This document shows positions 1-64,000 of a DNA stretch of 64,000 nt, piece after piece (within the stretch, counting starts at the first letter, position 1; each line of letters starts with the position of its first letter). The notes below the pieces were generated by a model. The model had not been told where the DNA came from. It saw only the letters and a list, made by a program, of their open reading frames with translations, and searched no databases. Source of the DNA: Methanolobus sp. (GTDB taxonomy: Archaea > Halobacteriota > Methanosarcinia > Methanosarcinales > Methanosarcinaceae). Where the stretch lies: the NCBI GenBank assembly GCA_029762595.1, contig JARVGJ010000012.1, positions 1-64,000 on the forward strand, in the 5' to 3' direction. The translations under genes were made by a program, and so were the position numbers.

Positions 1-1004
1 CTGACATTTCTGACAAGTGATGCCCCGGTTGAGTGGGAAAGGATCTTCATGTCCTCGTCTCTGACACGTCTTGTGGCATATATGTTAGCTTCCTTGAAGA
101 AGTGAAGTGCGTAATCCTCTATTTTCTTGGAACAGAATACGGCATTAGCACCAGAGTCGATGATCTTCTGTATGATCGCCCTGAAATTTGCCTTTTCCTT
201 CTCTTTGAAATCGGCTAGCTGCTCGGCACGGTCAACCTGAAGCTTGGATTTGGTACTGGTCTGTGAAAATGAGAGTTCAGTGTCAATAAGGGCTATCTTT
301 GCATTTTCTATGCGACGTGGCATCTCGCTGTGAAGGGCTTCTTTGTTGATGGCTATACCGTTTATAAGTTCTGTGTCATGTACTGTACCGCCTACTTCCT
401 TTGCAATGACAATATCTTCATCAACGTTGACAACACCTTCTTCCTCGATAGCATATATGGCATCCACACAGATCTTTGCAAGGTGGTCCCCTGCCATTTC
501 CGATGCTTTTCCGGTTATGGAGGTACTTGCTATTCTCTCAAGCATCTCCCTGTCTTTCCTGTCCACGGTAATGGCATAATCATTGAGGACCTGAAGCGCC
601 TTCTCATTTGCCATGGTGTAACCTTTGACGATAACGGTGGGATGTACCCCTGATTCGATGAGCTTCTGCGCCTTTTCAAGAAGTGCACCTGCCATGACCA
701 CTGCACTTGTGGTCCCGTCACCTGCGACCTTCTCCTGGGTTTTGGCTACCTCTACTATCATCTTTGCAGTTGGGTGCTCTATATCCATCTCTTCAAGGAT
801 GGTCGCACCGTCGTTAGTGAGGGTTATGTCTCCCATGATATTAACAAGCATCTTGTCCATGCCTTTTGGGCCAAGGGTTGTTCTGACAATGCCTGCAACT
901 GCTTTTGCAGCAGCTATGTTCACTGATAATGCGTCCTTTCCTGCTGTATGCTGTTTACTCGGATCAACAATATATATAGGCTGATTATTACCATATCCTG
1001 CCAT
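1..1004 (-). CDS. ths: Thermosome subunit (group II chaperonin), 3' end off the window
   Basis: An open minus-strand frame runs from an ATG at 1004 to the left edge (about 334 codons, no stop reached). The protein starts [17 protein letters not shown] and carries the group II chaperonin signatures [13 protein letters not shown] and, further on, [15 protein letters not shown] and [13 protein letters not shown] (ATP-binding equatorial domain). A full subunit has about 550 residues, so roughly the last 215 are missing. Thermosomes form double-ring ATP-driven folding chambers in the cytoplasm. GGAGG at 1014-1018, ten bases upstream, fixes the start. The gene diverges from dphB. Methanosarcinales often carry several thermosome paralogues; which one this is cannot be decided here. 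Confidence 0.95.
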
Positions 1005-1160
1005 GATTTCGAACCTCCAATGATGTAATATATTATCTTAGTGTATGAGTGAAACTAACTGTATGTGGTTCTATAAAAACATTGCGAGTCTGTTATGCAT
1101 TTGCTGTCATTTCATTACCATTCTCAAAACATTTAAGCCATAAGCACATATCTGCGGAGT

Positions 1161-1964
1161 ATGCTCACTTTCATAGGACTGGGTCTTTTTGATGAGAATG
1201 ATATCTCCCTGAAAGGACTTGAAGCTATAAGAAACGCTGATATGGTATTTGCCGAATTCTACACTTCCCGGTTAATGGGTAGTACAGTAGAAGATCTTGA
1301 AAAGCTCTACGGGAAAAAAGTGCATGTACTTTCCAGGGAAGATGTAGAGATATCTCCCAAATGGCTTGCAGAAAACAGGGAAAAAAACGTGGTTTTCCTC
1401 ACAGGGGGGGATACAATGGTCTCCACCACCCATGTTGACCTGAGGCTTCGTGCCAGGGATCTGGATATTCCCACAAAACTGATACATGGAGCTTCTATTT
1501 CTTCTGCAGTTTGTGGTCTGTCTGGGCTGCAGAACTACCGGTTTGGAAAAGCATCCACAATACCTCATCCATACACCAGCAGCAGGGGTAACACTATCAT
1601 TTCGGACACTCCCTATGATACTATCAAACTCAATAAAGAACACAATATGCATACCCTTGTCTTCCTGGATATTGATAAGGATAAAGGGTACATGACAGTC
1701 AACCAGGCCATAAGCCTGCTCCTTGAGGTAGAGAAAAGACGAGGTGAAGGTGTCATGGATAATGCCCTCGCTGTTGGGATTGCCAGGGCGGGCTCGGATC
1801 TGCCAGTTGTGAAGGCCGGATATGCACGTCTGCTGCAGGATGCGGATTTCGGTGAACCACTTCACATACTGGTCATTCCTGCGTCGTTGCATTTTATAGA
1901 GGCTGAGGCCCTTGTAAGGCTTGCAGGGGCACCATCGCATTTACTTGAAGGCTTTGACGACTGA
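1161..1964 (+). CDS. dphB: Diphthine synthase (Dph5/DphB)
   Basis: A 267-aa protein of the usual family length. It uses S-adenosylmethionine to methylate the modified histidine of elongation factor 2 during diphthamide synthesis, in the cytoplasm. It opens MLTFIGLGLFDENDISLKG, the typical N-terminus, and holds FLTGGDTMVSTTH near residue 80 and HGASISSAVCGLSGLQNYRFG near 110, the SAM-binding tetrapyrrole-methylase-like core. GGAG ends one base before the ATG, too close for normal pairing, and TTTAAG lies about 28 bases upstream, so the transcript may be leaderless. HerA follows after 63 bases. Function is firm from the family; the promoter reading is inference. Confidence 0.95.
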   Translation: MLTFIGLGLFDENDISLKGLEAIRNADMVFAEFYTSRLMGSTVEDLEKLYGKKVHVLSREDVEISPKWLAENREKNVVFLTGGDTMVSTTHVDLRLRARDLDIPTKLIHGASISSAVCGLSGLQNYRFGKASTIPHPYTSSRGNTIISDTPYDTIKLNKEHNMHTLVFLDIDKDKGYMTVNQAISLLLEVEKRRGEGVMDNALAVGIARAGSDLPVVKAGYARLLQDADFGEPLHILVIPASLHFIEAEALVRLAGAPSHLLEGFDD

Positions 1965-2027
1965 GGGAAGATATAATAACACATAATAAACATAATATAA
2001 AAGACCATGAATATTGAGGGATGAAGA

Positions 2028-3788
2028 ATGGTAAGAGGTTCAGTAGGCGTTATTTTCGGAGAAACAGGGACATTTGAGTTCAAGGTAATGGTCTTTGATA
2101 GTTCCAAGGTATACAGGGGAGCATACATAAAGGTATGGCATGATGCTTCATCCGAAGAGAAGGACCATACCTGGGTGCTTGGCCAGGTCATGGCTATCAA
2201 AAGATACAGCAATTCTTTTTCCATTGAAGAGGCTATGAAGGGACAACGTGTCGATAAAAGTGATGATAAGATCGTTGCTGAGGTAATTATAATCGGTTCA
2301 AGGGATGAAAATGGTATGCTCAGGGCTCCTGTAATACCCTTCAGCCCTGGCAGTCCTATCTTTGCAGCCGATGAAGTGCTTATAAGGTCCGTTCTGGGAC
2401 TGACAGGTAATGAAATGAATATCGGTATGCTTGAGGGTACCTGTATCAAGGTACAGCTAAGCGTAAACAGCCTGGTGCAGAAACACTGCAGCATACTTGC
2501 AAAGACAGGAAGCGGTAAGTCTTACACGGCATCTGTCCTGCTAGAAGAACTGCTTGAGCAGAATGTCCCCCTTCTTATAATCGATCCGCACAGTGAATAC
2601 TCTTCTCTTAAAGTAGCCGGGGAAGGAGATGCAGAAGATTTTTCACGTTTTGGTGTAACTCCAAAAGGATATGGCTCTGTAATCAAGGTATATACGCCTG
2701 CAAGCAAGTCGATAAACCCTGATGCAGATGAACTTTTCAGGTTAAATGGGATGAACCTGACTGTCAGGGATCTGACATCCATTTTCCCTGATAACTTTTC
2801 CACCACCCACACCGGCATATTGTATGAGGCTATACAGAAACTGCGTACGGAGATGGAAACCTATACTATCGATGACATAATCTTTGAAGTGGGCAACGAT
2901 AAAAGCAAGGCCAAGTGGAATGTGATAAATGTACTTGAACAGATCAGGGAAACAGGTATACTCTCTCCCAATCCCACATCCATCGAGGAGCTCTTCCAGA
3001 AAGGAAAAGCCGCAGTAATTGATTTTAAAGGAGTGGCGCCTGATCTGCAGAGTATGATAGTGGCAAGTCTGTGCAGCTCTCTCTTTGAGGCGCGCAAGTT
3101 AAACAGGATCCCTCCGGGAATGCTGGTTGTTGAGGAGGCCCATAACTATGCACCGGAAAAAGGATTCAGCAAGACTACAAGCACTGATATACTGAGGACC
3201 ATAGCATCTGAGGGAAGAAAGTTTGGCCTTGGTATGATGGTCATCTCCCAGAGGCCTGCAAGGATTGATAAGAACGTTCTTTCCCAATGTGGGACCCAGG
3301 TCATCATGAAGGTCACAAATCCCAATGATCTTAAAGCAATAAGTAAGGGGCTGGAGGGTGTGACATCCTATGTTGAAGAAGAACTGATGCGGCTTCCTCC
3401 GGGAGTTGCAATGCTTGTGAGCAATGAGATCGAACGCCCGGTCCTTATAGATATAAGGATTAGGAAATCAAAACATGGTGGTGAGTCTGTGAACGTGCTC
3501 AAGGCTGCAAAGACTGTAACACCTCCTCCGCCACCGCAGGTCATACCGGAAGAGAGCAGTGTATCGGCACCTTCGGCGGTTCGCAGGACTGTCCCTCCGG
3601 TTAGTATTGCGGATACTCATGGACATGATGTAACTGTTGACGTACCCGTAATTGATATTCCCGGGAATGGTCCTGTATCTGTCCCCCCTCCGAAAAGGAA
3701 ACCCACAAGACCTCCCCGGCTTGAAAGCGAAAATGAAAGCGAAGGTGGAGGGAAATTGTTCAAGAAGCTTTTCGGGGCGAACAGATAA
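2028..3788 (+). CDS. HerA-family ATPase (HAS barrel plus DUF87 ATPase domain)
   Basis: A 586-aa protein. Residues 1-150 look like a HAS-barrel; the HerA/FtsK ATPase core follows with Walker A AKTGSGKS near residue 159, the IIDPHSEY motif near 190 and Walker B GMLVVEEAHNYAPEK near 365, then an arginine-rich SEGRKFGLGMMVISQRP segment. The last 100 residues are proline-rich and low-complexity, ending in a basic tail. HerA ATPases form hexamers that pump DNA, classically with the nuclease NurA in end resection. No nurA, mre11 or rad50 lies nearby, so this may be a HerA paralogue with another partner. GAGG just upstream of the ATG supports the start. Confidence 0.85.
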   Translation: MVRGSVGVIFGETGTFEFKVMVFDSSKVYRGAYIKVWHDASSEEKDHTWVLGQVMAIKRYSNSFSIEEAMKGQRVDKSDDKIVAEVIIIGSRDENGMLRAPVIPFSPGSPIFAADEVLIRSVLGLTGNEMNIGMLEGTCIKVQLSVNSLVQKHCSILAKTGSGKSYTASVLLEELLEQNVPLLIIDPHSEYSSLKVAGEGDAEDFSRFGVTPKGYGSVIKVYTPASKSINPDADELFRLNGMNLTVRDLTSIFPDNFSTTHTGILYEAIQKLRTEMETYTIDDIIFEVGNDKSKAKWNVINVLEQIRETGILSPNPTSIEELFQKGKAAVIDFKGVAPDLQSMIVASLCSSLFEARKLNRIPPGMLVVEEAHNYAPEKGFSKTTSTDILRTIASEGRKFGLGMMVISQRPARIDKNVLSQCGTQVIMKVTNPNDLKAISKGLEGVTSYVEEELMRLPPGVAMLVSNEIERPVLIDIRIRKSKHGGESVNVLKAAKTVTPPPPPQVIPEESSVSAPSAVRRTVPPVSIADTHGHDVTVDVPVIDIPGNGPVSVPPPKRKPTRPPRLESENESEGGGKLFKKLFGANR

Positions 3789-3823
3789 TTAACCATAAGT
3801 ACAGTTGAGACACTGAGGTTGTT

Positions 3824-4105
3824 ATGGCTGCTGACCTGAATGAAAAAGTTAAGAGGTATGAACGACTATTAAGGCAAGCCCTTGAAAAGGCCGGATTTGC
3901 CCCTATTCCACAGTCACATATGTTCGCAATCGCGGGTGACTATCATAATATGGCAAGTTCATACTACAATGACGGTCTTCACTTTATGAGGACCGATGAT
4001 CCGGTCAATGCACTTGTCTGTTTCAGTTACGGGCATGCATGGCTTGATGCAGGGGCAAGGCTTGGCCTGTTCGATGTTGATGACGATGTGTTATTTACGA
4101 TATGA
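3824..4105 (+). CDS. DUF357 family protein
   Basis: A 93-aa, mostly helical protein. The core ASSYYNDGLHFMRTDDP and CFSYGHAWLDAGARLGLFD, from residue 45 to the end, match the archaeal DUF357 family. No catalytic motif is evident and the biochemical role is unknown. It starts 35 bases after the HerA-like gene and is followed 53 bases later by the DUF555 gene, so the three are probably cotranscribed. Family assignment rests on recalled conservation of these two blocks. Confidence 0.8.
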   Translation: MAADLNEKVKRYERLLRQALEKAGFAPIPQSHMFAIAGDYHNMASSYYNDGLHFMRTDDPVNALVCFSYGHAWLDAGARLGLFDVDDDVLFTI

Positions 4106-4158
4106 AGACCTATATTTGAAGTTCGAAGAAGAAATGAAGTATAAACCGGAGAGATCTA

Positions 4159-4500
4159 ATGCCAAATTATCATGTTACACTTGAAGCCGCCTGGTTGGTA
4201 AGGGATGTAAAATCTGCCGATGATGCCATCGGTGTTGCAATTTCTGAGGCAGGAAAACGCCTCAACCCAAAACTTGACTATGTAGAGGTTGACATAGGTA
4301 CAACATTCTGTCCCTCATGCAATGAGCCTTTCAGCAGTGTTTTCCTTGCAGCAAATACTGCAATAGTGGGACTTGTCCTTGAGATGAAAGTCTTTGATGC
4401 GGAAAGCCCGGAGCACGCATCCAGAATTGCCAAATCTGTAATAGGCAGGGCATTGAGGGATGTACCTCTTGATGTTGTGGATGTCGGGGAATTCGAGTAG
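4159..4500 (+). CDS. DUF555 / UPF0212 family protein
   Basis: A 113-aa soluble protein starting [17 protein letters not shown], with [15 protein letters not shown] in the middle holding a CxxC pair that could bind a metal. This matches the archaea-specific DUF555 (UPF0212) family, whose function is unknown. GGAGAG lies about 8 bases upstream. Its stop is 19 bases before the PfkB kinase start, so it likely shares the transcript that starts at dphB or HerA. Confidence 0.85.
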
Positions 4501-4519
4501 TCCAGGAGGTGTCTGTCAG

Positions 4520-5425
4520 ATGGACAGGACGATAACTGTTGTAGGGCATGCTGCCATAGACCTGCTCTTTGATGTTGAGAATATTGCAGTCCATAATGAA
4601 TCTCATCCCATAATCGATTATAACCAGTATTATGGAGGTGGTGCTGCAAATATCGCCATTGCCATTGCAATACTTGGAGGGAAAGCCCAGCTGATATCTG
4701 CGGTTGGTGGTGATTTTGCCTCATCGGGTTATGAGGCTGAACTTAAAGGGCATGGTGTTGATCTTTCCCTGTTATACAGGTTCCCTGATGAGAAAAGCAC
4801 CAGGGCCTTTGTGTTCACTGACCGTGAACATCACCAGGGCACCTATTTCCATTGGGGTGCCTCAGCAAAGCTGCAGGAACTTGATCCACCAGAAGTGGAT
4901 CTTGTCCATCTTGCAACTTCTGATTCCACATACAATGCAAGGATAGCCAAAAAAGCCGGTTTTGTTTCTTTTGATCCGGGTCAGGACCTGGTGACATATT
5001 CCAGGGAAAACCTGGAAAGAATCCTTGAAAACACCAACATCCTTTTTACTAACAGGCATGAGATACAGCGTGTATGTAACATGACAGGCAGTTCATTTGA
5101 AGATGTCCTGAACATGATAGAGACCGTTGTTGTCACATATGATTCAAGTGGCAGTAAAGTATACAACAGTGGCAGGGAGTTTACAATACCAGTGGTCCCG
5201 GTCAAAGCCCTTGACCCCACCGGGGCTGGAGATGCCTACAGGGCAGGATTCCTGCTTGCCTACACACGTGGCTATTCTCTTGAAATATGTGGAAGGATAG
5301 GGTCTGTGGTTGCTTCCTTTGCAGTCCAGAACATCGGTTGTCAGACCGACCTTCCTACATGGGATGCCATGAAAGTGAGATATGAAGAGAATTTCGGGAA
5401 ATTCCCTGTAATTCCCTTTGATTGA
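4520..5425 (+). CDS. PfkB-family carbohydrate/nucleoside kinase
   Basis: A 301-aa kinase of the ribokinase/PfkB fold. It has the N-terminal glycine pair YYGGGAANIAIAIAILGG near residue 34 and the C-terminal PfkB signature DPTGAGDAYRAGFLLAY near 231, where the Asp of GAGD is the catalytic base. Such enzymes phosphorylate sugars or nucleosides with ATP or ADP; the substrate is not readable from sequence. The ATG at 4520 is preferred over an upstream in-frame ATG at 4460 because AGGAGGT at 4504-4510 sits at correct spacing. The upstream choice would overlap DUF555. The stop codon lies inside a TTGA tandem repeat. Confidence 0.9.
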   Translation: MDRTITVVGHAAIDLLFDVENIAVHNESHPIIDYNQYYGGGAANIAIAIAILGGKAQLISAVGGDFASSGYEAELKGHGVDLSLLYRFPDEKSTRAFVFTDREHHQGTYFHWGASAKLQELDPPEVDLVHLATSDSTYNARIAKKAGFVSFDPGQDLVTYSRENLERILENTNILFTNRHEIQRVCNMTGSSFEDVLNMIETVVVTYDSSGSKVYNSGREFTIPVVPVKALDPTGAGDAYRAGFLLAYTRGYSLEICGRIGSVVASFAVQNIGCQTDLPTWDAMKVRYEENFGKFPVIPFD

Positions 5426-5441
5426 TTGATTGATTGATTGA
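5418..5441. repeat. TTGA tetranucleotide microsatellite
   Basis: Six tandem TTGA units span the end of the PfkB gene and include its TGA stop. They run into a short imperfect palindrome (GATCTCTCGATC and ATGAATCGAT). The protein sequence would not change with repeat number because the stop is set by the first units. Confidence 0.9.
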
Positions 5442-5543
5442 TCTCTCGATCAATGAATCGATTTATTATTTTTCATTTCTTATTTCATTTATACTAGTTT
5501 ATATTGACTTAGTCTTTTCTTTAACGGTTATTTAGGATTTTTA

Positions 5544-5664
5544 GGCTCTGTATAAATCCTTTCTTTATTAATAAACCACACATAAATACGGATACACTCG
5601 CCTCCTACGGAGTTGAGTGTATCTGCGGTTCATAAATTATTGATAATAGGTTTTCTACAGAGCT
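5544..5664. mobile_element. MITE copy 1 (short form, 121 bp)
   Basis: The element starts GGCTCTGTATAAATCC and ends GGTTTTCTACAGAGCT, imperfect terminal inverted repeats of about 15 bp. The interior is one long imperfect palindrome centred on CACTCGCCTCC-TAC-GGAGTTGAGTG (about 5597-5621). No coding sequence is present. Three relatives lie at 26474, 28424 and 50656. The surrounding 5426-5767 gap otherwise holds only AT-rich sequence and the promoter of the pilus operon. Confidence 0.8.
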
Positions 5665-5730
5665 GATTTTTATCTTTTTAAGAAGAGGATTTCATCTTGT
5701 AGTTCCGGTTTATTATAATAATAAATTATC

Positions 5731-5746
5731 AAAGGATTTTTATATA
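5731..5746 (+). promoter_or_regulatory. BRE/TATA promoter of the pilus operon
   Basis: AAAGGA followed by TTTTTATATA matches an archaeal BRE plus TATA box. The ATG at 5768 lies about 26 bases from the centre of the TATA box, where transcription is expected to start, and no Shine-Dalgarno lies between, so the first gene is probably on a leaderless transcript. Confidence 0.55.
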
Positions 5747-5767
5747 CAAACAACTCTATAATATTAA

Positions 5768-7462
5768 ATGGTGGATTCAGAAATGAAAATTACAAAAGCT
5801 GAGGATATAATTCCGGATGCTATGTCAAAAAGCGATGGTACTAATAAGAATTCAAAGATATCATCATTTCTGGAGATCATCAGGTTCGGGATCAAACAGA
5901 TAAGATACCCACGTGCAAATTTTCCTGAATATGATCCGGAATTGCATGGCTCACTTGTTGAGTTTGAAGTTCCCGCAGGATTCATCGAAGTTGAACGTTA
6001 CTGGGTAAATGAACCTTATTCTTTTATCTGCATACTTGAAAGAGGCAACATCCATCGTTATCATCTTGTTGAGCCAATGCTGACTCCATATGAAAAGGAT
6101 ATACTTGAGAGGGTCTATGATGACCTGCAGGACATCCTGAGCCTTGGAGGGGTGAATTCCGGGAAGGACAAAGAATCTGTGCTCATGGAGAATGCATTGA
6201 TGCTTTTCAACAGGTATCATGCAAGTCTGGAATTATCGTCAACATATCGCATACTTTACTACCTGAAACGTAATTTCCTCGGGCATGATCGTATAAACTC
6301 ACTCATGCTGGACCCTCATATAGAGGACATTTCCTGTGATGGTATCGAAATACCTGTTTTCATGTATCATACCAAATATCGTAACATAAAGACCAATATT
6401 TCATTTGCTGAAGAAGAACTGAACTCTCTTGTCATTAAGCTCTGCCAGAAGAGCGGGAAACATATTTCCATAAGTGAGCCCATGGTTGATGCAACCCTTC
6501 CTGATGGTTCCCGCCTTCAGGCAACCCTTGGCAAGGAGATAACCACAAGGGGCAGTTCTTTCACCATCCGTAAGTTCAGGGGTGACCCGATAACCCCTAT
6601 AGACCTTATCAATTACAATACATGCAGCATCGAAATGATGGCATATTTCTGGCTGGCAATAGAGAACGGTGATTGCGCAATATTTGCAGGTGGAACAGCA
6701 TCAGGAAAGACCTCGATGCTCAATGCAGTTTCTCTTTTTATTCCTCCTCTTTCCAAAGTCGTTTCCATAGAGGATACCAGGGAGCTCACCCTACATCATG
6801 ACAACTGGATTGCAGGTGTCACCAGAAAGCCATTGAATGTCAACAGTGCCGGAGAGGTTTCCATGTATGATCTGCTGCGCTCAGCACTGAGACAAAGACC
6901 GGAGTACATACTTGTGGGAGAGATAAGGGGTGAAGAGGCATTGACCCTTTTCCAGGCAATATCCACCGGCCATGCAACCTATTCCACCATGCATGCAGGT
7001 GATGTGCAGACAGTTGTAAACAGGCTCGACAGTCCTCCGCTCAATGTACCTCATGTCATGCTGCAGTCACTTGATGTACTTAGCATTCAGGTACAGACAA
7101 TTGTGGGTGACAAAAGGGTACGCAGAACCCAAAGCCTTGTGGAATTTACCGGGATTGACTCAAAGACCGGGTACATACGCATAAATGAACTCTACAGATG
7201 GGACCCTGTAAAAGATACTTTCATACGTGCCGGGGATTCATACACACTTAACAAAGTGATGGTCTCAAAAGGCTGGAGTAAGGATAAGCTCAATGAAGAG
7301 CTTGACAGAAGGGCTCGTATCCTCAAGTATCTCAGTGATAATAATATGAGGGATTATGTGCGTATATCCCAGGTGGTGCAGGCATATGATGCAAATCCTG
7401 AGGATGTTCTCAATGCCCTTGAGAACGATAATCTTGAAGAGATATTAGAACGGATCGTGTAG
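5768..7462 (+). CDS. Type IV pilus/Tad-type secretion ATPase (GspE/ArlI superfamily)
   Basis: A 564-aa cytoplasmic motor ATPase that would drive assembly or secretion of pilin-like proteins. The first 150 residues are family-variable. The core shows Walker A AGGTASGKTS near residue 307, the Asp box SIEDTRELTLHHDNW near 335, YILVGEIRGEEALTLF (Walker B) near 380 and STGHATYSTMHAGD (His box) near 400. It heads an operon with the membrane platform 10 bases downstream and two pilin-like genes. There is no archaellin or ArlH gene here, so an archaellum is unlikely and a pilus or Tad-like system is preferred. The tail after residue 470 looks like a small helical domain. Confidence 0.9.
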   Translation: MVDSEMKITKAEDIIPDAMSKSDGTNKNSKISSFLEIIRFGIKQIRYPRANFPEYDPELHGSLVEFEVPAGFIEVERYWVNEPYSFICILERGNIHRYHLVEPMLTPYEKDILERVYDDLQDILSLGGVNSGKDKESVLMENALMLFNRYHASLELSSTYRILYYLKRNFLGHDRINSLMLDPHIEDISCDGIEIPVFMYHTKYRNIKTNISFAEEELNSLVIKLCQKSGKHISISEPMVDATLPDGSRLQATLGKEITTRGSSFTIRKFRGDPITPIDLINYNTCSIEMMAYFWLAIENGDCAIFAGGTASGKTSMLNAVSLFIPPLSKVVSIEDTRELTLHHDNWIAGVTRKPLNVNSAGEVSMYDLLRSALRQRPEYILVGEIRGEEALTLFQAISTGHATYSTMHAGDVQTVVNRLDSPPLNVPHVMLQSLDVLSIQVQTIVGDKRVRRTQSLVEFTGIDSKTGYIRINELYRWDPVKDTFIRAGDSYTLNKVMVSKGWSKDKLNEELDRRARILKYLSDNNMRDYVRISQVVQAYDANPEDVLNALENDNLEEILERIV

Positions 7463-7472
7463 GTGCCTTTAA

Positions 7473-9419
7473 ATGGATATCATAGATTCTGTTGCACATC
7501 TGATATTTGGAAAATATGTGAGAAAGCATATTCACCGGTATGAAGTTCAAAGATCAATGATACGTAAATCCGGCATGGGTGTCCTGATAGACCAATACAT
7601 TACCCAGGCATATTTTATTTCTTTTTTGTTTGCTTCTCTTGCTGGTATTGCAGGTTTTTTGTTAGGTTATCTTTTCTTGGCCGACCTGGAGCTATACATG
7701 CTTGGCATATCCTTTCCTTACCAATGGCTTGAGGTAAATTTTCATCTTCTGCTAAGTATTGTACTAGCCCTAGTTTTTTTCGTTGTTGCGGCATATCTCA
7801 CTTACTATATATTCATGTCAATACCTGAGGTCCAGGCAAATGTCAGAGCTTCTCTTATAAATCAGTCACTTCCGTACTCAACAGCATATCTTTATGCAAT
7901 GAGCCGTGGAGGTGGAATGAACCTCCTTGATATAATGAGGTCACTATCAGAGAACTATCATATCTACGGTTCATCTGCAGAAGAAATAGGCTTTATAGTA
8001 AAAGACATGGAATATTATGGTACCGATCTTCTGGACGCTCTCGATAAAGCTGGCCAGAGGACCCCTTCTGGCAAGTTCAGGGATTTTCTGGAAGGACTCA
8101 CTTCTGTTGTCACAAGTGGCGGGGATGTAAGTTCCTATTTTAAGGTCAAGAATGACCAGTATAGGCTGACAGCTACTAAAGAACAAAAGGTATTCTTTGA
8201 GACCCTTGGGGTGCTTGCGGAAGTATATATCTCAGCTTTTGTTGCAGGTCCGCTTTTCCTTATAACTATCCTTGTGGTTCTGGGTCTTATTAATCCTGGT
8301 TCCGCAAGCATACTTGATTTTGTGGTCTATATCATTATACCCGCAGGTACAGTTGTTTTCCTGATCATTCTGAATTCATTGACCAGTGAAAATCCTAAAA
8401 TACATGATTATTATGTCGTAGAGAAAAAACTTAATAATTTCTCCCATGTCCCTCTTAAGCATGGGGATAAGAATGAAGAGCAAAAAAGGAGAATGATCAG
8501 GTATTATGCTGCACTCACAAGGTTGAAGGATACATTACTTCATCCTTTCAGTCTTTTTAGCAATAATCCCTCTTATGTCTTCTTTATCACGGTACCACTG
8601 GCAATAGCTTATGCTTTTTACAGCATGGATGACCATATCAATATTGGTAATGTAATCTATTTCAGGTCATTTGATCCTGCGACCCTGTCCCTGGTCGATG
8701 ATCATATATTCATCAGTCTTCTCATACTCTTGATACCTTTTGTAATATTCGATGAGATACGCAACTATCGTGTAAAGCAGATAGAATCCAGTATCCCTGA
8801 TTTCCTGAGCAATCTTGCAAGTATAAATGAGGCAGGTATCCTCCTTGTTGATGCGATCGTTATGAGTATGCACTTAAAGGTGGGTGTATTGCACACAGAG
8901 GTAAAGCGCCTTGTCAATGACATATCATGGGGAACAAAGCTGGATGATGCATTGAGGAAATTCGAATATCGCATACGTACTGAAATGACAAGGCGTATAA
9001 TCACCCTTATCATAAAAGCCAATGAAACAACTAGTGATATAAAAAGCATACTAACAATAGCAGCACATGATGCAGACATGCAGAGGCAGCTAAAGAAAGA
9101 GCGTAATGCAGAGATGTTTGTTTATGTTTTCATAATCTACATATCTTTCATGGTCTTTTTATTCATCGTATATATTCTTGCAGCTTATTTCCTTCCGGTC
9201 ATGCCGGCATCTACAGAAGGTGCATTTACAGGCATGTCTTTGCTACTTGATTTTGACCTGGAAAAATACACGCTTTTATTTTTCCATGCTGCAATGATCC
9301 AGGGATTCTTCTCCGGGCTGGTTGCAGGAAAAATGGGCAGTGGAAGCATTAAGTCTGGTATTAAGCATTCGATAATTATGATGTCTATAGCATATCTGCT
9401 ATTCGCTTTATTCATATGA
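7473..9419 (+). CDS. TadC/ArlJ-type membrane platform protein, duplicated T2SSF domain
   Basis: A 648-aa polytopic membrane protein. Hydrophobic segments occur near residues 45-70, 88-112, 253-300, 368-385 and 405-425, and several lie after 550. Two repeats of the GspF/T2SSF cytoplasmic domain can be seen: one around 125-230 (SLPYSTAYLYAMSRGGGMNLL) and one around 440-530 (IPDFLSNLASINEAGILLVDA). This double arrangement is typical of archaeal pilus and archaellum platform proteins. It would anchor the ATPase encoded immediately upstream and extrude pilins. AGGTG before the ATG supports the start. Confidence 0.88.
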   Translation: MDIIDSVAHLIFGKYVRKHIHRYEVQRSMIRKSGMGVLIDQYITQAYFISFLFASLAGIAGFLLGYLFLADLELYMLGISFPYQWLEVNFHLLLSIVLALVFFVVAAYLTYYIFMSIPEVQANVRASLINQSLPYSTAYLYAMSRGGGMNLLDIMRSLSENYHIYGSSAEEIGFIVKDMEYYGTDLLDALDKAGQRTPSGKFRDFLEGLTSVVTSGGDVSSYFKVKNDQYRLTATKEQKVFFETLGVLAEVYISAFVAGPLFLITILVVLGLINPGSASILDFVVYIIIPAGTVVFLIILNSLTSENPKIHDYYVVEKKLNNFSHVPLKHGDKNEEQKRRMIRYYAALTRLKDTLLHPFSLFSNNPSYVFFITVPLAIAYAFYSMDDHINIGNVIYFRSFDPATLSLVDDHIFISLLILLIPFVIFDEIRNYRVKQIESSIPDFLSNLASINEAGILLVDAIVMSMHLKVGVLHTEVKRLVNDISWGTKLDDALRKFEYRIRTEMTRRIITLIIKANETTSDIKSILTIAAHDADMQRQLKKERNAEMFVYVFIIYISFMVFLFIVYILAAYFLPVMPASTEGAFTGMSLLLDFDLEKYTLLFFHAAMIQGFFSGLVAGKMGSGSIKSGIKHSIIMMSIAYLLFALFI

Positions 9420-9426
9420 GGCAAAC

Positions 9427-11391
9427 ATGAGCAAACAAATTATGAGGACAATGAGAGGAACTTTCACAGAAGATGATAATGCCGTCTCCGAAGTAATAGG
9501 GGAGGTTTTGATGACAGCTATAGCTGTACTGGCATTTTCTGTGATAGCTGCGTTCTTGTTCTCTAATATTGGCGCAGATGAAAGGGTCCATGTAAATGTC
9601 GGCGGCTGGGTGGATGTGGAATCTGATACCATCTACATTCGACACACAGGTGGCGAACAGGTGGACCTGGGCAAAGTTCAAGTAATCCTTAACCTGAACG
9701 GGACTCGTCAGGATATTTCTCCATCACAGCTTGTACAGCTTTTTGGAGACGATAGCTGGAACCTGGGTGAGACCATTGAGATAGAGACCGATGTCCTCTG
9801 GAACACCAGTATCAATGAGGATGATCATGTAGGCATCATACTACTGCAGACAGGCTCGAATATCGTTATAAAGAGCGGTTCTCTCCTTGGTGATGAAATA
9901 GTAGTGGGAAACGTTTCAGGATCAAATGGGAATGGTGGACCGCAGTCACCATCTGCAGATCTCACATATATCCCTCAGAATCCAGTTATATATGAAACAG
10001 TTGACTTTACGGACCAATCTTCAGATCCAGATGGCATCATTGTTGCCTGGTCGTGGGATTTTGGTGACGGAAATACTTCAACTGACAAGGATCCTTCTCA
10101 CCAGTACTCTGCTGCGGGGACTTATACTGTATCTCTGACAGTCACAGATGATGATGGGAACACAGATAGTAGTTTCCAAACAGTAACAGTTATTGACACT
10201 CCAGGGACCTATGCAGACAGGATAATCCTTAATAAACCTGCAAAGGGAGGTGTCATTAAAGATGGTGGTTATGTCAGTTTTACAAACGATGGGAATTACA
10301 GGTATGTCGACATAGATGGTGTAAGGTACGATCTGGATCAAAGTGATTCCATAAAGCTTGAAATCGTTAATGATCAAACGGCAGGGGCAATTTCCATGGA
10401 TATCGGTAATTCCCAGATATCAACCTTTGATCTGAATGTCAATCTGTACATAAATGGCAATCTGGAAGACACCGGACAGGTCACCAGTATTTATGTCCAG
10501 CCTATATCGAATTATTATTCGACTTTAAGATATGAGCTTCCATCGGATAACAGCCAGACATATCTTGAAGCAGATGGTGATATCATAATCAACTGGGAAA
10601 CCAACGATTCTGCAATCAACATCACAAACATAGGATTTTACAGTCCGGGAAACACTCAGATCAATTTCAATCCTGCAAGCACATATTTTAAATGTAGCGG
10701 TTACTACCAGCTCTCATCTTCAGGGCAATCGGGCAATCCTGATACAGCACTACCAGTTCCTGTCTCTTTGTGGAGTTTTAACAGCAGCAATGCACAGGAT
10801 TATGTGGGTAGCAATGATGGTAGTCGTTCCGGAGCCGGAAACGGAGGGAATTTTGTAGCCGGTATAGCCGGCCAGGCATATGATAGCAATCAGAACCAAT
10901 ACATAACGGTCCCACATAGCTCAGATCTTGACCTCACAGCAGAAGGTTCCGTTGAAGCGTGGGTATACATCCAGAATTACAGGAACTATGCCGGAATTGT
11001 GCATAAAGGCCAACAAAACGATCATTCAGATGAAAGCTATAGTCTGCAGTTCGGCGGACCTGGTTTGGGCAATAATAAAAGGATTCTTTTTGCCCTGAAC
11101 GATGGGGAATTTTCAGCTATATCGAACACAGAACTGGCTACACAATCCTGGTATCATGTTGTAGCCACATGGAATTCGACATCATTGATAATTTATATAA
11201 ATGGAAGTATTGACAACAGCGTATCAGGTACAGGTATCGCGGCAAATCCATCATCCGGTTCTCTGCAAATCGGGTCACAATTACCAGGGGGAGCTGTTTA
11301 CGGACTACATGGCCGGCTTGATGAGGTTGCCATCTATGACTATGCACTGAATGCAAATGAAGTACAGCAAAGATACGATCTCTATGCATGA
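9427..11391 (+). CDS. Pilin-like secreted protein with PKD and LamG-type domains
   Basis: A 654-aa protein. Residues 18-45 (DDNAVSEVIGEVLMTAIAV, then a hydrophobic run) match the archaeal class III/DUF1628 type IV pilin N-terminus, cut by a prepilin peptidase. A PKD domain follows at about 175-255 (WSWDFGDGNTSTDKDPSHQY). The C-terminal 200 residues resemble a LamG/concanavalin-like jelly roll (VSLWSFNSSNAQDYVG; GSVEAWVYIQNYRNY; GRLDEVAIYDYALN). PKD and LamG domains mediate adhesion or glycan binding. GAGG lies before the ATG, and the gene starts 7 bases after the platform gene. A minor pilin or pilus-tip adhesin is the likeliest role; this is inference. Confidence 0.82.
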   Translation: MSKQIMRTMRGTFTEDDNAVSEVIGEVLMTAIAVLAFSVIAAFLFSNIGADERVHVNVGGWVDVESDTIYIRHTGGEQVDLGKVQVILNLNGTRQDISPSQLVQLFGDDSWNLGETIEIETDVLWNTSINEDDHVGIILLQTGSNIVIKSGSLLGDEIVVGNVSGSNGNGGPQSPSADLTYIPQNPVIYETVDFTDQSSDPDGIIVAWSWDFGDGNTSTDKDPSHQYSAAGTYTVSLTVTDDDGNTDSSFQTVTVIDTPGTYADRIILNKPAKGGVIKDGGYVSFTNDGNYRYVDIDGVRYDLDQSDSIKLEIVNDQTAGAISMDIGNSQISTFDLNVNLYINGNLEDTGQVTSIYVQPISNYYSTLRYELPSDNSQTYLEADGDIIINWETNDSAINITNIGFYSPGNTQINFNPASTYFKCSGYYQLSSSGQSGNPDTALPVPVSLWSFNSSNAQDYVGSNDGSRSGAGNGGNFVAGIAGQAYDSNQNQYITVPHSSDLDLTAEGSVEAWVYIQNYRNYAGIVHKGQQNDHSDESYSLQFGGPGLGNNKRILFALNDGEFSAISNTELATQSWYHVVATWNSTSLIIYINGSIDNSVSGTGIAANPSSGSLQIGSQLPGGAVYGLHGRLDEVAIYDYALNANEVQQRYDLYA

Positions 11392-11409
11392 TATAAGGAG
11401 AAAGGGGAA

Positions 11410-12306
11410 ATGGAAATGAAGATAAGATCAATGATGTCCTGTGAAAATGCCGTATCTGCCGTAATATCGGCTGTGCTTCTCCTTGGGATCATCGTGTCTG
11501 TCATAACCGTTGTGAACGTGCAGTATATCCCCGAATGGAAAACGGCTGCTGAGCAATCCCATATGGATGATGTCTTCTATGATATGGCAGGAATGAAGAA
11601 CGACGTTGACATGCTTTCTGCCTATGTCATGGCAGAGTCTTCAACGGTTCTTTCATTGAGCGTTCCTTTCAGGATGGGGGGAGGGGACCTGCCCGTGTTC
11701 AGTACAGGGAGATCCGGTGGCAGGCTGGCGATAAATGATGATTCCTTCAGCATGTATATTGAGGTGACAGGTCAAAACGGTCCTAACAGCAGTGGTACTT
11801 TTTTTGCGGACATGGGAACTGTAAGCTATATGTCTTCAAACAACTATTTCGTTGACCAGAAATACCTATATGAGAACGGTGCCCTGATCCTTTCACAGGA
11901 AAAGTATTCATTGATGCGTCTTTCTCCTCAGATCAACCTGAGAATGATCGATAATGGTAACAATATCTCCATGGACATCAATTCCATTAATATCAATGGT
12001 CCCATAAGAAGCATTTCCAGTAACACTGTTGAAGAGCTGAATATCAGGACTAATAAAAAAGATTCACTGGACTGGGAAGAAGAAGTTTTCACCAGGGTGG
12101 AGATTACAGTTGAAAGTTCACACCCATTGGCATGGGAAAAGTTCTTTGACAGGCTGGCAATCGATTCCGGGCTTGATCCACTGGACTATTCGGTATCTGA
12201 AGGTGCCAATCCAGCTGTTTTTACCATCATCGAAAATCCTGGAACTTATATAGTGATAAATGCAACAAAGACATCATTGGATGCCAGGCTGAATCTCCTC
12301 TCCTGA
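11410..12306 (+). CDS. Second pilin-like protein (archaeal type IV pilin N-terminus)
   Basis: A 298-aa protein. The first 40 residues, SCENAVSAVISAVLLLGIIVS and a hydrophobic stretch, resemble the archaeal pilin signal of the preceding gene. The rest is a beta-rich ectodomain rich in Asn, Ser and Ile with no recognised domain. AAAGGGG lies just upstream of ATG 11410; a second ATG at 11416 is an equal candidate. It ends the pilus operon. It resembles DUF7289-like archaeal secretion substrates, but that family name is uncertain. Confidence 0.7.
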   Translation: MEMKIRSMMSCENAVSAVISAVLLLGIIVSVITVVNVQYIPEWKTAAEQSHMDDVFYDMAGMKNDVDMLSAYVMAESSTVLSLSVPFRMGGGDLPVFSTGRSGGRLAINDDSFSMYIEVTGQNGPNSSGTFFADMGTVSYMSSNNYFVDQKYLYENGALILSQEKYSLMRLSPQINLRMIDNGNNISMDINSININGPIRSISSNTVEELNIRTNKKDSLDWEEEVFTRVEITVESSHPLAWEKFFDRLAIDSGLDPLDYSVSEGANPAVFTIIENPGTYIVINATKTSLDARLNLLS

Positions 12307-12394
12307 AAAATGTTCGCATAAACCTATTTCATTTCATTTCATGTGAACGCCTAAGTTATCAATGATGAGATCACATCTTTTACCGGGGATATTG

Positions 12395-13411
12395 ATGATC
12401 AGGGAAGCAATGCTTTATGACAGGCTTGAAGATGGAAAGGTGCAGTGTAAACTATGCGCTCACAGATGCAGGATCTTAACGGGAAAGCAGGGATTTTGCA
12501 GGGTGCGGGAGAACAGGGAGGGAATCCTTTATACTCTCAATTATAATGTTGTTTCAAGTGAGGCGCTGGATCCCATAGAGAAAAAGCCCTTGTTCCATTT
12601 CTATCCGGGGTCCCTTGTATATTCCCTGGGAACCATCGGTTGTAATTTCAGGTGCAAGCACTGTCAGAACTGGACTATATCCCAGATAGGTATGGATGAG
12701 GCCAATGCCATTGAGATGAGTGCCCAAATGGCAGTTCAAAGGGCTGTTGCATCCGGGGCAAGGGCCATTGCATGGACATACAATGAGCCTACCATATGGT
12801 TTGAGTATACTTATGAATGTGCTAGGCTGGCAAAGGAGGCAGGACTTGCAACTGTGTATGTGACAAATGGTTACATAACCCGGGAAGGACTGGAAATGAT
12901 AGCCCCGTACCTGGATGCTTTCAGGGTCGATATAAAGGCATTCACAGATGGGTTCTACAGGGAGATAGCAAGTGCTAAACTGGCTCCTGTCCTTGAGTCT
13001 GCAAAGCTTGCAAGGGAGATTGGAATGCATGTGGAGGTTGTGAACCTTGTCATACCCACTCTCAATGATTCAATGGAGGAGATAAAGGAAATGACAGTAT
13101 GGATCCGTGAAAACCTGGGTGAAGACACGCCTGTGCATTTTACCCGTTTCCATCCGTACTACAAATTGCAGGATATCCCAGCCACTCCATTGGAAACCCT
13201 TGAAAATGCCTACAATATCGCAAAGGATGCAGGACTTAGGTATGTGTACCTGGGCAATGTTCCCGGCACGGGACATGAGGATACTTTCTGTCCGGAATGC
13301 GGGGAGTTAATTATCAAAAGAGGAGCTTTCAGTATTGAGGTTAACAGGCTGACAGACGAACAGCGGTGCCCGCGATGTGGTGAACATATCAGCGTTATCT
13401 CGGGGCAATAA
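12395..13411 (+). CDS. amrS: AmmeMemoRadiSam-system radical SAM enzyme
   Basis: About 338 aa. It has an N-terminal cysteine cluster CKLCAHRCRILTGKQGFC and the radical SAM motif GCNFRCKHCQNW (CxxxCxxC for the 4Fe-4S cluster) near residue 85, then WTYNEPTIWFEYT. A CxxC zinc-ribbon pair (CPECGE, CPRCGE) closes the protein. This layout is that of the AmmeMemoRadiSam enzymes, related to pyruvate formate-lyase activases. Partners AMMECR1 and MEMO are not in this window and the substrate is unknown. An in-frame ATG at 12362 lacks a Shine-Dalgarno; ATG 12395 has GGGGAT about 6 bases upstream, so it is preferred. Confidence 0.85.
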   Translation: MIREAMLYDRLEDGKVQCKLCAHRCRILTGKQGFCRVRENREGILYTLNYNVVSSEALDPIEKKPLFHFYPGSLVYSLGTIGCNFRCKHCQNWTISQIGMDEANAIEMSAQMAVQRAVASGARAIAWTYNEPTIWFEYTYECARLAKEAGLATVYVTNGYITREGLEMIAPYLDAFRVDIKAFTDGFYREIASAKLAPVLESAKLAREIGMHVEVVNLVIPTLNDSMEEIKEMTVWIRENLGEDTPVHFTRFHPYYKLQDIPATPLETLENAYNIAKDAGLRYVYLGNVPGTGHEDTFCPECGELIIKRGAFSIEVNRLTDEQRCPRCGEHISVISGQ

Positions 13412-13642
13412 GGTCACAGGTTGCTGTTTCCATCAAAAGGCGCTTCATGTAATATTTTGTTTATGTAACTGTCAGAGGTTACACTATATGAATGAACTCT
13501 ATCATATAACCCCTTTATTTCTAGTGGAACATATATGTTACAGCATATATCATTATCATAATGATGATAGATATTTGTTTTTGCCCGGAAATACGGAATA
13601 TCAGGGTGAAAATCAGGGAAAAATCAACTATACAATCAAAAG

Positions 13643-13652
13643 GTTTAAAAGC
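13643..13652 (+). promoter_or_regulatory. TATA box for the tRNA pair
   Basis: GGTTTAAAAG lies about 46-55 bases upstream of tRNA-Asn, placing a start site near 13672. Between the radical SAM gene and the tRNAs (13412-13697) nothing else convincing is seen. Confidence 0.4.
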
Positions 13653-13697
13653 AATAAATGCATTAGAGAGATTCGCGCGTGAGCGCCATGCTTTGGA

Positions 13698-13770
13698 GCC
13701 GCAATAACTCAGTTGGTAGAGTGTCTGGCTGTTAACCAGAATGTCACAGGTTCGAGCCCTGTTTGCGGCG
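13698..13770 (+). tRNA. tRNA-Asn (GTT)
   Basis: A complete cloverleaf: acceptor GCCGCAA pairs with TTGCGGC, the D-arm contains CTCAGTTGGTAGAG, the anticodon loop is CTGTTAA (anticodon GTT), and the T-arm has GGTTCGAGCC. The discriminator is G and CCA is not encoded. There is no intron. Confidence 0.96.
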
Positions 13771-13790
13771 CTTCAAACTTTTTTCACGTT

Positions 13791-13865
13791 GGGCCTGTAG
13801 CTTAGCCAGGTTAGAGCGCTCGGCTCATAACCGAGCGGTCACCGGTTCGAATCCGGTTAGGCCCA
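13791..13865 (+). tRNA. tRNA-Met (CAT), probably elongator
   Basis: Acceptor GGGCCTG pairs with TAGGCCC with one G-T pair. The anticodon loop is CTCATAA (CAT), the anticodon stem CTCGG/CCGAG and the T-arm GGTTCGAATCC. CCA is not encoded and there is no intron. The G1 start differs from archaeal initiator tRNAs. A CAT-anticodon tRNA-Ile2 is the alternative. Confidence 0.93.
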
Positions 13866-13890
13866 TTTTATAATTTTGCAAAAGAATGTC

Positions 13891-14631
13891 CTATCCTTCT
13901 TCCAGGACAGGTGCTTCTATACCTACCTTTATATTATAATCATAAACATCAACGCGATTGTTAATAGCTACCGGAGTGATAAGTCCCTGCACGTTCATCA
14001 TGAACTCCATGTGGCTTTCTATGGATCTGATATGGTAACTGTTCCTTTGGATAATGTACCTTATACTGTATTCATTAAGACGTTCATTACCTTTAAGCTG
14101 CAGACCTGCATTTTCAGCTTCTCTGATAAACGCATTTTTGTCCGGGAAAGCGGTGAGGATGAAATATGCATCTGTCCTTTCCATGCTCAGGTTCGTTGAA
14201 TTGGCCAGAAGCAGGTTCATGTTAGTCAACTGATCGTAACTTTCCCAGATATTCCGGTTAAGCTCCCTACTTTCCCACGAATGGTCTGCGCTTTTGAAAT
14301 AGGTTTTACCGTCAACTATTATCATGTCCATCGAATCATCGACTGACCCCAGTCTTACAGCCATTTTTTCGTTCAGGTAATCCACAGAACCATTCCCCCG
14401 GATAAGGGTGAAATATTCCCCCATCATTGAGATATTACTGTGGATATCGAACCGGTAGGAATTGACATCAGCAGAAGCAGAGAGTGTCTTGCCTGCAAGT
14501 GTGCGGGCATCGTTCACTTCCCTGTGCTCTACATAATAGACCGCAAAAAAGATCAATAAACAGGCGAGTCCCAGAGCAACAAGCAGCTGCCTGTCTATTC
14601 CTTTTCTGTTGTTCAATGCCATAAGGCTCAT
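13891..14631 (-). CDS. Membrane-anchored extracytoplasmic protein of unknown function
   Basis: A 246-aa protein with an N-terminal transmembrane segment (residues 15-33, LLVALGLACLLIFFAVYYV) and an ectodomain. Short blocks such as YRFDIHSNISMMGEYF, MDMIIVDGKTYFKS and ESYDQLTNMNLLLANSTNLS recall the LppX/LprAFG-like fold of secreted lipid-binding lipoproteins, but this is only a resemblance. AGGAA precedes the ATG. It starts 36 bases after the giant surface protein gene and is probably cotranscribed with it, so the two may act together at the cell surface. No function is claimed. Confidence 0.72.
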   Translation of the reverse strand: MSLMALNNRKGIDRQLLVALGLACLLIFFAVYYVEHREVNDARTLAGKTLSASADVNSYRFDIHSNISMMGEYFTLIRGNGSVDYLNEKMAVRLGSVDDSMDMIIVDGKTYFKSADHSWESRELNRNIWESYDQLTNMNLLLANSTNLSMERTDAYFILTAFPDKNAFIREAENAGLQLKGNERLNEYSIRYIIQRNSYHIRSIESHMEFMMNVQGLITPVAINNRVDVYDYNIKVGIEAPVLEEG

Positions 14632-14667
14632 TTCCTGTTCCGTTGTTTTTTAATATGGGCCTGAGTT

Positions 14668-17600
14668 TCATCTTTTTCTTCCGTAGAGCCCAACGTAGAC
14701 AAGCAAGACTATAATGCCTGTAATTATTCCGGCAAGCACAATCCAGAATAAGGCGGAATCAGGCTTATCCTGTTCCTGGGGTACTTCATCTATATCAGTG
14801 TACTCTTTTTTAGTATCATCCGTTAAATCTTCAGCAATATCCACACCTTTTATCTCATCTTCCGGGAATGTCCGCAATGGTATCAATGGGTCCAGCGCGT
14901 CCGGATCAAGTGAATCGATGATTCCGTCCCCGTCCGTGTCGGGATTGAAAGGATCAGTGCCAAGCCTGTACTCCACGACATTGGGCAACCCGTCCAGGTC
15001 TGAATCAAGAGGGCCGGATGACCCTGTTGTCTTTCCTGCAAGGGCAAATCTGGAGAGATGTGGGACCTTTGCCCACACATAGCCTGCGTATCTCTCACCG
15101 TATAGCTCAACATCACCTGTATGGACTCCGGTATTGGAGAGCTTTATCCATTTGCGTGTGTCCTCGTTGAAATAGTAGACACACAATGTTTTCTCATCTA
15201 TGTCGTTAGGGTCGGACGTGTCACCGTCACCATTCCTGTCCAGTTCACCGGCTCGATAGTAGATTTTCAGCAGAGTGCTGTTCATTATACTGCCAGTAGT
15301 ATTCTGTATATTCTCACTGACCTCTATGTCAAAATACTTTCCAAGAGCGTATTCTCCGGATGCCAGTCCGGATCTTGTGGATAGCGGGACCGGTGGAGAG
15401 GTGGCCCTCCTTAGTTCTATCCATGGAGTGACATTTGCATCAAGGACAACACCGGCCGACAGATCAGTTCTTTTTATGGAATCAGCAGATTCTACAAGGA
15501 AAATATCCTTCGCTGCCATGTATTCCACCAGGACAGAACTGGTTGTGGTGGTGACCTGTTTGCTTCTGAAAGTGTCCAGTATCCTGCAGTAGTCATACAT
15601 GTAAGGCACTGAAAGCATTATCACTGTTTGGGTCTCATTCCATACCCCATACCTGACGGCCATTCTTTCATGATCTGATGTGATCATATTTGAGAGTAAT
15701 TCACCATCGTCGCCCAGCACATCATAGGTGATCTTTCCTGCAGTGCCATTTACAGTTCCTGGTCTTCCAAGCAGCAGGATGTAGGGTTCATGATAATGAT
15801 CTGCCAGAAGTTCATCTGCAGAACAGGCAGTTATGTTCGTATACCTGCTCAAAGAATCCAGCAGTTCTTCATTGGCTTCGGTCATATCATAAGCCACAGT
15901 GATGTTCCTGACATTTGTTACAAAAGAATCCATGTCAAGTGAATCTATGAGATTATCACCATCCGTATCCTCAAGTAATGGGTTTGTGCCGAGGATTATT
16001 TCCTGATGATCTGTCAATCCGTCATTGTCCGTATCTGCTGAAAGGGGATTTGTTTTCAGTCCCAGTTCCTCAAAGTCTGTGAGACCATCATTATCAGTAT
16101 CCTCTGAGAGAGGATCGGTTCCGGTGCCATGCACCTCATGTCCATCCTCAAGTCCGTCTTTGTCGCTGTCAGGGTCAAGCGGATCTGTACCGTAGACCCA
16201 TTCAAGATAGTCGAAAAGGCCGTCATCATCGGAATCCGGCTTGAGCGGATTGGAGCCAAACTCATATTCCTGAAGATCTGTAATGCCATCATTATCCGTA
16301 TCTACATTATTTGGATCTGTGGATAGGAGATATTCGGTCAGATCATCCAGACCGTCACCGTCGGTATCCGGATTAAAGGGACTGCTGCCAAAGAATATCT
16401 CGGTTCCATCGTCAAGTCCCTCTCCATCAGTATCGTAATTCTTCGGGTCGGTGCCAAGAATGTACTCTACATAATCACCAAGCCCATCGCCATCAGTATC
16501 AGGGTTAAGGGGGTCAGTCATTGTGATGTAACATTCGGTGTGGTCATCAAGGCCGTCAAAATCACTGTCCCTGAATCCCGGGTTGCTGGTCACATGGATC
16601 TTGTGGGTGCCTGTGGAATTGGTAATTTCCACATACCAGCCTATCTGTTCGTTCACATCTATGAGGCTGTCCCTGTCCCTGTCCTCTCCGAAAGGTTCCC
16701 AGCCCTCTTTTTCAGGATAATCATGGGTGTCGATTATTCCTATGACCTCCCTCTCTTCTTCGGGGGGAACCTGCTGGGATATGTTCCATGTCTGATAGAA
16801 GCGTAGCTTAAAGATACCCATGCTGTTAGATGCATTGAACCAGATTGTGGAAGAGTCAAAAGTCTCAGTGCCTATGGCAGGTGTCCCATTATATATTTCC
16901 TCATGTACCGTGGAATTATCCAGGCTCACAAACAGCCAGCATCTTGCAGGCGTACCTGTTATATTGGCAGCCGTGTCTTCCTTACCTGTCAGAGTGTAAT
17001 CTATCACGGCTGTGATATTTGTGTCAGGATCGGTCTTTATACTGCTTCCCATTTCGTTCATGTCCACATTGCTGATATATGCTTTTGCGACGAAGTCAGG
17101 ATCATCTGCATCCGGGATACCATTACCATTGGTATCCTCTGACCTGGGGTTGAGGCCTTTGAGGAATTCACTGAAGTCACTCAGGCCGTCGTCATCGGTA
17201 TCCTGTTTCAGGGGGCTGGACCACACATGCTGTGTAAATGTCTCTCCATGGAACTCGAATTCTATCTCCCATCCATTATGTTCTACAAAGTCGCTGAGTC
17301 CGTCCCCATCGGTGTCCCAGTTGAGAGGATCATAACCATAGCGCAGCTCAAGTCCGTCATCAAGTCCGTCCCCATCGCTATCTTTGTTGACCGGAGAGGT
17401 GCCATATTCTATTTCGTAGCCATCAGAGAGTCCATCATTATCAGTATCCCACCTGAGGGTTGATGTGCCATAGCGCAGTTCATCCTGGTTGAGAACGCCG
17501 TCACCGTCAATGTCATTTGAGGATATGGCCTTCCACAGTACAAAGCTTTCTATATCCGCAGGCATGACATCGAAATAGAGAGTAGACGGGTCTGAATCGG

Positions 17601-20600
17601 ATGTTCCCGTATTGCTCTTTTCGCTGCAGTGCCAGCCAAAGAACCACCAGCATTTATCATAGTATACCCGGTAGTCCGAGTTCAGCCAGAACCTGAAAGG
17701 GAAGTTGATCGCGGCTTCTGGCTCGATCCATAGCTTTGCTTCATATTCTGTTTCTTTTTTCCGGCTATTGTCATAATAAACAGTTGCTCCTTCAGTGGTA
17801 TTACTGCTGCCTGTAAGCGTGTAAGCGGAGCTGTACCTGTATTGGGGCTTTATATAACTATTCTGAATATTTGTGAATGAGCCACGTGATGTTCTTGTAA
17901 TGATGCCCCTGAACTGGCTTTCTAGCTCTATGCGGTCACCTTCTGTAAGGCCGTTGTCAGTATGATCGATAACATTCACGGAAGTATCCAGCATCTTCAG
18001 GTCGGCTTCGGTCTTGATCCTTACGTCTGTGAAAAGGCCGATAAGCCATTCAAAGAGCATCTGCGACCAGCCTTTACCGAATATCCATCCGAATATAAGG
18101 TCTGAAAGAGCAACAATTGCCGCAATGGCCCAACCGACCACAGGTATCAGGGATATGGCCCACAAAGCCACAGCATACAACACCATAAGTATGGCATACA
18201 GGGTGCCGACGAATATCCCATATCCTGACCAGCCTTCGCTGGCTGCTATTGACCAGAATGCATAGAAAGCTATGGCACCAACAACAACCCATGCGATAGC
18301 TCCAAGAACGGTGGTAGTCCGGTTAACGGCTCCCATGAAACCATTGCGTATCTTTGTGACCGACTCTGTCATTGCTTTCATGAGTTTCCAGTTAGTCTGG
18401 CCTGCTATCGGTGCAAGGGGTTCCAGTTTTGTGAAAGTGATGAAGGAATAGAGCGCAGTTCCACCTATCACAAGGTTACAAACAAGGTCGATTGCAGCTA
18501 TTCCATAACTGTCAATGGTATCAAGGACCTCATTGCCTTCAGGGAAGCTGAAATCGGTTTCAACAGTTCCTACTTTAGTGACAGTGGATTCACCTGTCTC
18601 CCAGGCTATCATCAGGTTCATGAAGGTTGTAAGTGTCAGCTCATCAAGCCCGCCGGCCTGTCCCCATTGCCTAACTTCTTCCAGCATATCCTCTGTAGTG
18701 ATAGCTGTGGCCGTATCTGTGTCATACCAGCTCATCTTCATGCTTTTTGTGCTTATCAAGGGTCGTTCCTTAAGCATGATATCAAAAGTGTTCCCTGTGA
18801 TATATGAAAGCGCAGCAACATCATCCATTGCAATGTAACGGAAATCGTCTTTAAATACCCCGATGACAGGCAGGATCGTGCCTGCAGGCAGGGATGATAG
18901 TATATCAGGGGTCAATTCACCGCTTATCTTTGCCAGGGCTTCATCCTGGTGGCTGGCAGAACCGGTTTCATAACTGATGGTTACATTGTATTCATCCTGT
19001 ATATTTTGGGACATCTGTTCAAGAGATGTCTGTTCTCTCAAGAACGCATAGGAAAGGACAAAACCGGCTTCAAAGGTGCGTTCCCTGTCTTCACTGAAGA
19101 ACAGGCCGAAATCCGAACCATAGTTCTCCTCAACATTAAATCCTGTGAGCATGAATCTGTCATTATACTTTGCTAGGGTTGTTGATACGGATTCATATTC
19201 ATGGATGGTCAGGGTAAATGATTCCCAGTCCTTCCTTTCATCCTTATTGGCAACGATTCCCCCTCCTCCTCCACCTTCTGCAGAAACGTACTGGCTGTTA
19301 CCTGCTCTCAAGGCGATCCTGTCATTTTCCAGATCCTGCAGCTCAAAGATCTCCCAATTTCCGATCTCTGTGCTGTTTGCTACCAGTTCTTCTCCTCCGC
19401 CATTTGCAGCATATACGTATTTTCCATCAGAGGTTTTGAGTGCTACCTTATTATTGTTGATGTAAACGAGCTCCAATATCTCATCATCTGTAACTGAAGA
19501 GCTTCTGGCAACAAGTTCTGATGTTGTCCCGTCCACTGAAACATACTGTCCCTTGTATGTTCTCAAAGATACCTTCTTTGGCCTGTCGGTCTCTCCGATC
19601 GCCATCCAGGTGAGTTCTGCCTTTGTGTGTGTATCCATGGCGGAATCACCGGGATAGAACATTCGACCGTTAAGGGCAACAGTTTTTCCGAAGTCCTTCA
19701 CAGGTGAGAGAGGGACGTATGCCTTACCTAAGGTTACAGTAATGCCGTAATCCTCAAGAGCGGAAGTATCTGAGGCGATGCCGCCCACAAGTTCTATTTC
19801 CCACAGCTGCTGGTTATCTTCCCGGGATGTGTTCTGGATCATGGTCTTGCTGGCATCGGGATACACTTCAAGGTATTTCCCGCTGTGTCTGGCAGCAAGT
19901 CTGTAATGTCCTTCGCTGTTCAGTTCAAGTTTCCACAGCTGATGGTCCTCTCCGGTGTAGTTGCCTGCTGTGAGATTTGCCATATCTTCCTGGCTGGCGT
20001 TGAATACCTCCAGGCATTTACCACTTTCAGCTGAAATTATACTGTAATAGCTCCCTTCAACCTGCTCCAGCCTCCATATCTGATAGGCGTTGCCGGTGTA
20101 ATTACCTGTGGTAACATTTACGTGTCCTTTCTGGCTTACATTCAGCTGCAGGTATTCCCCACTGTCCACAGAAACTATCTTAGCGTCTACAGGTACGGTG
20201 AGTTCAAGCATTGGTGTTACGGTGACATCATTCTTTGAATCGTCAAGGTCTTTCATCGTGCCATGTGCATCATCGGGCCAGTCCCAGCTCTGGGAAAGCA
20301 GGTCAAGGTGTTTGGGATTTTCAGGTCGTACCTGGAAGCTAAGGTAAGTGGGGTTGCCGTTGCTTGTAATGTTGAATTCAAAACTATCACTGATAACGGA
20401 TCTTGAGAAAGGTGAAAGGTCCAGGGCATCGATAACACCATCGTTGTCGTTGTCAAGGTCCCAGGCATTAGGAATTCCGTCACCGTCCAGGTCCGGATGG
20501 ACGCCAGTTACCTCATAATAATCAATAAGTCCGTCGTTGTTGGAATCCGGTTCAAGCGGGTCAAGTCCATGCTCTATCTCAAAAAGGTCATTAAGTCCGT

Positions 20601-21030
20601 CAAAATCGGAATCCGGATTATGTGGATCTGTTCCAAGCACCGTTTCAATGGAATCGGGTATTCCGTCCCCGTCACTGTCAGGACCATATTTTTCAAGGCT
20701 CATGTCTATATCTGACAGGTCGGTTGCAAGGGTCACAGGTCCGGATAGGGAGCCATCCCCGTCACTTTCAATAGGTATGGCAGCCATCAAAGCATCAGGA
20801 TCAAGGCCTGTGTCCCGCTGGTTGGCAAAGGCGATGGATTGTGCCACGGCATTGAGCGCGTAAACATCAAAAGGAGATATGGATTCGGGTTCACCGGTGT
20901 TATTGTAATATTCTTCATTGCTGGCTGCAGCTAACGCCGGGAACATACATGCTCCTATCAATAGTAGAATTGCAAATAATGCAAAAGACTGAAGTACTGC
21001 TTTGCAATGGATACTAACCGAACTGACCAT
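14668..21030 (-). CDS. Giant modular surface protein with thrombospondin type 3-like calcium repeats
   Basis: About 2120 aa. An N-terminal signal segment (AILLLIGACMFPALAAAS) precedes a block of DxDxDG repeats (about 115-215), one or two ricin-like beta-trefoil repeats (330-445, QIWRLEQ, QLWKLEL, QLWEIEL), a fascin-like trefoil (about 490-625), hydrophobic helices near 844-870, 910-937 and 940-987, and TSP3-type repeats near 1176-1312, 1494-1700 and 2012-2050 (typically DTDNDGLTD). A C-terminal helix (LFWIVLAGIITGIIVLLVYV) ends in GRKR. The DxDxDG loops should bind calcium. The start is ATG 21030 or GTG 21042; neither has a good Shine-Dalgarno. Confidence 0.85.
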   Translation of the reverse strand: MVSSVSIHCKAVLQSFALFAILLLIGACMFPALAAASNEEYYNNTGEPESISPFDVYALNAVAQSIAFANQRDTGLDPDALMAAIPIESDGDGSLSGPVTLATDLSDIDMSLEKYGPDSDGDGIPDSIETVLGTDPHNPDSDFDGLNDLFEIEHGLDPLEPDSNNDGLIDYYEVTGVHPDLDGDGIPNAWDLDNDNDGVIDALDLSPFSRSVISDSFEFNITSNGNPTYLSFQVRPENPKHLDLLSQSWDWPDDAHGTMKDLDDSKNDVTVTPMLELTVPVDAKIVSVDSGEYLQLNVSQKGHVNVTTGNYTGNAYQIWRLEQVEGSYYSIISAESGKCLEVFNASQEDMANLTAGNYTGEDHQLWKLELNSEGHYRLAARHSGKYLEVYPDASKTMIQNTSREDNQQLWEIELVGGIASDTSALEDYGITVTLGKAYVPLSPVKDFGKTVALNGRMFYPGDSAMDTHTKAELTWMAIGETDRPKKVSLRTYKGQYVSVDGTTSELVARSSSVTDDEILELVYINNNKVALKTSDGKYVYAANGGGEELVANSTEIGNWEIFELQDLENDRIALRAGNSQYVSAEGGGGGGIVANKDERKDWESFTLTIHEYESVSTTLAKYNDRFMLTGFNVEENYGSDFGLFFSEDRERTFEAGFVLSYAFLREQTSLEQMSQNIQDEYNVTISYETGSASHQDEALAKISGELTPDILSSLPAGTILPVIGVFKDDFRYIAMDDVAALSYITGNTFDIMLKERPLISTKSMKMSWYDTDTATAITTEDMLEEVRQWGQAGGLDELTLTTFMNLMIAWETGESTVTKVGTVETDFSFPEGNEVLDTIDSYGIAAIDLVCNLVIGGTALYSFITFTKLEPLAPIAGQTNWKLMKAMTESVTKIRNGFMGAVNRTTTVLGAIAWVVVGAIAFYAFWSIAASEGWSGYGIFVGTLYAILMVLYAVALWAISLIPVVGWAIAAIVALSDLIFGWIFGKGWSQMLFEWLIGLFTDVRIKTEADLKMLDTSVNVIDHTDNGLTEGDRIELESQFRGIITRTSRGSFTNIQNSYIKPQYRYSSAYTLTGSSNTTEGATVYYDNSRKKETEYEAKLWIEPEAAINFPFRFWLNSDYRVYYDKCWWFFGWHCSEKSNTGTSDSDPSTLYFDVMPADIESFVLWKAISSNDIDGDGVLNQDELRYGTSTLRWDTDNDGLSDGYEIEYGTSPVNKDSDGDGLDDGLELRYGYDPLNWDTDGDGLSDFVEHNGWEIEFEFHGETFTQHVWSSPLKQDTDDDGLSDFSEFLKGLNPRSEDTNGNGIPDADDPDFVAKAYISNVDMNEMGSSIKTDPDTNITAVIDYTLTGKEDTAANITGTPARCWLFVSLDNSTVHEEIYNGTPAIGTETFDSSTIWFNASNSMGIFKLRFYQTWNISQQVPPEEEREVIGIIDTHDYPEKEGWEPFGEDRDRDSLIDVNEQIGWYVEITNSTGTHKIHVTSNPGFRDSDFDGLDDHTECYITMTDPLNPDTDGDGLGDYVEYILGTDPKNYDTDGEGLDDGTEIFFGSSPFNPDTDGDGLDDLTEYLLSTDPNNVDTDNDGITDLQEYEFGSNPLKPDSDDDGLFDYLEWVYGTDPLDPDSDKDGLEDGHEVHGTGTDPLSEDTDNDGLTDFEELGLKTNPLSADTDNDGLTDHQEIILGTNPLLEDTDGDNLIDSLDMDSFVTNVRNITVAYDMTEANEELLDSLSRYTNITACSADELLADHYHEPYILLLGRPGTVNGTAGKITYDVLGDDGELLSNMITSDHERMAVRYGVWNETQTVIMLSVPYMYDYCRILDTFRSKQVTTTTSSVLVEYMAAKDIFLVESADSIKRTDLSAGVVLDANVTPWIELRRATSPPVPLSTRSGLASGEYALGKYFDIEVSENIQNTTGSIMNSTLLKIYYRAGELDRNGDGDTSDPNDIDEKTLCVYYFNEDTRKWIKLSNTGVHTGDVELYGERYAGYVWAKVPHLSRFALAGKTTGSSGPLDSDLDGLPNVVEYRLGTDPFNPDTDGDGIIDSLDPDALDPLIPLRTFPEDEIKGVDIAEDLTDDTKKEYTDIDEVPQEQDKPDSALFWIVLAGIITGIIVLLVYVGLYGRKR

Positions 21031-21108
21031 TCTGTTAGTCACGAAGTAAAAACCAACCCCTATTTCAACATTATATTCTTTTGCTCCTTAAAGAGTATTT
21101 GAACTTAA

Positions 21109-21118
21109 GTTATAAATA
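21109..21118 (-). promoter_or_regulatory. TATA box upstream of the giant surface protein
   Basis: On the minus strand the sequence TATTTATAAC lies about 70-80 bases before the start codon. It fits an archaeal TATA box, predicting a leader of roughly 50 bases. Confidence 0.4.
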
Positions 21119-21251
21119 CCCATTGAATAAATTTTAATTGTTAATCCTATTATATATAATAATACAGATACGTTATGATTTCAGGTTAATATCCGGATAA
21201 ATATTTTCTTAATATCCATGTATGTATAGCATATGCTACAACAATCGTCTC

Positions 21252-22412
21252 TTACAACAGTTTCGTATTTATCCTGATGATCCTGTCATCGCCGTCAATT
21301 GTCCTTCCTCTTCCGTCCCGGTTATTTGTGAGCATGTAGAGATTACCATCAGGACCGGCAACAACATCCCTCAGTCTTCCAAACTCATCTGCAAAATGCT
21401 CATGCAGCTCTACAGAGATACTTTCATCTTCCAGGACCAATACTTCAGCTTCATAAAGGGTCTGGCCACGCAGCCCTGTAAAGAATACTGATCCCTTAAG
21501 ATACGACATTCCAGAGGGTGCCCAGGTGTTCCAGCCGCTATGGATGACAGGTGATTCCATACTTTCAGCAGTATCATCACCGGTGATCACAGGCCATCCG
21601 TAGTTCTTCCCTGGCTTTATAATGTTAAGCTCGTCCCTTGCAGTAGGCCCATGCTCGGTTGCCCATAGTCTTCCATGTTCATCCCAGGCAATTCCCTGAG
21701 GGTTACGATGGCCGAAACTGTAGACCGGGGAATTATGCAGGGGATTGTCTTCAGGGATGCTACCGGAATCTGTCAGGCGGAGTATCTTCCCGGCAAGTGA
21801 AGCAGTATCCTGTGCCAGGGAAGGCTCGCCGGCATCCCCGGTGCAGACGTACAAAAGACCATCAGGTCCGAACCGGATCCTGCCACCGTTGTGTATCCTG
21901 CCCGCCGGGATGAGGTCAATGACAATCTCCTGGCCGGTCAGTTCCCGGTCAGCTGTGGTATACCTTACAACCCTGTTGTAAAGGCGTTCTCCATTCCTGT
22001 AGGTATAATACAGGTAAATGAATTGATTATCTTCAAATTCAGGATGCACGGCAATACCAAGCAACCCTCCCTCGCCCAGGTTAGTAACATCATCCAGGGT
22101 TGCCAGGGGAAGAGGAAGCAATCCCTCTTTATCGTCTATAAGGCGCACTTTTCCAGGTCTTTCAGTGAAGATGATACTTCCGTCAGGAAGGAAATCAAGG
22201 GCCCAGGGTATCTCCAGGTCATCAGCAAGCACCGATACACGGGGATATTCATTGTCTGGTGTGGAAAGTCCGTCAGCCTGTGGCAGGTCATGATCTCTCT
22301 GGGAGCCAAGACAGCCCGAGGTGAACAGGGCAAGAGCCAGCATCATAATGAGCAATGCAAGCAATAAAAAAGCGAATGCTGACCGGTTATCTGCAAGGCG
22401 TATCTTTAACAT
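21252..22412 (-). CDS. PQQ-type sugar dehydrogenase-like lipoprotein (GSDH family)
   Basis: About 386 aa. A hydrophobic N-terminus ends in a lipobox-like LFTSGC, so the protein is probably lipid-anchored outside the membrane. The rest is a six-bladed beta-propeller of the glucose/sorbosone dehydrogenase family: DLEIPWALDFLPDGSIIFTE, GGLLGIAVHPEF, RIHNGGRIRFGPDGLLYVC, YSFGHRNPQGIAWDEHG and ATEHGPTARDELN. Family members oxidise aldoses with PQQ, but some lack activity and PQQ use in a methanogen is unproven. ATG 22412 is chosen because GGGGAG precedes it; the longer ATG 22442 has none. Confidence 0.85.
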   Translation of the reverse strand: MLKIRLADNRSAFAFLLLALLIMMLALALFTSGCLGSQRDHDLPQADGLSTPDNEYPRVSVLADDLEIPWALDFLPDGSIIFTERPGKVRLIDDKEGLLPLPLATLDDVTNLGEGGLLGIAVHPEFEDNQFIYLYYTYRNGERLYNRVVRYTTADRELTGQEIVIDLIPAGRIHNGGRIRFGPDGLLYVCTGDAGEPSLAQDTASLAGKILRLTDSGSIPEDNPLHNSPVYSFGHRNPQGIAWDEHGRLWATEHGPTARDELNIIKPGKNYGWPVITGDDTAESMESPVIHSGWNTWAPSGMSYLKGSVFFTGLRGQTLYEAEVLVLEDESISVELHEHFADEFGRLRDVVAGPDGNLYMLTNNRDGRGRTIDGDDRIIRINTKLL

Positions 22413-22530
22413 GCTCTCCCCATACAAAGAATGCTGCCACATTATATAAGAGTCACACTACATTTGCAACACTTGACACAAGGACCAATAGATAAAATGA
22501 TTAAGTATTGATGAAAATATATGAAGGGAT

Positions 22531-23949
22531 ATGGGTGATTCTGTGCTAAGATCTGAGAAGGATACTCTGGGAGTGGTGGAGATACCGGATGATGTTTATT
22601 ATGGTCCGCAGACCGCAAGAGCCCTTGCTAATTTTAAGGTTAGCGGTGAGCGTCTTCCCGCCGAGTTCATAAGGGCCCAGGCAGCTGTAAAAATGGCATC
22701 TGCAAAGACGAACATGGAACTGGGTAAGCTTGATCCTCTTATCGGCAGCTCAATAGTAAAAGCTGCATCTGAAGTCAGGACAGGTGATCTTGTGGAGCAT
22801 TTCGTGGTCGATGTTTTCCAGTCAGGTGCAGGCACTTCCCAGAATATGAATGCAAACGAGGTGATTGCCAACCGGGCACTTGAGATAATGGGACATGAAA
22901 GAGGGCGATATGATATCATCCATCCCAACGACCATGTGAACATGTCCCAGTCCTCTAATGATACTATCCACACAGCTATGCATATAGCGGCGGTGGAAAG
23001 CCTGAAAGGGGACCTTTTGCCTGTGATAGGTGAACTCCTGGGACTTCTCAATGCCAGGTCCTCTGAGTTCATGCAGGTGGTCAAGGCAGGAAGGACACAT
23101 CTGCAGGATGCTGTTCCATTGACACTGGGCCAGGAGTTCAGCGCATATGCCAGGATGGTGGAACTTGACAGGGAACGCATTGTCGCATCCATGGATGGCC
23201 TGCTTGAGCTGAACATGGGCGGAACTGCTGTGGGCACCGGATTGAATGCACCTGCAGGTTTTCCGGCCATCGCCATCAGGGAGATGAGGTCAATAACAGG
23301 GACAGAGTTCAGGCTTGCCGAAAATGCCTTTGAGGCCACCCAGGGTGCCGGTGCTATCCTGGCATGTTCTTCCGCGCTCAGGGGTCTTGCTGTAAGCCTC
23401 ACGAAGATAGCAAATGATATCCGTCTTCTTTCAAGTGGCCCAAGGGCAGGGCTGGGGGAAGTTAAACTGAAGGCTGTGCAACCGGGATCCTCTATAATGC
23501 CGGGTAAGGTCAATCCTGTAATGGCCGAAATGCTCAATATGGCCTGCTTTCAGGTGATTGGCAACGATGCAGCAATAATGATGGCTGCACAGGCAGGGCA
23601 GCTTGACCTGAATGTATTCACTCCGCTTATGGCGCACAATCTTCTCAGGTCTGTCAGGATACTTACAGGCGCTATCGCTTCATTTAACAGCAGATGCCTT
23701 GATCATCTGTCTGCTGACACAAAACGGTGTGAGGAACTTGCAGCTTCCAGTCTTGCACTGGTGACATCACTTGCTCCTGTTATTGGTTATGAGGAAGCTG
23801 CACAGATAGCTTACAGGGCACACAGGGAGAACCGTTCTATCAGGGAAATAGTTGTACAAATGGGTATTCTCCCGGATGAGATGATCTGGGAACTGCTGGA
23901 TCCTATCAAACTTACAGGGGTTGAAAATGACAGAGATAACGTTAGATAA
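22531..23949 (+). CDS. fumC: Class II fumarase / aspartase-superfamily lyase, probably fumarase
   Basis: A 472-aa lyase that would add water to fumarate to form malate, or ammonia to form aspartate. It shows [16 protein letters not shown] near residue 98, [17 protein letters not shown] near 138, [17 protein letters not shown] near 190 and the superfamily signature [16 protein letters not shown] near 320 with the catalytic Ser loop. Some positions are closer to aspartase (the GAGTS block). Its overlap with the fumarate reductase gene favours fumarase. The start ATG has GGG only 2 bases upstream and is accepted on homology. Confidence 0.82.
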
Positions 23950-25639
23950 TGATCTGGTCAGCCATGATATAATCGTCATCGGTGCCGGGCTTGCAGGGCT
24001 CAGGGCAGCAATTGAGATACATGATATGGGAATGAATGTTGCAGTTATCTCAAAAGTACATCCCATCCGCAGTCATTCAGGGGCTGCACAGGGTGGCATC
24101 AATGCATCTCTTGGATCGGATGATAGCTGGGAGGCACATGCCTTTGATACCATAAAGGGCAGTGATTATCTTGCTGACCAGGACACGGTGGAGGTGCTTT
24201 GTAAAGAAGCTCCTGAGAGGGTCATTGAAATGGAGAACTGGGGATGTAACTTCTCACGCCGGGAAAATGGAAGGGTAGCCCAGCGTCCCTTTGGCGGAGC
24301 AGGGTTCCCGAGGACATGTTTTGCAGGGGATAGAACAGGGCACAATCTTTTACATACGCTGTACGAGCAGGTCATAAAGCGTAATATCAGAATATACAGT
24401 GAGTGGTTCGTGACGAAACTGCTTGTCGGTAAAGGCAGGTGTTTGGGCTGTGTTGCAATGAACATGGCCGATTCGAAGATCGTTGCCTTCAGGTCAGAGG
24501 CAACCATTCTTGCAACCGGTGGATACGGAAGAATATACCAGCGGTCCACAAACGCCATAATCAACAGGGGTCACGGTATCAGCCTGGCATACAATGCCGG
24601 TGTTCCTCTTGAGGATATGGAATTCGTACAGTTCCACCCAACAACTCTTTTTGGAACGAATATCCTGATCACAGAAGGAGCACGCGGAGAGGGCGGATAC
24701 CTTTTGAACAAGGACAATGAGCGCTTCATGGAAAGATATGCAAAAGACACCATGGAGCTTGCACCCAGGGATATTGTTGCCAGGGCCATTCAGAAGGAAG
24801 TCGATGAAGGACGGGGATTTCCCGGTGGTTTTGTTCATCTTGACCTGAGACATCTTGGAAAGGATAGAATAGATAAGCGCCTTGCCGGGATACGGCAGAT
24901 ATCAGTGGACTTTGCAGGCATAGACCCTGTCAAAAAACCCATACCTGTGCAGCCGGGGCAGCATTATTCAATGGGTGGGGTCAGCTCTGACATAAATGGA
25001 AGGACCCCGATGACAGGTCTTTATGCCATAGGCGAGTGTGCATGCATAAGCGTTCACGGGGCTAACAGGCTGGGTGGGAATTCACTTCTTGATACGGTTG
25101 TTTTTGGAAGACGGGCGGGGGCTGCTGCAGTTGAGCATGTGCGCTTGTCAGGGAGAGAAGACGAGGACGTATCCCTGGATGTATCCGGGAAGATGAAAAG
25201 AGATGAAGAAAAGGAAATAGGGGATCTGATGACTGGTGAAGGGGAAAGCTTTGCCACTATAAGGGATGAACTGCAGTCTGTCATGCAGCAATATGCGGGA
25301 ATATTCAGGAACAGGCAGGGTCTGGAACATGCACTGGAAGAGATAAGCAAGCTTAAAAAGAGAGCTTCAAAGCTTAAGGTCAAAAGCCGGGTCAAAGTCT
25401 TTAATCTGGAACTGATGAATGCTCTTGAACTGAAAGGTATGCTTGAACTTGGACATGTCATAATAATGGGTGCACTTGCAAGGGAAGAGAGCAGAGGTGC
25501 ACATTACCGTACCGATCACCTTGAAAGGGATGATGAGAACTGGCTTAAGCATACCCTTGCGTATAAGGATGAAGAACCCCGCCTTGAGTACAAAGCAGTG
25601 AATATCGGCATGTTCCAGCCACAAAAGAGGGAATACTGA
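23927..25639 (+). CDS. Fumarate reductase/succinate dehydrogenase flavoprotein subunit
   Basis: About 570 aa. It binds FAD and interconverts fumarate and succinate. Visible motifs: FAD dinucleotide fold [17 protein letters not shown] near residue 20, [14 protein letters not shown] with the His that can hold FAD covalently, [24 protein letters not shown], and [18 protein letters not shown] near 385. A TTG at 23921 is in frame, but ATG 23927 has GGGG six bases upstream. It overlaps the fumarase gene by 23 bases and the next gene by one base, so the three form a tight operon. It could serve thiol-dependent (TfrA-like) fumarate reduction. Confidence 0.92.
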
Positions 25640-26394
25640 TGGTAAGGATCACTATTCTAAGGCAGGAAGGGGACCGAAAATGGTATGATACCTTTGAGGT
25701 TGAGGAAAGGCCCGGGATGACCGTGCTGGAGGCATTGTTCCAGGTCCAGGAAAGACTGGATGGCAGCCTGTGTTTCAGGTATTCGTGCAGGGGTGCTGTG
25801 TGCGGAAGCTGTGCGATGCTCATAAACCGAAGGCCTGGTCTTGCGTGCAGGACCCAGTTGTCAGATGTCAAAGGTGAGGTGATCGACCAGTCCGATAAGC
25901 ACCGGGTCCTTCTCAAAAAAGGTTCGCAGGATCCGAAGAAGGAAGAGGTCCTTGTGGAACCTCTCCCTAACCTGAAGGTTATCAGGGACCTTGTAGTTGA
26001 CATGGAACATTTTTACAGGCTTGTGGATTCTATCAAACCCTGGATAAACATACCTGACGATAAGTCCCCTCAAGAGAATATCATTGATCCTGAGCTGCAG
26101 ATGCAGATCGGTAGATACACAAATTGCATACTCTGCTCCACATGCCATGGAAGCTGCCCGGCAGCTGCAAGGAACGGGAAGTATCTGGGGCCTGCGGCAC
26201 TGGCAAAAGCATGGCGTTTTTATCTGGACCCGCGCAGCAATAAAGAGGATCTTGCAGACCTTCTGTCACGGGTGGATTCAAAAGAAGGCATATGGGGATG
26301 TGATGTAGTTTATAACTGTGTGAGCGTTTGTCCCAGAAAAGTCCCTCCGACAACTGCTATTCTGAAACTCCGGGATGTTTTGGAAAAGGAATGA
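25639..26394 (+). CDS. Fumarate reductase/succinate dehydrogenase iron-sulfur subunit
   Basis: A 251-aa electron-transfer subunit. The N-terminal 2Fe-2S ferredoxin domain has SCRGAVCGSC then C; the C-terminal alpha-helical domain has CILCSTCHGSCP and CDVVYNCVSVCPRKV for 4Fe-4S and 3Fe-4S clusters. Length is that of SdhB/FrdB. The methanogen thiol:fumarate reductase subunit TfrB is about twice as long because of a CCG domain, which is absent here. The start codon overlaps the flavoprotein stop as TGATG. No membrane anchor subunit follows, so the electron donor is not clear. Confidence 0.92.
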   Translation: MVRITILRQEGDRKWYDTFEVEERPGMTVLEALFQVQERLDGSLCFRYSCRGAVCGSCAMLINRRPGLACRTQLSDVKGEVIDQSDKHRVLLKKGSQDPKKEEVLVEPLPNLKVIRDLVVDMEHFYRLVDSIKPWINIPDDKSPQENIIDPELQMQIGRYTNCILCSTCHGSCPAAARNGKYLGPAALAKAWRFYLDPRSNKEDLADLLSRVDSKEGIWGCDVVYNCVSVCPRKVPPTTAILKLRDVLEKE

Positions 26395-26473
26395 TCCCTG
26401 GGTTCCGTTAATTATAGAAGGGACACATATCAGTTTGGGAAGAATTCATCCTATGTCCGGCCTATATTTATTG

Positions 26474-26667
26474 TCTCTGTAGAAAAGCTATTCTAAATAA
26501 TTTGTGAACCTCACATAAACGCAGATGCACACAGATATTGGTTTTTATCATCTTGCGTTACCTGCTCCTGCTACACCACTGTTTAGCAGGCACTCAACTC
26601 CGTAGGAGGTGAGTGTATCCGTTTTCATCTGTGGTTCATTCATAAAGAAAGGATTTTTGCAGAGGCC
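26474..26667. mobile_element. MITE copy 2 (long form, reverse orientation)
   Basis: It begins TCTCTGTAGAAAAGC and ends AAAGGATTTTTGCAGAGG, so it is inverted relative to copies 1 and 4. The central hairpin CACTCAACTCCGTAGGAGGTGAGTG is nearly perfect. It carries the extra arm GCGTTACCTGCT and TTTAGCAGGC also seen in copy 4. Apart from the MITE the 26395-26751 gap shows only a GGGGAG ribosome site before the next gene. Confidence 0.75.
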
Positions 26668-26751
26668 CTATCATCTCTATAATTATGTTCCGGAACAATG
26701 TTTCTCAAGCCTTTAACAGCTGCCATACTTACTATATAATGGGGAGTTATT

Positions 26752-27165
26752 TTGAATCTTTTCAGGGTAGAAGGGCTTGTTTACAGCAATGTATTATCAT
26801 GGCATGTGAATATAAGGGATTTTTGTTATGATATCCGTTATATCCTTTTTTTCTATGTGCTCGGTGATCTGCTGACAACTTTCTTTGCCATTGAAACGGG
26901 CATTGGATATGAGGCAAATTTCATAATTGCCAGTTTAATTGATATCTATGGTTTTATGGTAGTAGCTGTGATCAAGCTAATTTTCCTGTTTCTCTTATTC
27001 ATTGAATATACCTATCTTACTAACATGGGCCACAATGCTCTATGGGTTCTGGGGAGGCAGATCATTTCTTTTATGGGCCTGATAATAGTGGTAAATAACA
27101 TGCTTGTGATCTATGGGATTGGCAGTCCTTTGCAATTAATGTGCGCAGCTATGGGTCTCTTCTGA
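26752..27165 (+). CDS. Small polytopic membrane protein (DUF5658-like), TTG start
   Basis: A 137-aa protein with about four transmembrane segments. YVLGDLLTTFFAIETG and YEANFIIAS resemble DUF5658 membrane proteins of unknown function. No ATG is available before residue 60; TTG at 26752 has GGGGAG at correct spacing, so a TTG start is supported. Its last 30 bases overlap the end of a convergent gene. Confidence 0.7.
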   Translation: MNLFRVEGLVYSNVLSWHVNIRDFCYDIRYILFFYVLGDLLTTFFAIETGIGYEANFIIASLIDIYGFMVVAVIKLIFLFLLFIEYTYLTNMGHNALWVLGRQIISFMGLIIVVNNMLVIYGIGSPLQLMCAAMGLF

Positions 27166-28032
27166 AAGTCTGCCGGGATCGACTCGTTTAAGAATGGCTG
27201 CAGAGAAGGCCACTGATATCAGGCAGATGGTAGGCATTATGAATATAACAGGGATCACATTCTCTCCTGCATTGGCCATGAATATTATCTTGGAAGTCAG
27301 GGCAGCCATCAGTATTGACAGGAATATAAGATATATCGTTGTGAAGAGGTAACCGTAACTGTTCTTTTTTACTGCAAGTACTCCTGAAACAATTGCTGTG
27401 GGCAACAGCAGGCCCAGGTCAAATCCCTGGACTATCAATGTTGTATAATGCTGGAGTTGTTCTGGATAGACAGAACCATCCAGAAGCGGAGGAACGATAA
27501 TACTCAGCCATAATGATGCTACCATCAGGCTGTTGAGCACAAGGAATATGCCTGCATATTGGAGCAGTCTCTGTGAGCAGAACAGTTTGCCGATATTTAC
27601 AGGCTCAAACGAGGAAAAAGTGAGCATGAAAGCGAAGAAGGATAAGCATAGCAAGAGCACGTAACAGAGGAACAAAGAATTGTACATGCCCATGGCAGTG
27701 TAGAAGAGAGAGGTCACCAAAAAATACATAAGTGTCCCGGATAAGAGCAGCTGTCCTTTAATGCTATTCTTTACGAAAAAAAAGGATCCGATAAGCAACA
27801 GTGGAATCCCTATGAAAAGGGTAACGTAGTCCTGTGCAATTCCCTGGATGGCCACATCCGCGGACATATGCTGGTAGATGCCTTTACCGTAAATGGTGAT
27901 GTCATCTCCGCGAATGCTTGTATACTCATATTGCCCGGGTCCATCATCTGATGTTATCCCCATAACAGTGGCAAATCCTGAAAGGACGGTTATCATTAAT
28001 ACGAGGATTAGGATCGATCTGCTATTATTCAT
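27136..28032 (-). CDS. Polytopic membrane protein of unknown function
   Basis: A 298-aa protein with an N-terminal hydrophobic segment (LILVLMITVLSGFATVMG), an external loop of about 40 residues with DGPGQYEYTSIRGDDITI, then about seven more hydrophobic segments. No catalytic motif is seen. GAG lies just before the ATG. It is convergent with the 26752 gene, sharing 30 bases, an arrangement that may give antisense overlap of their transcripts. It lies between MITE copies 2 and 3. Function is not recognised. Confidence 0.75.
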   Translation of the reverse strand: MNNSRSILILVLMITVLSGFATVMGITSDDGPGQYEYTSIRGDDITIYGKGIYQHMSADVAIQGIAQDYVTLFIGIPLLLIGSFFFVKNSIKGQLLLSGTLMYFLVTSLFYTAMGMYNSLFLCYVLLLCLSFFAFMLTFSSFEPVNIGKLFCSQRLLQYAGIFLVLNSLMVASLWLSIIVPPLLDGSVYPEQLQHYTTLIVQGFDLGLLLPTAIVSGVLAVKKNSYGYLFTTIYLIFLSILMAALTSKIIFMANAGENVIPVIFIMPTICLISVAFSAAILKRVDPGRLSEETHSCAH

Positions 28033-28189
28033 GGAGTCTCAAATGATATGAAGGCACTATGTACAGTCTGACAGAGTGTGGAATCTCCAATACCATGCTT
28101 TGATATTTCTATCATTCTGTATGTTGTTACAGGCTTGATATCAAGTGTCAGAAGTATCAGGGTTTGTTATCCATCCCGGGGACGATATT

Positions 28190-28303
28190 TCACATAAATC
28201 CAAGTACTCTGGCAAGTATTAATATTATCAGTATTCCCAACACTATAAGTATAACATCTTTGAACATTCCTTTCTGGGTAGTGCACTTACCTTTATTTGC
28301 CAT
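28190..28303 (-). CDS. 37-aa single-pass membrane micropeptide
   Basis: ATG at 28303 and TGA at 28190 frame a 37-residue peptide: a charged, cysteine-bearing head (MANKGKCTTQKGMFKD) followed by a single hydrophobic helix (VILIVLGILIILILARVL). GAGGAG lies 5 bases before the ATG. The strong ribosome site and the clean transmembrane helix suggest a real small protein, but conservation was not tested. Confidence 0.6.
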   Translation of the reverse strand: MANKGKCTTQKGMFKDVILIVLGILIILILARVLGFM

Positions 28304-28423
28304 TGTTCTCCTCTTCAGTGTCCTTTTCAATATGATTGCTTTTTTTATTTTTCATATATCAGATAGTTAGGTCCTATTTTAGGTATCTATTGACTATATA
28401 CTTTATCAATCGTGTTTTTAATT

Positions 28424-28543
28424 GCTCTGTAGAAAAGCTATTATCAATAATCTGTGGACCGCAGATACACTCAACTCCGCAGGAGGTGAGTGTATTCGTA
28501 TTTATCTGTGGTTTATTAATAAAGAAAGCATTTCTAAAGAGCC
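28424..28543. mobile_element. MITE copy 3 (short form, reverse orientation)
   Basis: It begins GCTCTGTAGAAAAGC and ends GCATTTCTAAAGAGCC. The central hairpin CACTCAACTCCGCAGGAGGTGAGTG is the same as in the other copies. It is in the same orientation as copy 2. The rest of the 28304-28644 gap holds nothing recognisable. Confidence 0.75.
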
Positions 28544-28644
28544 CTTTTAATGACGGCTTTTGTAAACTGATCATCTTTCACATAAGTTGAATGGATTGCA
28601 CTCATGGGATGAACTGTGCTGCTTTTAACTGAATGGTGTGATCT

Positions 28645-29256
28645 TCATTTACCTCTCCTCCCCGCCACCGCAGCGATCAAAGCAAACACCGCAAGCAAGA
28701 TCGTAAATCCAGACGCTGATGCAGAGTCACCATCATCCGATGGAACAATGTCAGAACCCGATGGTTTTTCCGCACCCTCGTAGTATTCATTTGAAATTGT
28801 GACGTAGGCGGCAGTGAAAGTGCCACTTGTAATTGTTTTTGCAGTATCCAAGTCTGTCATTTGGTAGTAAAAGTTAATGGGTGTACTACCTCCGGCCCAT
28901 TCATCGTTGGGCGCCACTGTCCATTCAAATATTCTTGTTTCGTTTGCTTCTATTGTTCCGTGTTTACCTTCTCCCAAACGTGATGTGGGTCCTTCTATTA
29001 TATCAAAATCGTTTTCTTCAATAGAAGTTAACATTACTGAGAGGTAATTCTTTTTATAGCATGTCACTTCAAATCTGAGAGCGAAAGGCTCCCCAATTTT
29101 TAAAAGTGGTTTTGGAGTGACTGGGTTTAGTGAGCCTGTTATCAAAACATCATTATAGTAATAGTCGAGTGTGCCATGTGGACTTTTTGCTGATGCAAAT
29201 GTTGAAAACATTATAATTAAGAATATTGTACAAACAAAAATCATTTTTGAATTCAT
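28645..29256 (-). CDS. Sarcinarray-like secreted protein with C-terminal membrane anchor
   Basis: A 203-aa protein with an N-terminal signal (MIFVCTIFLIIMFSTFASA), a beta-rich domain (KIGEPFALRFEVTCYKKNYLS; DIIEGPTSRLGEGKHG; FEWTVAPNDEWAGGSTPINF) and a C-terminal hydrophobic segment ending in RRGK. The middle resembles the sarcinarray family known from Methanosarcina; the match is from memory and moderate. The C-terminal SGFTILLAVFALIAAVAGRR recalls sortase-type sorting tails such as PGF-CTERM, but the PGF triplet is not exact. GAGGAA lies before the ATG. It starts 9 bases after the 1355-aa gene and is probably translated from the same mRNA. Confidence 0.65.
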   Translation of the reverse strand: MNSKMIFVCTIFLIIMFSTFASAKSPHGTLDYYYNDVLITGSLNPVTPKPLLKIGEPFALRFEVTCYKKNYLSVMLTSIEENDFDIIEGPTSRLGEGKHGTIEANETRIFEWTVAPNDEWAGGSTPINFYYQMTDLDTAKTITSGTFTAAYVTISNEYYEGAEKPSGSDIVPSDDGDSASASGFTILLAVFALIAAVAGRRGK

Positions 29257-29265
29257 ATTATTTCC

Positions 29266-32200
29266 TCAAATTTGTAATTCAAAATTGTCATAGGCAATAG
29301 ACCTTTCATCCCTTTCTCCAACTTTATCCCCAACACCTTTTGGCCCCGGTCCAACTACAGTGGCTGCATATCCAGAAAAACCAAACTTAATTGGCTGATT
29401 TCGACCAACAACAATCAAACTTCCACCAATATCTGTTTTCGTTGGATGAAAAACATATCCATCTTTACGAATGTAAACCTGCGCATCATGCCCGAAATAC
29501 GGATTGAATAAACATTCATTATCATTATCTATTACTTTGAACGTTTTGTACATGCCTTTTACATCATATTCCCACACATTCACGGTACATACCCAGTGCG
29601 GCGGGATTACCGGCAGGCCTGCTGGTACCAGTTTCATCGATCTTTGTAGCCTTTTTTCCATCTGGTCTGCCAGGTTTCCTGTCAGTTTATCTGTGGAGTC
29701 ATCAAGCATTTTCTGCAATTCAGAATTGATGTTCTCAAAGCACTGGTCGATGGTTTCCTGGCAGATATTTACGGCTTCTGAGACCCCATCAGCTATACCT
29801 ATACCAAGGTCTGCTTTGAGGCGGTACAGGGCAACATCCATCTCATTGGAGGATATCGTTGGATTTTCATTTTTTATCTTTTCACTTATAAGGATCATCA
29901 ATTCATCCTGAAGTGTGCCTTCGCCAACCTTGCTTATAAGTTCATCATCGGAAAGATCATTCAGATAAGCTGATGTTATCAGGCGGACATCAGAATTGCT
30001 TATCCACATGCTAAGGACCGGGTCCTTTGCAACTTCATTGGCAAGCATAACAGGAACCTGCTGCCTGATACTTGTACTATATTCATGTGTCATTATTGCC
30101 CGGTTCTGTTCAATTACAGCAGTATCTACTGATATGCCGCCCATGGCAAGTTCTGCACTTCTGGAATCCAGATCCTTCAAAAGTGAATCAATCTCCCCGT
30201 TCATGTCCGAGATACTCTGGCTCATGGACTGCGAGATGGCATCTTTCAGGGGCGCTGAAGCCTCTGAGAGCATTTCTGCAATACTGTCCCCTATCCCTGT
30301 GGAAAAGACACAGACATTCCTTACTCCTAGTGGATATATAGTCAATCCACTGAACTCATCCTCCCACCTATACTGGCCCTGCATGTCAAAATCAGGGTCA
30401 TGGTAGAGATAATCGGGGTACTGGTCAACTACGATGGTCATATTCTCTGTCCAGCTGTACTTGCTGCCGGGAAGACCAACGACCTCCATTGTTTCGATTA
30501 TGCCCATCTGGGCTGCAAGGGCGGTGGATGCCATATCCATGGCGGGATTGTTGAAGAGCACATCTGTGGAGACCTTATTCTTTACAAGACCTAGAATGGA
30601 ATGGCCCTGTTCTCTTGTGAAGGATTCGTCGATGTGGTCAGTGAAGGAATCACCGATATCCTGGTTGCGCTCCCGGAGCTCTTTGAGCAGGCGCTGGTAA
30701 GCCTCGTTCTTTGCGATGGCACGGGCGGCGTCGCTGCTTGTGTTAAACTCCGGGCCGTTCATATATCTGGCCTGTTTTATGAAAGATTCGCGTTTTGTCC
30801 TGTCTGCCATCTCACCGGCAAGATCAAGTGATGCCTCCTGTATCATGCGTGTGGGGTCCCTGCCAAGGTTCTCTCCCAGCAGTGATACTTCCCTTGTGGG
30901 ATTATCGGCATTGATAGCAGTGAACATCTCTTCCATTTCCCCTGCCATTTCCGGCAGGAGCCATTCCGGGATATCGCAATGGACCCTGGTAGGGGGAAGA
31001 AGCGTGCCATTGTTGTAGCTGTAATACTCCTTCTCTATTATGAGCAGTCTGTCACTGACCTGCTCTGCACGGTACTTATCAGCAGCATCGCTGCAGCCAG
31101 GGTCATGCTCAGGTGAACCATTCACAATGACAGTGGATGATCTGTAATCATTCGAACTTCCTGGATCATATGTATCATCAAGGCCAGAATAACCGCCCGA
31201 TGGCAGGTACTGGTGATAGACTATACTCATATCCTCCGTCTCGTTCCTGGAGTGGATGATGGTTCCACTGTCCACAAGCGGATATCCCCTCAGTGAACCG
31301 GAGGAGTCTCCTGAGAAGAAGTTCCAGTGACCTGCGCCTTCTGCAGAAGCTGTATAGGTCTTAAAAGACCAGTGATAGTTGTAGGATATATCCCATCTTG
31401 TCTTTACCTTGAACCTTACATTATATGTTACCTTCCAGTCAAAGCTGCGGTCCTCACGGAGCAGGTAATCATCCACACGTTGTAAATCCCGTATCCTGTC
31501 ATTGCCCAGGTAATCATAGCTGACATCCACGCTTTCAATTGTGATATCAGTGGATATATGATCCACATCAACACCCGTGAAATACCATCTTTTTGAGGAT
31601 GCATCCACACCGGCAATGTGGTCTACTTCAAGAATGCCATTGAACTCATGATCCTCTCCCAGGGCACAGGTATGTGAGAAAGAGACCGGGTGATAACTTG
31701 TCCATTCAATGTTCTTCTTATTCTTTGATGATGCTCTCTCATATGAGATCGGACCACAGCTTGCAGGACCTGTAATCAATCCATAAGGTACGGCCTCCCT
31801 GAAACCATCCCTGAGGACCTGTCCCTGTATCGTGGCGCTGTAAACCTCCCGGGTCACATCATGCAGCAGGTCCGGCTCATTCTTACTCCATACGTTATCG
31901 TTGTAGACCCAGTTGCTGTATACCTCATTGGTGAAATTGGAAACCGAGATCACTATCTTTGAGCTCTCTGCGACCTCCTCTATGGAGGTATTGGCATCTT
32001 TCATAGACTCACCGATGCCTTCATGGACACTGATATTGAACGTACCCTCACCTGCAAGACGGTCGTATGTACTGCTAAGGTTCCTCTTTTTTTCCTCCTC
32101 ATAAGTGGAAGTGTCCCTGCTGATGTCATTGTACAGCACCTTGCTGTTGTAATAGCTGGTGTATGTCAGGGCCCAGGGGTCCACTGAGTCAAATACCCTT

Positions 32201-33333
32201 TTCTGTGCATATAGTGAGCCTGCATTCACAGAAGCGGTCAGAGCAGGCCCGGTGACGATATTAAGTGGCCCGCTAAGGTAGTGTTGCCAGGGGCCGTATG
32301 TAAATGTCCTGATATTGGTGGCACCCAGCACAATATCTGAGGTCACACCAGCACTAAGCTCTTTCTCATACTCATTAACCAGTTGCTCCAGAAGCGGCTG
32401 CCGGGATGTGATGAGTGCAGTCACATCCATGGAAGCACTCTTTGAGCTTCCAGTTGTGAGGTCTACAAGTGTATAATTGAGGTTTTTCACAGTCATAGTA
32501 TAGTATATCGGGTACTCGGGAGCCGGAGTGGATCTGGCAAGCTCCCTTACAAGGGTTCCGTTGATCTTATCGATCCTTATCTGTGAAGGGTCAACAGCCG
32601 GCTCCACATTGATGGCATATTTATTGAAAGTATGCTGGTTTGCCTGGTAATTGGTCCTCAGGTAATCATTGAAGTATTGAGCTGTGATATCCTTCAGGGG
32701 ACTGCTGCCCACATGGACCCAGTCCACTGCCTTTGTCTCATTATCGTATTCAAGGATAAGATAGGTGTAACCATACTCCGCGTTTTGCGGAATAGTTATT
32801 TCTTCCTCAAAAGCACATCTGCTCCAGAATGAATGCAGTTCATCGTAGGTCATTGTCTGGTAAACGACACCTGAATCACTCCTTACAACCAGTGTCCGTG
32901 GCTTTTCTGAAAAAACACATGATATTGCTTTAGAAATGTCTGCAGGAAGTATTACAGATACCTTCAAAGTTTTCCCGGGTTCAACATTGCGGTCACTCGC
33001 TGCAACCGAAAAGCCATCAAGGTTCACTATCTGGCCCGAATGTTCTTCGGGCACTATTACGGGATGTTCACCCTGCCATGCCATTGCCTGCATGCCAGCA
33101 TAATTCAGACAGCGTGAAAGGTCTGCTGATGCCATGTTGACAGCTGTCCTTTCAACGTCATTGGTATCGGTGTTGTAGATCACCTCTGCAAGCTCATAGT
33201 CCATCTTTGTGAGGTAAACGGAAGCAAATACCGAAAACATGAGAATGAACACCCCTATGACTGCAAAAGGTATGTAAGCCTTTTCATCACGGTAAAAGCT
33301 GTGTTTTTTGTATGATGTATCCTGCTTATTCAT
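29266..33333 (-). CDS. Large anchored surface protein with a TadG-like N-terminus
   Basis: A 1355-aa protein. The N-terminus has FYRDEKAYIPFAVIGVFILMF then ASVYLTKM, a charged residue pair just before a single hydrophobic helix, as in TadE/TadG pseudopilins and related archaeal proteins. The remainder is a predicted extracellular domain with many acidic and Asn-rich stretches and long helical parts near 810-960 and 1040-1250; no enzymatic motif is seen. A DUF7286-like family is possible. Pairing with the sarcinarray-like gene and the distant pilus operon suggests a secreted structural protein; this is inference. Confidence 0.65.
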   Translation of the reverse strand: MNKQDTSYKKHSFYRDEKAYIPFAVIGVFILMFSVFASVYLTKMDYELAEVIYNTDTNDVERTAVNMASADLSRCLNYAGMQAMAWQGEHPVIVPEEHSGQIVNLDGFSVAASDRNVEPGKTLKVSVILPADISKAISCVFSEKPRTLVVRSDSGVVYQTMTYDELHSFWSRCAFEEEITIPQNAEYGYTYLILEYDNETKAVDWVHVGSSPLKDITAQYFNDYLRTNYQANQHTFNKYAINVEPAVDPSQIRIDKINGTLVRELARSTPAPEYPIYYTMTVKNLNYTLVDLTTGSSKSASMDVTALITSRQPLLEQLVNEYEKELSAGVTSDIVLGATNIRTFTYGPWQHYLSGPLNIVTGPALTASVNAGSLYAQKRVFDSVDPWALTYTSYYNSKVLYNDISRDTSTYEEEKKRNLSSTYDRLAGEGTFNISVHEGIGESMKDANTSIEEVAESSKIVISVSNFTNEVYSNWVYNDNVWSKNEPDLLHDVTREVYSATIQGQVLRDGFREAVPYGLITGPASCGPISYERASSKNKKNIEWTSYHPVSFSHTCALGEDHEFNGILEVDHIAGVDASSKRWYFTGVDVDHISTDITIESVDVSYDYLGNDRIRDLQRVDDYLLREDRSFDWKVTYNVRFKVKTRWDISYNYHWSFKTYTASAEGAGHWNFFSGDSSGSLRGYPLVDSGTIIHSRNETEDMSIVYHQYLPSGGYSGLDDTYDPGSSNDYRSSTVIVNGSPEHDPGCSDAADKYRAEQVSDRLLIIEKEYYSYNNGTLLPPTRVHCDIPEWLLPEMAGEMEEMFTAINADNPTREVSLLGENLGRDPTRMIQEASLDLAGEMADRTKRESFIKQARYMNGPEFNTSSDAARAIAKNEAYQRLLKELRERNQDIGDSFTDHIDESFTREQGHSILGLVKNKVSTDVLFNNPAMDMASTALAAQMGIIETMEVVGLPGSKYSWTENMTIVVDQYPDYLYHDPDFDMQGQYRWEDEFSGLTIYPLGVRNVCVFSTGIGDSIAEMLSEASAPLKDAISQSMSQSISDMNGEIDSLLKDLDSRSAELAMGGISVDTAVIEQNRAIMTHEYSTSIRQQVPVMLANEVAKDPVLSMWISNSDVRLITSAYLNDLSDDELISKVGEGTLQDELMILISEKIKNENPTISSNEMDVALYRLKADLGIGIADGVSEAVNICQETIDQCFENINSELQKMLDDSTDKLTGNLADQMEKRLQRSMKLVPAGLPVIPPHWVCTVNVWEYDVKGMYKTFKVIDNDNECLFNPYFGHDAQVYIRKDGYVFHPTKTDIGGSLIVVGRNQPIKFGFSGYAATVVGPGPKGVGDKVGERDERSIAYDNFELQI

Positions 33334-33369
33334 GGTTTCGGGAGTTCTTTGTTTTGCGTTTGTATGTCA

Positions 33370-33388
33370 TGCTTTGCAGAGCAAAGCA
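33370..33388. repeat. Perfect palindrome TGCTTTGC-AGA-GCAAAGCA
   Basis: Eight-base perfect arms separated by 3 bases, about 37 bases upstream of the 1355-aa gene's start codon. It could act as an operator or a hairpin in the leader; nothing more can be said. Confidence 0.6.
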
Positions 33389-33616
33389 GGTCTGTTGTAT
33401 ATTTAAACTTTATCATTTTGTTCTATTTTGACTAAAAAAATATAATGAACACTAGATATTCATTTATATGGGAGTATAATGATTGAATATGGAAGCACAT
33501 TATATTTTCAGATATTAGCAATGTTACTTCAGTTTTCATTTTTCGATTTCACATATCCTTTTTTATTCATACCTGGATACGTATCTTCATTTTTACTCCA
33601 ATTCATCAACCAATTT

Positions 33617-33644
33617 TAATTGTAATTGTAATTGTAATTGTAAT
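33617..33644. repeat. TAATTG hexanucleotide repeat
   Basis: Four full TAATTG units and a partial fifth (TAAT) in the non-coding region between the two surface operons. Length variation here could alter spacing of promoter elements, but no such effect is known. Confidence 0.85.
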
Positions 33645-33809
33645 CAAAAAACACTTATATGCAAAAAAGCAGAATTCCAAGCAAAATTATATTTATTTAC
33701 TATTATTTTATAACTGTGAATACAATCGAAGCATTCAAATAGTTGCACAGTATAATTATAAATTATAATTTTATTATATTATGCAGTATTGAATCTTAGA
33801 GGACAGTTC

Positions 33810-34553
33810 ATGAGAATAAAAACAGGTGTCGAAGGTTTTGACGAGCTGGTGCAGGGAGGATTGCTTGCAGAACGTGTATATCTGGTAAGCGGTCCCCCGG
33901 GTAGTGGCAAAACAACTTTTTGTGTTCAATACCTGGCACACGGTGCAGCTCTTGGAGAAGTGGGGCTTTATCTGACCTTACTTGAAAGCCCGCAGAATAT
34001 CATTGACGATATGTCTAACTATTCAATGAATGTCGTCACTCTCATTAAGATGAAGAAGTTGCTTTTTGCAGACCTTGGTCCCAGAATGGAATACGGGTAC
34101 ATGGATGAGATGAGCGAATACATAACTCCGGACTATGAGGTCTCATCATCTGTCGGAGAGCGTGAAGCGCCTTCTCCTGCAATGGTATTCAGGGAGATAG
34201 CTGCCTATGTGGCTGAGTATGATGTCAAAAGGCTGGTCATCGACTCTGTCTCTGCTATACGGTTCACCTCAAGGGACCAGTCTCTCCAGGAAAAAGAAAT
34301 GAGCCGTTTCATAAGGAATCTTAAGAAACTTGGATGCACAACTATACTAATATCCGAAATGACAGATCCCAGTGCCTACTCTACAGAACAGTTTGCATCT
34401 CACGGTGTGGTTTTTATGCATAACTTCCTCTACGACAGAACCATGACCCGGGCTTTACAGGTGATTAAAATGAGAGGTACAAAGCATGATTGCAATATGC
34501 GTACAGTCAATTTCAGTGATAGAGGGCTTGTTGTCAGTGATCTTCTTGAATGA
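33810..34553 (+). CDS. KaiC-like RecA-superfamily ATPase
   Basis: A 248-aa single-domain ATPase. Walker A is GPPGSGKTTFC near residue 28, preceded by GVEGFDELVQGGL, the KaiC-domain signature; Walker B is RLVIDSVSAI near 145. KaiC-like ATPases in archaea often act as regulators or signal relays. It is not ArlH, since the gene context is not an archaellum operon and Walker B is intact. The ATG at 33810 is chosen over a TTG at 33789 because AGAGGA precedes it. It heads a four-gene operon with an unknown 168-aa protein 12 bases downstream and two surface proteins. Confidence 0.85.
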   Translation: MRIKTGVEGFDELVQGGLLAERVYLVSGPPGSGKTTFCVQYLAHGAALGEVGLYLTLLESPQNIIDDMSNYSMNVVTLIKMKKLLFADLGPRMEYGYMDEMSEYITPDYEVSSSVGEREAPSPAMVFREIAAYVAEYDVKRLVIDSVSAIRFTSRDQSLQEKEMSRFIRNLKKLGCTTILISEMTDPSAYSTEQFASHGVVFMHNFLYDRTMTRALQVIKMRGTKHDCNMRTVNFSDRGLVVSDLLE

Positions 34554-34565
34554 TGGTGTTCCTGG

Positions 34566-35072
34566 ATGGTAAGGTTTTTCACAAAAAAGGAAAAAAAGGC
34601 GCAACTTACGGACGCAGAGGTAGCGGAGCTCTCAAAAAAAGCCTACGATCTTGGATTTGAAGTAGGTTATCATAAACATTCAGAGCTTGGATGGGTCAGT
34701 GAGCACTATTCATTGTTAGAGGACCTTGCAAAAGAAGCCGGATTTGACAAGCTTGTCAAAGAGAAATACACCAAAGGCAAACTGGATGGTGTAAAGGCCA
34801 AAGAAAGAGACATGCACGCCGGCCTCTCTAAAAAAGAAGCTGAAAAGCAACGTAAGGACTCAAAAGGTGACTATGGTGCTTTGATATTGCCTGGAATGTC
34901 TCAAAAGCCTATTGAATCCGGATATGGGAGTTCGCTGGTAAGTGATGATAGTATTGCAGGTATGATTCTACAGCCTTCGTTTATGAACCTTCCCGAATCA
35001 ACTTCGCGTACAAAGGTCATTGACAGGCCTTCTCAGTTAAAGGGGTTTAAACCTCTATCTCCAAAAAAATAA
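34566..35072 (+). CDS. Lysine-rich cytoplasmic protein of unknown function
   Basis: A 168-aa hydrophilic protein with no signal or membrane segment. The N-terminal half is helical and highly charged (TKKEKKAQLTDAEVAELSKK; GYHKHSELGWVSEHYSLLED), while the last 60 residues look disordered and basic. It starts 12 bases after the KaiC-like ATPase and is followed 32 bases later by a surface protein. The tight pairing suggests it works with the ATPase, perhaps as its partner. No family was recognised. Confidence 0.7.
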   Translation: MVRFFTKKEKKAQLTDAEVAELSKKAYDLGFEVGYHKHSELGWVSEHYSLLEDLAKEAGFDKLVKEKYTKGKLDGVKAKERDMHAGLSKKEAEKQRKDSKGDYGALILPGMSQKPIESGYGSSLVSDDSIAGMILQPSFMNLPESTSRTKVIDRPSQLKGFKPLSPKK

Positions 35073-35104
35073 CTAATTAAAATATATTTAAGTCAGGGAT
35101 AGCT

Positions 35105-36712
35105 ATGGGAAATAAAAAACTTTTCTCTTTGTTACTGGTAATTTCTGTTTTGTTCGTCTCGTCTGCAACAGCCTATACCCTTGATGATGTTGAATGGAGC
35201 GAGAGTAAATCTGCAAGTGGTACCCTTCAGTGGGGCAATACGTTAAAATCCGGTGAATACACCGTAAAAGTGGAAGATTTCAACAAAGATGGTTTTGTAA
35301 GCATAGGTGTATATCGTGCCGGTCAATTGGAAAAGAAATCCCCTCTGCGTGCAGGAGAAGGTTTTGAATTCCGTGATGCTGACAAGGGAGATGACCTCCG
35401 GGTATTTGTAAAAACCGTAAAACTCAACATAGATAGCTGGTCAGGCAATATGGTCGATCCGACTGCTGTTGTTGAAGTATATGAGCGTGGTCTTCCTGAA
35501 ATGGATATTGTTATCAAGACAGACAAAGATACTTACGATCCCCGGCCAAATGCCTATCAGCAAATAGTTACTACGATAGATGTGAAAAACAAAGGCGATG
35601 CCGAAGCGTTGAATATGGATCTGGAGATAGATGTGGACGGGATGGAGCTGGCTGAGGGCAAACTGACACATCGTTTCAGCTCTGTTGAAAAGAACAAGGC
35701 AATGGACACTATCACATTAAAACTTAAGATTCCTCACTACTGGGAAGAGACCAATGTGAACATCAAGGTCACAACAAACTCTAAGGACATCAACGGTGAG
35801 ATCCACGAAGATACCAAGACCAAGACTTTAAAAATAAAACCTGCAGTTGAGCTCATTGTTACAAAAACGGTTACCCCGGAAATATATATGGATGGAAAGG
35901 CACATGTTTCTGTCAGTATCTGGAACAATGGTATCTACAGTGTAAGCTCTGTAAAACTCAGTAATACTGTCACAAGCGACCTTGAACTACAGGACAATGT
36001 AGGCAACGATGTTACACTTTCTTTCACACCCCGGGAAACAAAAGCAAAAGTCTTTGAATACACTTTAAAACCCACAAAGACAGGCACATTCACTATTCCG
36101 GCTGCTGTAGCTACTTTCACAGGTCCTGATGGCAAGCAGTATACTTCTAAGTCAGATGCACCCAAGATCAAGATAGACGGTCCGGATATCGTTCTCAGCA
36201 AAAAGCTCAGTCCTGATGCCGTAAACCCCGGTGATGATGTGACTGTGAGGGTCAATGTGAAGAATCAGGGTACAAGAGATGCCAGTGTTACTACAAGTGA
36301 TGTCATTCCTGAAGGCGCTATCTATGTAAGCGGTGACCTGGGATTTCATGATGTGGTGAAAAAAAGTAAAGCCCATTCCTATTCCTATGTTATCAGGGTT
36401 GAGGAGATAGGGGAGCTAAGACTTCCGGAAACAACTGCATCATTTATCGACTTTGAAGGATTTAAAGGTGAAAAGATCTCCAATATTGCAACAGTAACTG
36501 TGCTTGACCCGTCGTCAACATCCAGCAACCCTGCAGGGAGCTCTTCTTCAGACAGCAGTATTTCAGGCAATCCAGCTCAAAGTGGTTCAAGCGGAGTTTC
36601 ATATGAGGATAATATTATAGACGACAAGGTACAACCAGGATTTGAAGCAAGTCTGATGGTTATTGCGTTATTAAGTGTTTATCTCTTATCCAGGCGCAGG
36701 GAAAGGTCATAA
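35105..36712 (+). CDS. Surface protein with PGF-CTERM sorting signal and repeat domains
   Basis: A 535-aa exported protein. The signal peptide is KKLFSLLLVISVLFVSSATA. A beta-rich N-terminal domain (DDVEWSESKSASGTLQWGN) precedes several repeats like CARDB/DUF11 (TTIDVKNKGDAEALNMDLEI; VTVRVNVKNQGTRDASV). A Ser-rich linker leads to the C-terminal tripartite tail VQPGFEASLMVIALLSVYLL then SRRRERS, a clear PGF-CTERM signal, which an archaeosortase would process and link to lipid. AGGGAT is upstream of the ATG. The paralogue that follows lacks the sorting tail. Confidence 0.85.
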   Translation: MGNKKLFSLLLVISVLFVSSATAYTLDDVEWSESKSASGTLQWGNTLKSGEYTVKVEDFNKDGFVSIGVYRAGQLEKKSPLRAGEGFEFRDADKGDDLRVFVKTVKLNIDSWSGNMVDPTAVVEVYERGLPEMDIVIKTDKDTYDPRPNAYQQIVTTIDVKNKGDAEALNMDLEIDVDGMELAEGKLTHRFSSVEKNKAMDTITLKLKIPHYWEETNVNIKVTTNSKDINGEIHEDTKTKTLKIKPAVELIVTKTVTPEIYMDGKAHVSVSIWNNGIYSVSSVKLSNTVTSDLELQDNVGNDVTLSFTPRETKAKVFEYTLKPTKTGTFTIPAAVATFTGPDGKQYTSKSDAPKIKIDGPDIVLSKKLSPDAVNPGDDVTVRVNVKNQGTRDASVTTSDVIPEGAIYVSGDLGFHDVVKKSKAHSYSYVIRVEEIGELRLPETTASFIDFEGFKGEKISNIATVTVLDPSSTSSNPAGSSSSDSSISGNPAQSGSSGVSYEDNIIDDKVQPGFEASLMVIALLSVYLLSRRRERS

Positions 36713-36716
36713 CTCC

Positions 36717-38009
36717 ATGAGGCTGCCAATAGTTTTCTTCATTGGGCTGGTCTTGCTATTGGCAAATACCTGTAATATTGCAGATGCACGATCAGATAAT
36801 GTGGAATGGCTTGAAGCAAAGGAGTATACCCTCTATTGGGGGGATGAGATCAACCACAGCGGATACCTGATAAAAGCTGTGGACTTTTCTCCTGCAAAGC
36901 CAAAAGATACAGATAATGATTATGTGATGCTTTCTATATCAAGCATCTATCATGATTCATGGGGCGCCATACTTGCCAATAATACAGCTACAGCTATACC
37001 CAATAATACTGTTTTTGACAACAGGTTAAATATAACCGCCCTTGAGATAGTTACCGGGAATAATATCCCATCTCCTTATACTACAATAAATGTGGCCGTA
37101 TCCAATTCAACAGAAATCCCACCTGTGGTACTATCGTGGATGGATTCAGCATTTGAACTTAAAGAGCAAAGCAGTAACGAGATCTATATTGATGAGAGGG
37201 CCTATTTTAACCTGAAGTTGACAAACCTGAACACAATCCCAATGCCCTCCGTAACTATCAGTAAGGAACTTCCAAAGGATCTGGTATTTGACCCGGATTC
37301 GGATTCAAGATGGGAACTTTCATTCCCTCCTCATGGTAAAAAGACCCTGGAATTCTCAATGAAGGCTTTAAAGCCTGGAACCTATGAGCTCAACGGAACC
37401 CTGATCACGGTTGAACATGATGGCAGGACTTATTCCAAAGAGCTTAATGCAAGCACCCTTGTGGTCCATGGTCCTTACATAAATGTGAGCAAATCATTAT
37501 CTTCTGACAATGTTGAACTTAATGGCGAGGTCAATATAACCCTGGAAATAACAAATGAAGGGGACAGGGCAGCCCATGTCAAGATAAGCGATCAGCTTCC
37601 GGCAGGTGCTGTCCTCCTCTTTGGTGAAAATGCTGCAAGCAGGGTACTTCATGCAGATGAGAGTATCTCGATTATCTATTCTATACGCATGGGTAAGGCA
37701 GGGGAAATCGTTGTACCTGCAAGCAGGGCAAGATTCGTTGATTCCAAGGGATATGAAGGCACTGTCCATTCCGGAAAGACATTGATACACGTACGTGATC
37801 CCTTTGATACAAAGAATGAAGACGGGTTCGATGAAGATCTTTATTCTCATTATTCTTATGAAGATCATAATGACACATATACCGAAGATCTCCCAGAGCC
37901 TGTGTCAGATGCCTCTGAAAAACAAGATCATGGTAGATTACAGTTCTTACATGACATCCTTGGTTCGATAACAGGCTTCCTGAAGGATACGAAAGACAAA
38001 ATACTATGA
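36717..38009 (+). CDS. Secreted paralogue of the PGF-CTERM protein, without the sorting tail
   Basis: A 430-aa protein with a signal (LPIVFFIGLVLLLANTCNIADA). The N-terminal block DNVEWLEAKEYTLYWGDEIN parallels the upstream protein's DDVEWSESKSASGTLQWGN, and the CARDB-like repeat VNITLEITNEGDRAAHVKIS also recurs. It ends LGSITGFLKDTKDKIL, with no PGF tripartite tail, so it is probably released or held by other contacts. ATG 36717 lies 4 bases after the previous stop and AGGT sits about 9 bases upstream. The in-frame start at 36675 overlaps the previous gene and lacks support. Confidence 0.78.
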   Translation: MRLPIVFFIGLVLLLANTCNIADARSDNVEWLEAKEYTLYWGDEINHSGYLIKAVDFSPAKPKDTDNDYVMLSISSIYHDSWGAILANNTATAIPNNTVFDNRLNITALEIVTGNNIPSPYTTINVAVSNSTEIPPVVLSWMDSAFELKEQSSNEIYIDERAYFNLKLTNLNTIPMPSVTISKELPKDLVFDPDSDSRWELSFPPHGKKTLEFSMKALKPGTYELNGTLITVEHDGRTYSKELNASTLVVHGPYINVSKSLSSDNVELNGEVNITLEITNEGDRAAHVKISDQLPAGAVLLFGENAASRVLHADESISIIYSIRMGKAGEIVVPASRARFVDSKGYEGTVHSGKTLIHVRDPFDTKNEDGFDEDLYSHYSYEDHNDTYTEDLPEPVSDASEKQDHGRLQFLHDILGSITGFLKDTKDKIL

Positions 38010-38074
38010 ATGTTAATCTTATCTATTAATGCAATATTCTTTGTTTCACTTAAAATAACAGATAGGATGTTACA

Positions 38075-39088
38075 ATGACAAGATCCAATAGGTCTGAGCG
38101 TAATTCTTCTTTGATCCTGACTCACGGGGATTCGGATGGTGTCTGTTCCGGTGCCATTGCAAAAAGTGCCTATCCTGATTCGGATGTTTATTTTACATCC
38201 CCTGTAGGGGTACTGGATGAACTGCAACTTGCAGATGGGTATAAGAATATAATAATATGCGATATTGCTGTTGATGAGAGCAGGTGTAAAGACCTTTTCA
38301 GGAGGCTTGAGGAACTTGCACAGAGCTCAAACCTTATCTATATAGACCATCATCCATTGCCCAGTGATTGTTTTGAAGTTGAATGGCTGCACAATGACCT
38401 TACGGTCTGTTCATCAGAGCTTACTTACAAGGTACTTAAGGACAGGCTTAGCAGGGACATGCGCAGGGTGGCTATATACGGTGCCATAGGGGATTATTAT
38501 GATAATACTCCTTCTGTCAGGGAATGGCTGCGTGACTGGGATAAGAGGAGTCTTTTCTTCCAGGCAGGAACTCTTATCCAGGCACTTATATTCGCAGGGC
38601 GCAATTATGATTTCAAAAGAAAGGTCCTGTTACCTCTCTCACATGATAGGATCCCCACAGAGATACCTAATGTTCTCAGATCTGCAAAAGAAGGTGCCAG
38701 CCTTGAGGAAAAGCTTCGTATCCATGTAAAACAAGAGGTCAGAACACTTGCTAACCTGGCATATGTGGTTGACCCGAATGGTTATATGTCTAAATCTGCT
38801 ATATATGCTGCTTCCTACGGAGGAAAAGACGTGGGTCTGTCTGCTGAATACAGGTATAAGCGGGATGTGTATGATATGAGCCTTCGTTCCAGGGACAGTG
38901 TTGACCTTAACAGGCTGCTTCGTAGTATAGCCCCACGTTTTGGGGGCAGCGGCGGTGGACATTCAGCAGCAGCTGGTGCAAGGATCCCCAAGTCCTCTTT
39001 TGATGAGTTCCTCCGTGAACTGGACAAGGCCATCGGAAAGGAAAAAAGCAGGTTTAAAGTGGATGCAAATGGCAAAGAAAGTCAATGA
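38075..39088 (+). CDS. DHH-family phosphoesterase with DHHA1 domain
   Basis: A 337-aa protein. The N-terminal DHH domain has THGDSDGVCSGAIAK near residue 14, a DIAVDESRC strand and IYIDHHPLPSD near 92 with the metal-binding DHH. The C-terminal DHHA1 domain ends FGGSGGGHSAAAGARIP near 297. Family members hydrolyse phosphodiesters in short RNA, cyclic dinucleotides or single-stranded DNA; the substrate is not decidable here. It may be cotranscribed with the EngB-like gene that overlaps its 3' end. Confidence 0.88.
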   Translation: MTRSNRSERNSSLILTHGDSDGVCSGAIAKSAYPDSDVYFTSPVGVLDELQLADGYKNIIICDIAVDESRCKDLFRRLEELAQSSNLIYIDHHPLPSDCFEVEWLHNDLTVCSSELTYKVLKDRLSRDMRRVAIYGAIGDYYDNTPSVREWLRDWDKRSLFFQAGTLIQALIFAGRNYDFKRKVLLPLSHDRIPTEIPNVLRSAKEGASLEEKLRIHVKQEVRTLANLAYVVDPNGYMSKSAIYAASYGGKDVGLSAEYRYKRDVYDMSLRSRDSVDLNRLLRSIAPRFGGSGGGHSAAAGARIPKSSFDEFLRELDKAIGKEKSRFKVDANGKESQ

Positions 39089-39695
39089 ACTTGAAGGTGT
39101 GAATTTCGAGATACTTTTTGCCGGCAGGTCAAATGTAGGCAAATCTTCTGTAATACGGCAGATCACAGGTAAGAACGTCAAAGTGGGTAGACGACCGGGC
39201 GTGACATTGAAACCAACCCATATACGTTACTCTGATCTGCTCATCACAGACCTGCCGGGATTCGGTTTCATGAGTGGTGTCAAAGATCGTAAGCAGGATA
39301 TCGTAAAAGACCAGATAGTGCGCTATATAGAGAACAACGCGCAAAGAATAAGCCTTGCAGTGCATGTTATCGATGGAGCTACACTCCTTGATATAGTGCA
39401 GCGCTGGGAGCAAAGGAATGAGATACCAGTGGATATTGAACTATTCGAGCTGTTCTCAGAGCTTGGTATCGATACTGTTCTGGCTGTCAATAAGATCGAT
39501 AAGATAAAGGAAAAAGAGCTCAATGCAACTCTGGATATGATATGTGATAGATTCAACATGCTACCACCATGGAGGCAGTGGCTGGATACTGTGGCACCCA
39601 TATGTGCAAAAAAGGGTGATATAAAATCCCTGAAAGCTCTTATCAGGCAAAGATTGCATAATGAAGGAAGAGATGACCTTTTTAAATATTTTTAA
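39063..39695 (+). CDS. engB: EngB-family GTP-binding protein
   Basis: A 210-aa Ras-like GTPase. The P-loop is FAGRSNVGKSSVIRQITG, with G2 GRRPGVTLKPTH, G3 DLPGFG and G4 NKID, as in EngB (YihA). EngB helps assemble the large ribosomal subunit in bacteria; its archaeal role is less known. The start is uncertain: ATG 39063 has AGGT 9 bases upstream, ATG 39069 is next. It overlaps the DHH gene by 26 bases. Confidence 0.85.
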   Translation: MQMAKKVNELEGVNFEILFAGRSNVGKSSVIRQITGKNVKVGRRPGVTLKPTHIRYSDLLITDLPGFGFMSGVKDRKQDIVKDQIVRYIENNAQRISLAVHVIDGATLLDIVQRWEQRNEIPVDIELFELFSELGIDTVLAVNKIDKIKEKELNATLDMICDRFNMLPPWRQWLDTVAPICAKKGDIKSLKALIRQRLHNEGRDDLFKYF

Positions 39696-39739
39696 ATATT
39701 AAATATTTATAAAAGCTATGTGGCATTTGTTTGCAATAA

Positions 39740-40597
39740 CTATTGGACATCTGCCCACAATCTTATACTGTAGTCAAACATGGGGTTGGCGTCAGGTCCC
39801 CGATAGTTCCCCGTGACAGGCATCGTCCTTTCAGCATAGGGGGCAGCTGTGAGGACAATATGCCTGTCAGCAACTGCCAATCCATATGAAGGATCATAGC
39901 CACGCCATCCTATACCAGGAAGGTAGACCTCTGCCCATGCATGCAGGTCCCCTTCTATCAGCCTGTCATCTCCCTCATGGTAACCACTGACAAAACGCGC
40001 GGGAAGGCCAGCTTCCCGGCAAACCTCTATAAAAAGGACTGTAATATCCCTGCAAGCCCCCTCGCCAAGAGCTAAAAGCATATCCGGCTCGTAGATGCCT
40101 GGTTCTTTTCTTTCAATGCGGCCTATGTTCTCAAAGAGCCATGTGTTCAGATGGATCAGGAACATGGTCACAGAACCTTTACTTTCCTCATTAAAACGTG
40201 ATGCCATATCCCTTACATGATCCACTGCTCCTGTCTCATGTGCCCTTGTAAGACTGCCCTTTAGTGCCTCTTTTTCTATGGCATCCAGGGTTATGGGAAT
40301 TGTCCTGTTATGATGGGGTAAATAATAATCAAAGGGATTCTTGCGCATGGTCTGCACAATGGATGTACTCTTTATTGTAAGGGTCTTATGTAGTTCACTG
40401 AACCATACCTGATGAAAGGTATTTCCCCATATGTCCACCCCCACAGAAATACCCGCAGGTTGCGGAGATATGTCCAGAACAAAATCCAGCACCTTCTGGT
40501 TTGGGTTTGCCCTTGGATATAAACGCAGTACCTGGGGTTCTAAAAAAACCTCGCAGGAATACCTGTATGTCGTTTGATGCACAATATTATAGATCAT
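39740..40597 (-). CDS. Transglutaminase-like cysteine protease-fold enzyme
   Basis: A 285-aa protein. An N-terminal beta domain (HQTTYRYSCEVFLEPQVLRLYP) typical of bacterial transglutaminase-like proteins precedes the catalytic core, with the triad Cys182 in GACRDITVLF, His219 in GDLHAWAEVYLPG and Asp235 in GYDPSYG. Relatives are encoded with the alpha-E and circularly permuted ATP-grasp proteins, as here. They may cut or form amide bonds. GGAGGG lies before the ATG. It is the last gene of the five-gene operon, 39 bases after glutaminase. Confidence 0.88.
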   Translation of the reverse strand: MIYNIVHQTTYRYSCEVFLEPQVLRLYPRANPNQKVLDFVLDISPQPAGISVGVDIWGNTFHQVWFSELHKTLTIKSTSIVQTMRKNPFDYYLPHHNRTIPITLDAIEKEALKGSLTRAHETGAVDHVRDMASRFNEESKGSVTMFLIHLNTWLFENIGRIERKEPGIYEPDMLLALGEGACRDITVLFIEVCREAGLPARFVSGYHEGDDRLIEGDLHAWAEVYLPGIGWRGYDPSYGLAVADRHIVLTAAPYAERTMPVTGNYRGPDANPMFDYSIRLWADVQ

Positions 40598-40636
40598 GCG
40601 TAACCCTCCTGTGTATGTGGATTCTTTCCATTTAAG

Positions 40637-41560
40637 TCAAAATATGTTCAGGTCGTATGTTTCAGATAATATCTCAAGCAGCTTCCATCCTGCCAGACTA
40701 TTACCTTTTTCATCAAGTGACGGACCAAATACACCTATGCCCATATTTTTTGGGGATACTGCTATAATACCACCTCCAACACCGCTTTTGCCAGGCATAC
40801 CTACACTGACAGCAAAATCTCCGGAAGCATCATACATCCCGCAAATGCTCATCACAGCTTTAGTTATACGGGCTGTTCTCATATCAAAGAGCTGGTTGTT
40901 TTTGTCAGGTACATATCCATCCAGGGCCAGTGTAAGCGCCATTTTTGCTATATCGTCGCATGTGACTTCTATGGAGCAGAGGTGGAAATATACCTCAAGC
41001 AAACCTTCTATATTATCTGTCTCTATAATTCCTGTGCTCCTCATAAAGTATGCCAGTGCACGGTTTCGGTTTCCTGTCTTTACTTCTGAATGATATACAT
41101 CCTGATTCACCTTAAGGTCTTTGTTTCCTGTCATATCCTTGATCATAGCGAAGATACGCTGGAATCTCTCATCCATAGTATCTCCTCTGACCATTGATAC
41201 TGCTGCAATAGCTCCTGAATTTATCATTGGGTTGAGTGGACGCTGTTCATTCCTGCTTTCAAGTGCTATAATGGAATTGAAACCATCTATAGATGTTGAC
41301 ACACTTATTTTTCTGGATAGTTTCTCAAAAGTGCAATCCTGCAGTGCACAAATAAAAGAAGCTATCTTTGAAATACTCTGGATTGTAAAGGGGACACTGT
41401 GGTCGCCTGCACAAAAGACATTTCCACCCTTTGTGATCACACTTATCCCTAACAGGTCCCTGTTGGCCTTTGCAAGTTCAGGAATATATGTTGCGACATG
41501 ACCTTCTTTTGTACAAGGTCTTATCTGATGGATTAATTGTTCCAACTGTTCATTTTTCAT
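40637..41560 (-). CDS. glsA: Glutaminase (GlsA family)
   Basis: A 307-aa enzyme of the beta-lactamase-like glutaminase fold, converting glutamine to glutamate and ammonia in the cytoplasm. QSISK near residue 61 gives the catalytic Ser and Lys; MINSGAIAA near 132, GNRNRALAYFM near 182 and the Gly-rich GMPGKSGVGGGIIA near 263 are family blocks. It lies 7 bases after a metallopeptidase in an operon otherwise devoted to amide or peptide chemistry, so it may act on the pathway's own intermediate instead of free glutamine. That is inference. Confidence 0.9.
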   Translation of the reverse strand: MKNEQLEQLIHQIRPCTKEGHVATYIPELAKANRDLLGISVITKGGNVFCAGDHSVPFTIQSISKIASFICALQDCTFEKLSRKISVSTSIDGFNSIIALESRNEQRPLNPMINSGAIAAVSMVRGDTMDERFQRIFAMIKDMTGNKDLKVNQDVYHSEVKTGNRNRALAYFMRSTGIIETDNIEGLLEVYFHLCSIEVTCDDIAKMALTLALDGYVPDKNNQLFDMRTARITKAVMSICGMYDASGDFAVSVGMPGKSGVGGGIIAVSPKNMGIGVFGPSLDEKGNSLAGWKLLEILSETYDLNIF

Positions 41561-41567
41561 GGAATGC

Positions 41568-42647
41568 TCAGATCCTTTCAGTATTTTTCAGAATTATCTT
41601 GTGGATAAAATCAAGTTTGGTGACAACAGAAGGCGAAATTACAAATGGATATGCATGTGCATGACCCATACTTCTGTTCAGGCTGTTAAGTGCAAATGAG
41701 ACCGACAGCCAGTGTTCGAATATGGTGTTGAAGTCCCTTTCCATGTAAGGGGAAAAACTGATCTTTACAGCCAGATCATCTCCGTTTAAGGTACGTGGTT
41801 CTATATGTATGCCAAAACTATAGGCTGTTTCTAATGTATCCATTATGTGCAGGTAATGTGCCCATGACTCTGCCCAGTCCTCCCATGGATGTGAACTTGC
41901 ATAAACACTTACAAAATGCTCTTTCCAGTCATCAGGTGGTCCTTCTTTGTAGTGACGATCAAGGGCTGCACTGTAATCCTGGCTCTCATCACCAAATATA
42001 TCCCGGTATTCTCTGAGATCATCTGTGTTCTTTATAAGCTGATCCCAGTAATAGTGTCCGGATTCATGCCTGAAATGTCCAAGAATAGTACGATAATGCT
42101 CTTCCATGCTGGTTCGCATCTTTTCCCGCTGTACAGGATCTGCTTCAGCGATGTTTATGGTGATAAGTCCATCATCATGTCCTGTCATGACCCTGTCACG
42201 TTCACTGAAATTCTCGCCATGGTCTGCAAGGAAATCAAAGGCAAGTCCATTGGGGTGCTTGTTCTTTGATCTGACATCCAGTCCAAGTTGCAGTAAAGAG
42301 AAAACAAGGCGTCTTTTCTCAATTTCAAGTTTATTCCAGAGATCTTTATTTTTCTCTATACTTAGATTGGGGATAGTACGATTAAGCTGGCATGCAATGC
42401 AGAACTCTTCATTTTCTGCTGCATCGATCATCCAGTTACATACCGCGTGCTTGTAATAGTTCCTGCATTTGCGATAACTCTTCTCATTAGCTGCCAGAAT
42501 ATACCCGGAACCATTCTTGTCAAAAGGGGTTATAACATCCAGCAATCTCTCTTCAGGGACAAAACCAAGTTCAGAGTTGCACTGCAAACACGCTACGTTT
42601 TCAAAATAAAGTAAATTCCCACAACTACTACATGTAAATAGTCTCAT
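41568..42647 (-). CDS. Putative zinc metallopeptidase with N-terminal zinc ribbon
   Basis: About 359 aa. The N-terminus carries two CxxC pairs (CSSCGN, CLQCN), with further Cys near 61, 70, 83 and 86 (CIAC), so a zinc ribbon domain of roughly 90 residues is likely. The catalytic part has HFRHESGHYYWDQL near residue 192, an HExxH motif (HESGH), followed by WAESWAHYLHIMDTLE. This fits the 'putative zinc-binding metallopeptidase' family found next to alpha-E/ATP-grasp genes. ATG 42647 has AAGGAG 7 bases upstream; a TTG two codons earlier is less likely. Confidence 0.85.
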   Translation of the reverse strand: MRLFTCSSCGNLLYFENVACLQCNSELGFVPEERLLDVITPFDKNGSGYILAANEKSYRKCRNYYKHAVCNWMIDAAENEEFCIACQLNRTIPNLSIEKNKDLWNKLEIEKRRLVFSLLQLGLDVRSKNKHPNGLAFDFLADHGENFSERDRVMTGHDDGLITINIAEADPVQREKMRTSMEEHYRTILGHFRHESGHYYWDQLIKNTDDLREYRDIFGDESQDYSAALDRHYKEGPPDDWKEHFVSVYASSHPWEDWAESWAHYLHIMDTLETAYSFGIHIEPRTLNGDDLAVKISFSPYMERDFNTIFEHWLSVSFALNSLNRSMGHAHAYPFVISPSVVTKLDFIHKIILKNTERI

Positions 42648-42697
42648 GGACAAGCTCCTTCTATATAGTTTGTTCTTAGCAGATCTATATCTTAATT

Positions 42698-43675
42698 TCA
42701 GCTCTGAAACTGTTGCTGTTTTACCTGTGGCATCCTTGAAAAGAAGGTGTCAAATATGGCTTGCTGAACTCTGCCAAATTTTATTTGCAGGTCATCACTG
42801 AATTCATGTAACCCATACTCGAACAGGTCATCCATTGTGCAGTATGAAAGACTGTTGCATAACTGACCAAGTTGTTTTTCTGCAGCATTGGAGAACTCCC
42901 ATGTCTGTGTATTCGATATCGAATGAAGGTGTTCCTGTGCCTGGTTCAGACAGAAGAGTACAGAACCGGGGAAATACCGGTCAAGCAAAAGAAAGCTGGC
43001 CACCTTTCCTGAGCTTGTCTGTCCATATCTCTGCCTGAATGATTCAAGACCATCAACGGCTTTAAGCAATGCATTCCACTGTACGTGATCCAGCACGGTT
43101 CCAACATGTTTTGGACTTGGCAGCAGTATATGGTATTTTACATCCAGTATACGTGTCGTACTTTCTGAACGCTCGATAAAACGTCCCATACTGAAGAAAT
43201 TCCATTTCTCATCATGGTCCATTATATCATAAGCAATACCTCCTATAAGCAGATTGTAACGCTTAACTTCCTGACAAAAATCGTAAGGATTCTCTGTTAT
43301 CCTTTTTGGTCTTTTTACAGCATCTTTTATATAATGATAGAAAACATTGATGTTTTCCCACATTTCAGTTGGGATTATATGGCGAATACGCATGGCATTA
43401 AGCCGTACCATCCTGATACATGAGATGATCGAATTGGGATTTTCCTCATCTGCTGTCAGGAAAAATATCGCAGATTCCCTGCTTGCATCTGTATATCTGG
43501 CGCTGAAATCTTCCTCATCACCCGTAGTTGCGATAAGTGGCTCCCACTGTGTTTCATATTCGCCAGATATATCCAGTGTAAGATGCCAGTTAACATCCAG
43601 GTATCTTGCAATGTTCCCGCTTCTTTCAAGGTAGCGGCTCATCCAGAAAATTGCATTAGCACTTGAACTTAACAT
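42698..43675 (-). CDS. Alpha-E domain protein (DUF403)
   Basis: A 325-aa, all-helical protein beginning MLSSSANAIFWMSRYLER, the standard N-terminus of the alpha-E family. Further blocks are DVNWHLTLDI and GRFIERSESTTRILDVKYH near 165. The family is almost always encoded with circularly permuted ATP-grasp and transglutaminase-like proteins; it has no proven activity, though a role in a peptide-ligase system was suggested by comparative genomics. AGGAGGGG precedes the ATG. It starts 14 bases after the ATP-grasp gene. Confidence 0.9.
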   Translation of the reverse strand: MLSSSANAIFWMSRYLERSGNIARYLDVNWHLTLDISGEYETQWEPLIATTGDEEDFSARYTDASRESAIFFLTADEENPNSIISCIRMVRLNAMRIRHIIPTEMWENINVFYHYIKDAVKRPKRITENPYDFCQEVKRYNLLIGGIAYDIMDHDEKWNFFSMGRFIERSESTTRILDVKYHILLPSPKHVGTVLDHVQWNALLKAVDGLESFRQRYGQTSSGKVASFLLLDRYFPGSVLFCLNQAQEHLHSISNTQTWEFSNAAEKQLGQLCNSLSYCTMDDLFEYGLHEFSDDLQIKFGRVQQAIFDTFFSRMPQVKQQQFQS

Positions 43676-43689
43676 TCTTTGCCCCTCCT

Positions 43690-45135
43690 TTACTTACCCA
43701 GTACCCACGTGTCCTTACTACCGCCACCCTGTGATGAATTCACAACAATGGAGCCTTTCTTCAAAGCTACCCGTGTCAGGCCGCCAGGCATTACGCTTAT
43801 TTCCCTGCCATACAGAATGTAGGGCCTAAGATCAACATGTCTGCCCTCAAAATGATCCCCTGTGATCACCGGACAGCGGGATAGTGCGATCATGGGTTGT
43901 GCTATATAGTTCCTTGGGTTCTCCTTTATCTTTTGGGCAAAAGCATCCTGCATTTCCTTCGATGAGCGTGGACCTACAAGCATACCATACCCTCCTGCTC
44001 CGTTAGCCTCTTTTATTACCAGCTCATCCATGTGACCCAGTACATAGTCAAGATCTTGTTCTTCTGAGCACAGATACGTAGGCACATTGGGAATTATTGG
44101 CTCCTCATCCAGATAATACTGTATCATCCTTGGAACATAGGCATATATGGCTTTGTCATCGGCCACGCCCGTTCCAGGAGCATTCACCAGGGTCACATTG
44201 CCCTTCTTATATATGTCCATAACACCCGGAATGCCAAGCAAGGAGTTCTTTCTGAATACATGGGGGTCAAGGAAATCCTCACCTATACGCCTGTATATCA
44301 CATCTACTTTTTCAAGTCCCTTTGTTGTACGCATATAGACGTACCCTTCATTAACCACAAGATCTGAACCCTCCACAAGTGCTATACCCATCTGCTGGGC
44401 AAGGAATACATGTTCATAGTAAGCCGAATTAAAGCATCCGGGTGTCAGCAGTACCACGTTCGGTCTCTCAATTGCATCCGGTGCCACCTCATATAGCTTT
44501 TCCAGAAGAAGAGATGGATAATCTTCAATAGTCCGGACCTTTGACCGGGTGAATACCTGGGGAAATGTCCTTTTGAGGATCTGCCGGTTTGCCAGTACGT
44601 ATGATACCCCTGAAGGACAGCGTAAATTATCCTCAAGTACGTAGAAGGTTCCGGCCTTATCCCTTATAAGGTCAGTACCGGTAATATGGCACCAGACTCT
44701 TTTGGGTGGTTTTATTCCAATACATTCCTTAAAAAAACAAGGAGAATTCTCAACGAGCTCTCTGGGAACAACATTGTCCTTCAGTATCTTCTGATCATTG
44801 TACACATCATCAATAAAGAGGTTCAACGCATGGATCCTCTGCTTGAGTCCCTTCTCCAGCCTTTCCCATTCATACGCTTCTATTATCCTGGGGATGATGT
44901 CAAATGGAAAGATCTTTTCGGTTCCCATTTCGTCTCCATAGACCGTAAAAGTGATTCCCAGATCAAAGAATGCCTTTTCTGCAGAATTCTGTATCGCTAG
45001 CAGTTCTTCAGATGACAGGGAATCAAGCCTCCTGTCAAGTATCTGTGCACCTTTTCTTGGTGCATGCGACGAATCTACAAGCTCATCATAGAATCCCTCA
45101 AGCTGATAGTCTTTGAATGTATACTTGCTTTCCAA
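43690..45135 (-). CDS. Circularly permuted ATP-grasp type 2 protein, TTG start
   Basis: A 481-aa protein of the DUF404/DUF407 group. Features include GTDLIRDKAGTFYVLEDNLR near 154, NAPGTGVADDKAIYAYVP near 319 and ELVIKEANGAGGYGMLVGP near 373, closing with NSSQGGGSKDTWVLGK. ATP-grasp enzymes activate carboxylates as acyl-phosphates to form amide bonds. TTG at 45135 has GAGGGGAG 7 bases upstream, and no ATG offers a better start. It heads the operon that runs alpha-E, metallopeptidase, glutaminase, transglutaminase. The substrate is unknown; the product is inferred to be a peptide or amide-linked compound. Confidence 0.9.
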   Translation of the reverse strand: MESKYTFKDYQLEGFYDELVDSSHAPRKGAQILDRRLDSLSSEELLAIQNSAEKAFFDLGITFTVYGDEMGTEKIFPFDIIPRIIEAYEWERLEKGLKQRIHALNLFIDDVYNDQKILKDNVVPRELVENSPCFFKECIGIKPPKRVWCHITGTDLIRDKAGTFYVLEDNLRCPSGVSYVLANRQILKRTFPQVFTRSKVRTIEDYPSLLLEKLYEVAPDAIERPNVVLLTPGCFNSAYYEHVFLAQQMGIALVEGSDLVVNEGYVYMRTTKGLEKVDVIYRRIGEDFLDPHVFRKNSLLGIPGVMDIYKKGNVTLVNAPGTGVADDKAIYAYVPRMIQYYLDEEPIIPNVPTYLCSEEQDLDYVLGHMDELVIKEANGAGGYGMLVGPRSSKEMQDAFAQKIKENPRNYIAQPMIALSRCPVITGDHFEGRHVDLRPYILYGREISVMPGGLTRVALKKGSIVVNSSQGGGSKDTWVLGK

Positions 45136-45382
45136 TTTAAAACTCCCCTCTTGTTTTTAACTATCACAATATAGATATTACTTGCTTATTTCTGAATGTT
45201 TTTATATTGATATATTATTCTATAATAGGATTTTGCTATTCTTTAGGATGCTACTCCTTCTGTTAAACTTGTACTCTTCAGGATCAAAATCATTATGGAT
45301 TACAGTATTACTGTCATTATATTTCTCTGACATTCCATGTAAAACCATACAAAAAGAGTATTTTTTAAGGCAGATAGTACAT

Positions 45383-46000
45383 TCATCTGACCCGGAAGTC
45401 AGCTCCAAGTTCTTTTGCAATCCTCTCACATTCTTCGATATCAATACCCGGCTGACCTACAACTGTCATCCTTGTTCTGATACCTGCAGAAATGGCCTTT
45501 TTTGTAAAATCCAGTAATGCCTGATAGGAGCCTTCAAGAAGTGGTTTGCATAAACGGTTGTATTTTTCCTCTGATTCTGCATTAAGACTGACAGATACAG
45601 AATCAAGTCCTGCTGCCTCTAGTTCCGCTACTACGTCCCTGCCGGGATACATAAGTGCCGCATGTCCGTTCGTGTCCATTCTTACACTTACACCTTTTGT
45701 GTGCAGCCAACGCGTAATCTGCAGGACGGTGTCAAACCTGCAGGTAGGTTCTCCAAAGCCGGTGAAGACCACTTCCTTGTATTTGCTAAGGTCATGGTCT
45801 TCAAGCTCTTCTATTATCTCTTGCACAGTCGGTTCTCTTGAAAGGCGAAGATTGTAGCCATAAACGCCGTCACAGATGTCCCGGATGCAGAACACGCACC
45901 TGGCACTGCACTGGTTTGTTATGTTGAGATATAGATTACCGTGTGCTTCATAGCTGATGGTGTCCATGTGCACGGGAATACTGCTGTTATTATCTGGCAT
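45383..46000 (-). CDS. TatD-associated-type radical SAM protein
   Basis: A 205-aa short radical SAM protein. The cluster motif is NQCSARCVFCIRD (CxxxCxxC), with VVFTGFGEPTCRFD near residue 83 and SVRMDTNGHA near 105. The short length and motif spacing fit the TatD-linked radical SAM family. No TatD nuclease is next to it here, so the substrate is not clear. GGAGAT is before the ATG. The gap to the ATP-grasp operon start (45136-45382) contains nothing else that is convincing. Confidence 0.78.
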   Translation of the reverse strand: MPDNNSSIPVHMDTISYEAHGNLYLNITNQCSARCVFCIRDICDGVYGYNLRLSREPTVQEIIEELEDHDLSKYKEVVFTGFGEPTCRFDTVLQITRWLHTKGVSVRMDTNGHAALMYPGRDVVAELEAAGLDSVSVSLNAESEEKYNRLCKPLLEGSYQALLDFTKKAISAGIRTRMTVVGQPGIDIEECERIAKELGADFRVR

Positions 46001-46032
46001 TTAGATCTCCATATTTTTCTTTTCTCTGCACT

Positions 46033-46410
46033 TTACTTTATCCATATCCCCTGGGGGACAAAGGGATAGTCTGCGACTGGTCTGTTTCTTATGAAATACA
46101 TAAGTGCCCGGATGCCTGATACAAGCTGAACCTCTTCTCTGAAGTACCAGTCTCCTTCGTATCTGTCAAGTGTTTCAAGGATCTCAGCTGTGATGTTGTA
46201 GACTTCACCATATATGAACGTTGACATATGTTGTGGCAGTCCATCTTCATCTTTTTTTTCTTCTGCATACTTAAGGACTCCCGGAAAGTTGCCAAAGTCA
46301 AACATTGTGAATTTTTCTGCAGTCCTTGCAGTACCGATATATTCTGAATTTTTAAGTAGCTTGTTGCTGGGATGTCCTTTTTTGAGTGTCCCGTAAACGA
46401 AGATATACAT
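46033..46410 (-). CDS. Gamma-glutamylcyclotransferase-like protein
   Basis: A 125-aa protein beginning MYIFVYGTLKKGHPSNKLL, the YGTL substrate-binding loop of the GGCT/AIG2 fold, and continuing IYGEVYNITAEILETLDRYEG with the catalytic glutamate region. Family members release 5-oxoproline from gamma-glutamyl amides or gamma-glutamylamines. Its start codon abuts the geranylgeranyl reductase stop, so it is the downstream partner in that operon. Confidence 0.82.
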   Translation of the reverse strand: MYIFVYGTLKKGHPSNKLLKNSEYIGTARTAEKFTMFDFGNFPGVLKYAEEKKDEDGLPQHMSTFIYGEVYNITAEILETLDRYEGDWYFREEVQLVSGIRALMYFIRNRPVADYPFVPQGIWIK

Positions 46411-47601
46411 TTAGCTGAGTCCCACATTAAGTTTGATAAGTGTCCTTTTGACAGGGTCCGGAAGCTGTCCGCACTGTATGGCTTTCATCTGCTCAGGACT
46501 TATCATCCTGATGGCTGTGGTCATGAGCCTGTCAGAGAGCATGAGGCGGTCCATGAGCTTGCGAACATACACTGCGGTCATAATCTCAAGCCCCATCTGC
46601 TGACGCCATCTCTTTTCATATTCCATAAGCTGGCACTTCCCTGCAAGGAATTCTGCAGCAGTCTCTCCTGCTATCTTTCCTCCCACCATTGCTGTGGATA
46701 TTCCCCCTCCATTGGTTGCTATTATGTGTCCTGCAGCGTCCCCTGCAATTAACGTGTTGTGGTTTGCAGTAACCTTTGGCGCACCACCAACAGGAACAAG
46801 TCCTGCTACCACAGATGTGATGGCTCCCCCCCTTAGCTTTTCACTGGCTATGGGATGCCTGTACATGAAACGGTCAAGATAATCCCTGGCACACAGGTGT
46901 TTTTCAAAGAGTGCCTCCCTTATGCCGACACCTATGTTCGCTGTATCCTCCCCCTGGGAAATTATCCAGGCATATCCTCCCGGGACGTAGTCCTTTCCAA
47001 AATACATCTCAACAGCATCTTTATCGACATCCACGCCACTGATTTCGTACTCAAAGGCAGTTCCGGTTCCCATGGGATCAGGGTCGCGAAGCATGTTGTT
47101 AGCCTTTGCCACAACGGAGTTTGGCCCGTCCGCACCTATGATCACCTTTGCATTGACCTTGAACTTACCAAAGGCACCATCCATGGAGAGTTCCGTACCG
47201 TTGACTTCATTGACATTGGTTCCTACAAGCAGATGTGCACCCGCTTTACCTGCTTCTTTTGCAAGGTGCTTGTCAAACCGTCTCCTGTCAATGGCATCGG
47301 CATTAACTTCAAAACCTTTTGACAGGCCGCTGGGAGCTATGAAGCGCTGGTATGAAGCTGTTGCGTGAATACAGCTTCGGGGAATCTCTTCAAGAGTGAA
47401 GGGGAGTTCTGCATTTGGTACAAGTTCCTGAAGCACAGGATAATGTGGAAGGAAACCTCCGCACTGCAGAGGCACACCTATGTCCTTTTTTTTCTCCACC
47501 AGTAATACTGAAAGGTCATGCATGGCAGCATACATGGCTGCAGTGGAGCCGGCGGGTCCTGCACCGACAACAATGATGTCATATGAGTATTCAGGTTTCA
47601 T
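46411..47601 (-). CDS. Geranylgeranyl reductase family protein
   Basis: About 396 aa. Starts MKPEYSYDIIVVGAGPAGSTAA, an FAD Rossmann fold (GxGxxG). VLLVEKKKDIGVPLQCGGFLP follows, then ADGPNSVVAKANN near 155 and the second FAD motif LIAGDAAGHIIATNGGGIST near 270, with a C-terminal part fitting the family. Such enzymes saturate the isoprenoid double bonds of archaeal membrane lipids. The start is uncertain: in-frame GTG 47658 and ATG 47619 exist and none has a clear Shine-Dalgarno; ATG 47601 begins just before the fold, as in relatives. Confidence 0.85.
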   Translation of the reverse strand: MKPEYSYDIIVVGAGPAGSTAAMYAAMHDLSVLLVEKKKDIGVPLQCGGFLPHYPVLQELVPNAELPFTLEEIPRSCIHATASYQRFIAPSGLSKGFEVNADAIDRRRFDKHLAKEAGKAGAHLLVGTNVNEVNGTELSMDGAFGKFKVNAKVIIGADGPNSVVAKANNMLRDPDPMGTGTAFEYEISGVDVDKDAVEMYFGKDYVPGGYAWIISQGEDTANIGVGIREALFEKHLCARDYLDRFMYRHPIASEKLRGGAITSVVAGLVPVGGAPKVTANHNTLIAGDAAGHIIATNGGGISTAMVGGKIAGETAAEFLAGKCQLMEYEKRWRQQMGLEIMTAVYVRKLMDRLMLSDRLMTTAIRMISPEQMKAIQCGQLPDPVKRTLIKLNVGLS

Positions 47602-47720
47602 ATCTGGTATTATATGCATTTTCTGTAGGCTTGGCTCAATATGCTTATCACAAACCACATTCTATTAGATATATCTAACTATCATCCTTTATGATGAGGA
47701 TAATCCTTTATGGTGATAAT

Positions 47721-48461
47721 ATGGTAATTGAACACAGGAACAATGTCTGGTTAATACGTGCGGGTTATTGCAACCAGCAGGAGAAGGTCTGTATTGATAG
47801 GGGTTTTATCTCATTTGACCTTAACCTCCATATAATGGATTTGTTCAAAAACGAGTTGCTGGAAATGAAACAGCAGCCTCCTGATTATAAGAAGTACCTT
47901 CATTTAAAGGATAAGTACAGGGATTTTGACCGTAAGTTCCGCAAAGAGTTTGAGGAAGCTATCAAGGATGTAGATTATTCTGCTGACAGATCAGAGGTTG
48001 TAAAGAAAATGAAGCGTCTTAACAATAAGCTTCAGAGATTTGATGATGAAGTCAAGCAGTTCGATACTACTATGCATAAATTCGACGAGTTTGAGAGAAT
48101 GGAGCAGATAAAAAAGACAATAATTACAATGATCAACACTCTGCCCACAGATCTGCTTGATAGCTGGGCTGCGGATATGGTGCACTTTGTCTATGATATC
48201 AGGGTCTATGATCTTATTGTGCTGCCTATTATGTCTGAAGGGCAGGTGGCTATAGGAAGGGTGCGCGATCCTTATAAGTACCGTGAAGGTAAGGGAGTTT
48301 ACAGCCACAGCAGACGAGTGGACTGGCATGATACCAGGGTTCCCTTTGAGAATATGTTCTTCGGCTTTGATAAGATACTGGGGTACGGATCTTGTATAAT
48401 AAAGCTTGATGGCGATGACAGGGATTTTGTACAGGGGATCGTGGTAGATGATACTTTCTGA
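47721..48461 (+). CDS. Possible PUA/EVE-like sensor domain split by a coiled-coil insertion
   Basis: A 246-aa protein. The N-terminal VWLIRAGYCNQQEKVCIDRGFISFD and a C-terminal GQVAIGRVRDPYKYREGKG then SHSRRVDWHD resemble the two halves of the sensor-type domain found at the N-terminus of some Mrr-like restriction enzymes. Between them lie about 120 residues of charged helix (DRKFRKEFEEAIKD; KKMKRLNNKLQRFDDEVKQF), a likely coiled coil. No nuclease domain is seen. ATG 47721 has GGTGAT upstream and is preferred over ATG 47691. The domain assignment is low-confidence. Confidence 0.5.
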   Translation: MVIEHRNNVWLIRAGYCNQQEKVCIDRGFISFDLNLHIMDLFKNELLEMKQQPPDYKKYLHLKDKYRDFDRKFRKEFEEAIKDVDYSADRSEVVKKMKRLNNKLQRFDDEVKQFDTTMHKFDEFERMEQIKKTIITMINTLPTDLLDSWAADMVHFVYDIRVYDLIVLPIMSEGQVAIGRVRDPYKYREGKGVYSHSRRVDWHDTRVPFENMFFGFDKILGYGSCIIKLDGDDRDFVQGIVVDDTF

Positions 48462-48682
48462 TAATCATGTTATTATAGATGTTTATAGATGTTTATTACT
48501 CAAACAGGATCATTTCACATTTTAAATGGAGTTCTTCGGGCTGATAACATATTTATTCTTTTTTTGAGTGTTATGGCAAAAGATTCTTAAAGGCATATGA
48601 GTATAGCGTGCAGGTAATTCCATTCATGGATCCTTGCCCGTAGGGTCCGATTATAATCTTAACTAATAACGAGTTGATCGAT

Positions 48683-49429
48683 TTGGCAATTGAGAAAGGC
48701 GATTTCATAAAGATACAGTATACTGGAAAGTTTAATGAAGGACAGATCTTTGACACCACTGATGAGCAGCTTGCAAAAGATAATGGCATTTATAACCCCC
48801 GCGGCGTTTACGGCGGGGATGTCGTTATCGTTGGCTCAGGTCACACCATTGCAGGCCTGGATGATGATTTCATTGACAAGGAAGTAGGTTACTCCGGCTC
48901 TATCATAATCCCTCCGGAGAAGGCATTCGGTGCACACAACCCTGCCCTTGTGGAGACCGTTTCAGTTACAAAGATGGCTGACCAGTTCAAGGGCCAGAAG
49001 CCATATCCTGGAATGCCTGTTGAACTTAATGGCAAGCGTGGGGTCATTTCACAGATCATTGGCCGCAGGGTCCGTGTTGATCTGAACCATGCACTTGCAG
49101 GTCAGGAAGTAGAGTATGAGTACACCATTGTTGAGAAAATAGAGGACAAGGTAGCTAAGGCACAGGGCCTGCTCTCACTATACACCGGCATGCCTGAGAT
49201 AGATGTTGAAGTAACTGACGATCTTATAAGGATATACACTCCTATAGAGCTTGGCTTTAACCAGAGATGGCTTGTCTCAAAGATGACCATTGCAAACGAG
49301 CTCATCAACAAGCTCGATATCCCTAAACTGGAATATGTCGAGACACACCCATACGTCCCTCCGACTGAGGAGGCAGACGCAGCAGAGGCTCCTGCAGCAA
49401 CAGAAGAGACTGAAGCACCAGAGGAATAA
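48683..49429 (+). CDS. FKBP-type peptidyl-prolyl isomerase (long archaeal type)
   Basis: About 248 aa. KGDFIKIQYTGKFNEGQIFDTT opens a SlyD-like FKBP with an inserted flap (48-130; GSGHTIAGLDDDFIDKEVG, IIPPEKAFGAHNPA) and a C-terminal extension ending in an Ala/Glu-rich tail. It speeds proline isomerisation during folding. No ATG is available; a stop at 48641 leaves TTG 48674 or TTG 48683, and the latter gives MAIEKGDF, the usual beginning. TTATAAT at 48651-48657 is about 28 bases upstream, so transcription may start close to the TTG. Confidence 0.9.
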   Translation: MAIEKGDFIKIQYTGKFNEGQIFDTTDEQLAKDNGIYNPRGVYGGDVVIVGSGHTIAGLDDDFIDKEVGYSGSIIIPPEKAFGAHNPALVETVSVTKMADQFKGQKPYPGMPVELNGKRGVISQIIGRRVRVDLNHALAGQEVEYEYTIVEKIEDKVAKAQGLLSLYTGMPEIDVEVTDDLIRIYTPIELGFNQRWLVSKMTIANELINKLDIPKLEYVETHPYVPPTEEADAAEAPAATEETEAPEE

Positions 49430-49512
49430 ACTTCCTCTGTACTTCACTTTATATTGGTCCCAATACCCGCGGTATGCGGACACTCACCTTCAATCCCGGT
49501 TTTGAATCAAAA

Positions 49513-49524
49513 CCCTTATATCCG
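49513..49524 (+). promoter_or_regulatory. TATA box of tRNA-Ser
   Basis: CCCTTATATCCG lies 29-40 bases upstream of tRNA-Ser and fits an archaeal TATA box, predicting a start near 49544. Confidence 0.45.
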
Positions 49525-49552
49525 AAGTTGCTATTAAAGAACCATCCGACAT

Positions 49553-49638
49553 GCTGAGGTAGCCAAGTGGACTACGGCGCCGGTCTTGAAAACCGGTAGT
49601 GCTAACGCGCTGCGGGAGTTCGAATCTCCCCCTCAGCG
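49553..49638 (+). tRNA. tRNA-Ser (TGA)
   Basis: Acceptor GCTGAGG pairs with CCTCAGC. The anticodon loop is CTTGAAA (anticodon TGA), and there is a long variable arm TAGTGCTAACGCGCTGCGG as in class II tRNAs. T-arm GGGAGTTCGAATCTCCC. The discriminator is G; CCA is not encoded and there is no intron. Confidence 0.96.
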
Positions 49639-50319
<681 letters not shown>

Positions 50320-50388
50320 TAAAACCCCTCATTTTAATATTATAACATAAGTATGAATGGCATTATATGAATTTAAAGATAATTCCTG

Positions 50389-50625
50389 CTTTGTAGAAAT
50401 CCTACATCACATTTTATTTTAGTATAATAATTTAAAAAGGATAATTGTATCATAATAGAAACCTGGTTGAAAAGATGTTCTCTGTTCTGAAGAGGAAATA
50501 TGGTGAGGAGATTGGGCAAAAAAGTACTGGAATCAAGTGAAAGAGGTCAAATTTAAGTTGTTAGTACATAACCTAGGTATGTCAAGGTTATATTTGTTAT
50601 TCAAATGAGGATTTCTACAGAGCCT
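50389..50625. mobile_element. Decayed IS end carrying the MITE-type terminal repeat
   Basis: Left end GCTTTGTAGAAATCC and right end GGATTTCTACAGAGCC are inverted repeats of 15-16 bp with one or two mismatches. The interior holds the C-terminal part of a transposase. The ends match those of the MITEs at 5544 and 50656. Confidence 0.6.
50466..50609 (+). pseudogene. IS5-like transposase C-terminal fragment with a frameshift
   Basis: Frame one reads VEKMFSVLKRKYGEEIGQK, then homology continues in another frame as KKYWNQVKEVKFKLLVHNL and ends YLLFK at a stop (50607-50609), one base before the terminal repeat. The VEKMFSVLKRKYGE block resembles the C-terminal part of IS5-type DDE transposases. The frameshift near 50515-50525 and loss of the N-terminus make it non-functional. 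Confidence 0.6.
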
Positions 50626-50655
50626 ATTTATCCATTATTAAAATAAGGTTACTGG

Positions 50656-50816
50656 GGCTCTGTAGAAATCCTTTCTTTATTAATAAAGCACAGATGTAAA
50701 ATATCTGCGTGCTTCAGCGTTACCTGCTAAACGGAGGTTTAGCAGGCACTCAACTCTGTAAGAGGTGAGTGTATCTGCGGTTCACAAATTATTGATAATA
50801 GGTTTTCTACAGAGCC
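50656..50816. mobile_element. MITE copy 4 (long form)
   Basis: It begins GGCTCTGTAGAAATCC and ends GGTTTTCTACAGAGCC. It carries the extra arm GCGTTACCTGCT and TTTAGCAGGC and the central CACTCAACTCTGTAAGAGGTGAGTG. Orientation is the same as copy 1. It lies 26 bases upstream of the PRC-barrel gene's stop. Confidence 0.8.
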
Positions 50817-50842
50817 GTTACTGGGTTAACTTAATTTTTATT

Positions 50843-51619
50843 TTATGGAGATAATAGGTACTCCCAGTATGGTTTGTAACCATAGTACTCAGATATCCTA
50901 TTTACTTCTCTGTGAACTTTTTCTTCACTTCTTGGCCAGTTATCTTTGTCAAACCCAGGGGCATTTTTCAGTTTTTCTTTATCAATATTTACAATAAACT
51001 TATGTTCACCTGGTTTTATCCTCAATGCGTCCCATGGTATTGCAAAATATTTATCTCCAATTCCTAGGACTCCTCCAAAGGAAAGTACGGTATACGCCAC
51101 CATTCCTCTATCAAGGTCAATCATTATATCTTCTATATTCCCTAAATCTTCACCTTGTGGATTTTCTATGGATTTACCTTCAATATCACTTACAGCCAAG
51201 GCCGATATGCGTGTCCCCCGCGTGGAAGTTTCTTTCTCAGAAGGAGTTTCACGCACTCTCTCCCAATATGGTTTATACCCATAGTACTTAAATATCCTAT
51301 TTACATGTTCGATGTGAGTTTTTTCTTCACTTCTTGGCCAGTCATCTTTGTCAAATCCAGAGGCATTTTCCAGTTTTTCTTTATCAATATTTACAATAAA
51401 CTTATGTTCACCTGGTTTTATCCTCAATGCGTCCCATGGTATTGCAAAATATTTATCTCCAATCCCTAGGACTCCTCCAAAGGAAAGTACGGTATACGCC
51501 ACCATTCCTCTATCAAGGTCAATCATTATATCCTCTATATTCCCTAAATCTTCACCTTGTGGATTTTCTACTGAATCTCCTCTAATTGTACTTGCAGACA
51601 AAACTTTTAATATAGCCAT
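50843..51619 (-). CDS. Tandem PRC-barrel domain protein
   Basis: A 258-aa protein made of two nearly identical halves. Each half has ENPQGEDLGNIEDIMIDLDR and SFGGVLGIGDKYFAIPWDAL, a PRC-barrel of about 80 residues, then PRSEEK and a tail with YYGYKPYW. PRC-barrels bind RNA or proteins (for example the photosynthetic reaction centre H subunit and RimM); here no partner is visible. The duplication is also clear in the DNA, so it is recent. ATG 51619 has GGGAG upstream, which decides against a GTG at 51628. Confidence 0.88.
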   Translation of the reverse strand: MAILKVLSASTIRGDSVENPQGEDLGNIEDIMIDLDRGMVAYTVLSFGGVLGIGDKYFAIPWDALRIKPGEHKFIVNIDKEKLENASGFDKDDWPRSEEKTHIEHVNRIFKYYGYKPYWERVRETPSEKETSTRGTRISALAVSDIEGKSIENPQGEDLGNIEDIMIDLDRGMVAYTVLSFGGVLGIGDKYFAIPWDALRIKPGEHKFIVNIDKEKLKNAPGFDKDNWPRSEEKVHREVNRISEYYGYKPYWEYLLSP

Positions 51620-51729
51620 AATTATCACTCCCTATTTTTAATTATTAATTTAAATTTCGATTTTTGTCATAAGTCCTAAATTTCATATTTTTCTTTGAAT
51701 ATTTATTATCTTATTTTTCAACCATTTCA

Positions 51730-51885
51730 TCACAGTATGAACGTGACTATTGCTAGTATTACAAATATTATCACAAGCCACTTTGCGATGCCCATTGACA
51801 TTCCGGCAATACCACGTGCACCCAATACATAGGCAATAACAGCCAGTATCAGGAACGTAATAGCCAATCCTATTAGATCTACAAT
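51730..51885 (-). CDS. DUF1328-like small membrane protein, possible ATT start
   Basis: A 51-aa protein of two hydrophobic helices: [20 protein letters not shown] and [20 protein letters not shown], joined by GIAGMSM. This is the DUF1328 (YtjA-like) pattern. The stop TGA is at 51730-51732. No ATG, GTG or TTG is positioned near the upstream AAGGAGTGAT; ATT at 51885 lies 5 bases after it. The alternative is a TTG at 51867, which would remove the first residues and has no close ribosome site. Confidence 0.6.
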
Positions 51886-52312
51886 ACTCTATCACTCCTT
51901 ACAAATTCATGCTATATTTCTAATATTGAAGTTAGTATTTGAAGCGCTTCTTTTAAAGAGGCTCTCAAATTATCTCCCAAAACTCTTGTTCTGATCGAGA
52001 CTCCATCATCGATGTAATTTAGAAAAAAAGTTGTGGGAGTTCTCATCACCTAAACATTTATTGGAGGTATATAATGTGATGGTTATTCCTTTTTTTAGAC
52101 CCCATCGCGACTCCAATGGTTTATTTGCGATCTTTTCTTCTGTCTTTTTTGTGAGAACAGATATTCATTAAGTTCAAGCTTGTCTCAAAAATCTTACTTC
52201 CTATTTTGGCTACATTGGTTGGTTGGTTGTATGAAATACAGGAGCTGATTCTTGAAACAAGCTCTAGACCTACGCTGACCCCGCTTAGATCTACAACTAT
52301 CGTTGTACCACC

Positions 52313-52470
52313 GCTTGAGAATTCCCACTCCCCAAACCGCATATATGTTCAATTGAGACTCACATTTCGTTCTCAATCTTACATCCTTACTTATGTTGTT
52401 TATCTACATAACATAAATTGAATGAAATATAACACCTGCTATCAACTTATAACGCTATTATAATTTCTAA
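52313..52470. repeat. Dispersed repeat copy A (hairpin-containing)
   Basis: It shares a block of about 158 bp with 58141-58298, beginning TTGAGAATTCCCACTCCCCA and extending through a hairpin (ATTGAGA and TCTCAAT with a variable loop) to TTATGTTGTTTATCTAC and beyond. Weaker similarity continues further upstream (GATTCTTGAAACAAGCTCTAGACC, 52239-52270). Confidence 0.75.
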
Positions 52471-52599
52471 CAGCATTAATAGAGTTCGTTATTATACAAA
52501 AAAACCTGTGAAAAGGTATTGGAATTTGGTGAATATCCCTTCCCAATAAAAAGTTTCATCATCTGCAATCTGCTCTTCTATCAATCTGAGACGAATACA

Positions 52600-52776
52600 G
52601 AGGATTCTGATTAACCCTTTTTTAATTTCAGGAATATGTTCCGGACAGTACAACTGTCTGGTCATTCAGAAAAAGAATTATCGATAATGGAAAAGAGAAA
52701 GAAATACGGAATGAGAACAAGAGGCAGCTTAATGCCCTTGGATTGAAAATTAAAAAAAGGGTTAATCTGAATCCTC
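52600..52776. repeat. Inverted repeats flanking a transposase fragment
   Basis: Left arm 52600-52630 (GAGGATTCTGATTAACCC then T-run) and right arm 52745-52776 are reverse complements over about 31 bases with one mismatch and one extra base. The 114 bases between read as IS5-like transposase. It may be a fold-back element. Confidence 0.75.
52632..52760 (+). pseudogene. IS5-like transposase internal fragment
   Basis: It reads EYVPDSTTVWSFRKRIIDNG then KEKEIRNENKRQLNALGLKI, a block typical of IS5-type transposases (the PDSTT and FRxR segment). There is no start codon and homology ends near the right arm of the inverted repeat. It could come from the same IS family as the fragment at 50466. Confidence 0.6.
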
Positions 52777-52854
52777 AACAGTTTGCTCGCTCAAATATAC
52801 TGTGCAACATACAATATAAATAATATAGTTATACGTCATTTAAGCATTTGATGA

Positions 52855-53625
52855 TTATACAGCAGTCCATCCACCATCAATACAGATATCCTGTCCTGTC
52901 AAATAGCTAGAATTGTCAGATGCAAGGTATATTAGCAAACCATCCATCTCACCCGGTTTACCAATTCGTTTCATAGGACATCTTGACTCAATGAAATCCT
53001 TAAAACTATCATCAGAAACCATTTCCTTTGTCATTTCAGATTCAAAGAATCCAGGTCCTATGGCATTTACAGTAATTCCATATTTTGCCCACTCGCCCGC
53101 TAGTGCTCGAGTAAGATTGGTTACTCCTCCTTTTGATGCATGATAGGAAGAGAGTGGATTTTGTGTATTTCCAATTACACCATACATTGAAGTTATGTTA
53201 ATTATTCTTCCATGATTGCTTTCTTTCATCTTTCTGGCAACATGTTTTGCGAAGAAAAACACACCTCTAAGATTTGTATTAATTACTGTGTCCCATTCTT
53301 CCCTAGTTACATCTTCTGCCTGTGCAAAAGAAGCGGTTCCTGCGTTATTTACAAGAATATCGATTTTTCCAAATTCTTCAACTGTACGTTGGACTACATT
53401 TATGATATCATCTTCGTTTAAAACATCACACTTTACTGTGAGACACTTTATGCCAATTTTCTCCAGTTCTACCTTAAGTGTTTCTAACTTCTCAACTCTT
53501 CTTGCTGCAATAGTAATATTTGCTCCGGCACTGGCTAATGCTTTAGCGAACTGTACCCCTAATCCACTGGAAGCACCAGTTACAATCGCAACTTTGCCAG
53601 TTAGATCAAATAAATTATTAACCAT
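52855..53625 (-). CDS. Short-chain dehydrogenase/reductase (SDR, FabG-like)
   Basis: A 256-aa classical SDR. TGASSGLG at 16-23 binds the nucleotide, NNAG is at 93-96, and the catalytic tetrad is visible as Ser146 (ITSMYG), Tyr161 and Lys165 (YHASK). SPG-like IGPGFF follows near 190. Such enzymes reduce ketones or oxidise secondary alcohols with NAD(P); the substrate is not fixed. A GGGGGTAAG lies about 10 bases before the ATG and AAATTATAAG further upstream is a TATA candidate. It is a single-gene unit in an accessory region. Confidence 0.9.
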   Translation of the reverse strand: MVNNLFDLTGKVAIVTGASSGLGVQFAKALASAGANITIAARRVEKLETLKVELEKIGIKCLTVKCDVLNEDDIINVVQRTVEEFGKIDILVNNAGTASFAQAEDVTREEWDTVINTNLRGVFFFAKHVARKMKESNHGRIINITSMYGVIGNTQNPLSSYHASKGGVTNLTRALAGEWAKYGITVNAIGPGFFESEMTKEMVSDDSFKDFIESRCPMKRIGKPGEMDGLLIYLASDNSSYLTGQDICIDGGWTAV

Positions 53626-53916
53626 ACACTACTTACCCCCACTTATAATTTGATTAAATTTACTATTTAACAGTTAATCTGTCTAAGGTGTTACGTTGAA
53701 GCATACTGCTTATACCCAAAGATATCAACGAACCCTTGCTCTACCAGTTTGCGCACTTCAAGCTTACTGCGATCCTTACACTTTATAGGAGTCTTAGTAT
53801 CATCCATGTTGCTTAATGCCACACATTAATGGTTATTCATAGCGCGTCTTAAGTCTGGAAAAATAAAAACGTTTTTCACCTGCAAAAGTCTCAATATTCA
53901 ATAGCAGGAAATCAAT

Positions 53917-54093
53917 TTACTTTTTTAAAGTAAGTGCTTTGCCGCAGCATTCGAATCCCGGATGTTCAGAATCTGTTTCTCCGGGTTTAAGGGATTCTTT
54001 ACCTTCCTTGAGTACCTGCAGCTCAATTCCGCAAGTTTCACACATGTAAATCTCCCCTTTCTTCATGTCGTGGCATGAAAGTTTATCTACCAT
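53917..54093 (-). CDS. Desulforedoxin-like 58-aa metal-binding protein
   Basis: A 58-aa protein. CETCGIE gives a CxxC pair and FECCGKAL a CC pair, the four-cysteine pattern of desulforedoxin, which binds one iron in a rubredoxin-like site. An extra Cys lies at position 7. GGGAGG at 54102-54107 (reading in reverse) sits about 9 bases from the ATG. Desulforedoxins transfer electrons in oxygen or superoxide detoxification. The gap 53626-53916 holds no other convincing gene. Confidence 0.7.
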   Translation of the reverse strand: MVDKLSCHDMKKGEIYMCETCGIELQVLKEGKESLKPGETDSEHPGFECCGKALTLKK

Positions 54094-54206
54094 TAACTAA
54101 CCTCCCTATTAAATTACTCCCTTATATATCAGGTTAGGTCCTGAGTATTTATAACTTAGTATTTGAAGGGATCTGGAGAAATCCTTGAAATTTAAAAGTT
54201 TTTGTC

Positions 54207-55655
54207 CTATTCTTTTTTTGTATAGCAGGAAACCGAACCTCCTGAAACCTGAAATACCCCTTTTCCCTGTTCATCGATAACTACTTCTGCAGGATTATCG
54301 CCCAGACGGTCAATCCATATCTCACCCGAATGGATCTCCCCTACATACATCCCCTTTTCTCCGTCTGATCCGTTAGTTAATACTACCGCACAGCCGTTAG
54401 GATACTCTTCGGTTCCAAGCCTTGTCCAGCCGATCGTATTCTCATGGTCAAGGTAGTCCTGTTGTTTTCCGTAGGCATTCTCTTTTCTGATCCGGATCAG
54501 ATTGTCAATAATGTTTCGAATTGGCCTGTACTCTTTCACATTAGCAATTCCGTAGTAATCCCCGAAGAATATCGTAGGGAAGCCATCCTTCCTTAAAAGG
54601 ATCAATGCATATGCCAGCGGCTTGAACCAATCCTCAACAAAGGATTCTAATGCCTGCATCGGTTGTGAGTCGTGGTTGTCTACAAAGGATACTGCAAGCT
54701 GGGGATGAGTCTTGACCAATGAATTGTCGAAAATTGTCCTCATATCAAAGTTGTTACTCTCTTTAGATGCCCTGTAGAAGTTAAAATGCAGTGAAACATC
54801 AAACATATCCAGAAGATGTTCTTCTATATCCAGATAATCGTCTAATGCCTCATGGTTTGATTGCCAATACTCGCCTACAACATAGAACTCTTTGCCCTGC
54901 TCATTTTGAATGAACTTTAAGAAGCCTCTGATAAAATCCTGATTTATATGCTTGATCGCATCAATTCTTATACCGTCGATCCGTGTTTCGTTTACAAACC
55001 ACTTAAACCATGTGTATATTTCGTTTTTAACGTCCGCGTGATTAAAATCAATATCTGCAAACATCAAATAATCAAAGTTGCCCAGATCTTTATCAACATT
55101 CTCTGCCCAATTCTTGTTGTCTCCGAGAATTTTATATATGGCAGTCTTTTTGTTTGCGTTATTGTAATCAATACCCGTAAAATGTTCAAAGGACCATTTA
55201 AAATCAGAATATTTATTATTTCTTCCCGGAAATGTGAATTTAGTCCAGCCTTTAATATCATAAGGCTCTGAAATAACTTTGGTTCTATTGTTAGTTTCAA
55301 CCTCCACCACTTTAAAGGTCTGGGTTTCATCGCTTCCGGCTTTATGGTTAAGCACTATGTCAGCATATACCTGTATTCCGTTTTCATGCAGTGCATTAAT
55401 AGCTTCTATCAGCTCATCTTTAGTTCCATACTTCGTTCTTACGGTACCCTTCTGGTCAAATTCTCCCAGATCATATAGATCATAAACAGCGTAACCTGTA
55501 TCACTGGAAGAAGTACCTTTGAAACAAGGTGGTATCCAAACAGCCGTAATCCCCAGTTCACTTAAATGATGGGCGTCAGCTTTTAAGTTTTTCCAATGCA
55601 GACCATCATTTGCCATTGCATATTCAAAATATTGCATCAGTATACCGTTTCTCAT
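54207..55655 (-). CDS. Cytoplasmic alpha-amylase (GH13)
   Basis: A 482-aa glycoside hydrolase starting MRNGILMQYFEYAMANDGLHW, typical of the bacterial AmyS/liquefying group without a signal peptide. The four GH13 regions are DIVLNHK near 99, GIRIDAIKH (nucleophile Asp232), VVGEYW (acid Glu262) and FVDNHDSQ (transition-state Asp329). It would hydrolyse alpha-1,4-glucan inside the cell. GGTGGT precedes the ATG. No other glycogen gene lies close by. It is likely to have been acquired from bacteria, but this was not tested. Confidence 0.95.
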   Translation of the reverse strand: MRNGILMQYFEYAMANDGLHWKNLKADAHHLSELGITAVWIPPCFKGTSSSDTGYAVYDLYDLGEFDQKGTVRTKYGTKDELIEAINALHENGIQVYADIVLNHKAGSDETQTFKVVEVETNNRTKVISEPYDIKGWTKFTFPGRNNKYSDFKWSFEHFTGIDYNNANKKTAIYKILGDNKNWAENVDKDLGNFDYLMFADIDFNHADVKNEIYTWFKWFVNETRIDGIRIDAIKHINQDFIRGFLKFIQNEQGKEFYVVGEYWQSNHEALDDYLDIEEHLLDMFDVSLHFNFYRASKESNNFDMRTIFDNSLVKTHPQLAVSFVDNHDSQPMQALESFVEDWFKPLAYALILLRKDGFPTIFFGDYYGIANVKEYRPIRNIIDNLIRIRKENAYGKQQDYLDHENTIGWTRLGTEEYPNGCAVVLTNGSDGEKGMYVGEIHSGEIWIDRLGDNPAEVVIDEQGKGVFQVSGGSVSCYTKKE

Positions 55656-55826
55656 AAGTTACCACCATTACTGCATGAACCTTTTTTTGTAATTCTGTTA
55701 GTAGAGCATGTTGAACATGCATTTAGAACCAACAAATGCTGGCATTTCAAGTACAAAATCCCTTTTTAAAGCACCCTCAATTCCCTTGCTATTTCATGAC
55801 ATTCTTTTGAATTCACAGGTTAGTAA

Positions 55827-57430
55827 CCCAAGTTTGACAGTCAAAAGTAATAAAAGTGTTCTTAGCTTTGTTGTATTCGACCAAAAATGCAAACAAAACT
55901 AAGAACATTTAACATTATTCCCAATGAGAATATATGCTTTCCTATCGGAACCATTCTGGCTGTTGACCAACTTTATGATGTCCTTGACTTTTCCACCGTT
56001 TTTGGTAAACATAAAAAGAACGGTATTGATATCAACAACTTGCTCAAAGGTCTTGTAAGCTACAAGCTTACAGACAATTTCAGCATAAGTAAGGCTCATG
56101 AATGGATCAACCGTTATGAAGTCCTTGACATTTTCAGTCTTCCAGAGTTCAGTGAAAGAACTCTCTACAGGGTTCTTGAAACCCTTGGAAATAATCGTGA
56201 AACGATTATTTCCGACATCCTGGACAGACTGTTTGCAAGATATGATTTCGAACATACCAACATAAATATGGACTGGACAAGTATTGTTCTGCATGGTGAT
56301 AAATCGCCATTAGGTAAATATGGTTACAGTAGAGACCACAGACCAGATAAGAAGCAGATCACTTTAGGAATTGTAGAACTTGCAGAACCTGTCAATGTAC
56401 CCATCGGCATAACTGTTCAGAAGGGGAACGTACCTGATCAAACACATTTTGAGGCAACTTATTTACAGGTAAATTCAAGGTTAAGAGAAGATTCACTCGT
56501 TGTATTTGATAAAGGAGCTAACAGTGTTGACAACATCAGCTTGATAAGAACTGATAAGATGCAATACCTGACTGCAAGAAAGCTCAATTCCAGCGATGAC
56601 AAGATAATAGCAAACTTCTGGGAATATTCTCTTACGATAGTTGATCAAGAGGATGGCATCTATGGTCTTAAGATCGTTAAACCAAGCAGTGTAAATTACA
56701 TGTATTTCTCAGAAAAGCTTCAGAAAGAGCAACTTCAATCAAGAGCAAGAAAGATAATAAGGCAGATAGAGGAAGCAAAACTGATTCAAGAATCCATTGA
56801 TAAGAACAAGAAACTACCTAAGAAATTCAGGATCAACAATACTCTTGTGGATGTTGTCTATTCATTGCAGACAAAACTGACAGAACTTGACGAGCAAGAA
56901 GCTATCAAACTACTGGAAGAGAAATTGATTACAGGCAGAGAAGGATTTTTCTGCCTCAAATCAAGTAAGAATTTGACACTTGAAGAAGCTTTGCAAACAT
57001 ACAGAAAAAAGGATTCTATTGAAAAGATCATCAATTCCCTGAAAAATGAAATCGAGATAAAACCGTTAAGAGTATGGTCGGATGCTAGCATTTATGGTGC
57101 TGTGATCATCGGGTTCATTGCACAATTATTCATATCGCTGATGCGATATGAGTTCAATGAACTCAAACATAAGTCCACAAAATTCATCAAAAAAAGCTTA
57201 TTGAATTTGACAGTTACCGTGGATTTCATGAAAGGTCAGACAAAAAAGTACATTTACGCAAACTTTGATGCCATAAATACACTGATCTTAAGGCAAAAAT
57301 GGGTTAAATCGTCAAATATTGGATAAAATTGTTTAAACTGTCAAATAGCTTTTCCTGACAAAAAAACGAAAATTTAGGTTGAAAGAGAAGACATTCTCTT
57401 AGTCAAAGAGTGAAAACTGTCAAATTTGGG
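55827..57430. mobile_element. Complete IS (IS1634/IS4-superfamily type) with target duplication
   Basis: The 1604-bp element starts CCCAAGTTTGACAGTC and its right end, read in reverse complement, is CCCAAATTTGACAGTT: terminal repeats of about 15 bp with one mismatch. TTAGTAA is present on both sides (55820-55826 and 57431-57437), a 7-bp target duplication, so the insertion is recent. It contains one transposase gene. Confidence 0.85.
55887..57326 (+). CDS. IS1634-like DDE transposase
   Basis: A 479-aa transposase. The candidate DDE residues lie in NINMDWTSIVLHGDKS (Asp near 129), SLVVFDKGANSVDN (Asp near 211) and YRKKDSIEKIIN (Glu near 376), with the Y-(2)-R-(3)-DSIEK arrangement of the IS4 superfamily. 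It is intact, has a start codon 60 bases inside the left end, and is the only gene in the element. It may be active. Confidence 0.85.
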   Translation: MQTKLRTFNIIPNENICFPIGTILAVDQLYDVLDFSTVFGKHKKNGIDINNLLKGLVSYKLTDNFSISKAHEWINRYEVLDIFSLPEFSERTLYRVLETLGNNRETIISDILDRLFARYDFEHTNINMDWTSIVLHGDKSPLGKYGYSRDHRPDKKQITLGIVELAEPVNVPIGITVQKGNVPDQTHFEATYLQVNSRLREDSLVVFDKGANSVDNISLIRTDKMQYLTARKLNSSDDKIIANFWEYSLTIVDQEDGIYGLKIVKPSSVNYMYFSEKLQKEQLQSRARKIIRQIEEAKLIQESIDKNKKLPKKFRINNTLVDVVYSLQTKLTELDEQEAIKLLEEKLITGREGFFCLKSSKNLTLEEALQTYRKKDSIEKIINSLKNEIEIKPLRVWSDASIYGAVIIGFIAQLFISLMRYEFNELKHKSTKFIKKSLLNLTVTVDFMKGQTKKYIYANFDAINTLILRQKWVKSSNIG

Positions 57431-57528
57431 TTAGTAAGCAAGCTGCTCAACTATATAACTAAAAAAAGTAACATGTTGCTGGTCAGAACCATGCAACATT
57501 TCAATAAGTTGATTGTATTGATTAGATC

Positions 57529-57870
57529 TTATTCTGCACTTTTCTGCTGGCTCTTCATTTTTTCAAGTGCATTTTCAAGTTCCTTGATCTTGAGTTCTTT
57601 GATCCTGTCCTCAAGGTCTGAGAGTTCCTTATCAGTCTTCAGGACTGTAGTATGTATTTTTTCAACAACGTTCTTCTCCAGGTTAAGTTTCTGTTTATTG
57701 ACTTCGCTAACCAGATCATCTGCCAGAGCCTTACCCTCTTCAATGCTCAGAGCACCTGCATCAACCTTTTCTTTAATGAAATCCCTTATTCTTTCTTCAG
57801 ACAAAGCTGCTAATCCTACACCTATCAGCGCAGCTGCTCCAAGAATACCTACTTTTGTCATTTTGTCCAT
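57529..57870 (-). CDS. Phasin-like coiled-coil protein
   Basis: A 113-aa protein. A short hydrophobic N-terminus (ILGAAALIGVGLAAL) is followed by EERIRDFIKEKVDAGALSIEEGKALADDLVSE, which resembles the PhaI/PhaF-like polymer-granule proteins (COG3937-type), and a C-terminal coiled coil (KELSDLEDRIKELKIKELEN). Phasins cover polyhydroxyalkanoate granules, but no PHA synthase is in the window and most methanogens lack it, so the role may differ. GGAGGT lies 7 bases before the ATG. Confidence 0.65.
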   Translation of the reverse strand: MDKMTKVGILGAAALIGVGLAALSEERIRDFIKEKVDAGALSIEEGKALADDLVSEVNKQKLNLEKNVVEKIHTTVLKTDKELSDLEDRIKELKIKELENALEKMKSQQKSAE

Positions 57871-58140
57871 ATAGAAACCTCCATTAGTAAATTAAGAATT
57901 TTAAAAGAGTTAGCAATGTTTAAATACCATTTATAGATACCTCCTATAAGGAAGATAGAAGGATGGACTAGAGCCATCCTCCCTTTTGTGGTTCACCACC
58001 GATTGCAGTTTCCATTCCCCAGGAAAATGGCATCTTCTTTGTGAAAAAACCCCATTTTCCCTACGCTTCTTTCAAAAATCATTGTCTGTTATTCATAAGA
58101 TTAACGTAGATTTTTGAAATAAGCTTTAGACCCCACAATT

Positions 58141-58298
58141 TCTTGAGAATTCCCACTCCCCAATCCGCACGCATGTTTGATTGAGACAGAATTTCTTTCT
58201 CAATCTAACATACTGATTTATGTTGTTTGTCTACTTAACATGATTTCAATAAAACTTTAAACGTACTATCAAATTATAAGGGCATTATAATTTTCAAC
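58141..58298. repeat. Dispersed repeat copy B (hairpin-containing)
   Basis: The partner of the repeat at 52313-52470. The shared start is TTGAGAATTCCCACTCCCCA. The hairpin is longer here: TGTTTGATTGAGA pairs with TCTCAATCTAACA with one mismatch. The loop sequences differ between copies while the stem is kept. Confidence 0.75.
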
Positions 58299-58370
58299 GA
58301 TGATATCATATGTTTTGCAGATTTGCAGTACTAAAAAACATATCTTCTTTCGGGGCCTAGGCACACTAAT

Positions 58371-58391
58371 ATTGATCAATTTGTGATCAAT
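58371..58391. repeat. Palindrome ATTGATCA-ATTTG-TGATCAAT
   Basis: Perfect 8-bp arms about 200 bases upstream of the CheB-CheR gene. It could be a regulator-binding site. Confidence 0.5.
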
Positions 58392-58586
58392 GAATTATTC
58401 GTAACACTTTGAATTGACAAATCCCTGAAATTTTGATAATTAGCAAAATTGTAAGGCATCTGCGGAATATAAGTAATAGAAGGAATTATTGAATATTATA
58501 TTGTCACTGATTTACATCTTGTATGTATTCTTTGTAAGTATTAGAACTATTTGGGAGAACTATTTGGGATCAAAAGGAGTGAGCAG

Positions 58587-61583
58587 ATGGTCAAAACTAA
58601 GAAAATCACAGTTAAAAATAAAATAGGACCTGCAAGCGACAACCAGGTACAGCATGCAGCAGAAACGTCTGTCACCGCTCATCCTGCCTCAGGTACATTT
58701 GCAAACGATATTGCAAATGAGAAAATTCCCGTTGTAGGCATTGGTGCGTCGGCTGGTGGACTGGCTGCGCTGGAAGAATTCTTTTCAGCAATGAAAGCAG
58801 ATACCAACATGGGCATGGCTTTTGTCGTCGTGCAGCATATGGCACCTGCCCACAAAAGCATGCTTGCTGAAATAATCAGGCGTTATACAAGGATGGAGGT
58901 TTATGATGTCAAGGACGGGATGGCTGTTAAATCCGATTGCGTATACATCATCCAACCCAATCGTGATATGATCATTATGGATGGTATTCTGCATTTGATG
59001 GAACCGGCACAGGCGCATGGCCATCGTATGCCGATCGATTCATTCTTCCGTTCTCTTGCCTCAGATCAAAAGGAGAAGGCCATTGGGATTATACTTTCGG
59101 GCACCGGCAGTGACGGCACACTGGGCGTAAGGGCTATCAAGGCCGAAGGTGGTATACTAATGGCACAGGATCCCGAATCCAGCGAATACAACGGTATGCC
59201 GTTAAATGCTATTCAAACAGGCCTTGTTGACTATATACTGAAGCCGGCCGAGATGCCAGCTCAACTCCTTGATCATATATCCTCAATATTCGGGGAGAAG
59301 ACAGATATATCTTCAAATGAAGAAGAAACAATGAAGATGATCTTCGATCAACTGCTCACCCAAACAGGTCACGACTTTTCCCAATATAAGCAGAAAACAT
59401 TAGACCGCCGTATAGGGCGTCGTATGGCTGTCAACGATATCAAAGATCTGGTCGGATACGCACGCTATTTACAGCACAAACCGGAAGAGGTGAAGGCACT
59501 TTTTAATGATCTTCTGATCAATGTTACTAATTTCTTCCGCAATCCAAGGGTTTTTGAGGTACTCCAGGAGAAAGTGATCCCACTTCTCTTTCTAGACAAG
59601 TCTCCAGATGCATTCGTACGTATATGGGTGGTAGGCTCTTCCACCGGTGAAGAGGCATATTCCATTGGTATGCTCCTTCAAGAAGAGATGGGTAAATTGA
59701 AGCAGACTTTCAAAGTACAGATCTTCGCCACTGATATTGATAGCCGAGCTGTTGAGCAGGCCCGCAAGGGTGTCTATCCCTTCAGTATCTCCAACGATGT
59801 TCCAGCCGATAGGTTGAAACGTTTTTTTATTTACGATCCCGATCTCAATACCTACAGCATCCGGAAAAATATCCGTGAAATGGTTATCTTTTCTGAACAG
59901 GATGTAATAAGAGATCCTCCGTTTTCTAAACTTGACATGATCAGTTGTCGCAATCTGATGATCTATACGAACAAGGAATTGCAGAAAAAGCTCATTCCGA
60001 TGTTCCATTATGCATTGAATCCAGGAGGATTTCTCTTACTTGGTTCTTCTGAGAGCATAGGAGAGTTTTCTTACCTTTTTGATGCCCTGGATAAACAGTC
60101 TAAACTTTATCAACGCAAAGTGATTTCTAGTGAATATGACTTTTCAATTGGAACATTTATCTCTAAACCCCCTGTAAAGAGTGTATCCAAACTACCTTCA
60201 GGGAAGCTTCCTGGTGAGAACAAACTCCAAATGCGTGAACTTGCCGAAAGGAAGCTGTTGCAGCAGTACGCGCCGGCGGGTGCGCTGGTTAACGAACATG
60301 GCGAGATCCTCTATCTTCATGGTCGTACCGGTCTTTATCTTGAACTGTCTCCCGGTGAGCCTGATTATAATATCCTGAAGATGGCCCGGGAGGGATTGCA
60401 GCAGGCATTGACCACAACGCTTAGCAAAGCAGTTATCCAGAAAGAGCAGGTAGTTCGCTCCGGAATTCGGGTCAAGACCAACGGCGACTTTACCATTGTA
60501 GATCTAACGGTGCGACCAGTGGAAGAAGCTTTTGACAAAAAACTGTTCCTTGTAACTTTTGATGTAACGCCGCAATCCAGTCCTGGCCTGAAAAATAAGC
60601 AAAATTCAACGAAAGAAGACAAAGGTGTTACTGGGAGTGAGGAGGAGGAAGAAGAAAACGTTTCAGCTCTGAAAGAGGAACTGAGGAACATGGAAGAATA
60701 TCTCAGAGCTGTTAATGAAGAACTGGAAGTCTCCAACGAAGAGCTAAGATCTTCCAACGAAGAGATGCAGTCCATGAACGAGGAATTGCAATCTACAAAC
60801 GAGGAACTGGAAACCTCCAGGGAAGAATTGCAATCTGTCAACGAGGAATTATCTACTGTCAACGCTGAACTGCAATCCAAGGTCGAAGAACTCTCACAAG
60901 CCAATGAAGATATGAATAACTTACTGGCCCGCACCGGTGTGGGCATTATTGTTGTGAACAATCAATTGCTTATCCAGCGCTTTACTCCTGCTGCCACAAA
61001 GGTGATAAATCTTATTCCTACAGACGTGGGACGCCCTCTTGGGCATACAGTTTCAAACATTTTAGAATATGACCTGATACCTGACGTACAGGCTGTGCTG
61101 GATACCCTGATCCCCAGGGAGATTGAAGCTCAAACCCGTGATGGTGAGTGTTACATTATAAGGATACAACCCTATAGAACTCTGAAAAATACTATTGAGG
61201 GGGCAGTCATTACATTTCTGAAGCAGACCGAATCATTGATTCGCCTGGCTACCGTGGTCCGCGACTCGGGCGATGCTATAACTCTACAGGATATGGAAGG
61301 CCATATCCTTGCATGGAATCCAATGGCTGAGAAGATGTACGGTTGGAGCGAAACCGAGGCACTGGCTTTGAATGTTAGCACAATAGTCCCGGAGAACAAA
61401 AAAGAAGAATCTTTGGCCTTGTTGAAGATGCTTGCTAATGCCGAGGTCCCAAAACCTTCCCGGGCAAAAAGGCTCACCAAAGACGGCCGGATCGTAGATG
61501 TGTGGATGATAGCTACCCCCCTGGTAAATGCAGATGGCAAAGTGTATTCAATTGCGACCACTGAGAGGGAAATTAGATCATAA
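58587..61583 (+). CDS. CheB-CheR-coiled coil-PAS fusion protein, no kinase
   Basis: About 998 aa. Residues 35-225 form a CheB-type methylesterase (VVGIGASAGGLAALEEF with Ser, VVQHMAPAHKS with His, GTGSDGTLG with Asp). CheR methyltransferase follows at about 255-520 (LLINVTNFFRNP; WVVGSSTGEEAYSIG for SAM binding). A heptad coiled coil of NEEL/SNEEL repeats lies at about 690-780, then two PAS-like domains to the end. Related proteins usually continue into a histidine kinase, which is absent. ATG 58587 with AAGGAGTGA upstream is preferred to TTG 58551. No other chemotaxis gene is close. Confidence 0.9.
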   Translation: MVKTKKITVKNKIGPASDNQVQHAAETSVTAHPASGTFANDIANEKIPVVGIGASAGGLAALEEFFSAMKADTNMGMAFVVVQHMAPAHKSMLAEIIRRYTRMEVYDVKDGMAVKSDCVYIIQPNRDMIIMDGILHLMEPAQAHGHRMPIDSFFRSLASDQKEKAIGIILSGTGSDGTLGVRAIKAEGGILMAQDPESSEYNGMPLNAIQTGLVDYILKPAEMPAQLLDHISSIFGEKTDISSNEEETMKMIFDQLLTQTGHDFSQYKQKTLDRRIGRRMAVNDIKDLVGYARYLQHKPEEVKALFNDLLINVTNFFRNPRVFEVLQEKVIPLLFLDKSPDAFVRIWVVGSSTGEEAYSIGMLLQEEMGKLKQTFKVQIFATDIDSRAVEQARKGVYPFSISNDVPADRLKRFFIYDPDLNTYSIRKNIREMVIFSEQDVIRDPPFSKLDMISCRNLMIYTNKELQKKLIPMFHYALNPGGFLLLGSSESIGEFSYLFDALDKQSKLYQRKVISSEYDFSIGTFISKPPVKSVSKLPSGKLPGENKLQMRELAERKLLQQYAPAGALVNEHGEILYLHGRTGLYLELSPGEPDYNILKMAREGLQQALTTTLSKAVIQKEQVVRSGIRVKTNGDFTIVDLTVRPVEEAFDKKLFLVTFDVTPQSSPGLKNKQNSTKEDKGVTGSEEEEEENVSALKEELRNMEEYLRAVNEELEVSNEELRSSNEEMQSMNEELQSTNEELETSREELQSVNEELSTVNAELQSKVEELSQANEDMNNLLARTGVGIIVVNNQLLIQRFTPAATKVINLIPTDVGRPLGHTVSNILEYDLIPDVQAVLDTLIPREIEAQTRDGECYIIRIQPYRTLKNTIEGAVITFLKQTESLIRLATVVRDSGDAITLQDMEGHILAWNPMAEKMYGWSETEALALNVSTIVPENKKEESLALLKMLANAEVPKPSRAKRLTKDGRIVDVWMIATPLVNADGKVYSIATTEREIRS

Positions 61584-61683
61584 GACGGGTGAAAAGAGGA
61601 AAAGGAAAAATAAGTCATTTGAACAAAAGTTAATAGGTATTATCCTATAGGAGGCTAATCATCATCAAAATGACATGATACAT

Positions 61684-62472
61684 CTAGATCTCAATTATAG
61701 GTGTGGACTGCCGCCTGTAATATTCGAATAGTTCTTTCCCCCACTCCAAGGCATTTGGGCTGCAAATGAGTATTTTTTTATTGTCAGATTTACCTTCTTG
61801 TGTGAATAGTCTGAAGTTAATGCATTGATCAGCCAGAATAAAAGATACAAACTCAAGACTTTTAGGGTACACGTAAAATGATATAAGTTTGATATCGATC
61901 AATTCTTTAAAGTCATCATAATAGTCATGTTTGAGCTTCTCGTAGATTTCCGGAGATATAATTACTGATACATCTGTATCCTGCTCTATCATCTCTACAT
62001 AGAACTCGTGAAACTCAGGGTGTATAGTAGAGGTGATCTGTAACCAGTGTTTTGACATAATGGCTTTTTCAAGAAGGTCTTTCTCAGCATCAAAGAAATC
62101 ACAAATGGAAATGTCAATTATATTGCAAGAGCCAAGCTGCGGTAATTTTTTTAGAAGATAGCTTGGAATAAAATCGATGAGATGAGTTCCTAAATAGTCA
62201 CGATTCTCACCAAACATGTCCGTAGTGCGCAGAAAAACCACCATTTCCTCAACGATCAATTTTCCAATAGTTGTCAACTTATAGGTGTCTCCATAAAGTT
62301 TAGATATAAGGTGATTTTCTTTCAATATTCTGATCTGTGGAAGTAGCGCTGTTCTGGTCGTTTTCAGTGATTCGAGGAGTAGTTCCATTTCCTTTGGGCC
62401 ATCCATCAATAGTAAAAGCACATTTTTTCTCTTTTCAGATGCAAGTAGTACTTCAACGATTGGCTTTTTCAA
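61684..62472 (-). CDS. DUF1724-family transcription regulator, TTG start
   Basis: A 262-aa regulator. The first 80 residues are a winged helix-turn-helix (RKNVLLLLMDGPKEMELLLE; TALLPQIRILKENHLISK) and the rest is a DUF1724-type domain typical of Methanosarcinales regulators, some of which control methanogenesis genes in response to substrate. The effector is unknown. A TTG start at 62472 with GGGGGATGGGA upstream is used. It is convergent with the CheB-CheR gene, 100 bases away. It may regulate neighbours. Confidence 0.85.
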   Translation of the reverse strand: MKKPIVEVLLASEKRKNVLLLLMDGPKEMELLLESLKTTRTALLPQIRILKENHLISKLYGDTYKLTTIGKLIVEEMVVFLRTTDMFGENRDYLGTHLIDFIPSYLLKKLPQLGSCNIIDISICDFFDAEKDLLEKAIMSKHWLQITSTIHPEFHEFYVEMIEQDTDVSVIISPEIYEKLKHDYYDDFKELIDIKLISFYVYPKSLEFVSFILADQCINFRLFTQEGKSDNKKILICSPNALEWGKELFEYYRRQSTPIIEI

Positions 62473-62893
62473 TAAGTCCCATCCCCCTGAGCGATAAAAT
62501 CGATATCAGATACTATTCCATTTCATTCATATGGTTTTAAGATATAGATAAGTTAGTAGGTTCCATGAAGTTATTGATCCGTGTGCTTTGTAGAATACCT
62601 GTTGAAATCTCTACTAATAAATCAAAAGTCACAAATATATTCAATATTAGAAGCATTCAGACTAACATATTAATTGATTAATTTGCACCATATTTAGATT
62701 TGAATATAATGTTGTACGGGTTTATCGAATTCCTCTATAGCTCTATCTGTATTCTCTATAGGATGATTAAAAGAAAAACTCATTAAAACCGCATAAGAAA
62801 GAAAGATTCAAAATATGGACTATGAAACCATGTGCCATTCAGGTTGAATAGTCGCAGGTTATTAGATGAAGAAGAAAAAAATAAAATGATATA
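62473..62893. other. AT-rich intergenic region, no feature recognised
   Basis: About 420 bases between the regulator and the lipoprotein. It holds only short AT-rich stretches; no gene, clear promoter or repeat stands out. Confidence 0.5.
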
Positions 62894-63322
62894 TCATGTC
62901 AGTGCATATGGGAATTCTGTGAATTTCCACTCATCTTCCTGTTTTATAAGGTCAATTTCCTTTGTAACCTCATTGTATTCATGTTCAACCTCTATGAACT
63001 TCTCAATTGAGAATTTAATAGCAACAGATGATTCATTAACAAGCACATCAACAACTGCCATATTCTCCTCAACATATTCATTGCTTACTTCTATAAACTC
63101 GTACTTTTCAGGATTGATATCTTTGCAGATGCCTACAAAATCTGAAAGAGTTATTTCTTCTTTGTAAGCTTCTGACATCATAGCATAACAGGTGTCATAA
63201 TTTTCTTGGCTAAATTCGGATGCAAAATTCTCTACAGTCTTTGTAGGACTGCTTCCAAAACCTACACAACCTGCAGTTAGAAGAACTAATGCTAAAATGG
63301 ATATAATCATTTGTTTTTTCAT
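62894..63322 (-). CDS. Small lipoprotein with an NTF2/DUF4878-like domain
   Basis: A 142-aa protein. The signal ends in lipobox LLTAGC, so it is probably lipid-anchored. The region after it (TVENFASEFSQENYDTCYAMM, then LIKQEDEWKFTEF) resembles the NTF2-like DUF4878 group, which is found in many secreted lipoproteins of unknown function. GGAGGGG precedes the ATG. Confidence 0.8.
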   Translation of the reverse strand: MKKQMIISILALVLLTAGCVGFGSSPTKTVENFASEFSQENYDTCYAMMSEAYKEEITLSDFVGICKDINPEKYEFIEVSNEYVEENMAVVDVLVNESSVAIKFSIEKFIEVEHEYNEVTKEIDLIKQEDEWKFTEFPYALT

Positions 63323-63490
63323 AAGTACCCCTCCTTTTAAGCTATAGTACAGTTAAAACTGTTTTTTTTGTATAAATATGCAGTCGTATATATACTATTT
63401 CTAAATCGGCTCTTCGACTTTTAAATATGAACTTTTTACTCATATTTTCAATTAACTTCATATTGGCAGCTACTATGAACATTCCGATAA

Positions 63491-63628
63491 CAGGTATATT
63501 ACCTTGAAACAACCGATTCCGTCTCAGACCTTCGCGTCCCTGCAGGTGAGAGATATCGAGTGGCTATATGGTCATGGGGTTCAAATGCCAATGCAGAGTA
63601 TGTATACAGTAACTGGCTCAATGCCTGA
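63491..63628 (+). pseudogene. C-terminal fragment of a lost secreted protein
   Basis: A 45-codon open frame ends in TGA at 63626. It reads DLRVPAGERYRVAIWSWGSN and AEYVYSNWLNA, which looks like the end of a beta-rich extracellular protein. There is no start codon and an upstream stop (63488-63490) closes the frame, so this is a remnant. Family not recognised. Confidence 0.4.
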
Positions 63629-63679
63629 GAAAATTTAAAAAGAAAAAAGTACAGGAAGTACTTTTTCCTGCATTGTGCT

Positions 63680-64000
63680 TTAAATAACATATGCCTTCAG
63701 AGGAGGAATTCCGTTAAAGGCAACGGAACTGTAACTTTGTGTATAGGCACCGGTGGTTAAAATGTAGAGGCGTTCGCCTTCTTTTAAGGTATTTGGAAAA
63801 ACGTACTTATGGTCTTCATACAGTATGTCCATACTATCACAGGTTGGTCCTGCAAGTATCACTTCTTCCTCATATCCTTCCTTTTCAGAGTAGATGGGGT
63901 ATTTTATGCATTCATCAAGGGTCTCTATGAGCCCTCCGAACTTCCCGATATCCAGATATACCCATTTATACTGATTGAGCTTTGCTTTCTTGGAGATCAT
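63680..64000 (-). CDS. Ornithine/diamino acid decarboxylase (fold type III), C-terminal part
   Basis: The frame is open to the right edge; 107 codons are visible. YKWVYLDIGKFGGLIETLD, then GPTCDSMDILYE with the conserved Cys of group IV PLP decarboxylases, and ILTTGAYTQSYSSVAFNGI near the end are typical of ornithine decarboxylases. Ornithine would yield putrescine for polyamines. The N-terminal two thirds, including the PLP-lysine, lie off the window. The ATG at the extreme edge is an internal Met. Confidence 0.85.
   Translation of the reverse strand: MISKKAKLNQYKWVYLDIGKFGGLIETLDECIKYPIYSEKEGYEEEVILAGPTCDSMDILYEDHKYVFPNTLKEGERLYILTTGAYTQSYSSVAFNGIPPLKAYVI

Follow-up and report, generated by a model that had tools for sequence, protein, structure and literature searches.

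The window, by which we mean the whole 64,000-nucleotide stretch of Methanolobus sp. DNA that was analysed, carries four genes on the forward strand, separated by 12, 32 and 4 bases, which encode a KaiC-like ATPase, a small protein that we call P2 and two surface proteins, SurfA and SurfB (Table 1). The original prediction was built on these four tightly packed genes, and their open reading frames were recovered as it had placed them. A DHH/DHHA1 phosphoesterase and an MMR_HSR1-type GTPase follow; the start of the GTPase gene was set by ortholog length and Pfam was run on the ortholog in locus L147. Just upstream of the four genes, in divergent orientation, lies a gene for a 1355-aa DUF7286 protein (29266-33333, reverse strand), with two further, unassigned genes (298 and 203 aa) nearby.

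Table 1. Features of the predicted operon and of the adjoining genes, in window positions
Feature	Positions	Strand	Basis or remark
GAGG, possible ribosome-binding site of the KaiC gene	33799..33802	+	by eye
KaiC-family single-domain ATPase, 247 aa	33810..34553	+	ORF, PF06745, Walker A GPPGSGKT
P2, 168 aa, no known family	34566..35072	+	ORF; predicted three-helix domain
SurfA, 535 aa	35105..36712	+	signal peptide, DUF11/BatD/CARDB Ig-like domains, PGF-CTERM-like tail
SurfB, 430 aa	36717..38009	+	signal peptide, Ig-like beta domains, C-terminal helix, no sorting tail
DHH/DHHA1 phosphoesterase	38075..39088	+	member of the (probably older) SurfA-SurfB-DHH-GTPase cluster
MMR_HSR1-type GTPase, 208 aa	39069..39695	+	final gene of the SurfA-SurfB-DHH-GTPase cluster

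Products of the predicted operon

The KaiC-like identity of the ATPase was borne out by Pfam, the protein scoring 163.8 bits against the KaiC model PF06745 (gathering cut-off 26.6) and thus belonging to the KaiC superfamily; its best solved match is the N-terminal (CI) domain of cyanobacterial KaiC (E 1.1e-46 for the chain). The TFEE motif of KaiC CI contains two glutamates, which we take to be catalytic, where the window KaiC has one acidic residue, E59, and the KaiC proteins of f3, g8 and locus L155 differ again at these positions. Two more specific identities were rejected: the protein is not ArlH (27.1 of the 215 bits of the equivalog, the genome having its own ArlH elsewhere, in the arl operon) and not a circadian KaiC (247 aa in a single domain, 104.9 bits against an equivalog cut-off of 546.25). 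We infer that it works as a nucleotide-dependent switch, for which a precedent exists in ArlH, described in the available part of PMC8978795 as binding ATP without hydrolysing it and as autophosphorylating. In two g8 KaiC proteins that have no P2 beside them, 8-9 of 49 otherwise invariant residues are altered, seven of them within residues 183-228, whereas the distant, P2-bearing KaiC of L155 has 7 of 49 altered, spread more evenly, and retains E183, Y190, F206, M212, A215 and T224, which the P2-bearing KaiC proteins compared have in common and which are altered in the two from g8. Residues 183-228 are therefore a candidate contact for P2, although a general relaxation of constraint would look similar.

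The second gene had been described as encoding a partner of no known family, and P2 indeed has no Pfam or NCBIfam match at an E-value of 0.1. A three-helix domain is predicted for residues 16-98, with a confidence near 90 over most of its length, and the core of this domain reads LGxEVGYxxHSExGWVxxxY, with G34, Y35, H38, S39, E40, G42 and W43 invariant; outside residues 16-98 the prediction is of low confidence (a linker), yet P137, P143, P155 and G160 are conserved there in a proline/glycine C-terminal motif. Compared with solved folds, the helical domain gave a best Foldseek E-value of 3.1 and a best VIA Z of 6.5 (rmsd 2.3, 68 aligned), which for helical bundles is too low to count. KaiA chains were not significant matches (Foldseek E 5.0 and worse, VIA Z 3.9 and 3.4), and a search of PDB sequences with the P2 profile returned two chance-level matches alone (E 0.44 and 0.66). 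We considered and rejected the possibilities that P2 is CheF, as it does not match PF04283, and that it is a fragment of ArlD/E (PF04659, Arch_fla_DE/ArlCDE), for which there was likewise no Pfam match and for which profile comparison aligned one 17-column piece at a probability of 8.9%; the short string (E/D)-x-G-W-(V/I)-S-E shared by P2 and ArlD/E is correspondingly weak.

SurfA and SurfB, the signal peptides of which were read from sequence, are both members of the DUF11 family (PF01345; 47.7 and 34.5 bits against a cut-off of 24.6), and SurfA carries BatD/CARDB in addition (Pfam/NCBIfam). As had been proposed, they are paralogues, since SurfB matches the C-terminal half of SurfA with 30% identity (E 3.6e-26). 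The PGF-CTERM label given to SurfA is plausible from its C-terminus, QPGFEASLMVIALLSVYLLSRRRERS, which has the expected layout of PGF, hydrophobic stretch and basic tail, in a genome that encodes archaeosortase A (E 1.6e-77), but the tail reaches neither of the curated cut-offs (16.5 of 18.8 bits with Pfam, 14 of 24.5 with NCBIfam). SurfB has no sorting tail, as had been claimed, and ends in a predicted helix; its model consists of Ig-like beta domains and this helix, and the structures that it matches belong to generic Ig-like proteins. Elsewhere in the window, a 2124-aa protein with ricin-type lectin and TSP3 repeats is encoded on the reverse strand (14671-21042).

Distribution and history of the KaiC-P2 pair

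The P2 profile matched 87 of 237 genomes of the class and 43 of 392 genomes drawn from the phylum, one of the latter (G406, E 6e-4) being doubtful. A KaiC ortholog (E<=1e-60) was present in 87 of 87 P2 genomes, and was found without P2 in six genomes, all of genus g8. Of 75 named loci, 72 have KaiC and P2 adjacent on one strand, the three exceptions being a matter of gene calls (in L085 and L102, near a contig end, the KaiC ORF is missing, and in L098 a full P2 ORF). As far as sequence comparison goes, the conserved unit is the KaiC-P2 pair. Two tandem P2 genes stand beside a single KaiC gene at L050 (4183-5160) and L108 (3019-4142). Two of the public records are probably misassigned: the KaiC on a Dojkabacteria-labelled contig (L105) is identical to the Methanosalsum one, and the genome recorded as Methanococcoides EBM-47 (L077, L123) groups with Methanomethylovorans.

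The original prediction had suggested a search for a conserved operon in related archaea and had named a non-conserved gene order as evidence against itself. The order KaiC-P2-SurfA-SurfB was kept in all 27 genomes of the Methanolobus genus, the window's own included (the contig ends within KaiC in G017 and G021 and within SurfB in G013), which argues that the four genes are not chance neighbours. Each of these 27 genomes has two P2 loci, and G018 shows a third, partial match. The second locus of the window's genome (L039) has no SurfA or SurfB and adjoins a gene for a SpoIIM-type membrane protein; the two KaiC copies of this genome are 81% identical and the two P2 copies 38%, which suggests that specificity is carried by P2. 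In the KaiC tree, 15 Methanolobus copies from the surface locus form one group with that of the window (16 rows, 99/89), the sister of which is a Methanomethylovorans group with copies from both loci of that genus, so that duplication or exchange did not follow a simple course. The SurfA-SurfB-DHH-GTPase cluster, or part of it, is found without KaiC-P2 at five loci elsewhere in the family (L143, L145, L146, L147 and L149), and the Methanolobus KaiC-P2 copy therefore probably joined an older cluster.

Links to the archaellum and to sensory genes

Matches to PF04659 (ArlD/E) occur in 117 of the 237 genomes of the class: in 87 of 87 genomes with P2, as against 30 of 150 without it, an association that Fisher values overstate because the 87 genomes are related and not 87 independent events. 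Joint absence also recurs, G130 having no P2, ArlD/E, SurfB or KaiC ortholog while the rest of its genus, as searched, has all four. The 30 genomes with ArlD/E and without P2 include 5 of the 8 of genus g8 and 12 of family f5, and six of the 30 are weak ArlD/E matches in the window's family; not every ArlD/E-type archaellum requires P2. At g8 the KaiC ortholog persists at its old locus without P2, including in G033, which has no ArlD/E match. According to the part of PMC1914349 available, Methanosarcina has a fla2-type cluster without flaC/D/E and M. burtonii has both types, from which it follows that P2 tracks the fla1 or ArlC/D/E type.

Physical linkage was found in two distant lineages. In Methanoperedenaceae (f5), a gene for a FlaC + FlaD/E protein lies divergent from KaiC-P2, and among the matches listed P2 is 1692-1775 bases from the ArlD/E domain in 16 genomes (19 of the family have P2). 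In L155, from another class, EarA, a methyltransferase, KaiC and P2 are read in one direction within the same predicted operon, and archaellin, ArlC, D/E, F, G, H, I and J in the opposite one, ArlJ being cut by the end of the stretch. Such a methyltransferase usually adjoins EarA (PMC4858521, in the portion available), and what is new at L155 is the presence of KaiC-P2 beside this known pairing. The window's genome has a full arl operon with its own ArlH within, and neither of its KaiC-P2 loci lies near the arl genes. A GvpD/KaiC-type ATPase and a response regulator are encoded near that arl operon (L140, 13555-16039, reverse strand, contig C11), and a 954-aa FlaC + FlaD/E protein is encoded outside it (L139, 586-3447, reverse strand, contig C26), large ArlD/E proteins recurring in the family. 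The window itself holds a type IV pilus cluster on the forward strand (5768-12303), with a PilB3-type ATPase, a T2SSF membrane protein, a pilin with PKD and laminin-G domains and a DUF7289 protein.

The two surface proteins behave differently in this respect. Taking the 111 genomes of the family and counting ArlD/E as strong at E<=1e-20 (60 genomes), SurfB (E<1e-40) was present in 57 of the 60 and in 1 of the 51 others, whereas SurfA (E<=1e-50) was present in 57 of the 60 and in 37 of the 51 and is thus not restricted to genomes with ArlD/E. The three genomes of the 60 that miss SurfB are G142 and the incomplete G149 and G151. Genus g7, which has the largest genomes of the family, is without P2, KaiC ortholog and SurfB, and most of its members keep SurfA. 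In two genomes of the Methanosalsum genus, a SurfB homologue (about 30% identity) adjoins the gene for an ArlD/E protein of 884-887 aa; further along lie another SurfB-like gene and one for ArlC/D/E, and archaellins are encoded in the surroundings (Pfam was run on the first genome only).

Sensory genes recur beside the pair. A PAS histidine kinase stands directly downstream of P2 in three Methanomethylovorans-type loci (L073, L077 and L084, two of which bear other database names), being followed by SurfA-SurfB in L077 and L084, while the contig of L073 ends before that point; a PAS kinase also stands directly upstream of KaiC in eight f3-type loci (L108, L109, L110, L117, L119, L121, L122 and L125). 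A response regulator follows P2 in L126 and L129, and a HEAT-CheX/CheC gene lies near the pair in L129. In Methanoperedenaceae, chemoreceptor genes are found on the other side of KaiC-P2 from ArlC/D/E (two loci annotated), and CheW in L055. We rejected the view that P2 is a part of chemotaxis: no CheW match turned up in 15 of the 87 P2 genomes and only a single weak one in that of the window, so P2 follows ArlD/E more closely than chemotaxis, and kinases, not chemoreceptors, may be the source of the signal in the genome of the window. A 1010-aa CheB-CheR-PAS fusion is encoded in the window on the forward strand (58551-61580).

The available part of PMC8978795 gives CheF as the usual adaptor to ArlCDE. 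With one Pfam model, which could miss a diverged CheF, we found no CheF in the window's genome or in any of the 31 Methanoperedenaceae genomes searched, and a strong match in 1 of the 55 P2-bearing genomes of the window's family. P2 is not a strict substitute for CheF, as the two coexist in 7 of the 9 P2-bearing f3 genomes, in G072 and in G258; a weaker form of this idea is retained below.

Interpretation and comparison with known systems

We favour, with moderate confidence, the reading that the operon is an archaellum accessory module, in which KaiC-P2 would serve as an ATP-dependent switch and adaptor between sensors and the archaellum, co-expressed with envelope proteins. Genome comparison gives the predicted operon, the pairing, the co-inheritance with ArlD/E and the linkage to arl and sensory genes. 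A sensory or energy signal would enter from PAS kinases, or from chemoreceptors where these are present, and the output would go to the archaellum of ArlC/D/E type, the ArlCDE/ArlH switch complex being its probable target. The three-helix domain of P2 would dock on KaiC around residues 183-228, its flexible tail reaching the partner. In Methanolobus, the KaiC-P2 copy that precedes SurfA-SurfB would have the switch made together with secreted Ig-domain proteins, and SurfB may be an envelope protein associated with the archaellum, located perhaps at the stator or where the archaellum passes the S-layer.

The original prediction had offered control of surface-layer or cell-envelope assembly, or else signal relay. 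Relay fits the kinase, response regulator, chemoreceptor/CheW and ArlC/D/E neighbours; envelope control is not indicated, since KaiC, P2 and SurfB follow ArlD/E and the broadly kept SurfA does not. That KaiC-P2 governs the assembly of the S-layer or envelope by way of SurfA and SurfB would be in keeping with the strict order in Methanolobus, with the KaiC-P2-HK-SurfA-SurfB order of two Methanomethylovorans loci and with one Methanoperedens locus (L047) where KaiC has a SurfA-like gene (22% identity) within a few kb, but in the loci compared from outside these first two genera KaiC-P2 is not beside SurfA-SurfB, SurfA persists without the pair, and SurfB follows ArlD/E and not the envelope in general. 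We rejected this output as a first choice and regard it as very improbable. It is unlikely, though less so, that the surface genes adjoin the pair by chance, KaiC-P2 having been duplicated into a position before an existing SurfA-SurfB-DHH-GTPase cluster, with only the promoter shared: the five loci with the cluster and without the pair would agree with this, but the junction is kept across the genus, and SurfB independently tracks ArlD/E and lies among archaellum genes in Methanosalsum.

Two further accounts keep a signalling role for the pair. KaiC-P2 could control the expression of archaellum genes rather than the motor, with a transcription factor as its target, in the manner proposed for Haloferax CirA; EarA shares the predicted operon of the pair in L155, an RR-PadR regulator lies downstream in L126 and L129, and deletion of CirA is reported, in the part of PMC13286277 available, to give rod-shaped, more motile cells. 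This is a possibility to be taken seriously, if a lesser one, because no DNA-binding protein was recognised among the annotated neighbours in Methanosarcinaceae loci and the tightest links in Methanoperedenaceae are to ArlC/D/E, MCP and CheW. We think it rather doubtful that the pair is a general KaiC hub of two-component type, inherited with motility merely as both mark certain free-living lineages: kinase neighbours do differ among lineages and KaiC families have been proposed as archaeal hubs (PMC5847659, portion available), but this would not account for arl linkage in two distant lineages, nor for genus g7, where large genomes go without the pair and SurfB.

The favoured reading of an archaellum accessory module can be carried further, tentatively. 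KaiC-P2 might be a CheF-independent relay from sensors to the ArlCDE switch in archaea without CheF (Methanolobus, Methanoperedenaceae), P2 a new adaptor family the two paralogues of which give one ATPase core two outputs in each Methanolobus genome, and SurfB an unrecognised envelope component of the archaellum. KaiC-like proteins are proposed signalling hubs of Archaea, and few have a named partner or output; the KaiC described here, from methanogens and anaerobic methane oxidisers, has a partner that is conserved and an output, the archaellum, that can be tested. Many of the genomes concerned have ArlD/E and no detectable CheF, which puts their route from sensor to motor in question, and the little-understood contact of the archaellum with the cell wall gains a candidate in SurfB. 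Genes of the KaiC family have already been reported in the vicinity of archaellum and pilus loci (PMC4858521, portion available); in the literature searched, which left aside the contents of the 2017 mBio paper on KaiC hubs, we found no report of P2 or SurfB.

Several known systems resemble this one in part. CheF is like P2 in its proposed place between sensors and ArlC/D/E, but P2 does not match it and has a KaiC partner; we know of no KaiC partner of CheF. The arCOG01174/arCOG03758 pair of a type IV pilus system also joins a predicted KaiC-like ATPase to a small second component, alpha-helical and 'DEATH-like', but in the portion of PMC4858521 available, from which it was compared with P2 by description only, it is linked to subclade 4B pili and not to the archaellum. 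CirA of Haloferax volcanii is, like the window KaiC, a stand-alone KaiC-like protein, and affects motility and shape; the likeness is by description, and the accessible portion of PMC13286277 mentions no P2-type partner for it. Cyanobacterial KaiC, which works with KaiA/KaiB, provides in its CI domain the closest solved match, but the window protein is a single domain and has no CII. ArlH (FlaH), the KaiC-like component of the archaellum motor, shares with the window KaiC the RecA/KaiC fold, the archaellum linkage and the build of a small single-domain ATPase, but stands separately in the arl operon, whereas the window KaiC falls far below the ArlH equivalog score and is paired with P2.
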